NCBI RefSeq assembly: GCF_003628755.1
Contig: NZ_CP029256.1
Span: 1,879,585-1,943,584 of the forward strand
DNA: 64,000 nt
Origin: Christensenella minuta
GTDB lineage: Bacteria > Bacillota > Clostridia > Christensenellales > Christensenellaceae
Direction of reading: 5' to 3'
The notes beneath the pieces are model-generated. The model did no database searches. It had not been told where the DNA came from and worked only from the letters and a program-made list of their open reading frames with translations. This document shows, one piece after another, positions 1 through 64,000 of the stretch. A program made the position numbers and the translations under genes. Within the stretch, counting starts at the first letter, position 1; each line of letters starts with the position of its first letter.

Positions 1-225
1 CTTTTCAAGGTCCGGCGCCTGTTCTTCCACGCGGACGGCTTCCATCTCGCCCTCCACGTTGAACACATCCATCACTTCCCCGGGGATATCGAGGCCAAGA
101 AAGGAATCCACCAGCACAGCGCGGTGCCCCGCCCGCCGCAACGCGTTGGTTACCATCGTTCCCGAGGAAAGGGACACTTCGCGCTCCGAGCTCATCCCGC
201 CTGCCAAAACAACAATATTCATCAT
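1..225 (-). CDS. ddl: D-alanine--D-alanine ligase, N-terminal part
   Basis: The minus strand from about base 225 down to the window edge reads as the first 75 residues of an ATP-grasp ligase that joins two D-Ala residues for peptidoglycan precursors. The opening VVLAGGMSSEREVSLSSG is the typical Ddl start (glycine-rich segment followed by SxEReVS). The gene runs off the left edge, so only the N-terminal subdomain is visible. Two adjacent ATG codons (225 and 222) could be the start, and neither has a strong ribosome site. It is a host housekeeping gene and marks the chromosome side of the integration junction. Confidence 0.85.
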   Translation of the reverse strand, partial: MMNIVVLAGGMSSEREVSLSSGTMVTNALRRAGHRAVLVDSFLGLDIPGEVMDVFNVEGEMEAVRVEEQAPDLEK

Positions 226-422
226 GATTTTTTAAATGCTCCAATCCGTATTTTCGCAACTGTATGTGTTTTTATTCCGCCGTTTAAAAACCCTTTTAAG
301 CCGTGATTTATTGTAACACATGAGCCCTTCTCCCGCAATAGAAAACGCGTGGCTAAGAGGAATCCCGGCTGTGTACAGCGTCCCGGAAGGCGGCTTTGAG
401 CCGCTTATCCGGCGCGGCCTTT

Positions 423-1112
423 TCACTCCCGCCTATCCGCCGTACGAATGTCCGTCACCTGCAGGACGTTTCCCGAAACGGTAAATTTTATTTCATAATC
501 CTTGTATTCCATGCCATAGGTCCGCTCCGGGTCGTTATGATACGCAGGCCGCGGGTCCTCGCGCAACAGGGCGCAAATCACCGCAATATCCCCGTCCGGT
601 ATTGCGCCCAGCTTTTCCCGGTCCATTTGCACCTGCAGGCGCACGCCGTTTGGAGCCGCCGCGAAGCCCGTAACCGCCTCCGGGTGGCTGTCGGTCGGCA
701 CATAGGGTTTGATATCGTAGACGGGCGTCCCGTCCATCATGTCAACGCCCGAAATATGCAGGATCGGACCTGCTTCCGCATTGTATTCAATGGCTTCCAG
801 CTTCACCGGCGATATGCCGATGGGATTTGGCCGATAAGGAGAACGCGACGCGAAGACCCCGACGCGAACATTGCCGCCAAGCCTCGGAGGACGCACCGTC
901 GGTGACCATCCATCCTGTTCGGATGCGGAAAATCCCCACAATATCCAGATATGGGAAAACCCCTCGAGGCCACGCAGGGCTTCCGGATTCCTGTAGCCCT
1001 CTTCAAATACAACGGAGGCCTCCGCTCCGCCGACAAGGCCGCTCTGGCGGGGAATCCCGAATTTTGCCGGAAAATCGCTTTTGATATGGGCAATCTTTTT
1101 TAATCGTACCAT
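423..1112 (-). CDS. trmO: tRNA (N6-threonylcarbamoyladenosine37-N6)-methyltransferase TrmO
   Basis: This 229-residue protein belongs to the TrmO/TsaA (YaeB, UPF0066) family, which uses S-adenosylmethionine to methylate t6A37 in tRNA-Thr. The family signature is clear in the N-terminal half: an R-x-GGN segment, then VGVFASRSPYRPNPIGIS with the conserved RPNPIG. The open frame extends upstream to base 1481, but ATG at 1112 has AGGAGAG about 11 bases before it and starts at the usual family N-terminus, so the longer version, which would run across the tRNA, is rejected. It lies just downstream of a tRNA-Thr gene end on the same strand, which fits its substrate, though this may be coincidence. 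Confidence 0.9.
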   Translation of the reverse strand: MVRLKKIAHIKSDFPAKFGIPRQSGLVGGAEASVVFEEGYRNPEALRGLEGFSHIWILWGFSASEQDGWSPTVRPPRLGGNVRVGVFASRSPYRPNPIGISPVKLEAIEYNAEAGPILHISGVDMMDGTPVYDIKPYVPTDSHPEAVTGFAAAPNGVRLQVQMDREKLGAIPDGDIAVICALLREDPRPAYHNDPERTYGMEYKDYEIKFTVSGNVLQVTDIRTADRRE

Positions 1113-1198
1113 AAGCGCATACCTCTCTCCTGAAAATCTTCTATCACACCGCAGGCCTTCTTGCTCCGGGCACGAACGAAAGCATAACGCTGCAAAAC

Positions 1199-1232
1199 AT
1201 AAAAAAACCCCGCAGGTTTCCCTGCGGGTTCC
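1199..1232 (-). terminator. Rho-independent terminator after tRNA-Thr
   Basis: On the minus strand an ACCCGCAGG/CCTGCGGGG hairpin is followed by a run of seven T. It lies directly downstream of the tRNA-Thr 3' end and before trmO, so it ends the tRNA transcript. Its position shows that the chromosomal side of the junction kept the natural tRNA tail. Confidence 0.85.
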
Positions 1233-1255
1233 GTACCGCGGAGTCTGCCGCGACG

Positions 1256-1306
1256 TGGAGCTGATGGTGGGAATTGAACCCACGACCTCATCCTTACCAA
1301 GGACGT
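1256..1306 (-). tRNA. 3' part of tRNA-Thr(GGT), element attachment end
   Basis: On the minus strand the sequence forms the 3' half of a tRNA: anticodon stem CGTCC/GGATG around a TTGGTAA loop (anticodon GGT, threonine), variable loop, T arm GTGGG-TTCAATT-CCCAC, acceptor strand CATCAGC, discriminator T and encoded CCA. Upstream of the anticodon stem no D arm or 5' acceptor strand can be found, so the gene is cut near nucleotide 26. This is what remains at one end when an element integrates into the 3' half of a tRNA gene. The complete tRNA should lie at the far end, which is not in this window. Confidence 0.8.
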
Positions 1307-1452
1307 AGTTGGCACTTTGTTTCGTGCAAAAACTGTTAAAAGAATAATTTAATTGCAATACGCGACGTTCCGCGAAACGCATGGTTGAGGCGTTTTTGGA
1401 CATCGCGTATATTTTTTGCGTCGAATTGTGCAATAGATGAAAAATTTGTGAT

Positions 1453-1534
1453 TTATGAGCAAAACCTAGTTTTATGAGCAAAATTTATGAGCAAAACAAG
1501 AGCGAAGAAAAAAATGAGTAATTTTTGCTCATAA
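1453..1534. repeat. Three direct and one inverted copy of a 12-bp motif near the element end
   Basis: TTATGAGCAAAA occurs at 1453-1464, 1472-1483 and 1485-1496, and its reverse complement at 1523-1534. The block lies about 150 bases inside the tRNA-Thr junction and upstream of parA. Position and spacing suit arm-type sites for an integrase or its directionality factor, or a ParB/replication iteron; the sequence alone does not decide. Confidence 0.6.
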
Positions 1535-1659
1535 AATCAAAAGGCAGTAGTCAGTGGCTCAAAAATATAGATATTGCATATTTGCACATATACCTTATTT
1601 AAAACATATTCTGGTTTGAAATTGAATGTAATAGGCATAAGGAAACAAATAAACGGAAG

Positions 1660-1720
1660 GAATCTCTTGATAATAATGTATAATACAAAAGCCGTTTGCG
1701 AGAGCAAGCGGCTTTTGCAT
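1660..1720 (+). promoter_or_regulatory. Probable parA promoter -10 and leader hairpin
   Basis: A perfect TATAAT lies at 1679-1684, with no convincing -35 box at the right distance. Directly after it, 1687-1717 forms a strong hairpin (AAAAGCCGTTTGC, GAGA loop, GCAAGCGGCTTTT) placed between the -10 and the parA ribosome site (AAAGGAGG, 1732-1739). The hairpin could work as an attenuator or a weak terminator in the leader. The stretch 1313-1650 otherwise holds only the 12-bp repeats and AT-rich sequence. Confidence 0.45.
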
Positions 1721-1746
1721 ATATTTCAAGCAAAGGAGGAACGAAT

Positions 1747-2565
1747 ATGACGAAAGTGATCGCCCTTGCCAATCAAAAGGGCGGCGTGGGCAAAACGACG
1801 ACAACAGTAAATCTCGGGATCGGGCTTGTACGACACGGGAAAAAAGTACTTCTTGTAGATGCGGACGCACAGGGTAATCTAACGGACAGCCTCGGCTGGC
1901 ATGAACCGGACAATCTGCATAAAACCCTTGCAACCGTAATGGGAAAAATCATCACGGACGAACCGCTCCAAAAGAGAGAAGGTATCCTACATCACGCTGA
2001 AGGCATAGACCTGCTCCCGGCAAATATCGAATTGTCCGCAATGGAAGTATCGCTTGTCAACACGATGAGCCGTGAGACTATCATGCGGAATTATCTGGAG
2101 GAAGTCAAGAAGGATTATGATTATGTCCTTATCGACTGTATGCCGTCTCTCGGCATGGTAACGGTCAATGCCCTGACTGCGGCGGACAGCGTATTGATCC
2201 CGGTGCAGGCACATTATCTTCCTGCAAAAGGGATGAGCCAGTTATTGCAGACGATCAGCCGTGTAAAACGGAATACGAACCCTGATCTCAGGATAGAGGG
2301 CGTCCTGCTTACGATGGTAGACGGACGCACGAACCTTTCAAAAGATATTTCTTTTATCCTGCGGCGGGATTTCGGGGATAAACTCAAAGTATTCAAAACA
2401 GAGATACCAATGGCGGTAAAAGTCGCGGAAACGAGTGCAGAGGGAAAGAGTATCTATGAATATGATAAGAGCGGACGCGCGGCGGCAGCATACGAAGCCT
2501 TAACGAAGGAGGTAATGAGAAATGGCAAGCAGCGTGAGAAACATCAAGCTGGCCTCAGTCGATGA
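1747..2565 (+). CDS. parA: ParA-family partition ATPase
   Basis: This 272-residue protein is a Walker-type ATPase of the ParA/Soj family. The deviant Walker A KGGVGKTTTT is near residues 11-20, followed by the VLLVDADAQGN switch and the YVLIDCMPSLG Walker B region. In conjugative elements such proteins help maintain or segregate the circular form. ATG 1747 follows AAAGGAGGAACGAAT and gives the family's normal N-terminus; a TTG further upstream lies in the leader hairpin. Its last 44 bases overlap the parB start, so the two are translationally coupled. It is the first gene inside the element end. Confidence 0.93.
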   Translation: MTKVIALANQKGGVGKTTTTVNLGIGLVRHGKKVLLVDADAQGNLTDSLGWHEPDNLHKTLATVMGKIITDEPLQKREGILHHAEGIDLLPANIELSAMEVSLVNTMSRETIMRNYLEEVKKDYDYVLIDCMPSLGMVTVNALTAADSVLIPVQAHYLPAKGMSQLLQTISRVKRNTNPDLRIEGVLLTMVDGRTNLSKDISFILRRDFGDKLKVFKTEIPMAVKVAETSAEGKSIYEYDKSGRAAAAYEALTKEVMRNGKQREKHQAGLSR

Positions 2566-3460
2566 CCTATTCTCCAGTGAAGCAGACAGGCAAGACGCGA
2601 AACACGAAAAAGTAATTGAGATTCCAATGGAAAAAATCAGCGAAAACCCGGACAACCCATTTCAGGTGCGGAACGATGAGGAAATGGCGAAAATGGTGGA
2701 GAGCGTAAAAGAATACGGCATTTTGAATCCCGCGCTTGTCCGTCCCAAACAAGACGGCGGTTATGAGCTTGTGGCAGGCCACCGCAGAAAATTTTCAGGG
2801 CTAAAAGCAGGATTGCAAACCCTTCCCTGTATCGTGCGAAACCTCACAGATGATGAAGCCGCGATTGCCATGGTGGATAGCAACTTGCAGCGTGAAAATA
2901 TCCTGCCAAGTGAACGGGCAAAGGCATATAAGCTGAAATTGGAGGCAGTCAAAAGGCAAGGAGCACGGACGGATTTAACTTCGCCGCAAGTTGCGGCGAA
3001 GTTTCGCAGCGATGATTTAGTAGCGTCCGATGCAAAAATTAGCGGCGATACATTACAGCGATATATCCGCTTAACCGAACTGATCCCGCCATTGATGCAA
3101 ATGGTAGATGATAAAAAGATCGCCCTTAACCCCGCCTATGAGTTGTCCTTTCTTCCTTTACCGTTGCAGGAAAATTTACTGGAAGTAATAGAACAGGAAG
3201 AAAGCACGCCGTCCCTCGCGCAAGCCCAGCGTCTAAAAAAGGCGGCGCAGGCTGGAAAGCTTGACCGAAACGGCATAGAGCTTGTATTGCAGGAGGAACG
3301 CCCGCAGGACTATAAGCTCACCATTGCGGGAGATAAGCTTAATAAATACTTCCCAAGAGATTACACGCCGAAACAAAAGGAGGAGATCATCTTCAAGGCG
3401 CTCGACCTGTATTACAGGAAACTGGAACGGGCGAAACAGGCGCGGGAATATGAACGGTAA
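2522..3460 (+). CDS. parB: ParB-like partition protein
   Basis: This 312-residue protein has the ParB/Spo0J N-terminal domain: IPMEKISENPDNPFQVR, then LVAGHRRKFSGLKAG (the GxRR box that binds nucleotide) and IAMVDSNLQRENILPSERA. A helix-turn-helix region follows around residues 130-200. Modern ParB proteins are CTP switches that load at parS sites; this is inferred from the family. It overlaps parA by 44 bases, with GGAGGT just before its ATG. The target centromere may be the repeats at 1453-1534, but this is untested. Confidence 0.9.
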   Translation: MASSVRNIKLASVDDLFSSEADRQDAKHEKVIEIPMEKISENPDNPFQVRNDEEMAKMVESVKEYGILNPALVRPKQDGGYELVAGHRRKFSGLKAGLQTLPCIVRNLTDDEAAIAMVDSNLQRENILPSERAKAYKLKLEAVKRQGARTDLTSPQVAAKFRSDDLVASDAKISGDTLQRYIRLTELIPPLMQMVDDKKIALNPAYELSFLPLPLQENLLEVIEQEESTPSLAQAQRLKKAAQAGKLDRNGIELVLQEERPQDYKLTIAGDKLNKYFPRDYTPKQKEEIIFKALDLYYRKLERAKQAREYER

Positions 3461-3526
3461 AAGCCTTGTGTTATGCGCAGACGCAAGGATTTTTCTATGC
3501 CCTTTTCACCGGGGAGGTGATGAAAC

Positions 3527-3715
3527 GTGTATTTTACAGAGGGCAAAGACTTAGAATACGAAAAAATGATGCGGGAAATCCCGGGATTTAACCGCGGGGA
3601 AATTAAACCGCAAGAAAAGAAACAGCGTTCCTCCCGCCTTACATATAATCGGAAAAAATGCCTGCAAAAGAGAAAAGGTAAGCCCGGGGAGAAGTCTGTC
3701 CTTTTGCAAAAATGA
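3527..3715 (+). CDS. Small basic protein of unknown function (GTG start)
   Basis: A 62-residue ORF starts at GTG 3527, eight bases after a strong GGGGAGGTGA ribosome site, and begins VYFTEGKDLEYEKMMREIPGF, followed by a Lys/Arg-rich tail. The start resembles small proteins of unknown function in Tn1549-type elements. The stop TGA at 3713-3715 is followed in the same frame by another 50 open codons (see 3716-3868), so this may be the front half of a longer gene. Confidence 0.5.
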   Translation: MYFTEGKDLEYEKMMREIPGFNRGEIKPQEKKQRSSRLTYNRKKCLQKRKGKPGEKSVLLQK

Positions 3716-3868
3716 GGTGACATAGTTTTTCCCCCTTCCCCTTACAAACCCCAACCCTGTTACCTGCCGTATTACCAGCCGAAAGAAGAATTTCAGGCAT
3801 TAGACAACAAAGCAGAATCAGAATATAATGGTGGCAAATACGAGGGAAAGGGGCAGCAGTTACAATGA
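3716..3868 (+). other. In-frame continuation ORF after TGA; possible second half of the upstream gene
   Basis: Directly after the TGA at 3713, the same frame stays open for 50 codons and encodes a Pro/Tyr-rich then acidic segment (PYKPQPCYLPYYQPKEEFQALD). It has no ATG, GTG or TTG start, only an ATA at 3722 hard against GAGGTGA. Its own stop overlaps the next gene's ATG as ATGA (3865-3868), a common coupling signature. It could be the 3' half of a gene broken by a nonsense mutation, stop-codon readthrough, or chance. Confidence 0.35.
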
Positions 3869-4473
3869 AGCGTAAGAGAATTGTCATTATAGCAGCGGCA
3901 GGGATAGCCGCAGGTATGATAGCGGTCAGTATAGCAGGAGGCCAGAACAAACAAGCGGAAATTATATCCTGTCCTACAAGCGCACCTACAACAACAGCTA
4001 CAGTAGGCGCGTTGGCAATCCCGTCTCCTGAACCAAGCCGTGGTCAGTCATTTGCTCCAACGGCCTCCGCATCGGTGACAGGAAACAATGAGGAAAGCAT
4101 ACAAAGCATTGGACAGGGAAAAGATAACACGGTGAAAAGCAACGAAAGTTCAAGCACGTCAAATTCCAAAGGTACGCAAACCAGAACAGATCATTCTTTG
4201 TACGAATCACAATCTACTTCCCAATCGGCTGCTGTACCGGAAAATGAGCCTACTTCGGAATCAAATCCCGATCCGCTTCCGGCATCTACTCCACAGCCTA
4301 CGCCTGCCCCAACTCCAGAGCCTACGGCAGAACCTACGCCACAGCCAACAGCCCCCAAACAAGATATTGCGGTATGTAATACCTGCGGAGCGGAAATGAC
4401 GATAGACACAATCGTTGCACATGGGAAAAGCCATACGCTAAATGGAGAAAACTTCAGTTACTATGTAAAATAA
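3865..4473 (+). CDS. Secreted or anchored Ser/Thr/Pro-rich protein with C-terminal C2H2-like finger
   Basis: This 202-residue protein has a basic N-terminus and one hydrophobic helix (residues about 5-26, signal peptide or anchor). A long low-complexity Ser/Thr region follows, then a PTP-rich stalk (about residues 130-167). The C-terminal end holds CNTCGAEM with two later histidines, spacing C-x2-C-x11-H-x3-H, which resembles a classical zinc finger outside the cell. It precedes the large adhesin gene, which has a similar Pro/Thr stalk, but a terminator lies between them. Function unknown. The start overlaps the preceding frame (ATGA) and lacks a strong ribosome site. Confidence 0.65.
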   Translation: MKRKRIVIIAAAGIAAGMIAVSIAGGQNKQAEIISCPTSAPTTTATVGALAIPSPEPSRGQSFAPTASASVTGNNEESIQSIGQGKDNTVKSNESSSTSNSKGTQTRTDHSLYESQSTSQSAAVPENEPTSESNPDPLPASTPQPTPAPTPEPTAEPTPQPTAPKQDIAVCNTCGAEMTIDTIVAHGKSHTLNGENFSYYVK

Positions 4474-4485
4474 TAATATATAAGT

Positions 4486-4518
4486 AAAAAAGGCTTGCAA
4501 AAAGATGCAGGCCTTTTT
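4486..4518 (+). terminator. Hairpin terminator
   Basis: AAAAAAGGCTTGCA pairs with TGCAGGCCTTTTT, giving a stem followed by a T run. It separates the finger protein gene from the adhesin gene; the flanking A and T runs would let it act in both directions. Confidence 0.7.
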
Positions 4519-4552
4519 GTTTACCCTTTTATCTGAAAAACAGGAGGTAGTT

Positions 4553-7500
4553 ATGAAAAAGATATCAAAAAAGGCAGTTTGCCTCATATTGGCAGTCGCG
4601 GTCTGTTTTTCCCTGATACCCGTTTCGGCATCAGCGGAAAACGGTATACCAAGCCCAGAATTGCCGGAAGTATCCATATCATCATCGGAACCAACGAAAA
4701 CGCCTGTTGTTGAACCGACGCCAGAGATTACTTCCACACCGGAACCGGAGAAAACACCGATTCCAACGGAAACGCCAAGTCAGGCGAATGAACAGGAACC
4801 GGAACCAACACCGAAACCACGGACGGCAGATATCAGCGGTATTCAGCCGATCCTGTTCCGAACAGTAAAGCAGCCTTTGGTACAGGTAACGTACCATTAT
4901 TACGCCCATGATGTCAGCGAAATACAATCTAGCCATTCCTTTTATGCAGAATTTGAAACAGATGGACGAGCCATCATGGTTTCGGCAAACAAATACCCGG
5001 ACAGGATCCCGGTCAGCACAGACCGTTTCCGTGTGACGCTGGACGGTGGCATAGACGTCACAGGCCATGCAGCCTATGACGCTGAAAGCGGGATCATTTC
5101 GCTTCCGGGCAATCTTGCCGGGCATGATCTGCATATTGAATTGTATTGCCCTGTTTCCGAAATCACGGAACTGCCCGTTACCGTAACGGTCAGTACCAAC
5201 AGGCACGATGTGTATGAAGACAGCGCCGTGGAACTCACTATGCCCTCCAATGCAGATACGGTCAGCATTCCGCTTACAGGCGTTTCAGGAGCCTCTGTCT
5301 CTCAAAACGGCGTAGACCTGCCGGACAGGGATTACAGCATAGAGAATGGAACGCTTACCATTTGCACCTCGCCGCTCGGCGGAAATATCCGGGTGAACGC
5401 CGCAGGCATTTTCCCCCAGACGCGCGGACGGGATAAGACCACGATCACCAGCATCCGCGACGAAAACCAGATCTATTACGGCTACTATACCAAATATTAT
5501 TGGGCTGACGGCAATCAGGCGTTTTGTCTCGATCCCACTGTTAAGGGAGCTTCCAACGGAGAGTATGCCATCAGCAGATACCTTGACCGTAACGGAAGCG
5601 ATCAGGATAAAACCTTAACAAAGATCGCGTATTACGGTTTCGGCGGCCCTGGATGGGACAGCGTAAAGGAGGGCTTGTTCGGAGATAACGACAACAATGA
5701 TTCCATGTATGCCCTGTGCCATGTAGCGGCGGCGTATGTATACCTCAATGACGAATCCGCGTTTAAGGGACTTGGCGATGATATGATCGGCCATGTCAAA
5801 GGAATGATAGCTTCGTTTGAGTCACAGGCTATGCCACCGGAGGGTTTTGACGCCTTCCTCTACAACGAGGGCCGCGCGAATGGCCAGCAGCCCATCATGA
5901 GCTGGGACTATACACCCACAGGTAACCTCGAGATCGTCAAAGTTTCTGCCGATCCCGCTAAAACGAACGGGAATCCCTGTTACTCTCTTGCCGGTGCGGT
6001 CTTTGATGTGTATTCCGGCAGCGGGCAGAAAATTGGCACAATCACCACAAAGGAAGATGGCAGAGGCAGTCTTACAGGCATCCCGGCAGGAACAGGATAT
6101 TACCTCGTAGAGCGTACCGCGCCAAAAGGGTATGCAGGACATACAGGGCAAATTTCTTTTGCCATTACCTCGGGACAAACGACGGCATTGGAGGTCAAAA
6201 ATATCCCGCAGAACGATCCGGCAGATATCCTGCTCCGCAAGCTGGACGCAGATAACGGAACAAATGTGCCGCAGGGCGGCGCGGGACTTATGGGAGCAGA
6301 ATTTACCATACGCTACTACAAAGGGCTGTATTCTACAGAAGCCGATTTGTCCGGGAAACAGCCGGAGCGGACATGGACTGTCAGGACAGACGCAGACGGC
6401 TATGCCCTGCTCCACCCGGACTATCTCGTTTCCGGCGATCCGCTGTATTACGGAAGCAATGGGCAAATACCCACCCTGCCTCTCGGAACAGTAACAATTC
6501 AGGAATCCAAAAGCCCGGAAGGATATTTGCCGAATGATGAACTGTTTATCCGGCAGATCAGCGCAGACAGCCAGGGCGTGGAATCGGTGTGGACATACAA
6601 TGCGCCTGTCGTTCGGGAATCCGTCATACGCGGCGGTGTTTCCGTACAGAAATGGGATAACGAACTGGACGGGAATACGCCGCAGGGAGACGGAACTCTG
6701 GAAAATACTGTACTGGAGATCGTCAACCGCAATGCGAAAGCAGTGATCGTAAACGGAAACTCCTTTGAGCCCGGGGAGGTCGTGCATACGATGATGACAG
6801 ACGAAACAGGCACGGCAAGTACGGCAAATGACCTGCTCCCCTATGGGAGATATGAGGTGAGGGAATCAGAAAACGGACAGCCGGAGGGGTATTTGCATGA
6901 GGGTGTACTTCAAAGAACGTTTGAAATCCGGGAAAACGGGAAAATAGTTAATCTGAACGCCTCCGGCACAGGAATCAAAAATGATGTGATCCGCGGCGGC
7001 GTCCGTATTGAGAAATGGGACGCGGAAATTGACGGAAACAAACCGCAGGGCGGCGGCACGCTTGCGGGCGCGGTGTTTGAGATTATAAGCCGGAGTAAAA
7101 TGGGTGTATTGGTAAACGGGACGCTGTATGCGCCCGGTGAAGTGGTATATACCATGAAAACGGACGAAACAGGCGCGGCAAGTACGGAAAATAACCTGCT
7201 TCCCTATGGTACATACGAAGTGCGGGAAACTGCTCCGCCGGATGAAGGATATCTGCATACGGGCGTACTCGCCCGTACTTTTACGATTCGTGAAAACGGA
7301 GAAATTGTGAACCTGAATACGGCTGATACGGCAATCAAAAACGAGCCGATCCGCGGCGACCTGAAAGGCGTGAAGATCGCAGACGGAACGGCGCAGCGGC
7401 TTGCGAATATCCCGTTCAAAATAACGTCCCTTACCACGGGAGAATCCCATACCATCATCACCGATAGGAACGGACAGTTTGATACCTCCTCCGCGTGGAA

Positions 7501-8977
7501 CCCGCATAGCCAAAACACCAACCGGGGAACGACAGACCGGGACGGTATCTGGTTTGGAGATATTGATACGCTGGACGACAGCGTGGGCGCGCTCCTGTAT
7601 GACGATTATCTGATCGAAGAACAGCGGTGCGAGGCGAACAAGGATATGGAGCTTCTTTCGTTTGAGGTCTCCATTTACCGCCACAATACTACTATAGATT
7701 TAGGAACATTGACCGACGATTATGGAAAGCAGCCGGAAATCTTTACGACGGCAAACGATGTGGAAACAATGCTGAATGACGCCTATGTGTCTGAACAAAC
7801 GACACTTCAGGACACGGTGTATTACAGCGGTTTGTCCGTTGGGAAGATATATACGGTCAAAGGCGTGTTGATGGACAAGGAAACAGGACAGCCGCTCCTC
7901 ATAGGCGGCGAGGAAATAACGGCGGAAACAGTGTTCCGGGCAACCGCGCCGGAAGGGACAGTTACCAATGAATTTACGTTCAACTCCCTTGACATGGATG
8001 GAAAGTCCGTAGTTGTTTTTGAGACGCTTGAACTGGATGGAAAAATAGTTGCGGAACATAAAGATATAGCGGACGAAAACCAGACGGTTCGGTTCCAGAA
8101 ACCGGAGATCGGTACAAATGCGGCTGGTCCGGATGGAGAAAAGGAGCTGGATGTGCTTCCCGAAGTAACGCTTGTGGATACGGTAACCTATCATGGATTG
8201 CTCCCGGGCGAAACATACACTTTGCAAGGCGTGTTAATGGACAAAGAAACAGGCGAACCGTTACTTGCGGATGATGAGCCGATCACCGCCTGGGCTGAGT
8301 TTGTGCCGGAAACGGAAAACGGGACAGTAGAAGTTATCTTTACATTCAACTCTGTTCCGCTCAAAGGCAAGACAGCCGTTGTGTTCGAAAGCCTGCAATA
8401 CAAAGGCCGGGAGATTTCCGTACACGCAGACATCGGGGACAAAGGGCAGACAGTACGTTTTCGGAACCCGGAGATTGGCACGACGCTCACCGGACAAGAG
8501 GGAGACAAAGAGATTGCAGTGAGTGAAGAAATATCCCTTGTTGATACAGTCTCGTATCAAAATCTTATGCCCGGAAAGGAATATGTGCTGAAAGGTATTC
8601 TGATGGCTCAGGAAACGGAACAGCCGATTCTTGTAAATGGTAAGGAAATTACGGCAGAAACAGTATTTACGCCGGAGGAATCAGCGGGAACAGCAAAGGT
8701 TATATTCACGTTCCCTGCCATAGACCTTACCGGGAAAACGCTGGTAGCGTTTGAGTATTTGGAGTGCGGGGGGACGGAGATCGCCGTACATACGGACATA
8801 AACGATGAAGCGCAGACGGTAACGTTACTGCCGCCGCCGGAGAACCCACCGAAAACGGGAGATACCCGAACCGTGCTCCCCTATCTCGTTATATGTGCGG
8901 CAGCGTCAGGGCTGATCGTGCTTACAATATGGCTGAAAAAGAAACGCTCTAAAAAAATACGGAACGGAGGCAAATAA
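4553..8977 (+). CDS. Large cell-wall-anchored adhesin with CnaB-like and ester-bond repeats
   Basis: This 1474-residue surface protein has a signal peptide (residues 1-31), a Pro/Thr/Glu stalk, and a head with QAFCLDP and a later CHVAAAYVYL that resembles thioester-type adhesion domains. SpaA/CnaB-type domains follow (AGAVFDVYSG, PAGTGYYLVE), then two near-identical units opening RGGV-KWD around 6620-7340. Three repeats of the T-Q ester-bond (VaFE) type lie at about 7740-8100, 8105-8470 and 8475-8835, each with TLQDTV- or SLVDTV-like and NQTV/AQTV ends. The C-terminus is a sortase signal: NPPKTGD, a hydrophobic helix and a Lys/Arg tail. ATG 4553 follows AGGAGGT. It is likely element cargo for attachment; no sortase gene is present in the window. 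Confidence 0.88.
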   Translation: MKKISKKAVCLILAVAVCFSLIPVSASAENGIPSPELPEVSISSSEPTKTPVVEPTPEITSTPEPEKTPIPTETPSQANEQEPEPTPKPRTADISGIQPILFRTVKQPLVQVTYHYYAHDVSEIQSSHSFYAEFETDGRAIMVSANKYPDRIPVSTDRFRVTLDGGIDVTGHAAYDAESGIISLPGNLAGHDLHIELYCPVSEITELPVTVTVSTNRHDVYEDSAVELTMPSNADTVSIPLTGVSGASVSQNGVDLPDRDYSIENGTLTICTSPLGGNIRVNAAGIFPQTRGRDKTTITSIRDENQIYYGYYTKYYWADGNQAFCLDPTVKGASNGEYAISRYLDRNGSDQDKTLTKIAYYGFGGPGWDSVKEGLFGDNDNNDSMYALCHVAAAYVYLNDESAFKGLGDDMIGHVKGMIASFESQAMPPEGFDAFLYNEGRANGQQPIMSWDYTPTGNLEIVKVSADPAKTNGNPCYSLAGAVFDVYSGSGQKIGTITTKEDGRGSLTGIPAGTGYYLVERTAPKGYAGHTGQISFAITSGQTTALEVKNIPQNDPADILLRKLDADNGTNVPQGGAGLMGAEFTIRYYKGLYSTEADLSGKQPERTWTVRTDADGYALLHPDYLVSGDPLYYGSNGQIPTLPLGTVTIQESKSPEGYLPNDELFIRQISADSQGVESVWTYNAPVVRESVIRGGVSVQKWDNELDGNTPQGDGTLENTVLEIVNRNAKAVIVNGNSFEPGEVVHTMMTDETGTASTANDLLPYGRYEVRESENGQPEGYLHEGVLQRTFEIRENGKIVNLNASGTGIKNDVIRGGVRIEKWDAEIDGNKPQGGGTLAGAVFEIISRSKMGVLVNGTLYAPGEVVYTMKTDETGAASTENNLLPYGTYEVRETAPPDEGYLHTGVLARTFTIRENGEIVNLNTADTAIKNEPIRGDLKGVKIADGTAQRLANIPFKITSLTTGESHTIITDRNGQFDTSSAWNPHSQNTNRGTTDRDGIWFGDIDTLDDSVGALLYDDYLIEEQRCEANKDMELLSFEVSIYRHNTTIDLGTLTDDYGKQPEIFTTANDVETMLNDAYVSEQTTLQDTVYYSGLSVGKIYTVKGVLMDKETGQPLLIGGEEITAETVFRATAPEGTVTNEFTFNSLDMDGKSVVVFETLELDGKIVAEHKDIADENQTVRFQKPEIGTNAAGPDGEKELDVLPEVTLVDTVTYHGLLPGETYTLQGVLMDKETGEPLLADDEPITAWAEFVPETENGTVEVIFTFNSVPLKGKTAVVFESLQYKGREISVHADIGDKGQTVRFRNPEIGTTLTGQEGDKEIAVSEEISLVDTVSYQNLMPGKEYVLKGILMAQETEQPILVNGKEITAETVFTPEESAGTAKVIFTFPAIDLTGKTLVAFEYLECGGTEIAVHTDINDEAQTVTLLPPPENPPKTGDTRTVLPYLVICAAASGLIVLTIWLKKKRSKKIRNGGK

Positions 8978-9069
8978 TGGAACCGAAAACAATTTTAGCA
9001 ATCGTATTATGTATCGGCATTTTAGCAGGAGCTGTTTTCCTACATAAGAGGAAAAAGAGCAAACAATAA
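8977..9069 (+). CDS. 30-residue single-helix membrane peptide
   Basis: A short ORF starts in the adhesin stop codon (TAATG overlap) with GGAGG just upstream, and encodes MEPKTILAIVLCIGILAGAV followed by a basic tail. It is one transmembrane helix with positive residues after it. The tight coupling to the adhesin and the good ribosome site argue for real translation. It may assist adhesin export or anchoring; no family was recognised. Confidence 0.55.
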   Translation: MEPKTILAIVLCIGILAGAVFLHKRKKSKQ

Positions 9070-9080
9070 GGACAAGGCGG

Positions 9081-9103
9081 CAGGGGGCTATACAAGCCCC
9101 CTG
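9081..9103. terminator. Perfect GC-rich hairpin after the adhesin operon
   Basis: CAGGGGGCT and AGCCCCCTG form a perfect 9-bp stem around a 5-base loop, 11 bases after the small peptide stop. There is no long T run directly after it, so termination is likely but not certain. Confidence 0.5.
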
Positions 9104-9118
9104 ATCGCGGTTCTTTGG

Positions 9119-9146
9119 TTTACTTTTTCCAGTATTTTGGTATAAT
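9119..9146 (+). promoter_or_regulatory. Promoter of the VbhA-Fic operon
   Basis: TTTACT (9119-9124) and a perfect TATAAT (9141-9146) are separated by 16 bases and sit just upstream of the antitoxin gene. A sigma-A-type promoter fits well. Confidence 0.6.
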
Positions 9147-9177
9147 ATATATAACAATACGAAAGGAGCGCGTTACT

Positions 9178-9363
9178 ATGACAAATCAGGAAAAAGCATT
9201 GCGGTTACGGCGTGTTAATAACGCGCTTGGCATTGCAATGGTAGAAGGCCGACGGCCATCGAAAACAGCCACAGATATTACCAAACGATATATTAATGGT
9301 GAAATAAGCGCAGAGCAAATGAAACGTGAGTATCTTAAAAAATCTGGATTGGCGCTCAAATGA
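9178..9363 (+). CDS. VbhA-like antitoxin of a Fic toxin
   Basis: This 61-residue protein matches the VbhA antitoxin type: an N-terminal helix with the pattern RRVNNALGIAMVEGRRPS, then a helix with GEIS and a basic end. VbhA-type proteins hold Fic enzymes inactive with an inhibitory helix normally reading S/T-x3-E-G/N; here the E-G is present, but Ile sits where Ser/Thr is usual. ATG 9178 follows GAAAGGAGCG. The fic gene starts 27 bases downstream with its own ribosome site, so the two form one operon. Confidence 0.75.
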   Translation: MTNQEKALRLRRVNNALGIAMVEGRRPSKTATDITKRYINGEISAEQMKREYLKKSGLALK

Positions 9364-9390
9364 GCGTCATTTTTTTGTAAGGAGGTTATT

Positions 9391-10101
9391 ATGCCCGATC
9401 CATATACTTATCCGGGTACGAATATATTAATCAATAAGTTTGATATACGCGACGGTCAGTTACTTACCGAAAAGGAAAATGACCTCGTATATATAAACCT
9501 CGTAACGGCAGAACAATATTTATCCGGGAAAGAGTTTACCGTAGATTTGTTAAAGAAGTTACATTATTATTTGTTTGGAGATATTTATGAGTGGGCCGGA
9601 CAATTTAGAACAATCAATATCAGGAAGGCAGAGCGTGTATTAGACGGAATGTCAGTAGAATATACCGACTACACGCTGCTTGAGAAAGAAACTGCAAGAA
9701 TTATAGCCGCCTTGCAGAACATAGAATGGGAACACCTTGAAACGGAAGACTGCGCGGATACATTTACCAAATGTTTTGCAGAGTTGTGGAAATTACACCC
9801 ATTTCGCGAAGGAAATACTCGTACCATAACTACCTTTATGCTTAGTTTTTTAGGCAGTAAGAATATTGATATCAATGTCGCTTTGTTTTCAGAGTACAGT
9901 TCATACGTCAGGGATTCCCTGGTCATGGCCTCTATCCAACCTTATCAAGAATATCAGCATTTATATAAAATCATTTTAGATGCAATGACAAATCATGCGG
10001 AACCCGAACGAATGGACAATAGCAAAAGGCAGGATTATTCTCATATCAATGACTATGACGTAAAAGAATACCATTACGAGCTTTTTGAAACAGAAGAATA
10101 A
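9391..10101 (+). CDS. Fic-family protein (AMP-transferase-type toxin)
   Basis: This 236-residue Fic-domain protein carries the catalytic loop HPFREGNTRT (about residues 132-141), matching HPFx[D/E]GN-x-R. Such enzymes transfer AMP or another nucleotide part to hydroxyl side chains of target proteins. The N-terminal part (YPGTNILINKFDI) matches stand-alone bacterial Fic toxins. The preceding VbhA-like gene is the expected inhibitor, so the pair probably stabilises the element like a toxin-antitoxin module. A terminator follows. Confidence 0.88.
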   Translation: MPDPYTYPGTNILINKFDIRDGQLLTEKENDLVYINLVTAEQYLSGKEFTVDLLKKLHYYLFGDIYEWAGQFRTINIRKAERVLDGMSVEYTDYTLLEKETARIIAALQNIEWEHLETEDCADTFTKCFAELWKLHPFREGNTRTITTFMLSFLGSKNIDINVALFSEYSSYVRDSLVMASIQPYQEYQHLYKIILDAMTNHAEPERMDNSKRQDYSHINDYDVKEYHYELFETEE

Positions 10102-10116
10102 AATAATGTATTGCTG

Positions 10117-10149
10117 AAACACATGGGAACCTATCTCATGTGTTTTTTT
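10117..10149 (+). terminator. Terminator after fic
   Basis: AAACACATG pairs with CATGTGTTT and is followed by a run of seven T. It closes the VbhA-Fic operon. Confidence 0.8.
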
Positions 10150-10174
10150 GTACCTATTTTTAGAAACGGAGGAG

Positions 10175-10553
10175 ATGAGGAAGCGAGTGGAACGTAATCA
10201 GGGATATACCATTCTTAAGAAACGGTGTATTGGAAATACGGGTTTTGCGCTGGGATATAACTTAGGCAAGATGCCCCCCCCGCCTTTAAAGGCGGCGGGT
10301 TCCATTGGCGCAATCAGGAGGAGAGCAATCTCTCCCTGATTGCGTGGACGGCTGATCGCCGTCCCTTGCCACGTTGAATGACGGGGCAAGCCCCTTATTG
10401 AACAGCAAAGCCCCGCAGCCTTATGTAACGTGGCAGTTTCGCAGGAGTACGCCCCGCGAATACTTTTGGGGCCATTATTACACAGACAAAAGCGCTGCGC
10501 ACAAGGATTACAGGCGCAGGATCGCTGAAAGACGGCGCGAGCCGGAAAGATAA
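10175..10553 (+). pseudogene. Small element gene split by a 142-bp palindromic insert
   Basis: The first 29 codons (10175-10261, MRKRVERNQGYTILKK...GYN) and the last 50 codons (10404-10553, SKAPQPYVTWQF...REPER) are in different frames. Removing 10262-10403 joins them cleanly into a 78-residue protein. It resembles small proteins of unknown function common in Tn1549-type elements, with PYVTW and FWGHYYTDKSAA as the recognisable core. A GGAGG site precedes ATG 10175. As it stands the first part ends at a stop at 10337-10339, so the gene is broken unless the insert is removed from the RNA. Confidence 0.7.
10262..10403. mobile_element. 142-bp palindrome-rich insert (MITE/PATE-like or structured RNA)
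   Basis: The insert is GC-rich and contains a chain of hairpins: CCGCC-TTTAAA-GGCGG (10280-10296), GCAATCAGG paired with CCTGATTGC (10310-10343), GGACGGC-TGATC-GCCGTCC (10346-10364) and CTTGCC paired with GGCAAG (10365-10390). Both borders read AAC, so a 3-bp duplication is possible, but there are no clear terminal inverted repeats. That pattern recalls palindrome-associated non-autonomous relatives of IS200/IS605 elements. No protein is encoded. The borders were deduced from restoration of the host reading frame. Confidence 0.6.
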
Positions 10554-10570
10554 GAACGGAGGGAACAAGT

Positions 10571-11050
10571 ATGGAGAAACAGGAATTTATGGAAAAAGCG
10601 GCAAAAATGATGGCAATGGCGGCAGCGGCCCTGTTCGGCAGAGACGACGGGCTGACTGCCGAATCGGCATTGGACGAACGCAGCACAAAGATCCGGCTGC
10701 GCGAGGGCGGCAACTATGTTGTATGGCATATTTCAGATACAGGGCGCATCACATATTTTTACGGTGGTCTTAAGCTCCCTGTCGCCGTATACGAAAAATA
10801 CTATTCTTACCATGCAGGAGACGACCATGCGCTGATCTTAAATCGTCTCAGTCAGGACTTTATTCTGTTTTCCTTTATCCTGCCGCATCTTGCGCTGCTG
10901 GAAGAAAACAGGTTTGAAATTACGGCACAGGACGACAATTTGGAGGCCTTCGCCGCTGTGATGTGCCTCAAAACACTTCTGGAGCTGCTGAATGAAATGA
11001 ACGGTACAAAGGCAGACATGGAAGAAAGCGGACAGTACATTTTAAGCTGA
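10571..11050 (+). CDS. Hypothetical protein of the conjugative element
   Basis: This 159-residue soluble-looking protein starts MEKQEFMEKAAKMMAMAAAA and has a mostly helical second half rich in Leu/Glu. No catalytic motif or membrane segment is visible, and I do not recognise the family. ATG 10571 follows GGAGGGAACAAGT. It lies in the cluster of small genes ahead of the giant helicase gene, 27 bases before the LPD28-like gene, so it is probably co-transcribed with them. Confidence 0.65.
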   Translation: MEKQEFMEKAAKMMAMAAAALFGRDDGLTAESALDERSTKIRLREGGNYVVWHISDTGRITYFYGGLKLPVAVYEKYYSYHAGDDHALILNRLSQDFILFSFILPHLALLEENRFEITAQDDNLEAFAAVMCLKTLLELLNEMNGTKADMEESGQYILS

Positions 11051-11077
11051 CCATATTGAGAAGGCAGGAGATAAAAA

Positions 11078-11449
11078 ATGGCATATCCATATAATGCGTG
11101 GGAGGAAACTTACGAAGAGGTAACTGTTTTGGGAAAAACCATGTTGTTCACAAACGCCCGTATAGACCGAAGTACGGTTCCGAAAGGCATGTATCTGTAC
11201 GAAGTACGGCATGATGACGAAGGCCGCGGCGATCCGTGCGAGATCGCCCGTGCGGTCATGGTGAACCATTGGGGAACGCTCATTACGAACGAGCCGATCC
11301 GCTTGAAAAAAAGTCCCGTCACACAAAACGCTTACCGTGAGATCGATCCTCAAAAAGACTGGAATTATGAGGGTGGGAGCTGCAATCTGCAAGAATATAT
11401 GAAAAAATATCCTCCGCAGAAAGAAAAGCAAAGAGGAACAGAACGATAG
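11078..11449 (+). CDS. LPD28-like small protein
   Basis: This 123-residue protein contains the pattern TMLFTNARIDRSTVPKGMYLYEVRHDD and an IARAVMVNHWGTLITNEPI core, which I recognise from LPD28-type (large polyvalent protein associated) proteins of Tn1549-like elements. A paralog with the same core lies at 35849-36205, inside the transfer operon. Biochemical role unknown. It ends 12 bases before the TTG start of the helicase gene, whose ribosome site lies in this gap. Confidence 0.65.
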   Translation: MAYPYNAWEETYEEVTVLGKTMLFTNARIDRSTVPKGMYLYEVRHDDEGRGDPCEIARAVMVNHWGTLITNEPIRLKKSPVTQNAYREIDPQKDWNYEGGSCNLQEYMKKYPPQKEKQRGTER

Positions 11450-11461
11450 GAGGTACATATC

Positions 11462-14400
11462 TTGGCAGGAAAGGTACAAAGTATTATAGAGCTTGCGCAG
11501 GAGACGCTCCTGCGGATCACAGGCAGCGTACAGGAATGGGAATCCTTTCTGGATTCCGCCGCATGGCTATATAAATACCCGTTCCACGAGCAGACCCTTA
11601 TATACGCGCAAAGGCCGGATGCTCGCGCCTGCGCGTCATTCGAGCTTTGGAACGACCGTATGAGGCGTTGGATCAACCGTGGAGCTAAGGGGATTGCCCT
11701 GATCGACGACAGCGGCGAAAAACCATCGCTGAAGTATGTTTTCGACGTGTCGGACACCCGGCCTATGGCCAATCTCCCGTTCCGTCTATGGGAGATGCGG
11801 GAACAGGACGAAGAAAAGATACTGGAAGAACTGGTAAACCATTTCGGAGAGATCGAAGAACGGTCAGAGCTTCCCTTTTCGGACCGTCTTTTCGGCGTTA
11901 TATCCAATACCGTCACAGATAATCTCGGAGACTACTTTGACGGACTGCTCCGGGATATTGGCGGCAGTATGCTCGAGGGACAGGACGAGCTTGAAATTAG
12001 CGCAGACTTTCAACGCCTTGTGGAAAACAGCGTCCATTACTGCCTACTTGCGCGTCTTGGATATTCCCCGCGCGAATATTACGCACCGGAAGAATTTGGG
12101 GACGTCATCGAATTTCATACGCCCGCGCTTGCGGCCCATCTTGGGAGCGCCGCAGGAGATATATCAGAAATGCTGCTCCGGCAGATTGAGCGGACAGAGC
12201 TTTCCCTCCTGCGGGAAGAACGCGACAAACTTGCCAAACCGGAAGAAGTATCGGAGAATGAAGAAAAACAGGAAAATGAAAGGAGTAAAGAATATGGAGA
12301 TCACATACAAAGAGAAGAACGGACAAATGATCCCCGAACTCACGATGCCGCGCCAGCCGCAGGAGAAGATCGGGAAATACGGGAGGATGCGCAGGACATT
12401 CCTGAAAGACCACAGGAAAGGGCTGTACAACAGCCTGCTCCTGAACGGGAAACTGACGGAACACCTGATCGAGGTAGACCGGAAAGTCCGCGGGATCGTG
12501 GAACTGACCATAACGAAGATGGCGCAGGACGGGGGCGTGACGGAGGAACTGAAAGCGTCCGATCCCATGAAATGGACGGGCCTGATGAACAATCTGAAGC
12601 AGGCGGCGGAGGAAGCGGTAATCCACGACCTCATATACAATTAACCGAAACCGAAAGACCGGAGGATAACGAATCCCCCGGTTTTTTATTGCGGGAAAAC
12701 AGTCCGCAGGAACAGCTGTCCCTGCTCAAAACGGAGCCGGGATTCACTTTGCCGCAGCAAATAGTGGACGAAGCTCTGTGCCTTGGCGGGAACAAAAGAA
12801 ACAGCGTCCTGCGCATTTGCGCCAAATTCAAGAAAGACAAAGGGCTTGCAGAAAATACCGCATTTCTGCGGGGGGAATACGGCACGGGCGGCCGCGGATT
12901 TTATACGGACGATCAGCCTGTATCCATGTGGTTTGACGAATCGGGCCTTCGGATCGTGCAGGGCCGGAGCGTTGAGAAAGCTGCCGGGCATATTTCGCTT
13001 ACTTGGGAACAGGCGGCAAAGCGCGTGATGGAGCTTCTCACGCTTGGGCGTTACCTGCCGAAAGAAGAACTGGAGCGGGCGGATGAAACGGAGCGCGCTG
13101 AAATCGCGGGCAGCCTGTATTTCTTTTTCCGGGACGATCACCAAAATCTTCCGCAGGAATGGAAAACGGAAGGCTCCGGCGCGCCGGAAGTACAGGCGCA
13201 CATCATAGATATGCTGTCGCGGGAAGAAGGCATAGAAGATATTCTGCAAAGGCTGAGAGCCGCCATCGAAGATTTCAGACAGGATCCTCCCGCGCGCCGC
13301 ATTCTCCATGATCCCGAGCGCCTTTTGCAGGACGTTTCCGACCTGAAGCGTATCCCGCTTGCTTTTGAGGCGCAGGAAACTGCGCGGGAACTTCCCCGGC
13401 GCTTTATTACCGACGATGAGATCGCGGGATTTTTTCAAAATTTTATTCACGTTACAGATAATAAGTACCGCACATACCTATACTTTCAAAAGGAAAGATC
13501 CAATCAGGAGCGCGGAAAATTCCTGAGCGAAATATTCGGCACAGGCGGAAGTTATCCGGGAATGTCCGGAACAGACGACAGCGGCGAATGGCACGACAGG
13601 AAAGGCATTGCCCTCTCCCGCGGCAGCATTGCCGCTCCGTATGACAAAGTGCTCCTCTCATGGACAAAAGCAGCGAAGTATATCGGCAGCATGATCGAGC
13701 AGGACAAATACCTCACCCCGGAAGAAAAGGCATACCTACCGGAATATGAACGCAAGGAGGCGGAACGGGAACAAAAACAGGAGGAAGCCCGCCTGCTTCG
13801 CGAAGCGGAAGAACGTATCGCAAAGCGGACGCGGGAACAGGAACGGGAAAGGCGGGAATCTGCAAGTTACGATTATTCGCTTGGCGCGGAAGTGTTCCTT
13901 CCTACCGGAACTCACACCATCCTCGGGATCACGGATGACGCAGTAACAGTCAACGATGAGAAATATCCGCTTTTGACCAAAGAGATCCCGCGCGGAGATT
14001 TTGACCGTATGCTGCGGCAGGACAGCCGCAATGATGGCCTTATGGCCGAATCGCAGGAGGCAAAAGAAAGCCCCTATGCGTATGCTGTGAATGATACGGT
14101 GTATCTCGACGGGACTGCTTTCCGAATCACACAGATCACGGACAATGAGGTACAGCTTCTCGATCCTGCGCTTTCCCCCCCTGTTTTCCGTGCAGAAAAC
14201 AAAGAGACATTCCAACATCTTTTGGAGCAGGACGAGCGCAATGCCAAATATATGCCGGAGATGTCCCATCGGGCAATCACGAAAACAAATCTTGCCGAAG
14301 CCCCGGACGATGTACCGGAATCTACGCCCCCGCAAAAACAACAGGCGGAAAATTACCGTATTACAGATGACGAGCTTGGCTATGGCGGCAAAAAGGAGAA

Positions 14401-17400
14401 ATTCAGCAGGAATATTGCCGCGATCCGTATCCTTCAGACGATTGAGAAAGAAAACCGCGCTGCCACGCCGGACGAACAGGAAGCGCTGGCGCAGTATGTG
14501 GGCTGGGGCGGGATACCGGAAGCGTTTGACGAACACAACGATTCCTGGAAAACCGAATATACAGAACTCAAAGAGCTGTTGCCCGAAGCAGAATATGAAT
14601 CCGCACGCGCGTCTGTCCTGAACGCCCACTACACCTCTCCTACCGTAATACGCGCCATCTATGACTGCATTGCGGGAATGGGATTTGAAACCGGGAATAT
14701 TCTGGAGCCGTCGTGCGGTACGGGAAACTTCTTCGGTATGCTGCCGGATTCCATGACAAACAGCAAGCTATATGGGATCGAGCTTGACAGTATCACCGGG
14801 CGCATCGCAAAGCAGCTTTATCCGAATGCGGAGATCACGGTACAGGGCTACGAACACACCAACCTGCCGGACAGCTTTTTTGACCTTGCCATTGGCAATG
14901 TCCCGTTTGGAAATTACCGCGTACCGGATAAGAGATACGACAAAAACAAGTTTTCCATTCATGATTACTTTTTTGCCAAAACGCTGGACAAGGTGCGCCC
15001 GGGCGGGATCATAGCCTTTGTAGTCAGCCGGTTCACGATGGACAAGAAAGACTCCTCCGTCCGCAAATATATCGCGGAGCGCGCAGATTTTCTTGGAGCT
15101 GTAAGGCTGCCGAATAACGCTTTTTCCAAAAATGCAGGAACAGAGGTCACGGCAGATATCCTGTTTCTGCAAAAGCGCGACAGGCCGCAGGTACCAGGGC
15201 CCCCGCAAAAGCCCAACGAAGTGGGTTTTGCGGGGAGGAGGAGCGTCAACGGAGCAAGCGAGTCTTTGGGCTTGCCCAAAGACGAAGAAAGCGCAGTTTG
15301 GCGCGACGAAGCGGGTTGGATACATACACAGAAAACGGAGGACGGATATTCCCTCAACGCATACTTCATAGACCACCCGGAAATGATACTCGGTATGTTA
15401 TCCACCGAACATACGCAATACGGCGGAAAAGATGTAAAGTGTGTGCCGATCCCCGGCGCAGACCTCAGGAAGCAGCTGAAAGAGGCATTGTCGCATATCG
15501 ACGCGCGCATCACAGACTACGACGTAGAGTTCCCGGAACAGGACGAAACGGAGTCCATCCCAGCCGATCCGAATGTGCGCAATTACAGCTATACCCTGCA
15601 TGACGGAAAAATATATTTCCGGGAAAACAGCCGTATGAACCGCGTGGATGTGTCTTTGACCGCTGAAAACAGGATACGCGGCATGATCGGGATACGGGAC
15701 TGTATGCGCCGCCTGATCGACGTCCAAATGGAAAACGGAACAGAGGAGGAAGTACAGCAGGAACAGCGAAAGCTCAATTCGCTGTACGACAGTTACACCA
15801 AAAAATATGGGCTGCTCAATTCACGCGGCAACAGCATGGCGTTTTCAGACGATTCGGCGTACTTCCTTATTTGCTCCCTTGAAATACTGGACGCGGACGG
15901 AAAACTAAAACGTAAAGCAGACATGTTTTCCAAACGCACCATCCGTCAGCCGGAAGCCGTTACTTCGGTGGATACCGCGCAGGAAGCCCTTACGGTATCC
16001 CTTGCCGAAAAAGCAAAGGTGGACCTTACATATATGGAGCAGCTTACCGGAATATCCGGCAGCGAGATCGTGCGGGAGCTGCGGGGAATCATCTTCCGGG
16101 ATTTCGGAACGCTGATTCCCGAGGAAATGGCATGGGATTTCTTTGATCCCGAACAATTCCCGCTTGTAACAGCCGACGAATACCTGTCCGGCAACGTGCG
16201 GGCAAAACTCAGGCAGGCGCGCGGTATTTACAAGGTTTTACAGGAACACGGAGCGGAAGCGGGCTTACTGGATACTGTGCGGATACAGGTGGAAGCCCTT
16301 GAAAAAGTACAGCCGAAAGACCTGTCCGCAAGCGAGATCGACGTGCGGCTGGGCGCAACGTGGCTCCCGCCGGAACATGTCGAGGAGTTTGTTTACGCAC
16401 TGCTGAAGCCGTCCCCTTACCTCAAAACCAAGATCCATGTGCGGTATTCCCCGTCCACCGCCCTTTGGAATATCTCAAATAAGAACTGGGACGATAAAAA
16501 CATTGCTGTGACCAATACATACGGGACGAAGCGCGTGGGAGCATACAAGATCATCGAGGAGACGCTTAACCTGAAAGACGTGCGCGTCTTTGATAAACGC
16601 ATCGCTCCGGACGGAACGGAAAGCCGTGTACTGAATGTGGAGCAGACCATGATCGCACAGCAGAAACAGCAGACGATCAAAGACGAATTTCACAAGTGGG
16701 TATGGGCGGATATAGACAGGCGGGACGCGCTTATCAGGATATATAACGAAAAGCTCAACGCCATTCGTCCCCGGGAATATGACGGGAGTCATCTGAGGTT
16801 TCCCGGCATGAACCCGGAAATCCGGCTGAAAGAACATCAACTAAACGCAGTGGCGCGGACGGTCTACGGCGGGAATACCCTGCTCGCGCACGTCGTGGGT
16901 GCTGGCAAAACCTACGAGATGACCGCCGCGGCAATGGAACTCAAACGGCTCGGGCTGTGTCAGAAGAGCCTGTTTGTCGTACCCAACCACCTGACCGGAC
17001 AATGGGGCGCTGAATTTTTGCAGCTTTATCCATCGGCCAATATCCTTGTGGCAACGAAAAAAGACTTTGAAACAGCGAACCGAAAAAAGTTTTGTGCGCG
17101 TATCGCGTCCGGGGATTACGACGCGGTTATCATCGGACATTCCCAGTTTGAAAAGATACCGCTTTCGATGGGACGGCAGATCATGATGATCAAGGAACAG
17201 ATTGCCGAAATCGTCGCCGGAATCGCGGAACTGAAAGAGGCAAACGGCGAACGCTTTACCATCAAGCAAATGGAAAAAAGCAAAAAACGCCTGGAAGACA
17301 AACTTGTGAGGCTCACGGATACCAGCCGGAAAGACGACGTCGTAACGTTTGAGGAATTGGGCGTGGACAGGCTGTTTGTGGACGAGGCGCATTTTTACAA

Positions 17401-17689
17401 GAATCTGTTTCTGTTTACTAAAATGCGCAATGTAGCGGGGCTTTCCCAAACGGAAGCGCAGAAATCCGCAGACCTCTTTGGAAAGACGCGGTATCTGGAT
17501 GAGATCACCGGAGGCCGGGGAACTGTATTTGCCACGGGTACGCCGATCAGCAACAGCATGACGGAACTGTATACCATGCAGCGCTACCTCCAGTATTCAT
17601 TACTTCAAAAAAATGATCTGGTACATTTTGACGCATGGGCGTCAACCTTTGGCGAGACCGTAACGGCGCTTGAACTGAAACCGGAGGGC
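11462..17689 (+). CDS. N6-DNA-methylase/SNF2-type helicase of the conjugative element, first part (interrupted)
   Basis: About 2075 codons of a giant polyprotein-like gene start at TTG 11462 (AGGAGG upstream). An N-terminal region is followed by a charged low-complexity linker (about residues 260-400), coiled regions, a methylase domain with ILEPSCGTGNFFG and the NVPFG motif (about residues 1080-1150), and the first helicase lobe with HVVGAGKTYEM, VDEAHFYKN and FATGTPISNSM (about residues 1810-2040). Family members act in DNA processing or protection during transfer. A Tn4451-like element enters at 17685, just before the second helicase lobe. The disrupted frame picks up a stop after YTLIGR at 17708-17710. 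The rest of the gene is at 23983-25618. Confidence 0.85.
12295..12644 (+). CDS. tnpV: TnpV-like protein encoded inside the helicase gene in another frame
   Basis: A complete 116-residue ORF with its own AAAGGAG ribosome site lies wholly within the helicase gene in a different plus-strand frame. Its product is homologous to the TnpV of the Tn4451-like element in this window (19803-20174): 44 of the last 89 residues are identical by hand count, including KYGR, HL-E-D, GVTE, LKA-D, GLMNN. The helicase frame across these bases gives a low-complexity string rich in Glu, Arg, Pro and Gly, as expected where the other frame carries the constraint. TnpV function is not established. This is a real overlapping gene by sequence evidence; expression is untested. 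Confidence 0.8.
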
Positions 17690-17757
17690 TATACTTTAAT
17701 AGGACGATAAAATTAACTGTCCTAAATTGAAAATACATAAGGAAGGAGGTTAAGAGA

Positions 17758-19878
17758 ATGTCAAGGACTTCAAAGATTACAGCACTTTATGAGAGATTAT
17801 CAAGAGATGATGACCTGAATGGCGAGAGTAATTCCATTACCAATCAGAAAAAATACCTCGAAGATTATGCCCGTAGAAATGGCTTTGAGAACATCCGCCA
17901 TTTTACTGACGATGGTTTTTCGGGTGTAAATTTCAATCGCCCAGGCTTTCAGTCTTTGATAAAAGAAGTTGAAGCAGGCAATGTCGGAACATTGATTGTT
18001 AAGGATATGAGCCGATTAGGGCGAAACTATCTGCAAGTCGGATTTTATACGGAAATTCTGTTTCCGCAGAAAGATGTCCGTTTTCTTGCAATCAACAACA
18101 GCATTGACAGCAACAATGCTTCGGATAATGATTTTGCTCCGTTTTTGAATATTATGAACGAATTTTATGCCAAAGACACGAGCAATAAAATCAAGGCTGT
18201 ATTTGATGCCCGAATGAAAGACGGAAAGCGTTGTAGCGGTTCAATCCCTTATGGATATAACCGATTGCCGAGCGATAAGCAGACGCTTGTTGTTGACCCT
18301 GTGGCTTCTGAGGTGGTAAAGCGTATCTTTCTGCTTGCCAATGAGGGCAAAAGTCCACGAGCCATAGCGGAAATACTGACCGAAGAAAAGGTTTTAATTC
18401 CTGCCGCATATGCAAAGGAATATCACCCAGAACAGTACAACGGGATTAAGTTTGCAGACCCTTATATTTGGGGCATATCTGCCATTAGAACGATTTTAAG
18501 CAGGCAGGAATATCTTGGACATACTGTTTTGAGAAAGTCGGTCAGCACCAATTTTAAATTGCATAAGAGAAAGACTACCGATGAAGATGAGCAGTATGTG
18601 TTTTATAACACCCACGAGCCTATCATATCGCAGGAACTTTGGGACAGTGTTCAGAAGCGAAAGAAACGAGTGAACAGAGCTGCGGCAAGAGGTACACATA
18701 CCAACCGATTAAGCGGTTATCTGTACTGTGCCGACTGTGGCAGGAGAATGACTTTGCAAACGCATTATAGCAAGAAAGACGGTTCTGTTCAGTATTCTTA
18801 CCGTTGCGGCGGGTATGCAAGCAGGGTTAATTCCTGTACTTCCCATACGATTAGTGCTGATAATGTTGAAGCCTTGATATTATCGGCAGTTAAACGCTTT
18901 TCAAGATTTGTTCTGAATGATGAAAAAGCCTTTGCTTTGGAACTGCAATCCCTTTGGAAAGATAAGCAAGAGGAAAAGCCGAAGCACAATCAATCGGAGT
19001 TGAAACGCTGTCAGAAACGCTATGACGAACTCTCTACGCTCATTCGTGGCTTGTATGAAAATCTTATATCGGGATTGCTACCCGAAAGACAATACAAGCA
19101 ACTGATGAAGCAGTATGACGATGAACAGGCTGAATTGGAAGCGAAAATGGAAACTATGAAAAAGGAACTTTCTGAAGAAAAAGACAGCACTATGGATATT
19201 CAGCATTTTATATCGCTGATACGCAAGTACAAAAATCCTACGGAAGTTTCTGATTTGATGTTTACCGAACTCATTGACAAGATTGTGGTGTATGAAGCCG
19301 AGGGTGTGGGAAAAGCAAAGACACAAAAGGTTGATATTTACTTCAATTATGTCGGACAGGTCGATATTGCCTACACCGAGGAAGAACTTGCCGAGATAAA
19401 AGAGCAGGAAGAACAGGAAGAAAAGAAGCGATTGGAGAAACAGCGTCAGCGTGAAAAAGCCTATCGAGAGAAGCGAAAGGCAAAAAAACTTGCTGAAAAC
19501 GGTGGCGAAATCGTCAAAACAAAGGTATGTCCTCATTGTGGGAAAGAGTTTACCCCTACAAGCAACCGACAGATTTTCTGTTCAAAGGATTGCTGCTATC
19601 AGGCAAGGCAGGATAAGACAAAAGCCGATAGAGAAGCGGAAAAAGGAAGTCATTATTATCGTCAGCGTGTATGTGCTGTGTGTGGCAGTACTTACTGGCC
19701 TACACACAGTCAGCAGAAATTCTGTTCCGAGGAATGTAAAAAGGTAAATCACAATAAGAAAACCTTGGAGTTTTACTACAAGAAGCAAAAGGAGAAAGAA
19801 CTATGCAAAGATTTATTACAGACGAAAGAACAGGTATCCGATACGAACTCATCGGAGATTACTATTATCCCTGCCTGA
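17758..19878 (+). CDS. tnpX: Large serine recombinase TnpX
   Basis: This 706-residue large serine recombinase matches the length of TnpX of Tn4451. The N-terminal resolvase domain has the nucleophile Ser15 in YERLSRDD, and DMSRLGR follows near residue 88. A recombinase domain and a zinc-ribbon segment (CADCGRRM around residue 324) follow, then a coiled coil. Two further Cys clusters (CPHCGKEFTP and CAVCGSTYWP) lie in the last 120 residues. It cuts at GA dinucleotides to excise and insert the element. ATG 17758 follows AAGGAGG, and the end overlaps tnpV by 76 bases. Confidence 0.93.
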   Translation: MSRTSKITALYERLSRDDDLNGESNSITNQKKYLEDYARRNGFENIRHFTDDGFSGVNFNRPGFQSLIKEVEAGNVGTLIVKDMSRLGRNYLQVGFYTEILFPQKDVRFLAINNSIDSNNASDNDFAPFLNIMNEFYAKDTSNKIKAVFDARMKDGKRCSGSIPYGYNRLPSDKQTLVVDPVASEVVKRIFLLANEGKSPRAIAEILTEEKVLIPAAYAKEYHPEQYNGIKFADPYIWGISAIRTILSRQEYLGHTVLRKSVSTNFKLHKRKTTDEDEQYVFYNTHEPIISQELWDSVQKRKKRVNRAAARGTHTNRLSGYLYCADCGRRMTLQTHYSKKDGSVQYSYRCGGYASRVNSCTSHTISADNVEALILSAVKRFSRFVLNDEKAFALELQSLWKDKQEEKPKHNQSELKRCQKRYDELSTLIRGLYENLISGLLPERQYKQLMKQYDDEQAELEAKMETMKKELSEEKDSTMDIQHFISLIRKYKNPTEVSDLMFTELIDKIVVYEAEGVGKAKTQKVDIYFNYVGQVDIAYTEEELAEIKEQEEQEEKKRLEKQRQREKAYREKRKAKKLAENGGEIVKTKVCPHCGKEFTPTSNRQIFCSKDCCYQARQDKTKADREAEKGSHYYRQRVCAVCGSTYWPTHSQQKFCSEECKKVNHNKKTLEFYYKKQKEKELCKDLLQTKEQVSDTNSSEITIIPA

Positions 19879-20174
19879 CAGTAGAGAAAAGTCCTCCCCT
19901 TTCAAAATATGGTCGATTGCGGCAACGATATTTGAGGGAACATAAGCGTGTGCTATATTTTAATCTGCTGACAAGCGGAAAGTTATATGAACACCTTGCC
20001 GAAATTGATACTTCGGCTCGTGATATGGCGGAATATCTGATAAAGGAAATGGCAAAGAAGCAGGGTGTAACGGAAAAACTGAAAGCAACGGATATGATGA
20101 GATGGATAGGATTGATGAATAACATTCGAACCTGTGCCGATGAGATTGTATTGAATGATATTGTGTATTCCTAA
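19803..20174 (+). CDS. tnpV: Transposon-encoded protein TnpV
   Basis: This 123-residue protein matches TnpV proteins found beside TnpX in Tn4451-type elements, with the conserved core [14 protein letters not shown] and MMRWIGLMNNI. It starts within the tnpX 3' end in another frame, so translation is probably coupled. The role is unknown; an accessory function in excision has been suggested only from position. It is the reference for the nested copy in the helicase gene at 12295-12644. Confidence 0.85.
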   Translation: MQRFITDERTGIRYELIGDYYYPCLTVEKSPPLSKYGRLRQRYLREHKRVLYFNLLTSGKLYEHLAEIDTSARDMAEYLIKEMAKKQGVTEKLKATDMMRWIGLMNNIRTCADEIVLNDIVYS

Positions 20175-20237
20175 CGGATACCAACCGAAGAAGAACTGCT
20201 GTCAAACCGATGGCAGTTTTTCTTTTTCGGCAAGTAT

Positions 20238-20266
20238 TCAAGAAGTCATTAAGTCGTGAGTATAAT
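20238..20266 (+). repeat. 29-bp inverted repeat, left copy
   Basis: These 29 bases, starting TCAAGAAGTCATTAAGTCGT, occur as a perfect inverted copy at 23669-23697, with about 10 further imperfectly matching bases on the inner side. The copies enclose the NTF2-like, ATPase and relaxase genes, but not tnpX/tnpV or tnpW. The right end of each repeat reads TATAAT, so each could hold an inward-facing promoter. They could also be ends of an older nested unit. Confidence 0.7.
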
Positions 20267-20347
20267 CGAAGTGGTAGAAAAATTCGTAAAGATGTGGTAC
20301 AATACTTTTGCTTGTGAGCGACAAATCGGAAGTTATGGAGGTACTTT

Positions 20348-20767
20348 ATGAACGAAAGAGAAAAAATTATCCGATTATGGTTTGATATGTGGATTAAGAA
20401 AGCAGATTTAGGAATTGACAATATTTTTACAGATGATGTTGTATATACTGAGAGTTGGAGTCCTAAATATGAAAACCGCAAAACGGTAAAGCACTGGTTT
20501 GACGAATGGAATACACGCGGAAGTGTTCTTGTCTGGGAGATTAAGCAATTTTTTCATCAAGGCAATCAAACAATCGTGGAGTGGTATTTTAAAAGCAAAA
20601 TGAATAATGGAAATGTTGAAGAATTTGACGGAATATCTTTAATTGTATGGACACAGGATAACAAAATAAAATCATTAAAAGAGTTTGGTTGCAATCTTCA
20701 TAATTACAATCCATATCGAGATAGTGATATTCCCGTATTTCGAGAAGAAAAAGCAAATTGGTTTTGA
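20348..20767 (+). CDS. NTF2-like/SnoaL-type protein (cargo)
   Basis: This 139-residue protein opens with EREKIIRLWFDMWIKKADLGIDNIFTDD, and VVYTESWSPKYEN leads into a WFDEWN helix and strands. That is the usual layout of nuclear-transport-factor-2-like (SnoaL-type) small folds used by isomerases, hydrolases and ligand-binding proteins. The substrate cannot be predicted. It has its own GGAGGT site before ATG 20348 and a terminator after it, so it is a single-gene cargo unit inside the mobilizable element. Possible promoter boxes TAGAAA and TACAAT lie about 50 bases upstream. Confidence 0.7.
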   Translation: MNEREKIIRLWFDMWIKKADLGIDNIFTDDVVYTESWSPKYENRKTVKHWFDEWNTRGSVLVWEIKQFFHQGNQTIVEWYFKSKMNNGNVEEFDGISLIVWTQDNKIKSLKEFGCNLHNYNPYRDSDIPVFREEKANWF

Positions 20768-20818
20768 GAGGACTATAAATTCCAGTTTGCCAGTATCTTA
20801 GACAGAATATGAACAACG

Positions 20819-20848
20819 AAAAACATCGTAGCAATACGGTGTTTTTTT
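20819..20848 (+). terminator. Terminator after the NTF2-like gene
   Basis: AAAACATCGTA pairs imperfectly with TACGGTGTTTT, followed by a T run. It insulates the cargo gene from the ATPase-relaxase operon. Confidence 0.75.
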
Positions 20849-20877
20849 GTTACCTAAAACCAACAAATTCATACATA

Positions 20878-20999
20878 ACCACAGGTTGGTACAAATACCT
20901 TGTGTGATTTTTTGAAAGGCTTAGAACGGGGATTTTCTCCGATTTTCGCCCCTAAAAGATACACAAAAAGGTTTCAAGTATCTTTCCTGTGGTTTTTTT
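20878..20999 (+). ncRNA. Candidate structured leader RNA or attenuator
   Basis: ACCACAGG (20878-20885) can pair with CCTGTGGT (20986-20993) to close a roughly 115-base domain. Inside are GGTA/TACC (20888-20899), GGGG/CCCC (around 20928-20952) and AAAGATAC/GTATCTTT (20956-20985). The closing strand is followed by a run of seven T. A closed multi-helix domain ending in a terminator-like stem, just ahead of a small protein-ATPase-relaxase operon, suggests an attenuator or cis-acting RNA controlling replication or mobilization genes. No known riboswitch class was recognised. Confidence 0.4.
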
Positions 21000-21025
21000 A
21001 TTTTCAAACGGAAAGGTGGATTGAT

Positions 21026-21205
21026 ATGCCAAGAATGAGCAAGAAACGCAAACAAGAATGGGCATTGTTTCTGAATGACCGTAATCGCATTACCTACAAC
21101 GAACTTTGCAGAAAATGCAGGAATGACTGTAAGCAGAGTTTCCGCTGTATCGTGGTGCTTTGCCCGAAATATTTATCGAAAAGGAGAACAAATAAAAATG
21201 ATTGA
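21026..21205 (+). CDS. Small cysteine-containing basic protein upstream of the ATPase
   Basis: This 59-residue protein starts MPRMSKKRKQEWALFLNDRN and contains CRKCRNDCKQSFRC, four cysteines that could bind a metal. AAAGGTGG lies upstream of ATG 21026. Its end overlaps the ATPase start by eight bases, pointing to one transcript. It is probably an accessory DNA-binding or regulatory factor of the element, but no family is recognised. Confidence 0.6.
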   Translation: MPRMSKKRKQEWALFLNDRNRITYNELCRKCRNDCKQSFRCIVVLCPKYLSKRRTNKND

Positions 21206-22214
21206 AAATGAAATGACTGTCAGCGTACCTCTTGAAGTTGTCAAGGCAAGCGAAATCGAGCCGAAGGAAGTGAAATGGCTGTGGTATCCGTATATTCCGT
21301 TTGGCAAGGTTACGCTGTTGCAGGGCGATCCGGGCGATGGAAAAAGCAAGTTAATGCTGTCAATCGCCGCACTGCTCTCTAAGGGCGAACCTCTGCCTTT
21401 TACTGAAACGGAAGAAAATGAGCCTATGACTATCATCTATCAGACAACGGAAGATGATGCAGACGATACGGTAGTACCCCGATTTAACTCTGCCGGTGGG
21501 AACGGAGAAAACCTTATCTTCATCAAGGAAGATGAAAAGTCTTTATCCTTTGGAGATAACCGTATTGCTGAAGCAATCGAAAAGTATCACGCAAAACTTT
21601 TAATTCTTGACCCGATGAGTTCCTATATCGGAGAGAACTGTTCAATGAACAATGCCAACGAAACAAGGGCAGAGTTTAATCACTTGATTGCAGTTGCAAA
21701 AAATACTGGCTGTGCCATCGTGATTATCGCCCATATGAACAAGATGAGAGATATAAATCCTCTTTATCGCACCAACGGTTCGATTGATATTGCGGGTGCT
21801 GCAAGAAGTATTCTTGCAATCACACGCACACCGAACAAAGAAGCACCAGCGGAACGATATATGGTGCAAGTGAAATCTAACCTTGCCCCGACAGGCTCGG
21901 CAATTCTTTTTGAGGTGGCAGAAAAGGGAGTGGACTTTATCTCTGAAATGGAAATGACAGCAGAAGAAGCGTTCCAATCCCTCGCACCCAAAATGGGCAG
22001 ACCGAACGAAAAGGAAATCAAGGCGAAAGAATTTCTTTTGGAAATGCTGAAAGACGGAGAAATGCTTTCTTCGGATTGCGAAGAAAGACTTGAAGCCGCT
22101 GGGTTCAAAAAATCGACCATCAAAAAGGCAAAGAAGAAAGCAGGAGTTATCTCCCGAAAACAAGGCTTTCTGTGGTACTGGTCTTTGCCGATGGGCGATA
22201 TACCGAGAGAATAA
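21198..22214 (+). CDS. RepA-like AAA ATPase
   Basis: This 338-residue protein has an AAA_25/RecA-like fold: Walker A GDPGDGKSK (about residues 43-51), LLILDPMSSYIG as Walker B, then IIAHMNKM and a sensor-like segment. A C-terminal helical domain after residue 270 looks like a winged helix. Hexameric helicases of this kind (RepA of RSF1010 type) unwind DNA for plasmid or element replication. In Tn4451-like mobilizable elements it sits directly ahead of the relaxase gene and probably serves replication of the excised circle. ATG 21198 follows AAGGAG. Confidence 0.8.
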   Translation: MIENEMTVSVPLEVVKASEIEPKEVKWLWYPYIPFGKVTLLQGDPGDGKSKLMLSIAALLSKGEPLPFTETEENEPMTIIYQTTEDDADDTVVPRFNSAGGNGENLIFIKEDEKSLSFGDNRIAEAIEKYHAKLLILDPMSSYIGENCSMNNANETRAEFNHLIAVAKNTGCAIVIIAHMNKMRDINPLYRTNGSIDIAGAARSILAITRTPNKEAPAERYMVQVKSNLAPTGSAILFEVAEKGVDFISEMEMTAEEAFQSLAPKMGRPNEKEIKAKEFLLEMLKDGEMLSSDCEERLEAAGFKKSTIKKAKKKAGVISRKQGFLWYWSLPMGDIPRE

Positions 22215-22315
22215 AAGCAGGCTGTCTGATGGCGGGACAGTCTGTTTTTATGATGGAGGTATCAAAAGGAGGTCAAGGGGGAACACCCTTGCCCACGACA
22301 TCTTTGCAGACGAAG

Positions 22316-22362
22316 TCTGAAAGTGTCATAGTGGGTTACACACATTCAGAGAATGTTGTGTA
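22316..22362 (+). promoter_or_regulatory. Candidate origin of transfer (oriT) for the MobV relaxase
   Basis: Just upstream of the relaxase gene, 22329-22338 reads TAGTGGGTTA, close to the pMV158-family nick motif TAGTGTG/TTA. It is flanked by partial inverted repeats (AGTGT with ACAC, and ACACACATTC with GAATGTTGTGT). MOBV relaxases normally cut such sites near their own gene. A further hairpin CAAGGG/CCCTTG lies at about 22275-22292. Confidence 0.6.
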
Positions 22363-22394
22363 ATGGCTTCGCCCTGTCTGGAAAGGAGAGAAAA

Positions 22395-23660
22395 ATGGCA
22401 AAAACCAATAAGGCGGATATGAGTTGTGCAAGGGTAAAACAGTACACCGCTTTTGATGTGAGCAAGGCGGAAAGGCACAATGAACGCAAGAATGAAACCT
22501 ATGAAAATATGAATGTGATTACGGAACGCATAGCCCTTAATGTGCATTTCAAAAAACCGACTGTCCCAACCTATATGGAGCAGTTAAAGCAGATGGAAAC
22601 AGACGGGTTAGTATCGCTTCGTGGACTGAGGAAAGACGCTACCCTTTTCAATGAGATTGTGATTGATGTGAATACGATGTACTTCGAGCGTAACGGTGGT
22701 TATGAATATGCAAAGCAGTTTTATGAAGAAGCCTATCATTTCATCGAAGAAAAATTCGGTGCTGATAATGTTATATCGGCAGTAATGCACGCTGATGAAA
22801 TCAATGTAGCCGCAACCGAGGAACTGGGAAAAGAGGTTTACCATTATCATCTTCACGCAATGGTTCTGCCTGTTGTGGAGAAAGAAATCTTATGGAGTAA
22901 GCGTTGTAAAAACCCCGAACTGCGAGGAACGGTCAAGGAAGTGGTTAATCAGATAAGCCATTCAAAGAAATGGAAATCGGATATTCCAATGACCGATGAA
23001 AAAGGAAATCCATTGTTAAAGAAGAACGGCAAGCCGATGTTTCGAGCTTCGTACAGCATACTGCAAGATGAACTGTTTAATTATATGACGGAACGAGGGT
23101 TCAAAGGCTTTCAGCGTGGCGAATACGGAAGTACAGCAGAGCATTTAACTTCCCTGCAATATCAAATCCAACAGGACAAAGAACGATTGGAGAAGTTGCA
23201 GAAGCGTATTCAAAAGGAACAGGTTAAATATGAGCCTGCCCGTCATATCTCAAAGACCTTAAACGAGATTGACGGTATGGGACAGAAAACCTTTACGGGC
23301 AAGATGGCAATATCCAAAGAGGACTACTCACAACTGACTGCCCTTGCAAAAGAGGGAATTACCAGTCGTGCGGAAATCAATAAGTTGGAGCAGAGTGCAA
23401 ATTATTACCGACAGAAATATTTTGACAGTGCAAACGCATTGGAGAGAATGAAAACCAAATACAACGAACTGAAAGAAAAGTGCAGACCTTTTCTTCAAGC
23501 GTTGGAGCATTTCCCCGAAGTTGCTAAACTTTTTACCGAAAAAGTGAAGCAACTTTTTTCTTTTAAGGAAGCACAGGAACGAGCCGAAAAAGAAGCAAGG
23601 GAAAAAGAACGACAGGAGCGTATCAAGGCTCGAAGAAACAAGCGTGGTATGGAAAGATAA
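22395..23660 (+). CDS. MobV-family relaxase (plasmid recombination enzyme)
   Basis: This 421-residue Mob/Pre protein nicks one strand at oriT and pilots it during mobilization. The family pattern is visible: an N-terminal DMSCARVKQYTAFD, the HADE motif in VMHADEINVAAT, and the histidine cluster VYHYHLHAM (about residues 150-158). A long coiled coil fills the C-terminal third. ATG 22395 follows GGAAAGGAG. It is equivalent to TnpZ of Tn4451. Confidence 0.9.
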   Translation: MAKTNKADMSCARVKQYTAFDVSKAERHNERKNETYENMNVITERIALNVHFKKPTVPTYMEQLKQMETDGLVSLRGLRKDATLFNEIVIDVNTMYFERNGGYEYAKQFYEEAYHFIEEKFGADNVISAVMHADEINVAATEELGKEVYHYHLHAMVLPVVEKEILWSKRCKNPELRGTVKEVVNQISHSKKWKSDIPMTDEKGNPLLKKNGKPMFRASYSILQDELFNYMTERGFKGFQRGEYGSTAEHLTSLQYQIQQDKERLEKLQKRIQKEQVKYEPARHISKTLNEIDGMGQKTFTGKMAISKEDYSQLTALAKEGITSRAEINKLEQSANYYRQKYFDSANALERMKTKYNELKEKCRPFLQALEHFPEVAKLFTEKVKQLFSFKEAQERAEKEAREKERQERIKARRNKRGMER

Positions 23661-23668
23661 CCATTTCC

Positions 23669-23697
23669 ATTATACTCACGACTTAATGACTTCTTGA
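23669..23697 (-). repeat. 29-bp inverted repeat, right copy
   Basis: This is the exact reverse complement of 20238-20266. It begins nine bases after the relaxase stop codon. See the left copy for interpretation. Confidence 0.7.
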
Positions 23698-23778
23698 TAT
23701 ATTGAAAATCTGCGGTTACTGGGTGCTCTAATGTGAATGCCCAGCAATCAAATTTTATGAAAGAGAGGAACTGACTAT

Positions 23779-23967
23779 ATGAAAGAACAGAAATATTCTT
23801 ATTCACAGCGAATTGGAAAGACAACATTCATCGTAAATGTAAAGCAGTCCGAAAGTGCCAAAAAGCCTTTGAATACGGTGTTTCAAGACATCTGCAAGCA
23901 CGAGGTTTTGGGCGATTTCTTTACGGACAAATCATTTAATTTAGAAAATCCACAAAAAGTATCTTGA
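23779..23967 (+). CDS. tnpW: TnpW-like small protein
   Basis: This 62-residue protein has the pattern RIGKTTFIVNVKQSESAKKP typical of TnpW, a small protein found at the end of Tn4451-type elements. It stops 15 bases before the GA at the right border. The C-terminal half (FKDICKHEVLG-like helix) differs from the TnpW forms I remember. Function unknown. ATG 23779 follows GAAAGAGAGG. Confidence 0.7.
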   Translation: MKEQKYSYSQRIGKTTFIVNVKQSESAKKPLNTVFQDICKHEVLGDFFTDKSFNLENPQKVS

Positions 23968-23982
23968 CAAACTCGACCCCGA

Positions 23983-25618
23983 AGGAACGGGATACAGGCT
24001 GCGCACACGGTTCGCCCGCTTTTATAATCTGCCGGAACTGCTTGCCATGTTCAAGGAGTGCGCGGATATACGGACGGCGGACACATTGGATTTGCCTGTT
24101 CCGGAAGCAAACTATCATACGGTAGTGACAAAGCCAAGCGACTTTCAAAAAGAGATGGTAGCGGAATTTGCGGATCGTGCCGATGTGGTGCGGAGCGGAA
24201 AAATGGATCCGACAATAGACAATATGCTGAAAATAACCAACGACGGGCGCAAACTCGCGCTTGACCAACGCATCCTGAACTCTATGCTGGAGGACGATCC
24301 GCAAAGCAAAATAAATGCCTGCGTGGAAAATATCTTAAAAGTGTACCGGGACACAGCGGATCAAAAAGGAACGCAGCTTGTGTTTTCCGATCTTTCCACG
24401 CCGCAGGGAGCTTTGGAACTGACCAAAGACGAAAACGGCGTATATTCCCTGCCGAACGGCTTTTCCAATGTCTACGAAGATATACGGGTAAAGCTTCTGA
24501 ACAAAGGCATACCGCGCGATGAGATCGCCTTTATTCACGAGGCGAATACGGACGCGAAAAAAATTGACCTGTTTTCCAAAGTGCGGAGCGGAAAGGTGCG
24601 TATCCTCATGGGATCGACTTCTAAAATGGGCGCCGGGACCAACGTACAGGACAGGCTTGCGGCGCTCCATCATGTCGATGTGCCGTGGCGCCCCGCTGAC
24701 ATCGAGCAGCGCGAAGGGCGCGCGATCCGGCAGGGAAACAACAACGAATCCGTAGATATTTTCCGGTATGTGACGGAGAATACGTTCGACGCATATATGT
24801 GGCAGACCATAGAAAGCAAACAGAAGTATATTGGGCAGATCATGACTTCAAAGGCTCCTGTCCGCTCATGCGAGGACGTGGACGAGGCCGCCCTTTCCTA
24901 TGCGGAGGTCAAAATGCTCGCAACGGGCAATCCCTACATCAAAGAGAAAATGGACCTCGACATCGCCGTATCGAGGCTGCGGCTGCTGCAATCGGATTAT
25001 TTGAGCCGAAAGTATGAACTCGAGGACAAAGTGGCCAAACATTACCCTGTGATGATCGAACATACGAAAGAAACGGTTCGGGGGCTTAAGGCGGATATGG
25101 ATCTGCTCAGGCAGCATCAGAGCGAGGACTTCCCCGGTATGGAGATCGAGGGCGTACTGTTCAAGGAAAGAGCGGCGGCAGGCGCGGCAATCGTGGAACT
25201 CTGTAAACGGGCAAAAGATTCAAACGAACGGGAGATCGGGACGTATAAGGGATTCAAAATGCTGCTTTCGTTTGATACATTTGACCGTCATTTCAAGCTG
25301 AACTGCAAAGGAACGATGTCCCATGTCACAGAGCTTGGAGCGGACGCGCTTGGGAACATGACGCGGATCGAGAATACCCTGAAAGGCGTCGCGGACAGAG
25401 CCGAGGCCAACGAGGAAAAATTGCAGGAGCTTCGGCGGCAGATGGAAAACGCGAAAGAAGAGATCGGGAGGCCGTTTAAGCAGGAACAGGAACTCAAAGA
25501 GAAAACGGAGCGCCTCACGGCGGTAAACGCACTGCTTAATCTCGGTGATGCGACGCCCGAAGCGGTGGACACGACGCCGGAGGAAACGCAGGAAAAGACA
25601 CAGGAAATACAACGATAG
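23983..25618 (+). CDS. Methylase/SNF2-type helicase, last part
   Basis: This is the 3' remainder of the gene begun at 11462, about 545 residues, in frame with it once the mobilizable element is removed. After GTGYRLRTRFARFYNLPELL comes the second helicase lobe: VRILMGSTSKMGAGTNVQDR and DIEQREGRAIRQGN (the Q-x2-GRxxR box), then a coiled C-terminal region. Without the insert the protein would be about 2619 residues. As it stands, both lobes are separated and the protein is probably inactive until the element excises. This part alone could only start at an internal ATG (24047). Confidence 0.85.
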
Positions 25619-25632
25619 ATGGAGGAAGCGAT

Positions 25633-26637
25633 ATGGGAATACCAAAACAGGTACATCCTGTAACACGGGAGCAGATCGAGGCGGCGAAACGTCCCGATCT
25701 GTTTTCGTATTTGAGTCAATATGAACCGGACGAATTGGTACGGGTATCTGGGAATATCTACTGCACCCGGACGCACGACAGCCTGAAAATCTCCAACGGA
25801 AAATGGTTTTGGTGGTCGCGCGGGATCGGCGGCAGAAGCGCGCTGGATTACCTCATCAAAGTACGCGGCATGGGATTCATACAGGCAGTGGAACATCTAT
25901 GTGATAAAGACAAATATCTTGCCCCGATGCCCAGATATACAAGCCGGCCTAAACCAAAGCCGCCTTTCATTCTTCCGGAGAGGAATATAAATAACGACCG
26001 GGTGATGCGTTATCTCACTGCACGCGGTATTTCCCCTGCCCTGCTTCGTGTTTGTATGGAAAAAGGAACGGTTTATGAGGAACGGAAGTATGGAAATTGT
26101 TGTTTCGTCGGATACGACGATATGGGTACGGCACGGTATGCCATGCTGCGGAGCAGCGATCCTGCTTCGACATTTATGCGGGAAGTAGAGGGAAGCAATA
26201 AGGAATATTCGTTCCGCATCCCGTTCCCGTCTGGAAACGATACGGTATATGTTTGTGAAAGCGCCATCGACTTGCTGTCTTTCTCAACACTGCGCATGAT
26301 GAAAGGCATAGACATAAGGCAGGAACATTATCTCTCTTTGTCCGGCGTTTATCAGCCAAAAGAAGTGATACAGGAAACGCCGCTTCCTGCCGCCCTTGCC
26401 CGTTTTCTCAAAGAAAACGGAAATATCCGCAATATTTCCCTGCGGCTGGACAGCGACCTTGTAGGGCAAAGAGCGGCGCACACCATACAGATATTGCTGG
26501 AAAACAGCGGATATACCGTAACGTACGATCCGCCGGAATGTGGAAAGGATTATAACGATATGCTGATGAAAAGCAAAGGATTATCTAAAATCCGTACAAG
26601 GCAGTCAAATCATGGTGTAAGGGAGGCAGCCAGATGA
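25633..26637 (+). CDS. DUF3991/Toprim primase-like protein
   Basis: This 334-residue protein starts like the element primases (AAKRPDLFSYLSQY), and DUF3991-like GGRSALDYLIKVRGMGFIQAV is followed by a Toprim region with YVCESAIDLLS and SLRLDSDLVGQRAA (the acidic DxD-type motif). It probably makes primers for complementary-strand synthesis or conversion of transferred DNA. It starts 14 bases after the helicase gene and overlaps the PcfM-like gene by four bases. Confidence 0.85.
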   Translation: MGIPKQVHPVTREQIEAAKRPDLFSYLSQYEPDELVRVSGNIYCTRTHDSLKISNGKWFWWSRGIGGRSALDYLIKVRGMGFIQAVEHLCDKDKYLAPMPRYTSRPKPKPPFILPERNINNDRVMRYLTARGISPALLRVCMEKGTVYEERKYGNCCFVGYDDMGTARYAMLRSSDPASTFMREVEGSNKEYSFRIPFPSGNDTVYVCESAIDLLSFSTLRMMKGIDIRQEHYLSLSGVYQPKEVIQETPLPAALARFLKENGNIRNISLRLDSDLVGQRAAHTIQILLENSGYTVTYDPPECGKDYNDMLMKSKGLSKIRTRQSNHGVREAAR

Positions 26638-26837
26638 AGCAGCCATATAAGGTAACAATAACCGAAACATTGTCCATGACAGTAGAGGTAGCGGCCGCAA
26701 ACAGACGGGAAGCCGAACAGTTCGTATCGGATCAATGGTATAGGGGGGAATACATTTTGGATGCAGATCATTTTACAGGTGTTGAATTTCACGGGCAAAG
26801 AGCACATAAAAAGTTGTCGCGGGAGGATGCAAGATGA
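26634..26837 (+). CDS. DpnD/PcfM-like protein
   Basis: This 67-residue protein has the pattern KVTITETLSMTVEVAAANRREAEQ and YILDADHFTGVEF, which matches the DpnD/PcfM family of conjugative elements (name from pCF10 PcfM). Function unknown. ATGA overlaps join it to both the primase gene before it and the gene after it, so it belongs to the same operon. Confidence 0.75.
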   Translation: MKQPYKVTITETLSMTVEVAAANRREAEQFVSDQWYRGEYILDADHFTGVEFHGQRAHKKLSREDAR

Positions 26838-27190
26838 AAAATAAGGTATTTGCGTATGTTTGTGCCCCGTTTGAAAAGGACGGTTTCCCGGTACGGGAAA
26901 CACAGGAATATTCACAGTCTTTGTTTCGGTTGGGGTATCTCCCCATCTGTCCAAATGTAATGTTCGCAGGATTTCTGTCGAATACGGTTCCGAGTCAAAA
27001 ACAGGCGCGGCAGGATATGTCGCTGGAGGTGCTGCGGCGCTGCAGGATACTGGTCGTGTGCGGAAACAATATCACGGAAGAAATGACACAGGAGATATTG
27101 CTTGCAGAACGGCTCGGGATCGTGACCGTGACTTTTGACGGGCTTAAAGAAGTATCTGAATATACCGGATCCAAAACACCGCGCGGATAG
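26834..27190 (+). CDS. DUF4406/nucleoside-2-deoxyribosyltransferase-like protein
   Basis: This 118-residue protein has VFAYVCAPFEKDGFPVRETQEYS at the start and RCRILVVCGNNITEEMTQEI later. The layout recalls a small Rossmann-like fold of the DUF4406/nucleoside deoxyribosyltransferase type. The catalytic Glu of the true enzymes is not obvious, so a nucleotide-binding role is only a guess. It is joined to the PcfM-like gene by an ATGA overlap. Confidence 0.65.
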   Translation: MKNKVFAYVCAPFEKDGFPVRETQEYSQSLFRLGYLPICPNVMFAGFLSNTVPSQKQARQDMSLEVLRRCRILVVCGNNITEEMTQEILLAERLGIVTVTFDGLKEVSEYTGSKTPRG

Positions 27191-27212
27191 ATGTTTTCTT
27201 TTCGGCAGGGAT

Positions 27213-27306
27213 CGGGACAGCGCGTCTGCGCTGTCCTACCAAGCACTGAATCATGATAGCATTCGCCATCATGATTCGCTTGTAAGGGGAGGCCCTTATA
27301 CCCCAT
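27213..27306. promoter_or_regulatory. Three consecutive hairpins upstream of the second fic gene
   Basis: GGACAGCGC/GCGCTGTCC (27213-27234), GAATCATGAT/ATCATGATTC (27248-27277) and AAGGG/CCCTT (27284-27297) lie in series between two operons. None has a strong T run directly after it. They could be a terminator cluster or operator sites. TATAAT at 27323-27328 is a likely -10 for the fic gene. Confidence 0.4.
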
Positions 27307-27348
27307 TGCTAAACAGATATGATATAATGAGAAAAAAGGAGCAGCGCT

Positions 27349-28119
27349 ATGGATCAATACAATGAAACCGTACATCTATGGAAAAAATATCATATAAAAA
27401 CAGAGGCAGATATTGACCTTCGGCTTGATTCGTTCCGTATTCTGTTTGCATACAATTCCGGTAAGATAGAGAATCAGGAAATTACTTATCACGACACGCG
27501 GGAGATCTTTGAAAATGGACGGATCATAAATTTTACGGGAAATCCCCGCGCTATTTTTGAACAAAAAAACCAAAAGCTCTGTTATGATTTTCTGAAGCCA
27601 AAACTCATTGCCCGGGAACCAATCACGATTGAACTCATCAAAGAGATCCATGCGATCCTGACAGGTGGAACGTATGACGAAAAGCGGTATATTGAAAAAG
27701 GAGAACGTCCGGGTGAATTTAAGAAGCATGATTATGTAACTGGAATTGAAGAAGTCGGTTCTCTTCCTCAGGACGTGTATCAAGATATGAGAGAAATGTT
27801 GCAGGTGATACACGAGTTTGAGGACAAAGATGTACTGAAAGTAGCGACTTATCTCCATGTACGGTTTGAGTATATCCATCCATTCGCGGACGGAAATGGG
27901 CGCGTAGGGAGGGCGCTGATGAATTATTACCTGATGACGCACGATCATCCTCCTATTATCGTTTATGATGAGGACAAAAAGGAATACTATTCGGCGCTCG
28001 AACAATATGACCGTTCACAGGAATATGCCGCAATGTATGGGTTTCTGAAAAAAGAAACGGTTCGTACTTGGGAAAAGACTTTAGAGCGTGAACGGAGGAG
28101 AAAGGAATTAGAACAGTAA
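27349..28119 (+). CDS. Second Fic-family protein
   Basis: This 256-residue Fic protein has the complete loop HPFADGNGRVGR (about residues 178-189) and an N-terminal segment with FAYNSGKIENQEIT, resembling the S/T-x3-E-N inhibitory helix found within some Fic proteins (SGKIEN: Ser, then Glu-Asn). It may therefore hold itself inactive, unlike the first Fic protein with a separate antitoxin. It has its own -10 box, a GGAG site and a terminator, so it is a single-gene unit in the element. Its target is unknown. Confidence 0.88.
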   Translation: MDQYNETVHLWKKYHIKTEADIDLRLDSFRILFAYNSGKIENQEITYHDTREIFENGRIINFTGNPRAIFEQKNQKLCYDFLKPKLIAREPITIELIKEIHAILTGGTYDEKRYIEKGERPGEFKKHDYVTGIEEVGSLPQDVYQDMREMLQVIHEFEDKDVLKVATYLHVRFEYIHPFADGNGRVGRALMNYYLMTHDHPPIIVYDEDKKEYYSALEQYDRSQEYAAMYGFLKKETVRTWEKTLERERRRKELEQ

Positions 28120-28137
28120 TAAAACTGAATCAGTTAG

Positions 28138-28167
28138 AAAAAGCAGTCATAGAATGGCTGCTTTTTT
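28138..28167 (+). terminator. Terminator after second fic gene
   Basis: AAAAAGCAG pairs with CTGCTTTTT through TCAT-AGA-ATGG, followed by T. The ATG within it (28154) is in frame with mobC but lies in the stem, which argues against its use as a start. Confidence 0.75.
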
Positions 28168-28198
28168 GTTGCAGAAAATAAGGAGGTGGATCACTACG

Positions 28199-28525
28199 CT
28201 GAAACGAAACATACAAGTAATTTTCCGCGTTAACGAAACGGAATGCAGAATGTTGAAACAAAATGCCGCAAAATCCAAATTTTCTCAGGCGGCGTATCTC
28301 CGTTCTCTCATTATGGGATATGTGCCCCGGGAGCCGCCGTCCGCAGATTTCTATACTATGACAAAGGAACTGCGCGCCATTGGAAACCGTATGAATCAGA
28401 TCGCCGCCCGTGCCAATGCAACGGGCTTTTTTCTTGCCGAAGAATACGCGGAAAATGCCAATCGGCTTTTTAACAGCATCGTCAAAATACGCGAAGCGGT
28501 CGTACTCCCGGACAAAATGACGTAA
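28199..28525 (+). CDS. mobC: MobC-like relaxosome accessory protein
   Basis: This roughly 108-residue protein is of the MobC type, with a ribbon-helix-helix-like N-terminus (KRNIQVIFRVNETECRMLKQ) and FSQAAYLRSLIMG, then RAIGNRMNQIAARAN. Such proteins bind oriT and help the relaxase. The best ribosome site, AAGGAGGTG (28180-28188), points to CTG 28199 as start; the upstream ATG 28154 lies in a terminator stem. It couples to the relaxase gene by TAATG. Confidence 0.8.
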   Translation: MKRNIQVIFRVNETECRMLKQNAAKSKFSQAAYLRSLIMGYVPREPPSADFYTMTKELRAIGNRMNQIAARANATGFFLAEEYAENANRLFNSIVKIREAVVLPDKMT

Positions 28526-29952
28526 TGGCAGCAACGGCAATTTGGGATATCCGCGGCAGGCTCGACCATGTGCTCGGCTATGCGGAGAACCCGGAAAAAA
28601 CGAAAAATCCGGATTGGGGCAAAACAAACAGCGCAGATATGACAGACGTAATGGAGGAAGCTATGCGGCAGGCGCAGGCGCGCGGACTTGCGGACGTGAT
28701 CGAATACGCGACAGAAGACGCTAAAACGGAGCAGCAATATTTTGTATCAAGTATCAACTGCGCCAAGCAAACCGCCCGGAAGGAGATGATACTCACCAAA
28801 AAACAATGGAAAAAGGAAGATGGGATCGCCGCATACCACGGTTACCAGAGTTTCGCGCCGGGAGAGGTAACGTCGGAGCTTGCGCACAAAATAGGCGTGG
28901 AGCTTGCGCGGCGGCTATGGGGCGATAGGTTTGAAGTTATTGTGGCGACACATCTCAATGCCAGGTGTATCCATAATCATTTTGTGCTCAATTCCGTGTC
29001 GTTCAAGGACGGGAAACGGTATTACGACAATAAGGCGAGCTATGCGCTCATGCGGCGGACATCGGATGAACTTTGCCGGGAATACTCCCTTTCCGTCATC
29101 CAGCCCAAATATGCAGGCCGGAAACATTATATGGAATGGAAAGCGGAGCAGGAAGGCAGGCCGACATGGAGAAGCGCGGTCCGCAGGGATGTGGACAAGG
29201 CTGTCATGGCGGCAATGAGCTTCCCCGCTTTCCTCCGTGCCCTGCGGGATATGGGGTATGAGGTCAAAACAGGCGTGAAACACATGGCGGTGCGTCCTCC
29301 CGGCAAAGAACGTTTTGTGCGGCTCCGCAGCTTAGGACAGCAATATACGGAAGAAGCGATCCGCGCGCGCATCCTGCGCCAGCAAAAACAAGAATACGCC
29401 CCGGCAAAGCAAACGATCCCCCGCAGACGGTACCTCGGCCTCTTTGTTCTTTCCCACCGCATCACATGGCGGGGCCTCCGCGCCCTGTATTATTACTATC
29501 TCCACAAACTGCGGCAGGCTCCCCATGTTCCGAGTGCTCCATACCTCCTGCGGGAGGATCTGCGGCAGATAGATAAACTGTCCGGTCATGCAAAATTTTT
29601 AAACAGATACAAGCTCGAAACCGTTTCGAGCCTTGAGGCACATAAAGCGCGGCGGCAGAAAGACATTACCGCCTTATTGTCCGAACGGACGGACATCAGG
29701 AACGAACGGCGGCGCACAAACACCACGCCGGAACGCGACAAAGAATTATCCGGCAGGCTGCGGGAGATCGCTTCCCTGCTCGGGCAATACAGAAAGGAGG
29801 TGCGGCTATGCGGTGAGATCCCCGCACGGGCAGACCGCTTGCGGGAAACCATAGAAAAGATCCATGCAGAACGCAAAAAGGAGATGATAAAGCATGAACC
29901 ATTCAGGAGACGCGGCGGATCAGGTCGTGAACATGACGGTACGCGGCGTTGA
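28525..29952 (+). CDS. MOBP-type relaxase of the conjugative element
   Basis: This 475-residue relaxase/mobilization nuclease has an N-terminal half with YHGYQSFAPGEVT, then ATHLNARCIHNHFVLNSVSF carrying the histidine motif HNH, and DNKASYALMRRTSDELCREY. The C-terminal half is basic and helical. It should nick oriT, stay bound to the 5' end, and be recruited by VirD4. It starts in the mobC stop (TAATG) and overlaps pcfB by 59 bases. The oriT was not located; it is usually near mobC. Confidence 0.9.
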   Translation: MAATAIWDIRGRLDHVLGYAENPEKTKNPDWGKTNSADMTDVMEEAMRQAQARGLADVIEYATEDAKTEQQYFVSSINCAKQTARKEMILTKKQWKKEDGIAAYHGYQSFAPGEVTSELAHKIGVELARRLWGDRFEVIVATHLNARCIHNHFVLNSVSFKDGKRYYDNKASYALMRRTSDELCREYSLSVIQPKYAGRKHYMEWKAEQEGRPTWRSAVRRDVDKAVMAAMSFPAFLRALRDMGYEVKTGVKHMAVRPPGKERFVRLRSLGQQYTEEAIRARILRQQKQEYAPAKQTIPRRRYLGLFVLSHRITWRGLRALYYYYLHKLRQAPHVPSAPYLLREDLRQIDKLSGHAKFLNRYKLETVSSLEAHKARRQKDITALLSERTDIRNERRRTNTTPERDKELSGRLREIASLLGQYRKEVRLCGEIPARADRLRETIEKIHAERKKEMIKHEPFRRRGGSGREHDGTRR

Positions 29953-30697
29953 AGTAGCGGCAAATATCGCGGGAAAGGCGGCGCTTTCCCTTGCAGCGTT
30001 CCTCATCGCGGCCTCAAAGAGTCAAAAACGCACCAGAGGGCGGACGCGGATGCGTGCGTTCAACGGAAAGCCGACCAAGGTATTCGTTATCAGGAGCGAA
30101 GATATGAAGGTCTTTGCAGAGGAAGCCCGGAAATACGGCGTGTTGTATGCGGCGGTCATCAACAGAAAACAGCCGGACGGCCTCGTTGACGTTGTGGTCA
30201 ACGCAAACGACGCGGCAAAGGTCAACCGGATCGCAGAACGGTTCGCCTTATCCACCGTAGAGGTAGACAAAATACGGGAAGATATTCTGGAAAAGCGCAA
30301 AGCGCAGGAAAACGCTCCGGCAGAGGAACGTGAAACGCCGCCGCAGGATACGCATACCATCGACAACGATACGCTCGATGAAATGTTGGAAGGCTCCCCA
30401 AAAGAACAGGGACAAAAACAGCCGGAGGAAGTATCACAGGAAAACCCTACGATGGCGGGGGCGGAGAAACAGAGAACGGAAAACTCAAGTCCGTCCGCGC
30501 CTATCTCCGAGAACAAAGACAATACCGCAGCGGAGGATATTGAGCGGAAACCGTCCGTCCGCAGTCAAATAAAGGAGCTGCGCGAAGAGCGCAAAGCAAA
30601 GGTTCAGGCGGAAAAACAGCCGCAGAAAGCAATTCTCCGGCAGACCGCCCACAGGCAGCCGAAACGAAAGAGAAAATCCAAAGGAAAAGCGAGGTAA
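29894..30697 (+). CDS. PcfB-family protein
   Basis: This 267-residue protein has an N-terminal domain (GDAADQVVNMTVRGVEVAANIA and KVFVIRSEDMKVFAEEARKYG) that matches PcfB/DUF3801 proteins, which help load the relaxosome onto the coupling protein in pCF10-type transfer. The C-terminal half is a charged, disordered tail. It overlaps the relaxase gene by 59 bases and is followed at once by the ArdC-like gene. Confidence 0.82.
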   Translation: MNHSGDAADQVVNMTVRGVEVAANIAGKAALSLAAFLIAASKSQKRTRGRTRMRAFNGKPTKVFVIRSEDMKVFAEEARKYGVLYAAVINRKQPDGLVDVVVNANDAAKVNRIAERFALSTVEVDKIREDILEKRKAQENAPAEERETPPQDTHTIDNDTLDEMLEGSPKEQGQKQPEEVSQENPTMAGAEKQRTENSSPSAPISENKDNTAAEDIERKPSVRSQIKELREERKAKVQAEKQPQKAILRQTAHRQPKRKRKSKGKAR

Positions 30698-30702
30698 AAC
30701 GA

Positions 30703-31554
30703 ATGGAAAATTTTGACGAATTGCTGGAAAAGCAAGAACAGCAGTATTCCAAAGAGGAATATGCCGCATACAAACAGCAGGAACGGGATGAACTGCACCA
30801 GACCGTAGAAGATATGACGGAGCGGGTATTCTCCGATCCAAAACAGTTAGGCGAGTATCTGGAAATGCAGGCGCGGCTCGGAAAAACATCGGTAGGCAAT
30901 ACCCTCCTTGCGATGGCGCAAAATCCCAAAGCTACATATATCCTGACCGCGGAGGAATGGGCGGAACGGGAACGAGGAATACGAAAAGGACAAGGGCGCA
31001 GCGCCATCAAGCAATTCAAGCAGGATAAGGAATATGAGCGTGAGGACGGAACAATGGCGATGGGATACAAGGTGGAGCGGTGTTTTGACGTATCCCAAAC
31101 GTATGGACGGAAAGTACCGGAACGCGCGACCAAGTCCATGCCAATCAAATCCAAACTCAAAGCCCTTATGACAGGTACGCCCGTTCCGGTACGGCTGTCT
31201 GATTCTTTAGATCAAAATGCAGGAGCCGTCTATTCGGAAGAAAACAAGGCGGTGGAAGTGGCACGCGGCCTTGATGGGAACAAACTCTTTTTCTGTATCG
31301 CGCGGGAGCTTGCCCGTGCGGAACATAATCTCGCCCCATTTTCATGCGGCTGTGCCGCAGCAGTTACTTGTAAACGGTTTGGAGTCTCCGCGCCCCTGCC
31401 GGATCAGATACCGCAGGAATATGCGCAGCTTGAAACACAGGACAAACGGCTTGCGATGAGCCAGATCCATAAAGCGGCAAACGATACGATTGACCGCATA
31501 GACCGCACCCTGTATGCAGAACTACGCAGGCAAAAAGAACAGCCCGCGAGGTGA
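30703..31554 (+). CDS. ArdC-like/DUF955-like element protein
   Basis: This 283-residue protein has a middle part (QNPKATYILTAEEWAERERGIRKG, then AMGYKVERCFDVSQTYG) resembling the single-stranded DNA binding ArdC N-terminal domain that blocks host restriction. The later LFFCIARELARAEH sits where ArdC-type proteases have HExxH, but the first His is absent, so protease activity is unlikely. Such proteins are standard in Tn1549-like operons next to pcfB. An antirestriction role is inferred from similarity only. Confidence 0.6.
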   Translation: MENFDELLEKQEQQYSKEEYAAYKQQERDELHQTVEDMTERVFSDPKQLGEYLEMQARLGKTSVGNTLLAMAQNPKATYILTAEEWAERERGIRKGQGRSAIKQFKQDKEYEREDGTMAMGYKVERCFDVSQTYGRKVPERATKSMPIKSKLKALMTGTPVPVRLSDSLDQNAGAVYSEENKAVEVARGLDGNKLFFCIARELARAEHNLAPFSCGCAAAVTCKRFGVSAPLPDQIPQEYAQLETQDKRLAMSQIHKAANDTIDRIDRTLYAELRRQKEQPAR

Positions 31555-31558
31555 GCGT

Positions 31559-31741
31559 ATGGAAAAACGGCTGATCGAGGTAGACGAATATGAACGCAGG
31601 CTTATCATAGCTTCCCTGAACGACACACGGAACGAACTCATGGCACAAGGACGCGATACGGGATTTGTGGACGATACCCTTTTGACCGTCATCGACGCTC
31701 CTGCAAAAAAACAGAAGAAAAAAACGGAGGCGCATAGATAA
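31559..31741 (+). CDS. Small conserved element protein
   Basis: This 60-residue protein (MEKRLIEVDEYERRLIIASL, then NELMAQGRDTGFVDDTLL and a basic tail) is of a type I recall in Tn1549-like elements without known function. It starts four bases after the ArdC-like gene with GAGGTGAG upstream, and its stop overlaps a tiny ORF as TAATG. Confidence 0.6.
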   Translation: MEKRLIEVDEYERRLIIASLNDTRNELMAQGRDTGFVDDTLLTVIDAPAKKQKKKTEAHR

Positions 31742-31815
31742 TGATACAGTGTATTGAATCGCTCGGAAGGGCGGAAAAAGAGCAATCCGGAGATAACGAC
31801 GATGAACCCGAATGA
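31741..31815 (+). CDS. Possible 24-residue peptide bridging to virD4
   Basis: This ORF starts in the preceding stop (TAATG), with ACGGAGGCG about 9 bases before it, and runs 24 codons (MIQCIESLGRAEKEQSGDND...). It overlaps the virD4 start by 14 bases. It may serve only to carry ribosomes to virD4. No homolog is recognised. Confidence 0.3.
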   Translation: MIQCIESLGRAEKEQSGDNDDEPE

Positions 31816-33185
31816 ATCCCGGAATACGCGCCTGATTCTGATTGGGATCGGATGCGCTTTTGTCGTATGGGCGGCTGTTATAGCCGCCCCTTTTTTATCC
31901 AACGGATTGATCGGGATCATAAGAGGACTTGCGGCAGGAATGGCGCATCCGTTCCGCGTGGCATGGTGCGATGATACGCCCCGCGCAATCCTCATTTTCC
32001 TGCTCATTTACGGGTTGTGTATCGGCATTTTCCTGTCTACACGGCGCAATTACCGCAGGGGTGAGGAACACGGTTCCGCAAAGCTGGGGGACGCCCGCTT
32101 ATTGTCCAAAAAATATGCGGATAAAACTTTTGCGGACAATATTATTCTCACACAAAATGCGCGGATCGGACTTGACGGACGCAGGCACAGGCGCAATCTC
32201 AATGTGCTCGTGGTCGGCGGCAGCGGAGCCGGTAAAACACGGTTCTATGCCAAGCCGAACATCATGCAGGGAAACACGTCTTTCGTAGTGCTGGACTGCA
32301 AGGGAGAAATTTTGCGGGATACCGGAAAGCTGCTTGAACAGCAGGGATATATTATCCGTGTTCTGGATTTCATCAATATGGAGAAAAGCCACGGGTATAA
32401 CCCGTTTGCCTACCTCCGCGACGAGAAAGACGTGCTGAAGCTGGTAAACAATCTGATCCGCAATACTACGCCTAAAGGCTCCAATTCCAACGATCCCTTT
32501 TGGGAACGCGCGGAGACCGCTTTGCTGGAAGCGCTGATCCTCTATCTCAGAAACGAAGCCCCGCCCGAAGAGCAAAATTTCCCGATGGTGATGGAAATGC
32601 TCGCGGCAGCGGAAGTGCGGGAGGAAGATGAGGAATATGCAAGCGTTCTGGATGAACTCTTTGAACGCCTTGCAATGCGCGATCCCGACCACCTTGCCGT
32701 CAAGCAGTACCATATTTTCAAAATGGCGGCGGGCAAGACTGCCAAATCTATATTGGTATCGCTGGGCGTCCGTCTGGAAAAATTCAATATCCCGCAGATC
32801 GCGTCCCTCGTGACGCATGACGAGCTTGACCTACCCTCTGTCGGCAAGAGAAAGACCGCGCTGTTCGCGCTTATACCGGACAATGACAGCAGTTTAAATT
32901 TTATCATTGGCATGATGTATACGCAGCTTTTTCAGGAACTGTTTTATCTCGCGGACAGAGAGCACGGCGGGCAGCTTCCCGTCCATGTGCATTGCATGAT
33001 GGACGAATTTGCGAATGTTGCCCTACCCGATGAGTTTGACAAGCTGCTTGCGACCATGCGCTCGCGCGAGGTATCCGTGTCGATCATCCTGCAAAACATC
33101 GCGCAGCTCAAAGCCCTGTTTGAAAAGCAATGGGAATCTATCATCGGAAATTGCGACGAATTTTTGTTTTTGGGCGGAAACGAAC
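31802..33185 (+). CDS. virD4: VirD4/TraG-type coupling protein, first exon
   Basis: These are the first 461 codons of the type IV coupling ATPase that brings the relaxase-DNA complex to the channel. Two membrane helices lie at about residues 9-38 and 60-80, followed by Walker A VVGGSGAGKTRF (about 138-149) and Walker B CMMDEFANVALP (about 399-410). ATG 31802 has GGAG 10 bases upstream. The frame is broken after GGNE by a group II intron at 33186. Joining to 33952 gives GNEQSTHKYVSELLGK, the normal sequence of this family. The full protein would be 613 residues. Confidence 0.88.
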
Positions 33186-33951
33186 GTGCGACACGTTCCT
33201 AACTGAAAAGGTTAGGCACAAGGTCAATGTTAATAATTTCAGAGATTGAAAGGAGCTTTGAAAAACAGACTTGGAGAACTAATAACTCAATGGGTGGAAT
33301 GAAGGAGTAACGCCCTGAAACGCTCGCCTAATACTCCGACTGGCGGTATCAACTGCAATTACGATGCGGTCAGAGGCTCGGTGAAGTCGGCAGAGAGTGA
33401 TCGTAAATTGGCTTGCCAAGACGAAAGCTGTCCAGAGGTGGATGGTATCACCTATATGCCGGGGTTCTATAAAATGCCCACGGTGAGAATGTTGCTTGGC
33501 GGCAACTGACGAACTTGCGAATGTACGGGTCTAAATGCCGAATAAGTCGAAAGGCTTTACAGTTTCATTACTGGTATGTGTGGTGGAGTAAGAATGTTCG
33601 TTATGAAACACCATACGCCGTTATAGGCGGCGTCCTGCATACAGGCTCATAGCAAGCACCTAAAGGTATATGCAAAGATTGAGTTATTGGAACGTGGTAA
33701 GCAACCTAACGCGGAGGACTATTGCAGTCTGTTGACACGGTGGCGGCGAAGAATAATAAGCGCCTTTAATGGTTGTGAAAGTGGTGGCACAGTACCGATG
33801 AAGTTATGGAAATATGATGGAGGGATAGCCACCAGTCGGAAATGATTCAATCAATCATTTTCGATGGAACGCCGTGTGCGGTGAAAGCCGCATGCACGGT
33901 GTGAAGCGGGGGAAAATCTGGAGATGACTTCAAAGGATTACCTATCGTTAT
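33186..33951 (+). mobile_element. ORF-less group II intron
   Basis: The insert starts GTGCG, the group II 5' consensus. Near its 3' end is a canonical domain V (GCCGTGTGCGGTGAAAGCCG from 33871, then CATGCACGGT), followed by domain VI and a 3' end in AT. A small hairpin (AAATGATT/AATCATTT, about 33840-33860) occupies the place of domain IV, where the maturase gene would be; no ORF of useful size exists. Splicing restores Glu-Gln-Ser-Thr-His-Lys in virD4 exactly. It would need a maturase from elsewhere. Confidence 0.88.
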
Positions 33952-34409
33952 AAAGCACGCACAAATATGTTTCGGAACTGCTCGGCAAAGCAACGATAGA
34001 TACCAATACCTACGGCAAGAGTACAGGCCACAGCGGGAACTATTCCACGAACTACCAACTGACCGGGCGCGAGCTATATACCCCGGATGAGGTGCGTATG
34101 CTCGACAACCGCTACGCCCTGTTGTTTGTCCGTGGGGAACGTGCGGTACGCGACGAGAAATATGATATCCTGCGCCACCCATTTCTTGCCCTTACGGCGG
34201 ATGGCGGCGCGCCGCCTTACCTGCATGGAACAGCGCCAAACGCAATGGAGGCGGAGCAGATCCTGCTTGACGGAGAACAGGAAGATTACGAGGTAGTGTC
34301 TGAAGAAGAAATACAGGAATGGCTGGAGGAACAAAACAAGGAGGAATCTGAACGTGAGGAAAATACAAAAGAAACAAAAAACACAGTTAAAGGCAATCAG
34401 ACCGCCTAA
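33952..34409 (+). CDS. virD4: VirD4/TraG-type coupling protein, second exon
   Basis: The last 152 codons start inside a Gln codon (C at 33185 plus AA at 33952). They contain THKYVSELLGKATIDTNTYG and a segment (DNRYALLFVRGERAVRDEKYD) typical of TraG/VirD4 of Tn1549-type elements, ending in an acidic tail. The protein can be complete only if the intron is spliced from the mRNA. The end overlaps the Maff2 gene by 56 bases. Confidence 0.85.
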
Positions 34410-34701
34410 AATAGTACAAGTATTATACTGTGCCTTTATTGTGCAGGCAATGATCGTATCATTTACAACCGCTGCATACGCGGCGGACGATCCACTTGCT
34501 GTAGTAAACAATCTTTCCACTTTTATCTTTGGATTGATCCGGGCAGTTGGAATGATCCTGCTCGGCTGGGGGATCGTGCAGGTTGGGCTTTCCCTGAAGA
34601 GCCACGATCCGTCGCAGCGCGCCAATGGATTTCTGACGCTTGCGGGCGGTATCATCATCACATTTTCCAAAGAAATACTCGATCTGATTACAGGAGGCTG
34701 A
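34354..34701 (+). CDS. Maff2-type pilin-like membrane protein (VirB2-like)
   Basis: This 115-residue protein has a basic start, a signal-like helix (residues about 22-44, ending TTAAYAADD) and two hydrophobic helices (FIFGLIRAVGMILLGWGIVQ and FLTLAGGIIITF). It matches the Maff2 family, thought to be the VirB2-like subunit of the transfer apparatus. The GTG start at 34354 follows AAGGAGG and overlaps the end of virD4. Confidence 0.82.
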   Translation: MRKIQKKQKTQLKAIRPPKIVQVLYCAFIVQAMIVSFTTAAYAADDPLAVVNNLSTFIFGLIRAVGMILLGWGIVQVGLSLKSHDPSQRANGFLTLAGGIIITFSKEILDLITGG

Positions 34702-34706
34702 AAACG

Positions 34707-34937
34707 ATGTTTGAACTGGACTATCCCCATACGGAAGAGATGCGGATCCACTCGCTAAACGGTGAAATGCGGGAAGCGACTTTGCTGGCAAAGGTCGGAG
34801 ATAACGATTACATAGCCGAATACAACGGGAAAAAATGCCATGCCATATATAACCCTTTCCGGGGGTGTTTTTATGTGGACGATAAATACAGCGTCATCAA
34901 AGAAAAACAACATAAGAGGAACGAGCCGTGCAGATGA
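34707..34937 (+). CDS. Small conserved element protein
   Basis: This 76-residue protein reads MFELDYPHTEEMRIHSLNGE with a beta-rich middle (YIAEYNGKKCHAIYNPFRGCFYVDD). I recall similar proteins between Maff2 and VirB6-like genes in Tn1549-type operons, all of unknown function. It starts five bases after the Maff2 gene, inside the same operon. Confidence 0.65.
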   Translation: MFELDYPHTEEMRIHSLNGEMREATLLAKVGDNDYIAEYNGKKCHAIYNPFRGCFYVDDKYSVIKEKQHKRNEPCR

Positions 34938-34955
34938 CGGGAAGGAGGCGTCTGA

Positions 34956-35801
34956 TTGAATAGCGGTAACTGGATCATAGACAACCTTTCCAACGCCCTT
35001 TCCACATGGAACGCAAAACTGGCGGAAATATGGAACCTGCTCACGCAATCCCCGGAAACGTTCAAAGGCGGCGGGATATGGGAGATCATTGTAAACATAA
35101 ACGGGGCGCTGCAAGCCGTAGGCTATGCCCTGCTCGTTCTGTTCTTCCTGATCGGCGTGGTCAAGACATGCGGGAGCTTTGTGGAGATCAAGCGCCCGGA
35201 AGTGGCGCTTAAAATGTTCGTCCGCTTTGTCCTCGCAAAGGCAGCGATCACCTACGGGCTGGAACTGATGATGGCGCTGTTCCGTATCGTTCAGGGCGTA
35301 ATCTCTACTGTAATGGATACGGCGGGCGTCGGCGGCGCAATGCAGGCTGTTACCCTGCCGCCCGAGATGGACGCGGCTGTACGCGACCTGCCGTTTTTAG
35401 ACAGTATTCCCGTATGGCTCGTGTCATTGATCGGCGGTCTTATTATTACGGTATTGTCGTTTATTATGATCATGTCTGTATACGGGCGTTTTTTTAAGCT
35501 CTACATGTATACGGCGATTGCTCCGATCCCACTCGCCGGATTTGCAGGCGAACCCACGGCAAGCATTGGCAGGAGCTTCATCAAGTCCTACGCGGCGGTA
35601 TGCCTTGAGGGAGCGGTCATTGTACTCGCCTGCATTATTTTTTCCGTGTTCGCCGCGTCCCCGCCTGTGGTCATAGAGGGAGCAAGCCCCACCACAATGG
35701 TATGGACATATATGGGAGAGCTGATCTTCAACTTATTGGTGCTGGTCGGTTCGGTCAAGATGGCGGATCGGGTGATTCGTGAAATGATGTTTGGAGGGTA
35801 A
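34956..35801 (+). CDS. CD0415/VirB6-TrbL-like polytopic membrane protein
   Basis: This 281-residue protein has about six hydrophobic segments (for example AVGYALLVLFFLIGVVKTCG, VWLVSLIGGLIITVLSFIMI, AVCLEGAVIVLACIIFSVFA). It matches the CD0415/CD1112-type proteins that take the place of VirB6 in the inner-membrane pore. The start is TTG 34956, with AAGGAGG upstream. It belongs to the transfer operon between virD4 and prgI. Confidence 0.82.
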   Translation: MNSGNWIIDNLSNALSTWNAKLAEIWNLLTQSPETFKGGGIWEIIVNINGALQAVGYALLVLFFLIGVVKTCGSFVEIKRPEVALKMFVRFVLAKAAITYGLELMMALFRIVQGVISTVMDTAGVGGAMQAVTLPPEMDAAVRDLPFLDSIPVWLVSLIGGLIITVLSFIMIMSVYGRFFKLYMYTAIAPIPLAGFAGEPTASIGRSFIKSYAAVCLEGAVIVLACIIFSVFAASPPVVIEGASPTTMVWTYMGELIFNLLVLVGSVKMADRVIREMMFGG

Positions 35802-35848
35802 AACAGAGAATTTAGAAATCAAAACATATCTTGAAGGGAGAATACAAT

Positions 35849-36205
35849 ATGATGAATCCAGATGATACAGAAATCCAGAACAGGATATTCAAACAAGCAA
35901 AATTATTTGGAAAGGAAGTGCTTTTTACCGATCAGAGAGTGGATAAACACAGCGTACCGGAGGGGCTTTACTGCTATGATATCCGGCACAGCGATCATTC
36001 TTTTTCCCGGCCTGCGACCATAGAGCCGTTTGTATTGGTGAATTGGTACGGGACGATCCTGTCCAGAACACCATTGGAGTTTACCGGGGACGATCCGTAT
36101 CTTCCTCTTCGCAAGGGAGATTTACGGATCGGGCGAAAAAAGATACCGCTTGGTCAATGGATGGAGCATACTCCCGCCAAAAGGCGAAATGAACCGGAAC
36201 GGTAA
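35849..36205 (+). CDS. LPD28-like small protein (second copy)
   Basis: This 118-residue paralog of the protein at 11078-11449 shares the LFTDQRVDKHSVPEGLYCYD and VLVNWYGTILSRTPLEF blocks. It is expressed within the transfer operon between the VirB6-like gene and prgI. ATG 35849 follows GAAGGGAG. Role unknown. Confidence 0.65.
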   Translation: MMNPDDTEIQNRIFKQAKLFGKEVLFTDQRVDKHSVPEGLYCYDIRHSDHSFSRPATIEPFVLVNWYGTILSRTPLEFTGDDPYLPLRKGDLRIGRKKIPLGQWMEHTPAKRRNEPER

Positions 36206-36217
36206 AGGAGGAGAAAG

Positions 36218-36559
36218 ATGGAAGTTAAAATCAACCGTGAAATACGGGAATATCAGGAAAGTATCTTTTTCGGGCTGAATCTGCGTCAGCTCGTTTTTTC
36301 GATCCTCGCAATGGGCGTTGCCGTTGCCATATATTTTGGACTGAAAGATATGCTCGGCGCTGAAACGGTATCATGGCTGTGTATTTTAGGCGCGGCTCCG
36401 TTTGCCGCCGTCGGCTTTATCAAGTACAACGGCATGACCACCGAACAATTTGTGTGGGCGTTTATCAAGTCTGAAATTTTAACGCCCCGCTGCCTCACGT
36501 TCCGCAGCGGGGACATCTATTACAACATCATATCTGAGGGAGGAAAAAAGTATGATTAA
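36218..36559 (+). CDS. PrgI-family protein (VirB3-like)
   Basis: This 113-residue protein has the start MEVKINREIREYQESIFFGLN and two membrane helices (about residues 24-41 and 53-70), the PrgI/TcpE-type pattern. Its position right before virB4 with an eight-base overlap is the standard VirB3-VirB4 order. Confidence 0.85.
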   Translation: MEVKINREIREYQESIFFGLNLRQLVFSILAMGVAVAIYFGLKDMLGAETVSWLCILGAAPFAAVGFIKYNGMTTEQFVWAFIKSEILTPRCLTFRSGDIYYNIISEGGKKYD

Positions 36560-38900
36560 GGCGCTGATGCGCATATTGAAGCAGGACAAAGAAAAACTGC
36601 ATATCCCCCGCTCCGTCCAGCAGGTCATACCCGTAAAACGGGTGTGGCCGGACGGCGTGTGGATGGTCGGCAACAAGTATAGTAAATGCTGGAGATTTAC
36701 GGACATCAACTATGAAATCGCATCCAAAGAGGATAAGACTGCTATGTTTCTGGATTACAGCGAACTCTTAAATTCCTTGGATTCTTCTGCCACAACAAAG
36801 ATCACGATATGCAACCGCAGGATCAATAAAAAAGAATTTGAAAAATCTATTCTGATTCCAATGCAGGATAACGAACTGGACGGTTACCGCCGGGAATACA
36901 ATCAGATGCTGATGGATAAGGTGACGGACGTGTCCAATTCTATTATGCAGGACAGGTACATCACTGTGTCCGTCGCAGCGAAAGACATAGCGGAAGCACG
37001 CAGCTTTTTCAACCGTGTGGATGCGGAACTCACGACACATCTCGCACAGCTTTCTTCTTCCTGTGAACCACTCGATACCGTAGACCGACTGCGGCTCCTG
37101 CATGGGTTTTTCCGTGAGGGCGAGGAAACCATGTTTTCTATGGACCTGCGGGCGATGATGAAAAACGGGCGTAGTTTTAAGGATACGGTCTGTCCGGATT
37201 CCTTCCGCTTTGAAAGCGACTATTTCCAAATGGGCGAACGGTTTGGGCGCGTCCTCTTTCTGAAGGAATATGCCTCTTATCTCAAAGACAGCTTTGTTTC
37301 CAAACTGTGCGAGTTGAACCGCAGCATGTTCTTTTCTATCGACTTTATTCCTGTTCCCACAGATGAGGCGGTGCGTGAAGTGGAGAACCGTATGCTTGGT
37401 GTAGAAACGAATATTACGAACTGGCAGCGCAGGCAGAACCAAAACAATAACTTTTCCGCCGTCATTCCATACGATATGGAATTGCAGAGAAAGGAAACCA
37501 AAGAATTTCTGGACGACCTTACGACGCGCGACCAACGCATGATGTTTGGGCTTGTTACACTCGTGCATACCTCCGATACCAAAGAGCAGCTTGACAGGGA
37601 CACGGAAACGCTGCTTGCCATCGGCAGGCAAAACCTGTGCCAAATCGCGGTGCTGCGGTATCAGCAGATGGACGGACTGAATACCGCCATGCCGTATGGT
37701 CTGCGGAAAATAAATGCCCTGCGCACCCTTACCACCGAATCGGCTGCGGTGCTCATGCCGTTCCGCGCACAGGAAATTATGGAACCGGGCGGCGTTTACT
37801 GCGGGGTAAACGCCCTGTCCGGCAATCTTATTATAATAGACCGGAAACAGCTGATAAACGGCAACGGTTTTATCCTCGGCGTATCGGGCAGCGGGAAGTC
37901 TTTCTTTGCCAAACGGGAGATCATTTTCCTGCTTCTCTTTACGAATGATGAAATCATCATTGCTGATCCGCAGAACGAATATACCCCGCTCGTCATGGCA
38001 ATGGGCGGCGCTGCCTTTGATATGTCCCCTACTTCGCCGTTCCACTTGAACGCAATGGACTTGGCGCTCGGCTATGGGGATAACGCCAATCCGCTGATTG
38101 CCAAAAGCGAATTTACCCTGTCTTTTCTGGAACAAATCATGGGCGGAACGGGCAGGCTCACAGCGATGGATAAATCCCTCGTGGACAGATGTCTTTCTAA
38201 AATTTATGCGGAGTATCTCGGAAGCAACTACACCATTCAGCCGCCCACGCTCGTTGATTTACACAAGGCATTGAAACAACAGCGCCTCAAACGCGCGGAC
38301 GAACTGGCTCTCGCAATGGAGATGGTATCGACCGGGAACCTTGATATGTTCGCGCACCAGACGAACATTGATGTGAACAACCGCCTGATCAGCTTTGGCA
38401 TACGCGACCTCGGCAAACAGCTTCGTACACCGGGCATGCTCGTGATGACCGACGCGATCCGCAACCGGGTAGCGCGGAACCGGGAACGCGGGATCCGTAC
38501 CCATGTGTTTATTGATGAAATGCACATCTTCTTTGCCAATGACCTTTCCGCAACTTTTTTCTCGGAAAGCTGGAAGCAGTTTCGCAAAGACGGCGCGCTT
38601 GCGACAGGAATTACGCAGAATGTAGAGGACTGCCTGAAGTCCGTTACTGCCCGCACTATGCTGGCGAACAGCGAGTACCTTGTCATGCTCAATCAGGCTC
38701 CGACAGACAGGGCGGAACTTGCAAAGCTCCTGCACATTTCGGATAACCAGCTTTCGTATATTACCAATGCGGGATACGGCAAGGGGCTTTTGAAATGCGG
38801 GAGCAGTATCGTACCGTTCATAGACCAATTCCCAAAAGATACCAAAATGTACCGACTGATGAGCACCAAGCCGGGTGAGATCGAGGAGATTTTGGCATAA
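36552..38900 (+). CDS. virB4: VirB4-type conjugation ATPase
   Basis: This 782-residue AAA+ ATPase energises the type IV secretion channel. Walker A is ILGVSGSGKSFFAK (about residues 441-454) and Walker B VFIDEMHIFFA (about 652-662), followed by GITQNVEDCLKS (motif with catalytic Gln). The N-terminal domain is typical of VirB4/TraE of Tn1549-like elements. It appears intact, unlike virD4 and the helicase gene. After it the operon is interrupted by a gene on the opposite strand. Confidence 0.92.
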   Translation: MIKALMRILKQDKEKLHIPRSVQQVIPVKRVWPDGVWMVGNKYSKCWRFTDINYEIASKEDKTAMFLDYSELLNSLDSSATTKITICNRRINKKEFEKSILIPMQDNELDGYRREYNQMLMDKVTDVSNSIMQDRYITVSVAAKDIAEARSFFNRVDAELTTHLAQLSSSCEPLDTVDRLRLLHGFFREGEETMFSMDLRAMMKNGRSFKDTVCPDSFRFESDYFQMGERFGRVLFLKEYASYLKDSFVSKLCELNRSMFFSIDFIPVPTDEAVREVENRMLGVETNITNWQRRQNQNNNFSAVIPYDMELQRKETKEFLDDLTTRDQRMMFGLVTLVHTSDTKEQLDRDTETLLAIGRQNLCQIAVLRYQQMDGLNTAMPYGLRKINALRTLTTESAAVLMPFRAQEIMEPGGVYCGVNALSGNLIIIDRKQLINGNGFILGVSGSGKSFFAKREIIFLLLFTNDEIIIADPQNEYTPLVMAMGGAAFDMSPTSPFHLNAMDLALGYGDNANPLIAKSEFTLSFLEQIMGGTGRLTAMDKSLVDRCLSKIYAEYLGSNYTIQPPTLVDLHKALKQQRLKRADELALAMEMVSTGNLDMFAHQTNIDVNNRLISFGIRDLGKQLRTPGMLVMTDAIRNRVARNRERGIRTHVFIDEMHIFFANDLSATFFSESWKQFRKDGALATGITQNVEDCLKSVTARTMLANSEYLVMLNQAPTDRAELAKLLHISDNQLSYITNAGYGKGLLKCGSSIVPFIDQFPKDTKMYRLMSTKPGEIEEILA

Positions 38901-38930
38901 GTTTTGTGTAGAAAAAGATACGCTTGCTTT

Positions 38931-39404
38931 TTAGTTGTTTCGCTGTGCTTTATGCTTCGCGCGGCGTTCCGCGCAAAGCATGGAAGCGCATTGTTTACAG
39001 ATATGAGCTTGACGCCCTTTTCCGGAAAATCGCTCGTTTGCAAGATATCTCTCGCAAACTTTACAGTAATGGCCTTTCCAGTTCCTAAGAACGCCTTGCT
39101 TTTTTTTGCAGGTGGGAACGGACGAAAAGTCCAGGAAAAAATTTCCAGAATCATGTGACTCCTCATATTGCCATTCGGATGACTCAGCAGTAAACGCAGG
39201 CTCGCCGGGAGTATCTTCCGGTTGTCTGTCTGGAATCGGGCGGCCAAGCTCGGATAGTTCCCGAATGGCACACGTTTGATCTACATTAAATTTTTTGCAG
39301 TATGCACGCACAACATGGGAACCTGTATAATCTGCAAGCCACATGACAGCTTTTTGTTTACGGCGTTCCCGTTTCTGTACTTTCGTCAATTTTTTCTTTG
39401 CCAT
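38931..39404 (-). CDS. Zinc-ribbon protein of unknown function, opposite strand
   Basis: This 157-residue basic protein is encoded against the transfer operon, between virB4 and the hydrolase gene. The N-terminal part (KAVMWLADYTGSHVVRAYCK, then CAIRELSELG) looks helical, possibly DNA-binding. The C-terminal part has CKVCERYLANERFSGKGRQAHICKQC, a four-cysteine zinc ribbon. TATAAT lies upstream of it on its own strand (about 39431-39436), so it has its own promoter. It is probably a later cargo gene or a regulator; no family recognised. Confidence 0.6.
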   Translation of the reverse strand: MAKKKLTKVQKRERRKQKAVMWLADYTGSHVVRAYCKKFNVDQTCAIRELSELGRPIPDRQPEDTPGEPAFTAESSEWQYEESHDSGNFFLDFSSVPTCKKKQGVLRNWKGHYCKVCERYLANERFSGKGRQAHICKQCASMLCAERRAKHKAQRNN

Positions 39405-39560
39405 ATTTATCTCCCGGATTTCAGTATCCTTATTATATCACAACAATATGAAAGACATATGTTTTGTTTTCTTCGGGCAATGTTAATCGAAAAATCTTAG
39501 CATACGCAATACTCCAAGGCAAAAATAAAGGTGATATATCTTTATTAACTATAAAAAAGG

Positions 39561-41174
39561 ATGAGTGAGAATATATTGAAAAACATACGAACCAAACCAA
39601 CAATAAAAGCTCCGCGCGTCTTGTCCGAAGCGGTGCGGATTCCCAAAGAACTGCTGCATAAAATTCATGGTAAAGCAGAAGATACAAGCGGCGGACGGAA
39701 CGAACAAGAGGAATCCCCACAGCAGTACGCCGAGAACCGGATACAGGAAACCGCGCAGCGTTCCGGCAGAAAGGCAAAAGAACATGGGAAGCAGGCGATA
39801 CGGAAAATACGCGATGCGGTGAAAAAGAATACCCCATCGCAAACAACGAAAACAAGAGCGAACAGCGCGCGCCGCTCCGTCCGCAGTGCAAGACATGCGG
39901 CAAAACGAACGGTGAAAACAACGGCAAAACGGACAGTCAAGTCGGTACGGCATACTGTGAAAACCGCGCGGAATACCGTTAAGGCTTCCCGCCGTGCAGT
40001 CAGAACCGCAAAGGCCGCAGTAAAGACGGCAAAAATGGCGGCAAAAGCGGCTGTTACCGCCGCAAAGACCGCCGCTAAAATAACGATGGCTATCGTAAAA
40101 GCTGTGATCGCGGCAGTCAAAGCGCTCGTTGCAGCAATCGCGGCGGGTGGCTGGGTAGTCTTGCTCGTTATTTTGATTGTAGTGGTCGTTATTATTCTTG
40201 TTGTGTTCCTGATGGGGATATTTTTTGCGGACGAATCCGGAGGGCTGTCCGTCAGCGAGACCGCCGCACAGGTCAATGAAGATTTCCGGCTCGCCATTGA
40301 TACGCAGATCAGCGGCCTTTCGGCTGGCGGAGATTATGATAAAGTCAATATCATTTACGACGGAAATATGGACGGAGACAGCGATGCCGTCAATAACTGG
40401 CGGGATATCCTGATCGTGTTTTCCGGCAGCCGTATGGCGAATGGCGAGCCGTCTATTGAGCTTACGGAAGAATCCCTCGAGGAGTTGCGCCACATCTTCT
40501 ATGCCATGAACACCGTATCATACAGAACAGAAGTGGTGCAGGACACAGAACAGGGAAACATTCTCAATATCTATGTAACCATAGACAACAAAACATGGCA
40601 GGAAGGCGCTGAACTGTTTGCTTTTGATAAAAACCAGATGCAGATCGCAGAGGAACTTGCAAGGCCGGACTATTATCCCCTGCTTGCAGAACTGCTCGGC
40701 ACGGATATTTACGGCGGTATGACGAACGGAGAGATGACAGACATCATTTCCGGTCTGCCGCAGGGAACAAAAGGAACCGTGATCGTACAGGAAGCGCTCA
40801 CACGCCTCGGTCATCCGTACAGCCAGCCTTTGCGCGGTCAGGGCGATTATGTGGATTGCTCATACCTCACATGGTGGGCATATAAGCAGGCGGGGATCGA
40901 CATTCCCACGACTTCCGTGGAACAGGCACGATATTGTCAGGAGAACGGACGGAACGTAGGACGATCAGAGCTTCAGCCCGGCGATCTTGTGTTTTGGTCA
41001 AAAACGACCTGCGGATGCGGGCGCTGGAATGAAATTCATCATGTCGGGATCTATGCGGGGAATAACCAAGTGATCGAAGCGAGCAGCTCAAAAGGCTGCG
41101 TTGTGATTCAAAAACTTTGGGGGCTTGACGGCGGAAAATGGCAGGTCTATTCTTTTGCCCGGCCCGACATATAG
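39561..41174 (+). CDS. CD1108-type NlpC/P60 peptidoglycan hydrolase of the transfer system
   Basis: This 537-residue protein has a basic Ala/Lys/Thr-rich N-terminal region, one strong membrane helix (about residues 195-221), a middle domain and a C-terminal NlpC/P60 domain (about 400-537). The domain has the catalytic Cys in DYVDCSYLTWW (near 433) and His in HHVGIYAGN (near 493). It should open the cell wall for the transfer channel. It is the last recognisable backbone gene; the genes that usually follow are absent. Confidence 0.88.
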   Translation: MSENILKNIRTKPTIKAPRVLSEAVRIPKELLHKIHGKAEDTSGGRNEQEESPQQYAENRIQETAQRSGRKAKEHGKQAIRKIRDAVKKNTPSQTTKTRANSARRSVRSARHAAKRTVKTTAKRTVKSVRHTVKTARNTVKASRRAVRTAKAAVKTAKMAAKAAVTAAKTAAKITMAIVKAVIAAVKALVAAIAAGGWVVLLVILIVVVVIILVVFLMGIFFADESGGLSVSETAAQVNEDFRLAIDTQISGLSAGGDYDKVNIIYDGNMDGDSDAVNNWRDILIVFSGSRMANGEPSIELTEESLEELRHIFYAMNTVSYRTEVVQDTEQGNILNIYVTIDNKTWQEGAELFAFDKNQMQIAEELARPDYYPLLAELLGTDIYGGMTNGEMTDIISGLPQGTKGTVIVQEALTRLGHPYSQPLRGQGDYVDCSYLTWWAYKQAGIDIPTTSVEQARYCQENGRNVGRSELQPGDLVFWSKTTCGCGRWNEIHHVGIYAGNNQVIEASSSKGCVVIQKLWGLDGGKWQVYSFARPDI

Positions 41175-41186
41175 CGGAGGTACAGG

Positions 41187-41345
41187 ATGGGACATAATAA
41201 ATATATTGCGGTGTGGGTTGCTGCGGTCGGCAGCGCTTCAAATTTTGTGTATTCTCAGAAAAGAAAAGCAGAATATCGAACAAGATTTTTGATTGGAAGG
41301 CTGGGACTAAAACCAGCTCCTGCTTTATGTACTTTATCGGTCTAG
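41187..41345 (+). CDS. Short ORF at the broken end of the element
   Basis: A 52-residue ORF (MGHNKYIAVWVAAVGSASNF, then QKRKAEYRTRFLIGRLGL) starts 12 bases after the hydrolase gene with GGAGGT upstream. The first half could be the start of the next backbone gene, fused at about 41240-41300 to unrelated DNA. No family was recognised, and it is probably a truncation product. Confidence 0.35.
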   Translation: MGHNKYIAVWVAAVGSASNFVYSQKRKAEYRTRFLIGRLGLKPAPALCTLSV

Positions 41346-41355
41346 AATCAGACTG

Positions 41356-41614
41356 TCAAGTCAAAATCTTTTTTATGGACAGGTGCTCTGCAAAAACACT
41401 GGAAGCTGACTGTGGATTTTCACCAGTCTTTGTGCTTTTCGGTCCATTTTAGATAACATCTACCATAGCCAGATAAAGCATCTTAAAAAGAGCGGTATCG
41501 CTCGGAAAAGAGTCCTTATTTGGGGGCACCTTTCGTAACTAGCGATTATAACCTTCAATAGCATTTGTAGTGTAAATCAGCGTGCGGACAGTCTGTGAAC
41601 ACTTGAAATATACT
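41356..41614 (-). pseudogene. IS256-family transposase C-terminal remnant
   Basis: On the minus strand the bases translate to VRTLIYTTNAIEGYNR, stop, LRKVPPNK, then KMLYLAMVDVI, stop, and a tail ending AEHLSIKKILT. This is the C-terminal end of a mutator-type (IS256) transposase with two in-frame stops. The rest of the element is missing. Confidence 0.75.
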
Positions 41615-42093
41615 ATGTAGTGTAAGTACTAATAGTATGTTACACTATGAAGAGTTACAGGAGCAGACAAAGGATTTCATGATGGTACTCAAACAAACGC
41701 ACGAGCGCCCCCCAGGTGAAGGAGTTTGCTTCACGCCGAGCTGGAGTAACCATAGCAGTCCAAAAGCCGGGATGTACAGCATCGCAAAATTCACAATATG
41801 GAGCTATAAGGTGGATGTGGTATAGCGTCGGAAAGTCCGAAAATATCTGCAAAGTGTTCTGTTCCGGCATAAAAAACGCTTTTCTTACGAAGAACGTGCG
41901 GCTTATATGGTTATTTTTGAATTATCCTGTGCTTTTTGGTAGAGTCGCTATAATAGTATTATTATTGCAGATTCTCTTGAACCGTTGAGGGGCAGACATT
42001 CGGCATATAGTATTTACAGAGCCATATTCGACATATGATAAGACCGCGCCGCCATTGAATTCGATATGAAAGTATGTTAAAAAGGAGGCCAGT
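41615..42093. other. No convincing gene
   Basis: This stretch has short ORFs in several frames but none with a good start and recognisable product. It is probably worn insertion-sequence debris between the IS256 remnant and the lipoprotein gene. AAAAAGGAGG just before 42094 is the ribosome site of the next gene. Confidence 0.5.
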
Positions 42094-42535
42094 ATGATAC
42101 AGAAAAAAATATTGAAACCGTTTTTATGTCTTTTATGTATTCTCGCTATTCTTGCATCTGCCGGATGTGGTATGATGGGGGAGCTATTGAACGTTCTTGA
42201 GGAAGAACCGAAACCCACGAAAGAGCTGGAATCTACGGAAGATTTAACTCAGCCGAGCAGAGAGCCGTATACTAGACGATATTATTCTAGCGATGTCGAG
42301 CGTTTTGATGTCCCGCTTGGGGAACGCTCCAGGGAGTTTTTGACAAGGATGCTTTTGTCATCGTATTCTTTGAATTCAAGGACATTATAGAAGCCCAATA
42401 CACTGAAGAAAACGAAACGAGGCTTCTCGAGCTTTATGAGGAAATTAGGTCCGGCCTGCTGGATGTTAAAACGGACGTTAGCCTTGCGAAGTATGATTAT
42501 TACCTTGTTATAGATGATTTTTTTTCGATACTTTG
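42094..42535 (+). pseudogene. Frameshifted and truncated lipoprotein
   Basis: The ORF opens with a lipoprotein signal (LCILAILASAGC, lipid Cys at about residue 28) and an acidic linker. At about 42335 the frame shifts by one base: the first frame ends at 42388-42390, whereas another frame continues as VFDKDAFVIVFFEFKDIIEA to DYYLVIDDFFSI near 42530, where it meets an IS200 end. Function unknown. A strong ribosome site precedes ATG 42094. Confidence 0.55.
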
Positions 42536-42665
42536 GTGTAAATGTAAATATGATATGATACTTACATATCCACTTGCTATGGGCTAAACTTTTATCCATT
42601 TGAAAAACTCCTTTCGAGTAGAATGTAGATGTTCAGGCTACATGAAAACGAGAAAGGAGTTTTTT
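42505..42665 (-). mobile_element. IS200-type transposase start and left end, truncated
   Basis: On the minus strand from 42599 the first residues read MDKSLAHSKWICKYHIIFTF and TPKYRKKIIYNK, the start of an IS200 TnpA. The rest is lost at the lipoprotein junction. Just outside the start codon is a long imperfect hairpin (AAAAACTCCTTTC paired with GAAAGGAGTTTTTT, about 42602-42665), the palindromic end such elements use instead of inverted repeats. Confidence 0.7.
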
Positions 42666-42733
42666 GCCCTGTAAGCTTTGTTTCCCACCCGTATATAGAC
42701 CGTACCGGATAAAAAGGACAGTTTCCGAAAAGC

Positions 42734-43665
42734 CACCCCCGCTGTAGGATAGAACTACAACGGGGGTGAAAATGTGTATGTCAAGAAAATACACACAAAT
42801 CAAAGGATATTATGAAGAAATGGAACGCCAGCACCAAGAAGGCTGCAGCTGTCGGGAAATCGGAGAAAAGTTAGGCTTTACAAAAGAACAGGTGAAAGAA
42901 TGCCTAAGAAGACCAAGACGCAAAGCCCAAAAACAGAACGCCAGTATCCCAAATCGGCGTGGTCGACCGGCTAAGCAAATGCCTTGCATTCTCAGTGCAT
43001 TGTAAAAAGAGGTCAGGCAGCTTCGGATGGAAAATGAATTGCTGCGGGATTTTCTGAAAACAACCGAAAGGAAGTGAGAACGTCTGCCAAATATCAGGTG
43101 ATACAAAAATACGCATCGAAGTATCCAATCATTCGCATGTGTGTATTCTTTGGGGTATCCCGCAGCGGATACTACAGCTTTCTAAAGCGGAGGATACAGC
43201 CAAACCGGGAATCCGCATTACTGGGGCGAATTCAAGAATGCCGCGGCAGTGGAAGATATATGAATACCTACGGCTGTCATCGGGTACAGATTTGGATCAA
43301 ACGCCAGTACGGTGAATACTACAATTACAAGACGGTGTGGCGTGTTATGCACAAATACGGGCTGCTATCTAAGATTCGCCGAAAGAGATTCTTTCATTGC
43401 GGTGAGCAGATCCGTACCTACCCCAATCTATTGAATCGGAACTTCCACGCCGACAAGCCTAACCAGAAATGGGTAACAGACATCAGTTGCATCCCAACCA
43501 GTCAGGGCCCCCTACCTTTCCATCATTCGGGATTTGTTTGATTTAAGCATTGCCGCTTACAAAACAAGTATCCATCAGAGCATTAAGCTGGTACTTGATA
43601 TGATACGGTTGGCGATGGAAAAAGAAACAGTCACCGCAGAGTTGCAGCTCCACAGTGATCTTTTC
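42734..43665 (+). pseudogene. IS3-family (IS150-like) insertion sequence remnant
   Basis: orfA (from about 42772) has the helix-turn-helix start KYTQIKGYYEEMERQHQEGC but a TAA after CILSAL, then continues with LRMENELLRDFLKTTERK. orfB (from GTG 43074) runs SRSGYYSFLKRR to KWVTDISCIPTSQGP, then shifts by one base at about 43510 into YLSIIRDLFDLSIAAYKTS. It is lost after LQLHSD, so the last catalytic residue region is missing. A hairpin (CCCCCGCTGTAG/CTACAACGGGGG) lies just before orfA. Confidence 0.8.
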
Positions 43666-43800
43666 TTTGCGTTTGACATCTTTGAGCGTCTTCAATACCA
43701 AGTTGATCGATTGCTCTGTGCCTGTGCGATGCGCTACGATACTTAGGTCGTAAAGGCCTCGTATGACCGACAGGTACACCGTGCCTTGTTCTGTGGGGGT
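43655..43800 (-). pseudogene. Second IS3 orfB fragment, head-to-head with the first
   Basis: The minus strand reads EQGTVYLSVIRGLYDLSIVAHRTGTEQSINLVLK up to TVELQL, a related but different copy of the same orfB region as at 43510-43660. The two copies face each other and meet near AGTTGCAGCTC, as expected from recombination or deletion between inverted insertion sequences. Confidence 0.7.
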
Positions 43801-43802
43801 AT

Positions 43803-44048
43803 ATGAGTGAAATGAATCCGGACTATCGGGAGGCGCTCTATCTCACCTATTTTGAGGATATGAGATATGCGCAGGCGGCGGAGGTCACGGGAAAGACGGT
43901 GAAGCAGATTACCAACATGGTATATCGCGGAAAAGAGAGCTTGCGCAAACTGCTGGAACGGGAGGGGATCACAAATGCGGAGTCATGCGGAACGGGTCGC
44001 GGATACCGGCGCCGTCGTTCCCGGCTCGTTCAGCTTCAAGAAATATGA
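43803..44048 (+). pseudogene. Sigma-70-type factor, C-terminal fragment
   Basis: NPDYREALYLTYFEDMRYAQAAEVTGKTVKQITNMVYRGKESLR is a typical region 4 (helix-turn-helix) of an extracytoplasmic-function sigma factor. Region 2 is missing, cut off by the IS3 debris. After EGITNAES the frame runs into unrelated sequence shared with the next gene, so both ends are altered. It is not expected to be functional. Confidence 0.7.
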
Positions 44049-45678
44049 AGACGGCAGAGTATACCCGGACGAAAACCGCATGGAAATCCTCTTTACCCCT
44101 GATGATACGGAGGCATACGCCACTGCGGAATGCACTGTTACCGTGACCGGAATAAAATACACAATCACAAGCGTCCCCTACGACATCTACATCAACGACA
44201 AGCTGCCGGGGACGGCGTTTGAGAATTTAGGGCTTCCTTCCGGCATCAACATAGAGGTCAGCACCGGCGCGAACTTTAGTTCCGTTCCCGTGACATGGGA
44301 CAGTTCCTCCTACGGCCCGGACTCTTATGAGGAGCAGATCATTACCGGCGATCTGCATGTTGAAAAGAGTTCATACGCGGATCTTCTGGAGCCGACAAGC
44401 ACAGTCAAGGCTACTGCCAGGATAAAGCTCATTGATAACCGTGTCTTTACGCCCACGCTTGAGCCGCCCACCTACTCCAAGCAGCTCTACGGAGGCGATT
44501 TGTGCTTCCTTGTCTTTTCTGACAACTACCTCTCCGGCGGAAAGGCCACGGTGAACGGCGAAACGGTTCCCGGCACGTTCAAGCTGGACAAAAATCAGAA
44601 AATATACGGACACTCATTGACGGCGAGCCAGCTCCTGCAGGCCGAGCCGCTGCAGCTGAAGGGCATCTTCACTCCCAACGACCAGAAGCGGTACACCACG
44701 GCGGAATGTACCGTCGGTGTGAATGTCATTCCCCGCAGATTTGTCAAACCCAGTTACAACAGGGTGCTTAACAACACAAAGATCGGCATGACCTTTGAGG
44801 AGCTGAACCTGTCGGAGTCGTTCAGTTTCTTCGTGGTTAGCGACGAAACTCCCCCCGGAGAGCTCGAGTCGTATTCTATGAATGTTGTCACCTCGTGGGA
44901 CGCTTCAACTTATGACCCCAATTCGTATGATATGCAGACGATCTACGGTGAAGTCGACCGCGCCGAATTGGAGAAGTATTTCACCATACCAGAGGATGCC
45001 AACCTCAGGGCTGTGATCAAGGTTCAGCTGCAGCCCGACCCAGCCGAAACGGAGATCACGCAGGCACCCGTATTCCGCTGGAAAAACGGTGATTTTACGC
45101 TGTCCGACAACACCATCTTCTCCCAGCGAAGGTTTCAGGTGGGAACCTACAACGCGGAAGTCGGCAGTCTCTTTGGCGGCGTGGTAAAGGTCAAGGGGAC
45201 GGATACCGTCGTCCCCGGCACATTCTCATTTAAGAAGGGTACGCCGCTCTACTCCTCGTCTCCGGGCGAATACGACATGACGGTGGTGTTCACGCCGACA
45301 GATCCGCGCCTCCACAAGCCGACGGAGACCAGCATCAAAATAAACGTCATCAAAAACACCCTCAAGGATGCCGATGAGCCGGAACCCATTACCGATAAGC
45401 CGCTCGGCACGCCCTTTACGGAGCTTGGGCTGCCGAAAGATGTGGTCGTCAATGCCGTTGACGGCGCTTGGCGCTGGATTGACGTAGCATGGGATGCGGC
45501 GTCCTATGACGCGGAGTCCCCGGATTGGCAGACCATCACCGGTACGTTGGTGTTTGATGAATATGACGAAAGCACCTACCAGCAGCCAGGCCCTGTGGTA
45601 ACGGCCACGATCAGGGTAAAGCTCATCGTCCCGGATTCCGCGCCTACCGTCACCACCGGAACCCTGCCGACGGCTTGA
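43975..45678 (+). CDS. Repeat-containing surface protein, main part (N-terminus replaced)
   Basis: About 567 codons of a wall protein consist of alternating Ig-like units: VPGSFSFKK... followed by FTPDD-type ends (also at VPGTFKLDK and VPGTFSFKK), and IYINDKLPGTAFENLGLPSG-type units. There is no signal peptide: the first residues (MRSHAERVADTG) overlap the sigma fragment in another frame, so a deletion appears to have fused a sigma/anti-sigma locus to the middle of this gene. The frame breaks at 45665-45675, where one base seems to be missing. It probably cannot be exported. Confidence 0.6.
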   Translation: MRSHAERVADTGAVVPGSFSFKKYEDGRVYPDENRMEILFTPDDTEAYATAECTVTVTGIKYTITSVPYDIYINDKLPGTAFENLGLPSGINIEVSTGANFSSVPVTWDSSSYGPDSYEEQIITGDLHVEKSSYADLLEPTSTVKATARIKLIDNRVFTPTLEPPTYSKQLYGGDLCFLVFSDNYLSGGKATVNGETVPGTFKLDKNQKIYGHSLTASQLLQAEPLQLKGIFTPNDQKRYTTAECTVGVNVIPRRFVKPSYNRVLNNTKIGMTFEELNLSESFSFFVVSDETPPGELESYSMNVVTSWDASTYDPNSYDMQTIYGEVDRAELEKYFTIPEDANLRAVIKVQLQPDPAETEITQAPVFRWKNGDFTLSDNTIFSQRRFQVGTYNAEVGSLFGGVVKVKGTDTVVPGTFSFKKGTPLYSSSPGEYDMTVVFTPTDPRLHKPTETSIKINVIKNTLKDADEPEPITDKPLGTPFTELGLPKDVVVNAVDGAWRWIDVAWDAASYDAESPDWQTITGTLVFDEYDESTYQQPGPVVTATIRVKLIVPDSAPTVTTGTLPTA

Positions 45679-46322
45679 CGCTTAACGCGGATACAGGCGA
45701 AATCAGTGGCACGCCCACTGCGGCGGGCACTGCGGTCTTTACGGTCAAGGTGGTCAACGTTTTGGGTTCGGACACAAAGGAGCTGTCCCTTGCGATAGTC
45801 AAGGCCGAGCACACCGCCACCTTTGACGGCAACGGTGGTATGCCCTCTGTCGGCAGTATGACCACCACGAATCAGAAGCTGGTCTCTCTGCCCGATGCTT
45901 CCCGCAGCAAGCACAGCTTCGACGGCTGGTACACCGAAAAGAGCGGCGGCAGCGACAACCCGCCCGTCACCGATTATGCGCTGCGCTTTGAAATAGGAGG
46001 CGGCAGCCATATTGCCGACGTGCGGGGAACGTACAACACCTACATTGACCTGACAAAGTACGTTCCGATCCGGCGCGGCTATACCTTTATCGGCTGGTAC
46101 AGCGACCGCGATCTGACAAACAAGGTTTCCGGCGTTTATCTGACGAACGATATGACCGTATATGCAGGCTGGCGCGTGACTGCAATCCCGCAGACCGGTG
46201 ACGGCAGCCAACTGGGTTTGTGGAGTATTACGCTATGTGCGTCTCTTGCCGGATGTCTCGCGCTGACCACATGGCAGCTCAGACGGCGCAAGGGCGCATC
46301 ACGGGAAACTGCAGAAAAGTAA
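45675..46322 (+). CDS. Repeat-containing surface protein, C-terminal part with sortase signal
   Basis: In the next frame the protein continues: LTLNADTGEISGTPTAAGTA (the end of a putative Ig domain that normally begins LPxGL), then Listeria-Bacteroides-type repeats (HSFDGWYTEKSGG, YTFIGWYSDRDLT). It ends with IPQTGDGSQLGLWS, a hydrophobic helix and RRRKGA, a sortase sorting signal. One added base near 45670 would join it to the part before. It is either a pseudogene or a sequencing error. Confidence 0.6.
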   Translation: MTLNADTGEISGTPTAAGTAVFTVKVVNVLGSDTKELSLAIVKAEHTATFDGNGGMPSVGSMTTTNQKLVSLPDASRSKHSFDGWYTEKSGGSDNPPVTDYALRFEIGGGSHIADVRGTYNTYIDLTKYVPIRRGYTFIGWYSDRDLTNKVSGVYLTNDMTVYAGWRVTAIPQTGDGSQLGLWSITLCASLAGCLALTTWQLRRRKGASRETAEK

Positions 46323-46386
46323 TCAGCACACCTTTGTGGCACGGGTTTGTTCCCCCGTGCCACATTCGCTATCTTCCCAGGAAAAA

Positions 46387-46424
46387 GACGGCTGTCCTTT
46401 TGAAGAACAGCCGTCCTGCTTTTA
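46387..46424. terminator. Bidirectional hairpin between surface protein and msrAB
   Basis: GACGGCTGT (46387-46395) pairs with ACAGCCGTC (46407-46415), with A-rich and T-rich flanks. It lies between convergent genes and can serve both. Confidence 0.6.
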
Positions 46425-46449
46425 CTGTTGATGTGTATGCACCTGGATA

Positions 46450-47562
46450 TCATTCCTCAAACAGGTACAGGAGATAGCCGTACCCATCGGACTCCATCTT
46501 TGCATAAGGCACAAAGCGGAGGGACGCACTGTTGATGCAGTAGCGCACGCCGTTGGGCGATTCCGGATCACCGGTAAATACATGACCGAGATGAGAGTCT
46601 CCAGCGCGGCTTCTGACCTCCGTGCGGCGCATACCATGGCTCAGGTCCTCCAGCTCCACCACGGCAGGCTCCTCAATGGGCTTGGTAAAGGCGGGCCAGC
46701 CGCAGCCGCTCTCGAACTTGTCCGTGGAGGAAAAGAGCGGTTCGCCGGTAACGATGTCCACATAGATGCCTTTCTCGAACTGGTTCCAGAACTCATTGCT
46801 GAAGGGACGCTCCGTGCCGCTCTCCTGGGTGACCCGGTACTGCTCCGCCGTCAGCTTGTCCCGGACGGACTCCGCCGCGGGCTTTTGGTAGTCGCCCGGA
46901 TCGATGCGCAGCTTGGAGAACAGCTCCATCTCCGCTTTTGGGATATGGCAGTAGCCGTTCGGATTCTTCTCCAGATAGTCCTGGTGGTACTCCTCGGCGG
47001 GATAGTAGTTTTTCAGCGGGCCGATCTCCACGAAGAACTTCTCGCTGCGTCCCCGCTCAATCTCGGCGATGCGTTCCACCGTCTCCTTCGCGCTTTCGTT
47101 AGTGTAGTAGACGCCGGTCTGGTACTGGCTCCCGATGTCGTTGCCCTGCCGGTTTTCTACCGTAGGGTCGGTGACGTAGAAGTAGGCCAGCAGCAGGGCG
47201 TCGAGACTTATCTGCTCGGGGTCGTATTCCACCCGCACGGTCTCCCGGAAGCCGGTGTTCCCCTTGCAGACGGTCTGATAGTCGGCGTCCGCCTCGCAGG
47301 TACCGTTGGCGTAGCCGCTCTCGGCATCCAGAACGCCGGGGATGGACTGCATCAGCTGTTCCAGTCCCCAAAAGCAGCCGCCTGCCAGATAGATGACATT
47401 TTCCGTGGTATCCATAAACATGCTCTCCTCGCCGGACATATCAGAGGGATGCCCGGCCATTTCCTTCGATTCCGTTTTCTGCGGCATATTCTTATGTGCT
47501 GCGGCGCAGCCGCTCAGTAGCAGTGCCGCAGCAAGCAGAAGCGGTAATACTCTCCGATACAT
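46450..47562 (-). CDS. msrAB: Lipoprotein methionine sulfoxide reductase MsrA-MsrB fusion
   Basis: This 370-residue fusion repairs oxidised methionine in proteins outside the membrane. It has a lipoprotein signal ([12 protein letters not shown]), an MsrA domain with the nucleophile in [10 protein letters not shown] (about residues 59-68), and an MsrB domain with zinc/structural CGWPAF and the active Cys in [11 protein letters not shown] near the end. MsrA handles S-, MsrB R-sulfoxides. ATG 47562 follows AGGAGG. The upstream tlpA and iron-sulfur genes on the same strand are the likely electron source, but an IS110 element now lies between, which may cut msrAB from its promoter. Confidence 0.92.
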
Positions 47563-47589
47563 GGTGGTTTCCTCCTTTCTACTACAATA

Positions 47590-47846
47590 ATTTATGGATA
47601 GGATATGGCAGCCAGCCATACGCCTTTCCATCCCATAGTCTAAGCTACAATAAGGGGAGTAATTGGTCTGACGACTCCTTTCTTGGGTCTACACGCCCGT
47701 ACGTGAGACAGTCAGCCATCCTCTTGTTGCAGCGTTCGTTTTGCAGGTAGAGCCACCACTCGTGCGTTCGTGTCACTCAGTAGATTGAATAGGCAATGGG
47801 TAAGAGATGGGCACCGATTACAATACATCAATCAGGAGGAATACTT
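47590..47846 (+). ncRNA. IS110 left non-coding end, probable bridge (guide) RNA region
   Basis: About 250 bases without an ORF lie ahead of the IS110 transposase. They hold a stem AAGGGGAGT/ACTCCTTT (around 47653-47683) and two GCGTTCGT repeats (near 47734 and 47782). In the IS110 group this end encodes the bridge RNA that pairs with donor and target DNA. The exact ends of the element and the RNA loops were not resolved. Confidence 0.45.
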
Positions 47847-49058
47847 ATGAACGCTGTCGGTATCGACATTTCCAAAGGCAAGTGCATGGTTGCTATCCTG
47901 CGTCCCTTCGGTGAGGTGGTTGCTTCACCTTTTGAAATTCAGCACACCGCTCATGAACTCAGACGTTTGGTTGAACGTCTGAAAAGTTTGGACGGTGAAA
48001 CCCGCATTGTTATGGAGCATACTGGCAATTACTATCTGCCTGTCGCCAGGCATCTGCACGAAGCCGGCCTCTATGTGTCCGTTGTCAATGCTATTCTTGT
48101 ACATGACTACGGTCAAAATTCCCTTAGACGGGTCAAAACGGACAAGATAGATGCTGTTAAAATCGCCAGCTATGCTCTAAGCCATTGGCTTGATCTTCCG
48201 CAATATGCGCCGGAAGAAGACGTTCGCCACATGCTTAAAACCTGCGCCCGCCAGTGCAACCAGTACGTTAAGCAGAGTGTTATGCTTAAAAACAGCCTCA
48301 TCGCTTTGCTTGACCAAACCTTTCCGAGTGTCAACATGCTGTTCTCCAGCCCGCCCCGCAAGGGGGACGGTCACGAAAAATGGATTGACTTCGTGGGTAA
48401 ATTTTGGCATTTTGAATGCGTCAACAGCCTTTCCAAAAACGTTTTTACCCAGCGCTATCAAAAATGGTGCAAAAGAACAGGTTACAACTTTCTTTCCACT
48501 AAGGCCGCTGCCATCTACGATTTCGCCTGCATACAAGTCAGTACACTGCCTCGAAGCACCTTTGCCAAACAGCTTATTACTCAAGCTGTGTCGCAGCTTA
48601 ACTCCCTATCGGAAACGCTGGCTCTGATTCGGCAGCAGATGCTTTCCCTTGCCTCCGGCTTGCCGGAATTTCCTGTTGTCATGGCTATGCAAGGGGTCGG
48701 CAATGTGTTAGGACCTCAACTCATGGCTGAAATTGGCGATGTGCGACGTTTCAACCGTAAGCAGTCGCTGGTTGCTTTTGCCGGTATCGACGCACCGCCT
48801 TTCCAGTCCGGCGCCTTTGAAGCACAGAGTACCGGCATTTCCAAACGAGGTTCTTCCTCACTCAGAAAGACGCTTTTTCAGGTCATGGACTGCCTGCTCA
48901 AACACGCGCCCTCTCATGATGCTGTATTCCAATATCTTGACAAAAAACGCGGCGAGGGTAAGCATTATTACGTCTACATGATGGCAGGAGCCAACAAGTT
49001 CCTGCGTATCTACTACGCACGGGTTAAGGAGCATCTAGGCAGTTTGGCGGTTCAGTAG
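47847..49058 (+). CDS. IS110-family transposase
   Basis: This 403-residue recombinase has an N-terminal RuvC-like DEDD domain (MNAVGIDISKGKCMVAILRP, VMEHTGNYYLPVARHL, LRRVKTDKIDAVKIA) and a C-terminal domain with MQGVGNVLGPQLMAEIGD, LVAFAGIDAP and the catalytic-serine region SKRGSSSLRKTLFQ. It appears intact. It acts with a guide RNA from the element's own end. It lies on the plus strand within a minus-strand operon. ATG 47847 follows AGGAGG. Confidence 0.92.
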   Translation: MNAVGIDISKGKCMVAILRPFGEVVASPFEIQHTAHELRRLVERLKSLDGETRIVMEHTGNYYLPVARHLHEAGLYVSVVNAILVHDYGQNSLRRVKTDKIDAVKIASYALSHWLDLPQYAPEEDVRHMLKTCARQCNQYVKQSVMLKNSLIALLDQTFPSVNMLFSSPPRKGDGHEKWIDFVGKFWHFECVNSLSKNVFTQRYQKWCKRTGYNFLSTKAAAIYDFACIQVSTLPRSTFAKQLITQAVSQLNSLSETLALIRQQMLSLASGLPEFPVVMAMQGVGNVLGPQLMAEIGDVRRFNRKQSLVAFAGIDAPPFQSGAFEAQSTGISKRGSSSLRKTLFQVMDCLLKHAPSHDAVFQYLDKKRGEGKHYYVYMMAGANKFLRIYYARVKEHLGSLAVQ

Positions 49059-49193
49059 CCCACATATTCTTTTTGCTTGGCTTACCAGCTTATTTCAGGG
49101 TGGTTTTATTTGATGTTCCATTTTTTACCTTTCATTTTTTATTCATTTCCGGCTTGACTTTTCTTTGCAGGTCTGAGGAGATAAATTCGCTTG

Positions 49194-50144
49194 TCAGCCC
49201 ATATCGGCGGCAAGAGCCTGGTCGATGAGCTTTTGCAGCGTCTCCGCCTGCTTTTTTTCCGTGACGGCACCTGTGATGGGCTCTCCCACGATGTTGCCGT
49301 TGCGGTCAACCACATAGGTGGTGGGATAAGCAAAGATGTTCGTGGTAAACTTTCCCGCCTCGCCGTCGGAAGCGAAATACACATTCTGATAAGTCGCGCC
49401 TTTCTTGGCGAGTACATCTTTCGCCTCAGAAATTGCCGCTTTGTCGCCGTCCAGTGTGAAGGTGTTGACACCGATGAGCGCGCCGCCCTTCTCAGTAAGC
49501 TCCTTGTTCAGCGCATCCAACTCGGCAAGCTCGCCCACGCAGGGATTGCAGGTGGTAAACCAAAAATTCACTACGGTGACGGCGTTGCCGGAGAATAGCT
49601 CATCGCTCTTCACCGCGTTCCCATCCAAGTCTTTACCCTCAAATGCAGGGAACTTCTGCATACTGCCGTCATCGGGCGGCGTGGTCATGTCGCTGCCCGC
49701 AGGCATACTCATGGTTCCATCCATGGATTGCTGTGCCGCCTCGGGGTATTTTTTCTCAATCATGGTCAGCTTGTTTTCGATGTCGCGGATTTTCTCCGCT
49801 TCTTCCTGAAGCAGTTTCAGCTCATCCGCCGTAAACTGATCCTTGGCGGATTCGATTGTACTGAGCAGGAAATCACCGTAGTTTTTGCCGTCTTCCTGCA
49901 TGGTCATGCCCTTGTCGGCCGCCATGAATACCTTTTCCCAAAGCGCTGTGTTCTCCGAGAGAATGGCATTTTCCTGTGCCAGCAGATCTTTGTGCATGGC
50001 AGCCGCTTCCTCGGCGTTCTTCGGCTCATTGCTCATCCCATCCATTTTGTCGCCGCCCTTTGCGCCGCAGGCTGCCAGAGACAGCACCATCAGTGCGAGA
50101 AGCAACAGCGCCAGCAATCGGCCGGCAGTATTCATTCTATTCAT
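49194..50144 (-). CDS. TlpA-type thioredoxin-like lipoprotein
   Basis: This 316-residue lipoprotein (LLALMVLSLAAC signal) has a helical N-terminal half and a C-terminal TlpA/ResA-like thioredoxin domain with the active site WFTTCNPCVGE (about residues 196-206) and the cis-proline region FAYPTTYVVD. It should act outside the membrane as a thiol reductant, probably for MsrAB. The next upstream gene, for an iron-sulfur membrane protein, overlaps it by four bases if read together, so they are co-translated. It ends about 1.6 kb before msrAB because of the IS110 insertion. Confidence 0.9.
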   Translation of the reverse strand: MNRMNTAGRLLALLLLALMVLSLAACGAKGGDKMDGMSNEPKNAEEAAAMHKDLLAQENAILSENTALWEKVFMAADKGMTMQEDGKNYGDFLLSTIESAKDQFTADELKLLQEEAEKIRDIENKLTMIEKKYPEAAQQSMDGTMSMPAGSDMTTPPDDGSMQKFPAFEGKDLDGNAVKSDELFSGNAVTVVNFWFTTCNPCVGELAELDALNKELTEKGGALIGVNTFTLDGDKAAISEAKDVLAKKGATYQNVYFASDGEAGKFTTNIFAYPTTYVVDRNGNIVGEPITGAVTEKKQAETLQKLIDQALAADMG

Positions 50145-51043
50145 CCGTTTTGTTCCTCCTTGTTATTGTTGTTTTTCTGCGGCTGTTCTGCCGCCTTTGT
50201 TTTATCTTTACCGTTTCCGAAGCCGTAGCGGAAGCACACGGCGTTGGTCGGACAGGCTCGGACGCACATCCCGCAGCGAATGCACTCTGTATGGTTGGGC
50301 GTCTTTGTCACATCCACATCCATTTTGCAGGCTCTGGCGCATTTTCCGCAGGAGACGCACTTGTTTTTGTCCACCTTCATCTGGAACAGGGACACCCTGT
50401 TGAACAGCGCGTAGAACGCGCCCAGCGGGCAGAGCCACTTGCAGAAGGGACGGTAGAATACGATACTCAGCGCAATCACCGCCAGCAGGATGCTGAACTT
50501 CCATGTAAACAGGCTGCCCAGCGCCGCCCGAATGCCGGAATTGGCAAGGGACAGCGGAATGGCCCCCTCCAGCACGCCCTGCGGGCAGAGGTATTTGCAG
50601 AAGAAAGGGTCGCCCATGCCCACATCGTTCACAAGGAATGCCGGCAGCAGCAAAACCATCACCAGCAAAACGGCGTACTTGAGGTATCGCAGCGGCTTCA
50701 GCCTTTTCGTGGACAGCTTCTTCGTGGGAATCTTGTGCAGCAGCTCCTGAAACCAGCCGAAGGGACACAGAAAACCGCAGATAAAGCGTCCCAGCAGGAC
50801 TCCCAGCAAAATGAGGAAGCCTGTGATATAATAGGAGAAGCTGAACTTGGAAGACCCTACCACCGCCTGAAACGCCCCGATGGGGCAAGCGCCGGAGGCC
50901 GCCGGGCAGGAGTAGCAGTTCAACCCCGGCACACAGACGGTTTTCCCTGCGCCCTGATACAGTCCACCCCTGAGGAAATTCGGCAGGTGCAGGTTGGTCA
51001 ATAAAGTTGCCCCCGCCTGTATCCAGCCCCGGAAGCGGGACAT
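50141..51043 (-). CDS. Membrane 4Fe-4S protein (NapH-like electron carrier)
   Basis: This roughly 300-residue membrane protein has an N-terminal CYSCPAASGACPIG, several helices, two CGFLCPFG/CKWLCPLG motifs at helix ends and two 4Fe-4S clusters near the C-terminus (CVSCGKCARAC and CIRCGMCVRACP). Proteins of this type move electrons across the membrane, here probably to the TlpA-like protein, in place of CcdA/DsbD. ATG 51043 begins at the family's usual N-terminus (MSRFRGWIQ); an in-frame GTG at 51085 is an alternative that would overlap the CXXC gene. Confidence 0.85.
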   Translation of the reverse strand: MSRFRGWIQAGATLLTNLHLPNFLRGGLYQGAGKTVCVPGLNCYSCPAASGACPIGAFQAVVGSSKFSFSYYITGFLILLGVLLGRFICGFLCPFGWFQELLHKIPTKKLSTKRLKPLRYLKYAVLLVMVLLLPAFLVNDVGMGDPFFCKYLCPQGVLEGAIPLSLANSGIRAALGSLFTWKFSILLAVIALSIVFYRPFCKWLCPLGAFYALFNRVSLFQMKVDKNKCVSCGKCARACKMDVDVTKTPNHTECIRCGMCVRACPTNAVCFRYGFGNGKDKTKAAEQPQKNNNNKEEQNG

Positions 51044-51068
51044 AGTCTGTGACACGCCCGAAAACTTC

Positions 51069-51221
51069 TTACCCAATGCCCACACACTCCAGACATAATT
51101 TGATTGCTTTGCTCAGCACCGCCGCCGCCTCGCCGCGCCATACGCCGAAGCACAGCATGGCGATTCCCGCAACCAGCAGCAAGGCCTGCGCCGCAGTCTT
51201 TTTTACATGACTCAATTCCAT
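51069..51221 (-). CDS. CD1871A-type CXXC membrane peptide
   Basis: This 50-residue peptide has one membrane helix (AAQALLLVAGIAMLCFGVW) and the C-terminal LCLECVGIG, which matches the CD1871A family of CXXC-motif peptides. These sit beside the NapH-like iron-sulfur protein in clostridia. The CXXC may pass electrons between the iron-sulfur protein and the outer thioredoxin. It is the first gene of the minus-strand operon; the weak GGTGATGG-like region precedes its ATG. Confidence 0.8.
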   Translation of the reverse strand: MELSHVKKTAAQALLLVAGIAMLCFGVWRGEAAAVLSKAIKLCLECVGIG

Positions 51222-51362
51222 CACCCTTTCGTTTTTTCTGCCACCATCATAACGCGAGAAAGTTAAAATCCCTGTTAAGAACGAAAATTTAACGCAAACC
51301 TTATCTGTTTTTGCTATAATTTAAGAACAACATGAAAATGAAGAATAAAAAGGAGGGCTCTC
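51222..51362. promoter_or_regulatory. Divergent control region between Msr operon and two-component genes
   Basis: TATAAT at 51319-51324 (in GCTATAATTTAAG) is a likely -10 for the response regulator gene. GTTAA occurs at 51262 and 51274 and TTAAC at 51289, with 12- and 15-base steps, as expected for an OmpR-type regulator binding repeats. The position suggests that the regulator controls both directions. Confidence 0.5.
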
Positions 51363-52040
51363 ATGCACCTTTTAGTAATTGAAGATGAACGCGCCCTGTG
51401 CGAGACCATCGTCCGCAGCCTGCGGCGGCTGGCCTACAGCGTAGATTACTGCTACGACGGGGAGAAGGCGCTGGAGCTGATCGCCGTTGAAAAATACGAT
51501 CTCATCCTGCTGGATCTGAACCTGCCGGGGAAGGACGGCATGACGGTGCTGCGCACCCTGCGGCAGACAGACCGGGAGACGAGGGTGCTGATCCTCTCCG
51601 CCCGCAGCGAGGTGGAGGACAAGGTGGAGGGGCTGGATGCGGGCGCCAACGACTATCTGGCAAAGCCCTTTCACTTAGCCGAGCTGGAGGCCCGCATTCG
51701 CAGCCTGACTCTGCGGCAGTTCACCCAGCAGGATGTGCTGTTGACCTGCGGAGCCTTGACCTTTGACACGCGCTCCCGCACCGCTTCCGTCAACGGGCAG
51801 ACATTGACGCTGACCCGCAAGGAAACGGGCATTCTGGAATATCTGATGGTGCACCAGGGGCGGCCTGTGAGTCAGGAGGAGCTGATGGATCATGTCTGGG
51901 ACAACAGCGTGGACAGCTTCAGCAACTCCATTCGGGTACATATCTCCGCCCTGCGCAAAAAGCTCCGGGTCGCCCTGGGTTACGACCCCATCCGCAACCG
52001 TATCGGCGAGGGCTATCTGATGGGAGGCGAGGAGACATGA
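51363..52040 (+). CDS. OmpR-family response regulator
   Basis: This 225-residue protein has a receiver domain (phospho-acceptor Asp in LILLDLNLPGKDGM near residue 51, switch residues in VLILSARSEVEDKVEGLDAGANDYLAKPF) and a winged-helix DNA-binding domain (LTLTRKETGILEYLMVHQGRPVS to IRVHISALRKKL and GEGYLMG). It is divergent from the Msr operon and overlaps the histidine kinase gene by four bases. The likely target is the divergent Msr operon. Confidence 0.92.
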   Translation: MHLLVIEDERALCETIVRSLRRLAYSVDYCYDGEKALELIAVEKYDLILLDLNLPGKDGMTVLRTLRQTDRETRVLILSARSEVEDKVEGLDAGANDYLAKPFHLAELEARIRSLTLRQFTQQDVLLTCGALTFDTRSRTASVNGQTLTLTRKETGILEYLMVHQGRPVSQEELMDHVWDNSVDSFSNSIRVHISALRKKLRVALGYDPIRNRIGEGYLMGGEET

Positions 52041-53170
52041 GGAAGATATCTTTGAAATGGCGCATCACCCTGATGACCGTCCTGCTTATCGGCATCACCT
52101 GCGTCGCCATGAATCTGCTGCTCTGCTCCTCCGGTGTGTACTATATGGACACGATCGCAGACACCCTGCAGGGCGGCGGCACTATTATTATGAACGGTGA
52201 AGGGGCAGAGAGCTTTGATCCGCAGCTCATAACGCCTGACGAGGATCTGACCATCGTTGTCAATGGAGCACAGGGGCGTTTTCGTACGACCAACTGGTAC
52301 ATCACGGCTGTGGTGACACTGCTCAGCGGCATTCTGGCCTATTTTGTCAGCGGGCGCGCCCTCAAACCCCTGCGCAGCTTCGCTTCTCAGGTGGAGAAGG
52401 TGCAGCTGAATAATCTGGCGGATATGAGAACCAATGAGGATGTTCTGCCGGAGTTTCGGCAGCTGAGTCACTCCTTCAACCAGATGCTGGAGCGGCTGAA
52501 CAACGCCTTTGCCGCTCAACGGCAGTTCACCGGCAACGCCGCCCACGAGCTACGCACGCCGCTGGCGCTGATGCAGGCGCAGCTGGATCTGTTTTCCGCG
52601 GAGCATCCCGATGTGCTGCCGGAGACGGCGGAATTTCTCTCCCTGCTGCAGGAGCAGACGGAGCGGCTGGCGCAGATGACAAAAACGCTACTGGAAATGA
52701 GCGACCTTCAAACAGTAGCGCGTACCGACCAAATCCAGCTGGGACCGATGATCGAGGAGATCTTCGCGGATCTTGCGCCGCTGGCGGAAAAAAACGATAT
52801 CATGCTGGAGCGAAAGGGCGACGGCGCCATGACCGGCAACGACACGCTGATCTACCGAATGCTTTTCAACCTGACGGAAAACGCCATCAAGTACGACCGT
52901 CCCGGAGGCGCAGTGCGCATTTCCATATCCCAGGAGGAAAAGCGCCTTCTCATCCGCATCATGGATACCGGTTGCGGCATCCCGAAAGAATACCGGCAGA
53001 GTATCTTCCAGCCCTTCTTCCGGGTAGATAAGTCCCGTAGCAGGGAATACGGCGGCGCAGGGCTGGGGCTGTCGCTAGCATGGGAGATTGCCAATCTCCA
53101 TGGTGGTTCCGTATGGGTCGAGAAGAGCACAGAGGAAGGAACCACCATTGCTGTGGAAGTCCCAGCGTAA
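52037..53170 (+). CDS. Sensor histidine kinase
   Basis: This 377-residue kinase has two membrane helices (about residues 11-32 and 92-110) with a short outer loop, a HAMP region, HisKA with GNAAHELRTPLALMQ (His near 172), an N box in NLTENAIKYDRP, and G boxes DTGCGIP and GGAGLGLSLAW. It forms a pair with the preceding regulator. The outer loop is only about 60 residues, so it could sense the state of the membrane or redox lipoproteins. It starts inside the regulator stop (ATGA). Confidence 0.92.
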   Translation: MRKISLKWRITLMTVLLIGITCVAMNLLLCSSGVYYMDTIADTLQGGGTIIMNGEGAESFDPQLITPDEDLTIVVNGAQGRFRTTNWYITAVVTLLSGILAYFVSGRALKPLRSFASQVEKVQLNNLADMRTNEDVLPEFRQLSHSFNQMLERLNNAFAAQRQFTGNAAHELRTPLALMQAQLDLFSAEHPDVLPETAEFLSLLQEQTERLAQMTKTLLEMSDLQTVARTDQIQLGPMIEEIFADLAPLAEKNDIMLERKGDGAMTGNDTLIYRMLFNLTENAIKYDRPGGAVRISISQEEKRLLIRIMDTGCGIPKEYRQSIFQPFFRVDKSRSREYGGAGLGLSLAWEIANLHGGSVWVEKSTEEGTTIAVEVPA

Positions 53171-53320
53171 TAAATCAAAACTCCCCATTAAACAAGTGGT
53201 TTGATCTAGCCTTATAAGAGCTAATCAGCTATGGCAGTTTCCTTAAGGAGACATCGAATAGCGCGGTGACCACATTTTATCCTTTGGCGGCCCCTACCCA
53301 AGGGCCTCTTTGTTTCTATT

Positions 53321-53590
53321 TCAGATTGATCGAGCTTTCCCAGATAATCTGTCGCCAACTAAAACGTACTGCTCTAAAAAGGCTTTACACACTGGAAGAG
53401 CAAGTACCGAAAACAAATCATCCTTATCTTTGAAATACCGATAAAGGGCACCTGTTGTAAGGTTAGCACCGGCCATGATCTGGCGCAAGGATACTCCGGT
53501 AAAACTATATTCTAAGAATTCCTTTTGGCACTTTTAAGGGTATCGCCATGTGTTTTATCATATTCTGCAATCAATATAACTTCCTCCCCG
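53321..53590 (-). pseudogene. TetR-family regulator remnant
   Basis: The minus strand reads KEFLEYSFTGVSLRQIMAGANLTTGALYRYFKDKDDLFSVL, the DNA-binding helix-turn-helix of a TetR regulator. It ends soon after, with a stop at 53321-53323. The preceding N-terminal part (LIAEYDKTHGDTLKSAKR) is in another frame, and the ligand domain is missing. It is a broken gene. Confidence 0.75.
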
Positions 53591-53599
53591 TAATGTTGT

Positions 53600-53990
53600 T
53601 ATCTTGATCTTTATTGTCAAGATTTTGAGTATGAAATGTCTCATAATAGTGCCTAAAAATTTCCCCACGCCCTTATCTAAAAATTACACATGCAAAAGAA
53701 AATAGCCCTTTTTAAATCGACTCTATAATTTGAATTAACAGCTTGTCCTCATCAAACAATTCGTATAGATTATTTTGGAGGACAAATAATAAATAATATA
53801 GAAAAATTTAATATTGTATTGGAAAAGCTATTGCAAAATATGTCGATTATTTTCATTTGCGTGACAGTTTAAATAATTATAAAGCGTTTATAAAATATAT
53901 TTAGATAGAGCATAGGTTGTTCCAGAATTTACAATAGATCTAAAAGGATCGAACATGTTGTAGTAAAAGGTTATTGAGGAGGCGATACAA
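53600..53990. other. AT-rich stretch, no gene seen
   Basis: There is no ORF with a good start. The sequence is very AT-rich, and the bile salt hydrolase ribosome site (TGAGGAGG, 53972-53979) lies at its end. A promoter for that gene is expected here but no pair of boxes stands out. Confidence 0.5.
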
Positions 53991-54968
53991 ATGTGTACAG
54001 CAATAACGTATTATACAAAGGATCACTATTTTGGAAGAAATCTGGATCTGGAATTTTCTTATAATGAAACAGTAACGGTTACACCAAAATATTATCCGTT
54101 TCATTTTCGTAATGGAAAAGTGCTCAATCATCATTATGCAATGATAGGGATGGCTTATATAGTTGATGACTTTCCGCTTTACTACGATGCAACAAATGAA
54201 AAGGGTCTCAGTATGGCAGGACTGAACTTCCCGGATAATGCGGACTATAAAGAAGTGAAGGAAGGATACGATAATATTGCTCCCTTTGAATTTATTCCAT
54301 GGATACTCGGTCAATGTGCAAGTGTGAGTGAAGCAAGAATTCTCTTAGAACAGATTAACTTGGTAAATTTGAACTTTAGTGAAGAGCTGCCGCTTTCTCC
54401 ATTACATTGGATGATTTCTGACCAGCGAGATTCCATTGTAGTAGAATCAACAAAAGATGGTTTGAAAGTTTTCGAAAACCCTGTAGGAGTTCTGACAAAT
54501 AATCCTACCTTTGACTATCAGATGTTTAATCTCAATAATTATATGCATTTATCGAAAGAACCCCCTGCAAATACATTTGCTGCCGAATTGGAACTTGAAC
54601 AGTATAGCCGGGGTATGGGGGCGATAGGCCTTCCCGGAGATTTATCATCCGCTTCGAGATTCGTGAAAGCAGCGTTTACAAAGATGAACTCGGTTTCCGG
54701 TGATTCGGAATCGGAAAGTATCAGCCAGTTTTTTCACATTCTTGGCTCGGTAGAGCAGCAACGAGGCTGCGTACATCTTGGTGAAGATAAATATGAAATA
54801 ACAATTTATTCTTCCTGCTGTAACATGGACAAGGGAATTTATTACTATACAACTTATGAAAACAACCAGATCACAGCAGTTGATATGTATAAAGAAAATC
54901 TGGACGGAAACACTATAATAAGCTATCCGCTTATGAAAGAACAGCAGATTAACTATCGGAATTACTAA
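53991..54968 (+). CDS. bsh: Bile salt hydrolase (choloylglycine hydrolase)
   Basis: This 325-residue Ntn-hydrolase splits glycine or taurine from conjugated bile acids. The nucleophile Cys2 follows the start Met (MCTAITYY), then FGRNLDLEFSYNE with the conserved Arg and Asp, NEKGLSMAGLNFP, LTNNPTFDYQMFNLNNY with the Asn pair, and LPGDLSSASRFVKAAF with the conserved Arg. It matches the length and layout of the Clostridium perfringens enzyme as I remember it. It seems to be a single-gene unit, more AT-rich than its neighbours. Penicillin V acylase is a less likely alternative. Confidence 0.88.
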   Translation: MCTAITYYTKDHYFGRNLDLEFSYNETVTVTPKYYPFHFRNGKVLNHHYAMIGMAYIVDDFPLYYDATNEKGLSMAGLNFPDNADYKEVKEGYDNIAPFEFIPWILGQCASVSEARILLEQINLVNLNFSEELPLSPLHWMISDQRDSIVVESTKDGLKVFENPVGVLTNNPTFDYQMFNLNNYMHLSKEPPANTFAAELELEQYSRGMGAIGLPGDLSSASRFVKAAFTKMNSVSGDSESESISQFFHILGSVEQQRGCVHLGEDKYEITIYSSCCNMDKGIYYYTTYENNQITAVDMYKENLDGNTIISYPLMKEQQINYRNY

Positions 54969-55077
54969 TACCCTTAAACATAAGTTTTGTAAATAATCTT
55001 TGCATAGCTTTTATATTATTCTTTTAGGTGCGAGATAGTGGTATATCTAAAAATTTTCTAATATTTTGAATTTGAAC

Positions 55078-55109
55078 AGGCTGCCTCAGAATGAAAGTCG
55101 GGGCAGCCT
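55078..55109. terminator. Hairpin downstream of bile salt hydrolase gene
   Basis: AGGCTGCC (55078-55085) pairs with GGCAGCCT (55102-55109); A/T-rich bases follow. It may end the hydrolase transcript, although it is over 100 bases away. Confidence 0.45.
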
Positions 55110-55205
55110 ATTTGTGCTTGAAATAGGAGCATTCCTGCGTTGCAGTAATGGCAAATAACAAGTGTAGAATAAGCAGGTACTGAATTAAGAGTTAAGGTTA
55201 TCTTA

Positions 55206-55373
55206 TGGCACGGATTATGAAGAACAGAAAATGTAAAATAGCCGTTGCGATGTTTTTCGTTATTCTTTTTTTGGTGTACCACTCCTTCACGCGGGACATG
55301 ATTGCAGCGGCGAAGACTGCCCGATTTATCACTTCATACAAATGGCACTCTGACAAATTATCGGGGCTTTAAG
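55206..55373 (+). CDS. Possible 55-residue membrane peptide
   Basis: ATG 55206 opens a 55-codon ORF with one hydrophobic helix (IAVAMFFVILFLVYHSF) between basic ends. There is no good ribosome site and no recognised homolog. The opposite strand also has an open frame (55058-55282) with Cys/His pairs that may be transposase debris. Treat as uncertain. Confidence 0.25.
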
Positions 55374-55452
55374 TATTGCTACGACAGTGGAGATATTTTT
55401 TGTTTTCTTTATAAACGAAATGTTGAAACTATGCTTTGAGCATAGAGAGATT

Positions 55453-56922
55453 TCATTCGTAGATTTGTGGTTCTGCCACATAATCGACATAAAGCCGGTA
55501 TAGGCCTAGCCGGGACTTCGTCCCTGTTTTTTCATAAATCGACGCAATATATCGCTGCAAGGTGCGACGCGACATATAAAGGGCATCCGCCATTTCCTGC
55601 ACACTCTCTTCGGTAGAAATCAACCGCTCAAATACTTCATGCTCTCTCTGCGTCAGCGAAAAGGATTCTGCAAATTTTTGAGAGTATTCTCCCCGGCTTT
55701 TATTTATGGATTTATCCGCCAATGTATTCTTTATCACGTTATTCCTGCGGTTTATATAGACAAACATTACAACGCTGACAGCCATAAACAAAACCAGCGC
55801 AGAGATAACCGTTGCAAAGCGATCATCTGAAACCAGCAGCGCAATCGAAAAATTAGTAATCAAAACAGCGCTGATATTATTTGCGGTACGCCCCATACCG
55901 GCCCACAGTGCCGGAATCCTCATATAGCGTGAAAGCTCCATGAAACTGGCGGTAAAGAAGACGACGAAAAAACCAGAAGACAAGTAGAATATAAATAATC
56001 CGCCCAAGAATGGAATACCGAATTTAGGAAATACGACACACATGACTGACATCAACATAATGCAGTACATTATGATAGGCATATATTTCCTGTTTTTCAA
56101 ATCAAACAGAAAACCTGCCGTAAGCCCGCTTGCTGCCAGAAGAAGGCGCGGCCATTGTCCGATATCCGTACCTGCCGCGTGTTCAAGCGTAACCGCGTTA
56201 TCGAGCGTACTAAAAATACATGCCATAAGCGCAACTAACAGAGCGAGAAAAATACCGGTCGTAAGCCTGCCTGTTACCCGTGCCGGAGAAACAACCATTT
56301 TTTCCCGTTCATTCTCTTGCGAAGCAACAGGTTTCCTGCGCGCCCGCTCTGCCCTCATAAACAGCAAGGCAAGAATACTCAAAAAAGCAGAAAGCACAAT
56401 CGCCTCTGCCAATTCCGCGTTAATTAGATTGTTATTGATAAACTGAATCAGTATTCCAAGCGCATACGATATCCCTACCAAACGGGCAAGACAATTGTTT
56501 TCCCCTATTGCACAGGCGGCCATATCGTAGACCTTGCCGCTGAATATACCAAGCAGCAAGAATAAAATGATTCCGAATATCAACGTTGTAAAGTAAGAGA
56601 CGCACTGCTGGATCACAAAGATACATACGACTGATGTCATTACTACGATAAACAGGAAAATGATTCGGTATGTTTTTTTGATCAAGCGGTCCAGAAATGG
56701 ATAAACGAAAAAACCGGCTGCGCTTACTCCCAATATGTAATTTTGTGCGTTAATAGCCTCTGACGGCTTTGCCAAAAGAGAAACCATATCGACATACAAA
56801 TATTCCGCGCCCAAAAATACAAAAGTAAAAATAGCCATCATCAGTACGGCGGTCAGCGACGCTGGTTTTCCCAGTTCCGTTTTTGTTTCATTCCACATAC
56901 TTCGATTCCTTGTTAATATCAT
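55453..56922 (-). CDS. LuxR-type regulator with membrane-transporter-like N-terminal half
   Basis: This 489-residue protein has about 12 hydrophobic helices (residues about 20-400, MFS-like layout) and a C-terminal LuxR helix-turn-helix (FSLTQREHEVFERLISTEES, then EMADALYMSRRTLQRYIASIYEKTG). Such membrane-bound LuxR proteins are known from gut Actinobacteria and some Firmicutes and are thought to sense a small molecule. It is divergent from the kinase-phosphatase operon with repeats between them. ATG 56898, preceded by AAGGAATCG, is an alternative start. Confidence 0.85.
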   Translation of the reverse strand: MILTRNRSMWNETKTELGKPASLTAVLMMAIFTFVFLGAEYLYVDMVSLLAKPSEAINAQNYILGVSAAGFFVYPFLDRLIKKTYRIIFLFIVVMTSVVCIFVIQQCVSYFTTLIFGIILFLLLGIFSGKVYDMAACAIGENNCLARLVGISYALGILIQFINNNLINAELAEAIVLSAFLSILALLFMRAERARRKPVASQENEREKMVVSPARVTGRLTTGIFLALLVALMACIFSTLDNAVTLEHAAGTDIGQWPRLLLAASGLTAGFLFDLKNRKYMPIIMYCIMLMSVMCVVFPKFGIPFLGGLFIFYLSSGFFVVFFTASFMELSRYMRIPALWAGMGRTANNISAVLITNFSIALLVSDDRFATVISALVLFMAVSVVMFVYINRRNNVIKNTLADKSINKSRGEYSQKFAESFSLTQREHEVFERLISTEESVQEMADALYMSRRTLQRYIASIYEKTGTKSRLGLYRLYVDYVAEPQIYE

Positions 56923-56976
56923 ATCTACATCATTTATTATACATTGAAATTCAGTTGATTCCTACCGTCTGAAAAC

Positions 56977-57019
56977 AGTTTGGCGCTGTTGTGCCACATA
57001 CTTTTGATAGTTTGGCGCT
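56977..57019. promoter_or_regulatory. Direct repeats, candidate operator between luxR-type gene and FHA operon
   Basis: AGTTTGGCGCT occurs at 56977-56987 and 57009-57019, 32 bases apart (three helical turns). Each is followed by TGTGCC or TGTGGC. They lie in the middle of the divergent control region, 55 bases from the regulator gene start and about 100 bases before the FHA gene. Confidence 0.5.
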
Positions 57020-57115
57020 CATGTGGCCTACCATCTCATCATACGAAAAGCAATAATAAGGGAAAGCATTTTTTAAGATATTCAAACGACAAAACCAATA
57101 TTTTAGGAGGGAAAA

Positions 57116-57670
57116 ATGAAACAGTGCGATAATGGTCATTTCTATGACGAAGCAAGATTTGATTCCTGTCCATATTGTCAGGAAGGCGCAGGAGTAGGGA
57201 AAACGGTAGCTGCGGGCGCTATCGGAAAAACGGTAGCCGCAGTACCCGGATACGGCACAGGAGAGGCTGATCGCGGAAAAACGGTAGGGATCATCCAGAA
57301 AAAAATCGGCATCGATCCGGCGGTCGGCTTTCTGATCTGCATCAAAGGCCCGCATCGCGGCGAAGATTTCAAGCTATGCGCTGGGAGAAACTTTATTGGC
57401 AGGGCTTCTGCTATGGACGTGTCGCTGACAGATGACGACACGGTTTCCCGTGAAAGCCATGCGCTTGTGTCATACGACGCGAAGCATAACCGTTTTACGC
57501 TTTCTCCCGGTCAGGGGCGTGGGATCACCTACTGCAACGACGAGCAGGTTGAAGTAGCCAAACCTCTCCATGCATACGATATTATAGAAGTTGGAAAAAG
57601 CCGCCTGCTGTTCCTGCCGCTATGCGGTGAAAATTTCCGTTGGGACGACGAAGAGCAGAATGAGGATTGA
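57116..57670 (+). CDS. Zinc-ribbon FHA-domain protein
   Basis: This 184-residue protein starts with a Cys/His cluster (CDNGHFYDEARFDSCPYC, residues 4-21). GKTV occurs three times (about residues 28, 37, 54) in a flexible linker. An FHA domain follows (about 75-160) with GRNFIGRASAMDVSL and SRESHALVSYD, the phosphothreonine-binding signature GR...S..H. The linker threonines may be phosphorylated by the kinase of this operon and bound by FHA domains. GGAGGG precedes the start. It is the first gene of the operon. Confidence 0.85.
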   Translation: MKQCDNGHFYDEARFDSCPYCQEGAGVGKTVAAGAIGKTVAAVPGYGTGEADRGKTVGIIQKKIGIDPAVGFLICIKGPHRGEDFKLCAGRNFIGRASAMDVSLTDDDTVSRESHALVSYDAKHNRFTLSPGQGRGITYCNDEQVEVAKPLHAYDIIEVGKSRLLFLPLCGENFRWDDEEQNED

Positions 57671-57673
57671 TCA

Positions 57674-58633
57674 ATGGAAAATATAATTGCATGGCTGAAT
57701 ACGCCTCTGACGGAGGACGGCTCTTTTCGGCTATGGATGCTTGTCGCGGCATGCGCTCTCGCCGTTATCATCCTTTTAGCTTTCCTAAACAGGAAGCACA
57801 GACAGAAAAAAACAAAAAGAATAGAACGGAAAACGGCTTCTGTTACGGAGAAGCCAAAGGTAAAGCCCAATCTTGAGATTGCTAATCTTCAGGGGCTTGG
57901 AAAACGGGAGGAGCAACAGGACGCTTTCGGTGCAAGTCTGTTGAAAAATTATGAGGAAAACGGGCTGCTTGCGGTGCTATGCGATGGTATGGGGGGGATG
58001 GCCGAAGGCGGCATGATTGCCGGGTATGTTGTGTCTGAGCTATTGCGTATATTCCCATGGCAAGATTGTAGCGAACCGGAAGAGAAAATCAACAGGATAA
58101 GTTCCCATGTTTATCGTCAGTTCCGCGGACATGGAGGTACGACGCTCGTCGCGGCGTTGGTGAAAGGTGGGACCTTGTCTTTCTGGTGCGTGGGTGACAG
58201 CGACCTTTTTTTGCTGCGCGAAGAAAAGCTCTACGCACTGAATATGAGACAGGAATATAAGAACGATCTTTTAATCCGTGCATTAGAAGGAGCTTTCCCG
58301 CCAGAAGAGGCATTTATAGATCCACAGGCTGCGGCGCTTTCCGAATATATTGGGAAGGAAACCATAGTGTGTGAACATAACCGCATGCCGTTGCCGCTTA
58401 GGCCGGAAGACACGCTGCTGCTTTGTTCGGACGGCGTAAGCGATACGCTGACATTGACGCAGGTTCGGGAAGCGATGGCTCTTTCGTCCGAAGAATGTTG
58501 CAAAAAGCTGGAAAGGGATATTCTTTCGGCAGATATCCCAAATCAAGATAATTATACGGTGATTGCCATCAGGTATCACGGAAAAATAACGGAGGAGTAT
58601 AAAGATGGAAACGAAAAAGAAAATATCGACTAA
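57674..58633 (+). CDS. Membrane PP2C-type protein phosphatase
   Basis: This 319-residue protein has one N-terminal membrane helix (about residues 18-34), a basic stretch and a PP2C domain. All metal-site motifs are present: KREEQQDAFGAS, LCDGMGGMAEG, GGTTLVAAL with CVGDSDLFLL, LLCSDGVSDTL and NQDNYTVIAI. It removes phosphate from Ser/Thr and should oppose the kinase encoded in the same operon. It starts three bases after the FHA gene and overlaps the protease gene by 29 bases. Confidence 0.92.
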   Translation: MENIIAWLNTPLTEDGSFRLWMLVAACALAVIILLAFLNRKHRQKKTKRIERKTASVTEKPKVKPNLEIANLQGLGKREEQQDAFGASLLKNYEENGLLAVLCDGMGGMAEGGMIAGYVVSELLRIFPWQDCSEPEEKINRISSHVYRQFRGHGGTTLVAALVKGGTLSFWCVGDSDLFLLREEKLYALNMRQEYKNDLLIRALEGAFPPEEAFIDPQAAALSEYIGKETIVCEHNRMPLPLRPEDTLLLCSDGVSDTLTLTQVREAMALSSEECCKKLERDILSADIPNQDNYTVIAIRYHGKITEEYKDGNEKENID

Positions 58634-59924
58634 AAAAATTATGGCAATCGCCTTGTTCTGCGTTTTCGCGATAAGCTGTGTATTGTGCGGAATATCTGCT
58701 GCCAGCAGCATGGGCATGACACCTGCTCAAGCGCGTAATGGCGTGGCCTATGTGCAGCAGGTATTATATGACGTTTCCGGTAGCCCTGTTGCGGCTGGAA
58801 GCGGAACATGCTGGGCTGTCGGTAAACCGGGAGAGCCCGTGGAATATTTTGTAACAAACGGGCATGTGGTGCAGTATGCGTATATCGTTCCCAAGCAAGA
58901 TCCCTCGTATAGCGGGAAGGTAACGGTAGTTTATTCCGGTGCCGAGAATGATTTTGTAGATGCGCAGGTTTTATATTATTCCGGCCCGGAGGAAAAGGAT
59001 ATCGCTATTTTGAAAGTTCCAAGCCCGACAGACAAACGCATCCCGCTTCCCATCAGACCGTCTGATACTGTGCAGCCGGGAGAAACAGCTTATGCTCTGG
59101 GATTTCCGGGTGTATCGGATACACTGGCAGAGAATATCCGCTATGATATCGACGACGTTACCATAACAGACGGTGTTATCAGTAAGCGCGCGTCGGTTTC
59201 GGGAACGGGCTACGAAGCGTTCCAGATGAACGTAGACATCAATCCGGGCAATTCCGGTGGACCTCTGGTGGACGCTGACGGCAATGTGATTGGTGTAAAC
59301 ACGTCGGGGCTCGTTACTCAGATCGGTACGGAGGAGCAATCGGTAAATATCAACACTAGCGTAAACTACGCCAGCGTTGCGGATCAGCTTATCCGTATTC
59401 TGGACGAGGAACGTATCGAATACACGCTGATGGGTGAAAAAAACTGGATGTTGTATACCTTTGTCGTAATTGGCGGTGTAACGCTTATCCTCGGAATTGT
59501 ATTTCTGGTTATGGACAGAAAAAAAACGTCGGTTCTGTCAGCGGCGGATACCGAGGGAAGTTTTGTTGCCGGAAAACCGGCAAAAAACAGCCCGTCAGGC
59601 AAAAAACCGCTGCTACGCGGCGTCACTGGGAAATATGCCGGACAGAGCTTCGATCTCTCCAAAGGAAAGGTTACGCTTGGACGCGATCCAAACCTTTGTA
59701 ATATTGTGTTCGATAAGAGTACGCCGGGGATCAGCGGGAATCACTGCCAAGTTTCCTATGATGCAGCCGGGGATTATTTTCTGTTGATGGATAACGGATC
59801 TTCCTACGGAACGTTTCTTGGAAATGGAAAGAAACTGCCTGCATCCGTCGCTGAAAAGCTGGCAACGGGAGATACGTTCTATCTGTGTAACAATGCCAAT
59901 AAATTTATTGTTGCAAAGGAGTAG
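58605..59924 (+). CDS. Trypsin-like serine protease with cytoplasmic FHA domain
   Basis: This 439-residue protein has an N-terminal membrane helix (about residues 11-33) and an outer trypsin/HtrA-type domain with the full triad: His in TNGHVVQ, Asp in EKDIAILKV and Ser in NPGNSGGPLVD (near 218). A second helix (about 282-303) and an inside FHA domain (about 340-430, with VTLGRDPNLCNIVF and GNHCQVSYD) follow. The layout links outside proteolysis with inside phosphothreonine binding, suggesting a phospho-controlled protease. No PDZ domain is present. Confidence 0.9.
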   Translation: METKKKISTKKIMAIALFCVFAISCVLCGISAASSMGMTPAQARNGVAYVQQVLYDVSGSPVAAGSGTCWAVGKPGEPVEYFVTNGHVVQYAYIVPKQDPSYSGKVTVVYSGAENDFVDAQVLYYSGPEEKDIAILKVPSPTDKRIPLPIRPSDTVQPGETAYALGFPGVSDTLAENIRYDIDDVTITDGVISKRASVSGTGYEAFQMNVDINPGNSGGPLVDADGNVIGVNTSGLVTQIGTEEQSVNINTSVNYASVADQLIRILDEERIEYTLMGEKNWMLYTFVVIGGVTLILGIVFLVMDRKKTSVLSAADTEGSFVAGKPAKNSPSGKKPLLRGVTGKYAGQSFDLSKGKVTLGRDPNLCNIVFDKSTPGISGNHCQVSYDAAGDYFLLMDNGSSYGTFLGNGKKLPASVAEKLATGDTFYLCNNANKFIVAKE

Positions 59925-59927
59925 AAA

Positions 59928-60251
59928 ATGGCAGCATATTACTTGGAAAATGGGAAAATACAGGAGGCATGCGCTGGATATGCCTCCCGCGAAGACGCGG
60001 AAATATATCATCTTAGTGCCAACGGAGAAATTACAACAAAAGAGATTGTACCGGATCTGAAACCTGGCGAAGGTCTGCTGATGTGTACTGAAGGTTTTTA
60101 TGTGGAGTCGCTGGAAGTACAAGTAGACTTCCTGAAAGCTGCGGATGCGGAGCATTGGCTTAAATATATGGCCCTGCGCCATATCGAACGAGCGAGATAT
60201 ATTGATGACAGGCTTTGGGTGTTGGCAGAAATGATGGAGGAAAAAATATGA
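59928..60251 (+). CDS. Unknown 107-residue operon protein
   Basis: This protein begins MAAYYLENGKIQEACAGYAS and has no membrane helix or catalytic motif; the second half is helical (AEHWLKYMALRHIERARYID). It starts four bases after the protease gene and overlaps the kinase start by four bases, so it must be part of the same translation chain. It may be an adaptor of the kinase, judging only by position. Confidence 0.65.
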   Translation: MAAYYLENGKIQEACAGYASREDAEIYHLSANGEITTKEIVPDLKPGEGLLMCTEGFYVESLEVQVDFLKAADAEHWLKYMALRHIERARYIDDRLWVLAEMMEEKI

Positions 60252-62428
60252 ATCTGGAAAAAGTATGTTACGGCTGTTTCCGGGAAAAAGAGCCGGGAGT
60301 CTGCCCATACTGCGGATATGACGATACAGAGGAACAACCGTTTTTAGCGCTGCCGCCGGGGACAATTTTAAACGGACGGTATATGGCGGGAAAGGTGCTG
60401 GGAGTAGGCGGTTTCGGGATTACTTATCTTGGGTACGACCTGACGCTGGAAATTAAGGTAGCAATCAAAGAATATATGCCGTCAGGGATGGCGACGAGGT
60501 ATAAAGACGGATATACGGTTACACTCACCGGGCGCGTGGAAAAGGAATATGCGGCAGGAATGGAACGCTTTTTGGATGAAGCACGTATTCTGGCCAAACT
60601 TCAAAATTTGCCTAACATCGTATCGGTACAAAATTATTTCAAGGAAAATAATACTGCGTATTTCGTAATGGAATATATCGAGGGAATGAGCCTTAAAGAA
60701 TATGTTGCAGAGCATGGAGGCAGTATTTCCTATACTGAGGCGCTTGCAATCCTGCTCCCTGTCATGGAGGCCCTGTGCGAAGTTCACTCCCTGAATCTGA
60801 TGCACCGGGATATTAGCCCGGATAATATCTACATTACAGCATCAGGAGAAAGCAGATTGCTTGATTTCGGCGCGGCACGGTTTTCCATGGGTGACAACAA
60901 AAGCGTATCTGTTATCTTAAAACATGGATATGCGCCGGAGGAGCAATATTCCAGCCACGGAAATCAGGGGCCGTGGACGGATATCTACGCGATGGGAGCT
61001 ACGCTTTACCGATGTGTAACTGGAATAGTGCCGCCGGACTCAATCGAGCGCATTCACAACGATACGATCAAAAAGCCCTCCGAGTTGGGCATCAGCTTGC
61101 CTACATCAATGGAAAATGCAATATTGAAGGCACTCTCCGTCAAAGCAGAGGATAGGTATGCTAATATGCGTGCGTTTATTGATGCGCTGTCCGGTAAAAA
61201 AGCGGTATCGGTAACGGAACGCGTAACGGCAGGCGTAACGCAACGTGCCTCGACGATAGCTCCTGCGGACGGTAGAAGCGACTTTTGGGATTTTATGAAA
61301 ACAAATCCGTTGATACGTTGGATGATTGTAGGAGCTGCCGCGGCTATTTTAGTATTTGCGGTGATTTTCCCTGCGGCGGGAGTATACAATGGGAAGAACA
61401 CGCCTATAACCTCTAACGGTGGAACGAATGCCCCTGCCGCTACACAGGAATTGGTCGTGCCAAGCACAGAGGGCAGCGCCCCGGTGACAACACCGGAAAC
61501 GGACGCTCCGGCTATGGAGATGACAACCCATGATATTACTGGTTATGGCGCTGAAATCTCCGTCCCGGCTGACTGGACGGAAGATCCGGAAAGCTGGGCT
61601 TTCACGAGCCCGGATTCGCGTATGGCTCTTGGCGTTGAGCTATACTTCTATCAGCCCTATATGGCTTGTTATTCCATAAACGACGTCGAGAACAATGTAG
61701 AAACGATCGCAGCGTGGGCATCAGAGGAAATGGGGACAACAGGATATGAAATCAAAACGGCGGGGCCGCAACAAATAGGAGACGTGCCTGCCTACCAGAT
61801 CGACCTCCGCGCAACAAAGCAAACAGGCGGAGAGATTGACGTGGTACTCCTTTTTGCTGAAACGCAAAATGGTTTTGGATTATATGATATCATGGGAGCT
61901 TGTACGGCAGATGATGAAGAAGCGTACGCAGCGCTTCGCGGATATATGGATACTTTCATGATTACAGGCCCTGTCGATACGACGTTCAGGTTGTATTCAA
62001 ACCAAGAGCTGGGCTTCAAATTTCTGTATAGCGCAGATTATATACAGGAAGAACCGGCTATTGTTAATGTGAAATTCGATGGGCCGGTTATATCGTGCGT
62101 CGCTCTATATCCTTTTGCAGGAGATGAAACACAATTTGTAGAGGTGGAAAATGTTTCTACAATTGCGGCGACTGCACAAGAAGCGAGTAATTTCTTTTAT
62201 AACACCCACATAAACTTGGGAGCGGCGTTGAACGAGCCATATATAGATACATGGGGCGGCGTTGAATGGACAATGTGGGAAGGAACATTACAATCTTCTT
62301 CCGTTGCATTCGGTGCAGCAGAGATCAATGGGCAGATATATGTCGTTGCCAGCAGGGTTCAGGAATCAAATGTAGAGACAGCAAATAGTGTCAGACGTGA
62401 TGCAATGTCTTCCCTGCGTCCGGTTTGA
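60248..62428 (+). CDS. Zinc-ribbon Ser/Thr protein kinase with outer sensor domain
   Basis: This 727-residue transmembrane kinase begins with a Cys4 ribbon (CYGCFREKEPGVCPYC, residues 6-21). The kinase domain (about 45-315) has LGVGGFGITYLGYD, the ATP-binding Lys in VAIKEYMP, HRDISPDNIYI as catalytic loop and DFGAAR. A membrane helix (about 355-376) and a Thr/Pro-rich stretch lead to an outer region of about 330 residues with two similar modules (YGAEISVPADW and LGFKFLYSADY starts). The outer part probably senses a ligand, the inner part phosphorylates FHA partners. ATG 60248 is linked by ATGA to the preceding gene. Confidence 0.92.
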   Translation: MNLEKVCYGCFREKEPGVCPYCGYDDTEEQPFLALPPGTILNGRYMAGKVLGVGGFGITYLGYDLTLEIKVAIKEYMPSGMATRYKDGYTVTLTGRVEKEYAAGMERFLDEARILAKLQNLPNIVSVQNYFKENNTAYFVMEYIEGMSLKEYVAEHGGSISYTEALAILLPVMEALCEVHSLNLMHRDISPDNIYITASGESRLLDFGAARFSMGDNKSVSVILKHGYAPEEQYSSHGNQGPWTDIYAMGATLYRCVTGIVPPDSIERIHNDTIKKPSELGISLPTSMENAILKALSVKAEDRYANMRAFIDALSGKKAVSVTERVTAGVTQRASTIAPADGRSDFWDFMKTNPLIRWMIVGAAAAILVFAVIFPAAGVYNGKNTPITSNGGTNAPAATQELVVPSTEGSAPVTTPETDAPAMEMTTHDITGYGAEISVPADWTEDPESWAFTSPDSRMALGVELYFYQPYMACYSINDVENNVETIAAWASEEMGTTGYEIKTAGPQQIGDVPAYQIDLRATKQTGGEIDVVLLFAETQNGFGLYDIMGACTADDEEAYAALRGYMDTFMITGPVDTTFRLYSNQELGFKFLYSADYIQEEPAIVNVKFDGPVISCVALYPFAGDETQFVEVENVSTIAATAQEASNFFYNTHINLGAALNEPYIDTWGGVEWTMWEGTLQSSSVAFGAAEINGQIYVVASRVQESNVETANSVRRDAMSSLRPV

Positions 62429-62437
62429 CCGGACGCA
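62415..62437. other. Perfect hairpin over the kinase stop codon
   Basis: TGCGTCCGG, TTTGA, CCGGACGCA form a 9-bp perfect stem with the kinase stop codon in the loop. There is no T run, so it is more likely an RNA stability or processing site than a terminator. The next gene starts 23 bases later. Confidence 0.5.
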
Positions 62438-62459
62438 AGGGACGGAAAGGAGCTATGAT

Positions 62460-62780
62460 ATGGCAGTGGTCATCAAACAAACGGTAAATTGCCCGCGGCG
62501 TATGGCGGTTTATGCGATTTTTGATACATTAGATAAACTAAATGGTATTTATGATCAGGAACTTGTGGGAGATATCAAAGCGCAAATAAACGTATTTGAT
62601 AACTTGAGTGAGTTTGCTTTTGCGGTGACGGAACAGGGGGATGCCTCTATCATACATATTTCCATACTCTACCCTGCGCCGGAATTGACGGAGGAAGGAC
62701 AGCGACGCACCCTCGTCTTCTTGCGGGATAGTATTATTCAGCATATTGAGAATGAACTCAACACCACAGCCAGAGAATAA
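62460..62780 (+). CDS. Unknown 106-residue operon protein
   Basis: MAVVIKQTVNCPRRMAVYAIFDTLD and later ASIIHISILYPAPELT suggest a small alpha/beta protein, somewhat like a START/SRPBCC-type fold, but this is only an impression. There are no membrane helices. ATG 62460 follows GAAAGGAGCTATGAT. It is part of the kinase operon by spacing. Confidence 0.6.
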   Translation: MAVVIKQTVNCPRRMAVYAIFDTLDKLNGIYDQELVGDIKAQINVFDNLSEFAFAVTEQGDASIIHISILYPAPELTEEGQRRTLVFLRDSIIQHIENELNTTARE

Positions 62781-62841
62781 AAATCATAAGGCAGATGTGG
62801 TTGTCCGCTGTTTCGGATAAACAAACATGGAGGAAACGAAA

Positions 62842-63204
62842 ATGAACGGAAAAGATAAGTGCAGGATTTTAAAGGAAATACGGCAAAAAATAGCAGATGA
62901 GAACGAAATCGAATATGTAACGAGGGATTGTAAATTTCAGGGTGAATGTAGAGGCACATGTCCGCGTTGTGAAGCGGAAGTACGATATTTGGAAGAACAA
63001 CTTGAACGGCGTAAAAAGTTGGGAAAACGTGTCGCCATAGCCGCACTGGCGACAGGACTGGTATTGGGCAGTATCGGCTGTACCGAAAGTGACTCTCGGT
63101 TTCAAAGAGGCTGCGCGCCCGTAGAAAGTTATGATGATGAAGAATGGACGTCGCTTGAGGGAGAAGTTCCTGCGGACAGCTTGATAAATGAACAAAACGA
63201 ATAA
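62842..63204 (+). CDS. Cysteine-rich small membrane protein next to the radical SAM gene
   Basis: This 120-residue protein has a helical start (GKDKCRILKEIRQKIADENEIEY), a cluster of Cys (CKFQGECRGTCPRC) that could bind a metal, a coiled segment and a membrane helix (about residues 64-82, ending GSIGC). The outer tail is acidic. I recall this type of protein beside radical SAM activases in clostridia. ATG 62842 has GGAGG nine bases before; an upstream ATG (62827) is less well placed. It overlaps the next gene by 17 bases. Confidence 0.65.
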   Translation: MNGKDKCRILKEIRQKIADENEIEYVTRDCKFQGECRGTCPRCEAEVRYLEEQLERRKKLGKRVAIAALATGLVLGSIGCTESDSRFQRGCAPVESYDDEEWTSLEGEVPADSLINEQNE

Positions 63205-63841
63205 AAAAACGGTTTTTCCAACGATTGCTTTGGAGCGTCATCGGATGACAACAGATGGTATTGGTGTTACGACGCTTGTTGCGGCCTACGGCTGTCTACT
63301 CCGATGTCAGTATTGTCTGAATCCGCATTCGCGGCAGCAAGAAACGAATCAATGCGAATATACGCCGGAAAAACTGTTGAATGAGGTGAAGCAGGATAAT
63401 CTGTATTTTTTGGCAACAGGCGGCGGTATTACGTTTGGGGGTGGAGAACCGTTGCTTTACCCGGAGTTTATCAAGATGTTCCGCACACTCATGCCTGCCG
63501 GATGGAAACTAAATATAGAGACTTCCCTTTATGCCCCGGCAGAAGCTGTTATTACCGCGGCGCAGGTAGCGGATAGTATGATTATAGACATAAAGGACAT
63601 GGACAATAGAATCTACGAACGCTATACCGGGCAGAATGCCGAAGTAATGAAGAGGAATCTTGCCATACTTCGGAATACGATGGATATGGGAAGCGTCCGT
63701 ATCCGTGTCCCCCTGATTCCTAAATATAATACGGAACACGATCAAAAAAATAGCGCATATATACTTCAAAAGATGGGGTTCTCCAACTTAGAATTTTTCC
63801 GGTATGTCATAAAGCAACCGGGAAGGCTAAATGCAGAATAA
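63188..63841 (+). CDS. Radical SAM activase-like protein
   Basis: This 217-residue protein has the radical SAM cluster motif CLLRCQYC (Cys about 35, 39, 42) and GGITFGGGEPLLYPEF, then IETSLYAPAE and a DIKDMDNRIYERYTG block. This is the layout of glycyl-radical-enzyme activases (PflA/YjjW type), without the extra ferredoxin insert. It would produce a radical on a partner enzyme using S-adenosylmethionine. No glycyl radical enzyme is in the window. It overlaps the preceding gene and ends the visible part of the operon. Confidence 0.85.
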   Translation: MNKTNKKTVFPTIALERHRMTTDGIGVTTLVAAYGCLLRCQYCLNPHSRQQETNQCEYTPEKLLNEVKQDNLYFLATGGGITFGGGEPLLYPEFIKMFRTLMPAGWKLNIETSLYAPAEAVITAAQVADSMIIDIKDMDNRIYERYTGQNAEVMKRNLAILRNTMDMGSVRIRVPLIPKYNTEHDQKNSAYILQKMGFSNLEFFRYVIKQPGRLNAE

Positions 63842-63858
63842 ATGAACATACCGAATCA

Positions 63859-64000
63859 ATGCAGAATCAAATGATTCAAAGATTACTTTACGTAGGTTTC
63901 CGTTTTATCTGTGATGAAGTCTGGGCTTTATACAGCTCGGACAACGGCAGGCTGAGTATTGGTATTGAGCCGGTGGTGTTGGGGAAGTATTTGCTGGTGG
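63859..64000 (+). CDS. Partial ORF at the window edge
   Basis: From ATG 63859 a frame stays open to the end (MQNQMIQRLLYVGFRFICDE, then VWALYSSDNGRLSIGIEPVV). Its codon pattern looks like coding sequence, but the start lacks a clear ribosome site and the family is not recognised. It could be the next gene of the kinase operon. Confidence 0.4.
   Translation, partial: MQNQMIQRLLYVGFRFICDEVWALYSSDNGRLSIGIEPVVLGKYLLV

Follow-up and report, generated by a model that had tools for sequence, protein, structure and literature searches.

Evidence that a tnpV gene is nested out of frame within the helicase gene of a conjugative element in Christensenella minuta and its relatives

The helicase gene of a conjugative element from Christensenella minuta very probably contains a second gene. 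Taken as a whole, the observations are best explained by an old and functional tnpV gene whose translation would start internally on the helicase mRNA and whose bases would double as a disordered linker of the helicase protein. Judging from the sequence comparisons described below, a single stretch of 348 bases encodes two proteins on the same strand, with tnpV having its own ribosome-binding site and start codon and lying in the same frame relative to the helicase in every copy checked. The copy that served as the starting point lies in a stretch of 64,000 nucleotides of contig NZ_CP029256.1 (positions 1,879,585 to 1,943,584), referred to here as the window, and the features under discussion are listed in Table 1.

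Table 1. Features of the window that bear on the nested tnpV gene (coordinates are window positions).
Feature	Position	Strand	Basis or remark
Methylase/SNF2-type helicase gene, 5' part (2082 codons)	11462..17710	+	SNF2-rel_dom, 27.6 bits (cut-off 24.9)
Helicase N-terminal region upstream of tnpV (query of the helicase-first search)	11462..12265	+	Record annotations at matches
Shine-Dalgarno site AAAGGAG	12279..12285	+	8 nt before the tnpV ATG
tnpV nested in the helicase gene	12294..12644	+	116 codons and stop; ATG to TAA
Helicase linker sharing bases with tnpV	12296..12644	+	Frame relation, composition, weak constraint
TnpX-like serine recombinase of the Tn4451-like element	17758..19878	+	Pfam Resolvase, Recombinase, DUF4368
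Free-standing tnpV of the Tn4451-like element	19803..20174	+	Pfam TnpV
Helicase 3' part (Helicase_C)	24047..25618	+	Pfam; split from the 5' part by the inserted element

The nested gene lies wholly inside the helicase ORF, which crosses it on the same strand in another frame without meeting a stop codon. Its product matches the Pfam family TnpV (PF14198) over positions 1-111 of 111 (E 8.6e-37; 125.9 bits against a cut-off of 27), and it is 47% identical, over 103 columns covering residues 14-116, to the free-standing TnpV of the Tn4451-like element in the same window. An earlier note on this DNA, made from the letters alone, had described an ORF of 116 codons at 12295..12644 that was preceded by an AAAGGAG site, that resembled the TnpV of the Tn4451-like element and that lay where the helicase frame is of low complexity. 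The ORF, the ribosome-binding site and the resemblance were all recovered, and the product of the helicase frame in the overlap proved to be rich in G, D, E, R, A, S and P across 110 nested loci; only the start had to be corrected, as the ATG lies one base earlier. Helicase codons begin at tnpV codon position 3, and so the wobble base of tnpV is the first base of a helicase codon, while the wobble base of the helicase is the middle base of a tnpV codon. The genome from which the window was taken has four TnpV genes, two of which are nested in helicase genes.

The length of the open frame is by itself mildly unusual. When the linker codons (a block of 138) were shuffled at random, a frame of at least 116 codons was left open in 435 of 20,000 shuffles, or about 2%. 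Homology and conservation in relatives are beyond chance, and a chance open frame as the sole explanation is rejected, though length alone is weak evidence in this regard.

The surroundings of the pair are those of a conjugative element. In addition to the SNF2 domain, the 5' part of the helicase gene matches ResIII (27.8 bits; cut-off 22.5), and the DNA methylase profiles Methyltransf_25 (19.9; cut-off 27) and Eco57I (17; cut-off 25.3) score below their cut-offs there. Among the plasmid records listed (60 of 204), the places that match the N-terminal region mostly bear the annotation 'ArdC-like ssDNA-binding domain-containing protein' or 'SNF2-related protein'. A MobA/VirD2-type relaxase, a T4SS coupling protein and a TraG-type ATPase are encoded around the helicase gene, as in conjugative elements. 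The helicase gene is split by a Tn4451-like mobilizable element (window about 17710-24046) that encodes a TnpX-type recombinase, TnpV, an AAA protein and a Mob_Pre relaxase, and the Helicase_C reading frame downstream of this element is, from its position and domain, presumably the remainder of the same helicase gene. Insertion of IMEs into SNF2 helicase genes of ICEs is reported in passages of PMC5704250 and PMC9815147. Within the inserted element, the recombinase ORF shares up to 76 bases (19803-19878, taking TnpV from its first ATG) with the ORF of the free-standing TnpV, which accordingly has its start within another gene as well. The helicase gene is closely preceded by genes for a Fic protein (9391-10101) and an LPD28 (large polyvalent protein associated) protein (11078-11449), and near the conjugation genes there is a large ORF for a surface protein with thioester, SpaA and T-Q ester bond domains (4505-8977).

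Relatives of the nested gene were collected from both directions. Short peptide patterns of the window TnpV were used to scan 84,980 species genomes, a procedure that favours relatives keeping such patterns, and 79 relatives with 39-97% identity were found. The helicase-type frame was open through the TnpV match in 73 of these 79 (the other six being L066, L070, L072, L075, L079 and the broken copy L083), in a set that was chosen by TnpV and whose embedded class was defined partly by the absence of stops. The converse search used the helicase N-terminal region alone as the query against 291 genomes of the class and found 82 places in 63 genomes, 80 of which were fetched; those left out were the window's own copy and one short match (G154). 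TnpV followed the helicase N-terminal domain in 74 of the 80 loci. At 69 loci the N-terminal domain was followed by 900 nt or more of open helicase frame, and these had a full-length TnpV (57 loci), a partial TnpV, for which the profile matched in part and the frame was open over 90 codons or more (11 loci), or no TnpV (one locus, L162). The earlier note had considered that the TnpV frame might regularly be broken in related elements while the helicase frame stays open; the opposite was found, as the TnpV frame is kept in 68 of the 69 loci with an open helicase frame. Where the helicase frame was broken (7 loci), four loci had a full TnpV, one a short TnpV and two none, and of four loci at contig edges one had a short TnpV and three had none.

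The TnpV profile used for the 80-locus survey was iterated with members of the surveyed loci; the first-round profile, made only from loci of the window genome and of the peptide-pattern scan, gave a match at E 0.01 or better in 56 of 60 loci of this survey and at about 1e-10 or better in 51 of 60. In the helicase-first and plasmid loci checked, all 82 TnpV profile matches lay on the helicase strand in one relative frame, and the other five frames gave none. A survey of the phylum with a broader N-terminal profile covered 398 genomes and found 56 places in 29 genomes among the matches listed, 30 of which were fetched. A full N-terminal domain was followed by TnpV in the same frame in 16 of 16 cases, two of which are the window genome's own and three of which overlap the first survey. 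The 14 short N-terminal matches, mostly in ORFs of a few hundred codons, were without TnpV in 13 cases and had one weak match. One of these short matches (L319) lies in an ORF of 2354 codons in which no TnpV was detected, making it a second long gene without TnpV.

Nested TnpV was also found in plasmid records from Streptococcus suis, S. agalactiae, Enterococcus faecalis, Listeria, Cohnella and Monoglobus. The TnpV match in a Ruminococcus albus plasmid record is weak (27 bits), and in a Pusillibacter plasmid record TnpV is present and the helicase N-terminus was not detected. The nested pair comes from records of at least two classes, Clostridia and Bacilli. The TnpV family as such occurs in 105 of the 291 genomes of the class, the loci fetched from that search being part of the TnpV matches listed, and viral contigs gave one relative only. 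Distances between TnpV sequences agree with those between helicase N-terminal regions (Mantel rho 0.90; none of 999 permutations as high; n=118), which indicates that nested copies mostly travel with their helicase. Some loci show the pair in decay or rearrangement. At L119 and L120 TnpV is intact while the helicase frame stops shortly after and within the TnpV stretch, respectively, and so TnpV may outlast its helicase. At L134, on the minus strand, the helicase N-terminus and its nested TnpV are interrupted near the end of TnpV; a second TnpV follows, leaving two copies side by side, and then an ORF that looks by eye like a serine recombinase.

Free-standing TnpV genes provide a natural control for the double reading. 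The helicase-type frame has no stop codon in 128 of 131 distinct helicase-adjacent TnpV genes, whereas it has at least one in 86 of the 91 TnpV genes that are not beside a helicase N-terminus, a contrast for which the copies were sorted by helicase adjacency and not by the absence of stops. Two of the five stop-free copies in the latter group (L076 and L077) lie at a locus edge that truncates the helicase N-terminus. The flanks of 89 free-standing TnpV copies, mostly of about 1-1.5 kb and shorter at contig ends, yielded no helicase remnant, and the same search did return a helicase remnant at a decayed helicase-adjacent copy (L170).

We compared 39 pairs of nested copies, each sequence being used once, that differ at 2-33% of their nucleotides and are not phylogenetically independent. 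Pooled over these pairs, and with short margins at the borders excluded, the difference rates at helicase codon positions 1, 2 and 3 were 0.160, 0.114 and 0.360 upstream of tnpV, 0.243, 0.120 and 0.090 inside it, and 0.234, 0.178 and 0.428 downstream. The fastest codon phase therefore switches within the ORF: the helicase wobble position is the fastest outside and the slowest inside, where the wobble position of TnpV is the fastest. Two-frame counts on the nested pairs, with mutations to stops excluded, gave a TnpV dNN/dSN of 0.207 (95% 0.179-0.241) and dNS/dSS of 0.099 (0.066-0.138). In each of the 39 pairs the TnpV products resemble one another more closely than do the helicase products of the same bases (means 0.843 versus 0.691). 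These comparisons show that the nested tnpV is under purifying selection as a protein. The codon-phase switch and the dN/dS values reject conservation of the TnpV frame driven by the helicase, and they bear out the assertion of the earlier note that conservation in the embedded frame does not derive from the helicase frame.

The helicase dSN/dSS was 0.575 (0.385-0.805), with a small doubly silent class of 122 sites, and the same ratio for the empty frame of free-standing TnpV was 1.55 (0.98-2.68; 20 pairs). The helicase dNN/dNS was 1.21 (1.06-1.38) and the control value 1.09, which is no constraint by this measure. The outer helicase frame is maintained through the overlap, as seen in the stop-free copies described above and in the dSN/dSS ratio, and constraint at the level of residues is weak. 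Beyond staying open, the linker is under weak constraint at most. The suggestion of the earlier note that the linker tolerates any sequence was nearly right.

How might TnpV be expressed from within the helicase gene? A start codon lies near the expected place in 125 of 128 nested copies, and 123 of these are ATG. A Shine-Dalgarno score of at least 5 was obtained at 114 of the 128 copies versus 6 of 121 control positions taken downstream in the same frame. TnpV may be made by internal initiation on the helicase mRNA, and both proteins would then come from one transcript, while in the helicase the bases of tnpV would encode a disordered linker that joins the N-terminal domain to the methylase/helicase part. 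An alternative is that TnpV is never initiated at a start of its own but always arises fused to the helicase N-terminus by a frameshift, and in the window the TnpV frame is indeed open far upstream, for 268 codons in all. Among nested loci, though, the length of open frame upstream ranges between about 10 and about 170 codons, which speaks against a fusion, as do the conserved start codon and Shine-Dalgarno site, and we consider the fusion very improbable.

Two further explanations would deny the TnpV frame a role as a protein-coding gene. The TnpV frame might be a passive by-product of a selected helicase frame in a stop-poor linker, and the fraction of shuffles that leave such a frame open is a point in its favour. 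This explanation runs counter to the slow helicase wobble position inside the ORF, to TnpV dN/dS ratios of about 0.1-0.2, to the greater likeness of the TnpV product in every pair and to the existence of free-standing homologues, and it can be given almost no credence. The conserved bases might instead constitute a DNA or RNA element, such as an attachment site, an oriT or a structured RNA, in which the open frame is incidental. DNA sites would be plausible here given that IMEs insert into SNF2 helicase genes of ICEs, according to the passage of PMC5704250 noted above. The changes between copies follow the codon phase of TnpV, and no Rfam family reached the gathering threshold in 11400-13400, so that an RNA family at the tnpV region is rejected; an element of this type seems extremely unlikely.

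A further question is which of the two frames came first. Synonymous codon usage scored 0.109 in the TnpV frame and 0.107 in the helicase outside the overlap, versus -0.113 for the helicase frame in the overlap and -0.110 for the third, unused frame, and 82 of 110 loci gave TnpV a higher score than the linker. Native codon usage would by the usual reading make TnpV the older frame, but this is suggestive only because TnpV owns the free third positions whichever frame came first. By amino-acid make-up, 108 of 110 loci have a linker that is nearer to the remainder of the helicase than TnpV is, and residue entropy is 3.58 for the linker versus 3.97 for TnpV.

The one locus without TnpV among the 69 with an open helicase frame (L162; 244-3513) has an intact helicase ORF that is open to the end of the stretch. 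Its gap from the N-terminal domain to the next conserved domain is about 97 nt, versus about 470 nt in the window; the linker can thus be absent, and it is shorter by about the length of TnpV. A search of 70 genomes of its family (E 1e-40) found no relative besides the locus itself, and its placement in the helicase tree is compatible with either loss or a primitive state. A TnpV tree was built from 102 representatives (53 free, 49 nested) over 113 columns and is unrooted and poorly resolved. The nested and free labels were derived from helicase adjacency and stops, with L075, L258 and L209 set to free by hand and L076 and L077 kept as nested. At least 10 changes between the nested and free states are needed on this tree, three of them forced by well-supported branches, and the nested copies are paraphyletic, with five of the six longest terminal branches leading to them. 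The AU test rejects a grouping of all free-standing copies in a single clade (p-AU 0.008), within the limits of this poorly resolved tree.

One possibility is that tnpV, which may be the older frame, was once a separate gene between a gene for the N-terminal domain and a gene for the methylase/helicase part. On fusion of these flanking genes, the fused reading frame would have run across tnpV, which had to stay. By such inverse overprinting an old tnpV would have been overrun and become the linker of a giant protein, and the resulting cassette would have spread with conjugative elements through Clostridia and Bacilli. We put this forward tentatively, at somewhat less than an even chance. It corresponds to one of the origins proposed in the earlier note, in which the helicase linker grew over a captured TnpV; codon usage, the frequency of free-standing TnpV and the short linker of L162 favour that proposal, and the likeness of the linker to the rest of the helicase in make-up goes against it.

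An alternative origin is that TnpV was born de novo in the helicase linker, as in classical overprinting, and that mobilizable elements later acquired it from there, several times over, as a gene standing on its own. The paraphyly and long end branches of the nested copies, the repeated changes of state, the rejection of a single free-standing clade and the make-up of the linker would all fit this history. The tree that supplies most of these points is unrooted and weakly resolved, however, and other observations point the other way: the TnpV frame, unlike that of the linker, has native codon usage, residue entropy is lower in the linker, as expected of a young disordered segment, and no helicase remnant accompanies the 89 free-standing copies within the flanks searched. 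De novo birth is therefore regarded as rather unlikely, roughly a one-in-several prospect.

TnpV is a small protein that is well conserved. A C-terminal KASDPMKW motif is invariant in 45 aligned TnpV rows, the motif being also one of the search patterns by which those rows were selected, and the free-standing TnpV of the window has KATDMMRW at that position. By sequence TnpV has no convincing relative of solved structure (best E 0.5) and no NCBIfam match up to E 1, and its match in PHROGs is one family without an assigned function. A role as an excision factor was postulated from homology with lambda Xis in a passage of PMC3158075, and a passage of PMC5704250 states that the Tn4451 serine integrase works without an RDF; a Xis role for TnpV is not supported here. 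Since TnpV recurs in conjugative helicase genes and beside the serine recombinases of mobilizable elements, our guess is that it may act in DNA processing or in establishment of the element.

Most nested genes known in bacteria are known from one species. Rz and Rz1 are nested lysis genes of phage lambda whose products work together. Like tnpV and the helicase gene, they are wholly nested on the same strand with both frames coding in a mobile genome, but their products cooperate in lysis, whereas TnpV and the helicase are unrelated proteins, of which the outer one apparently uses the overlap as a linker only. The Bacillus subtilis gene comS has a narrow distribution. It resembles tnpV in lying on the same strand and out of frame inside a very large gene, srfA, with a separate function (passage of PMC12350097), and it differs from tnpV, which has many free-standing homologues and forms a pair kept across at least two classes. 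The same passage describes olg1 and olg2 of Pseudomonas aeruginosa as long overlaps that are reported to be translated and under purifying selection, the latter property being one that sequence comparison indicates for tnpV as well; they are of 957 and 1728 nt and are given there for one species, whereas tnpV is a same-strand gene of 351 nt that belongs to a defined Pfam family. A further counterpart is the free-standing tnpV of Tn4451-type elements (PF14198; passage of PMC3158075), which belongs to the same protein family and differs from the nested form in the stops in its helicase-type frame, present in 86 of the 91 copies that lie away from a helicase N-terminus.

The earlier note considered complete same-strand overlap of two unrelated proteins to be unusual, and the passage of PMC12350097 names only a few well-documented nested genes in bacteria. 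No description of the tnpV/helicase overlap was found among the open-licence PMC papers listed. Out-of-frame nested genes are seldom annotated in bacteria. In the PLSDB gene table, which is incomplete by its own description, the three plasmid records with both frames open list either the helicase only (L283) or TnpV only (L284 and L285), and such one-frame listings point to an annotation problem.

A nested gene that belongs to a curated family, has free-standing relatives as a control and occurs in many genomes makes double coding measurable statistically. The tnpV/helicase pair can thereby serve as a test bed for the order in which two overlapping frames arise and for the way in which a pair of proteins makes use of common codons. 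TnpV, a small protein that has been neglected, is moreover linked by it to the conjugation machinery. If the fusion of flanking genes across an older tnpV is the true history, the pair would rank among those same-strand nested genes that bacteria have retained most widely.
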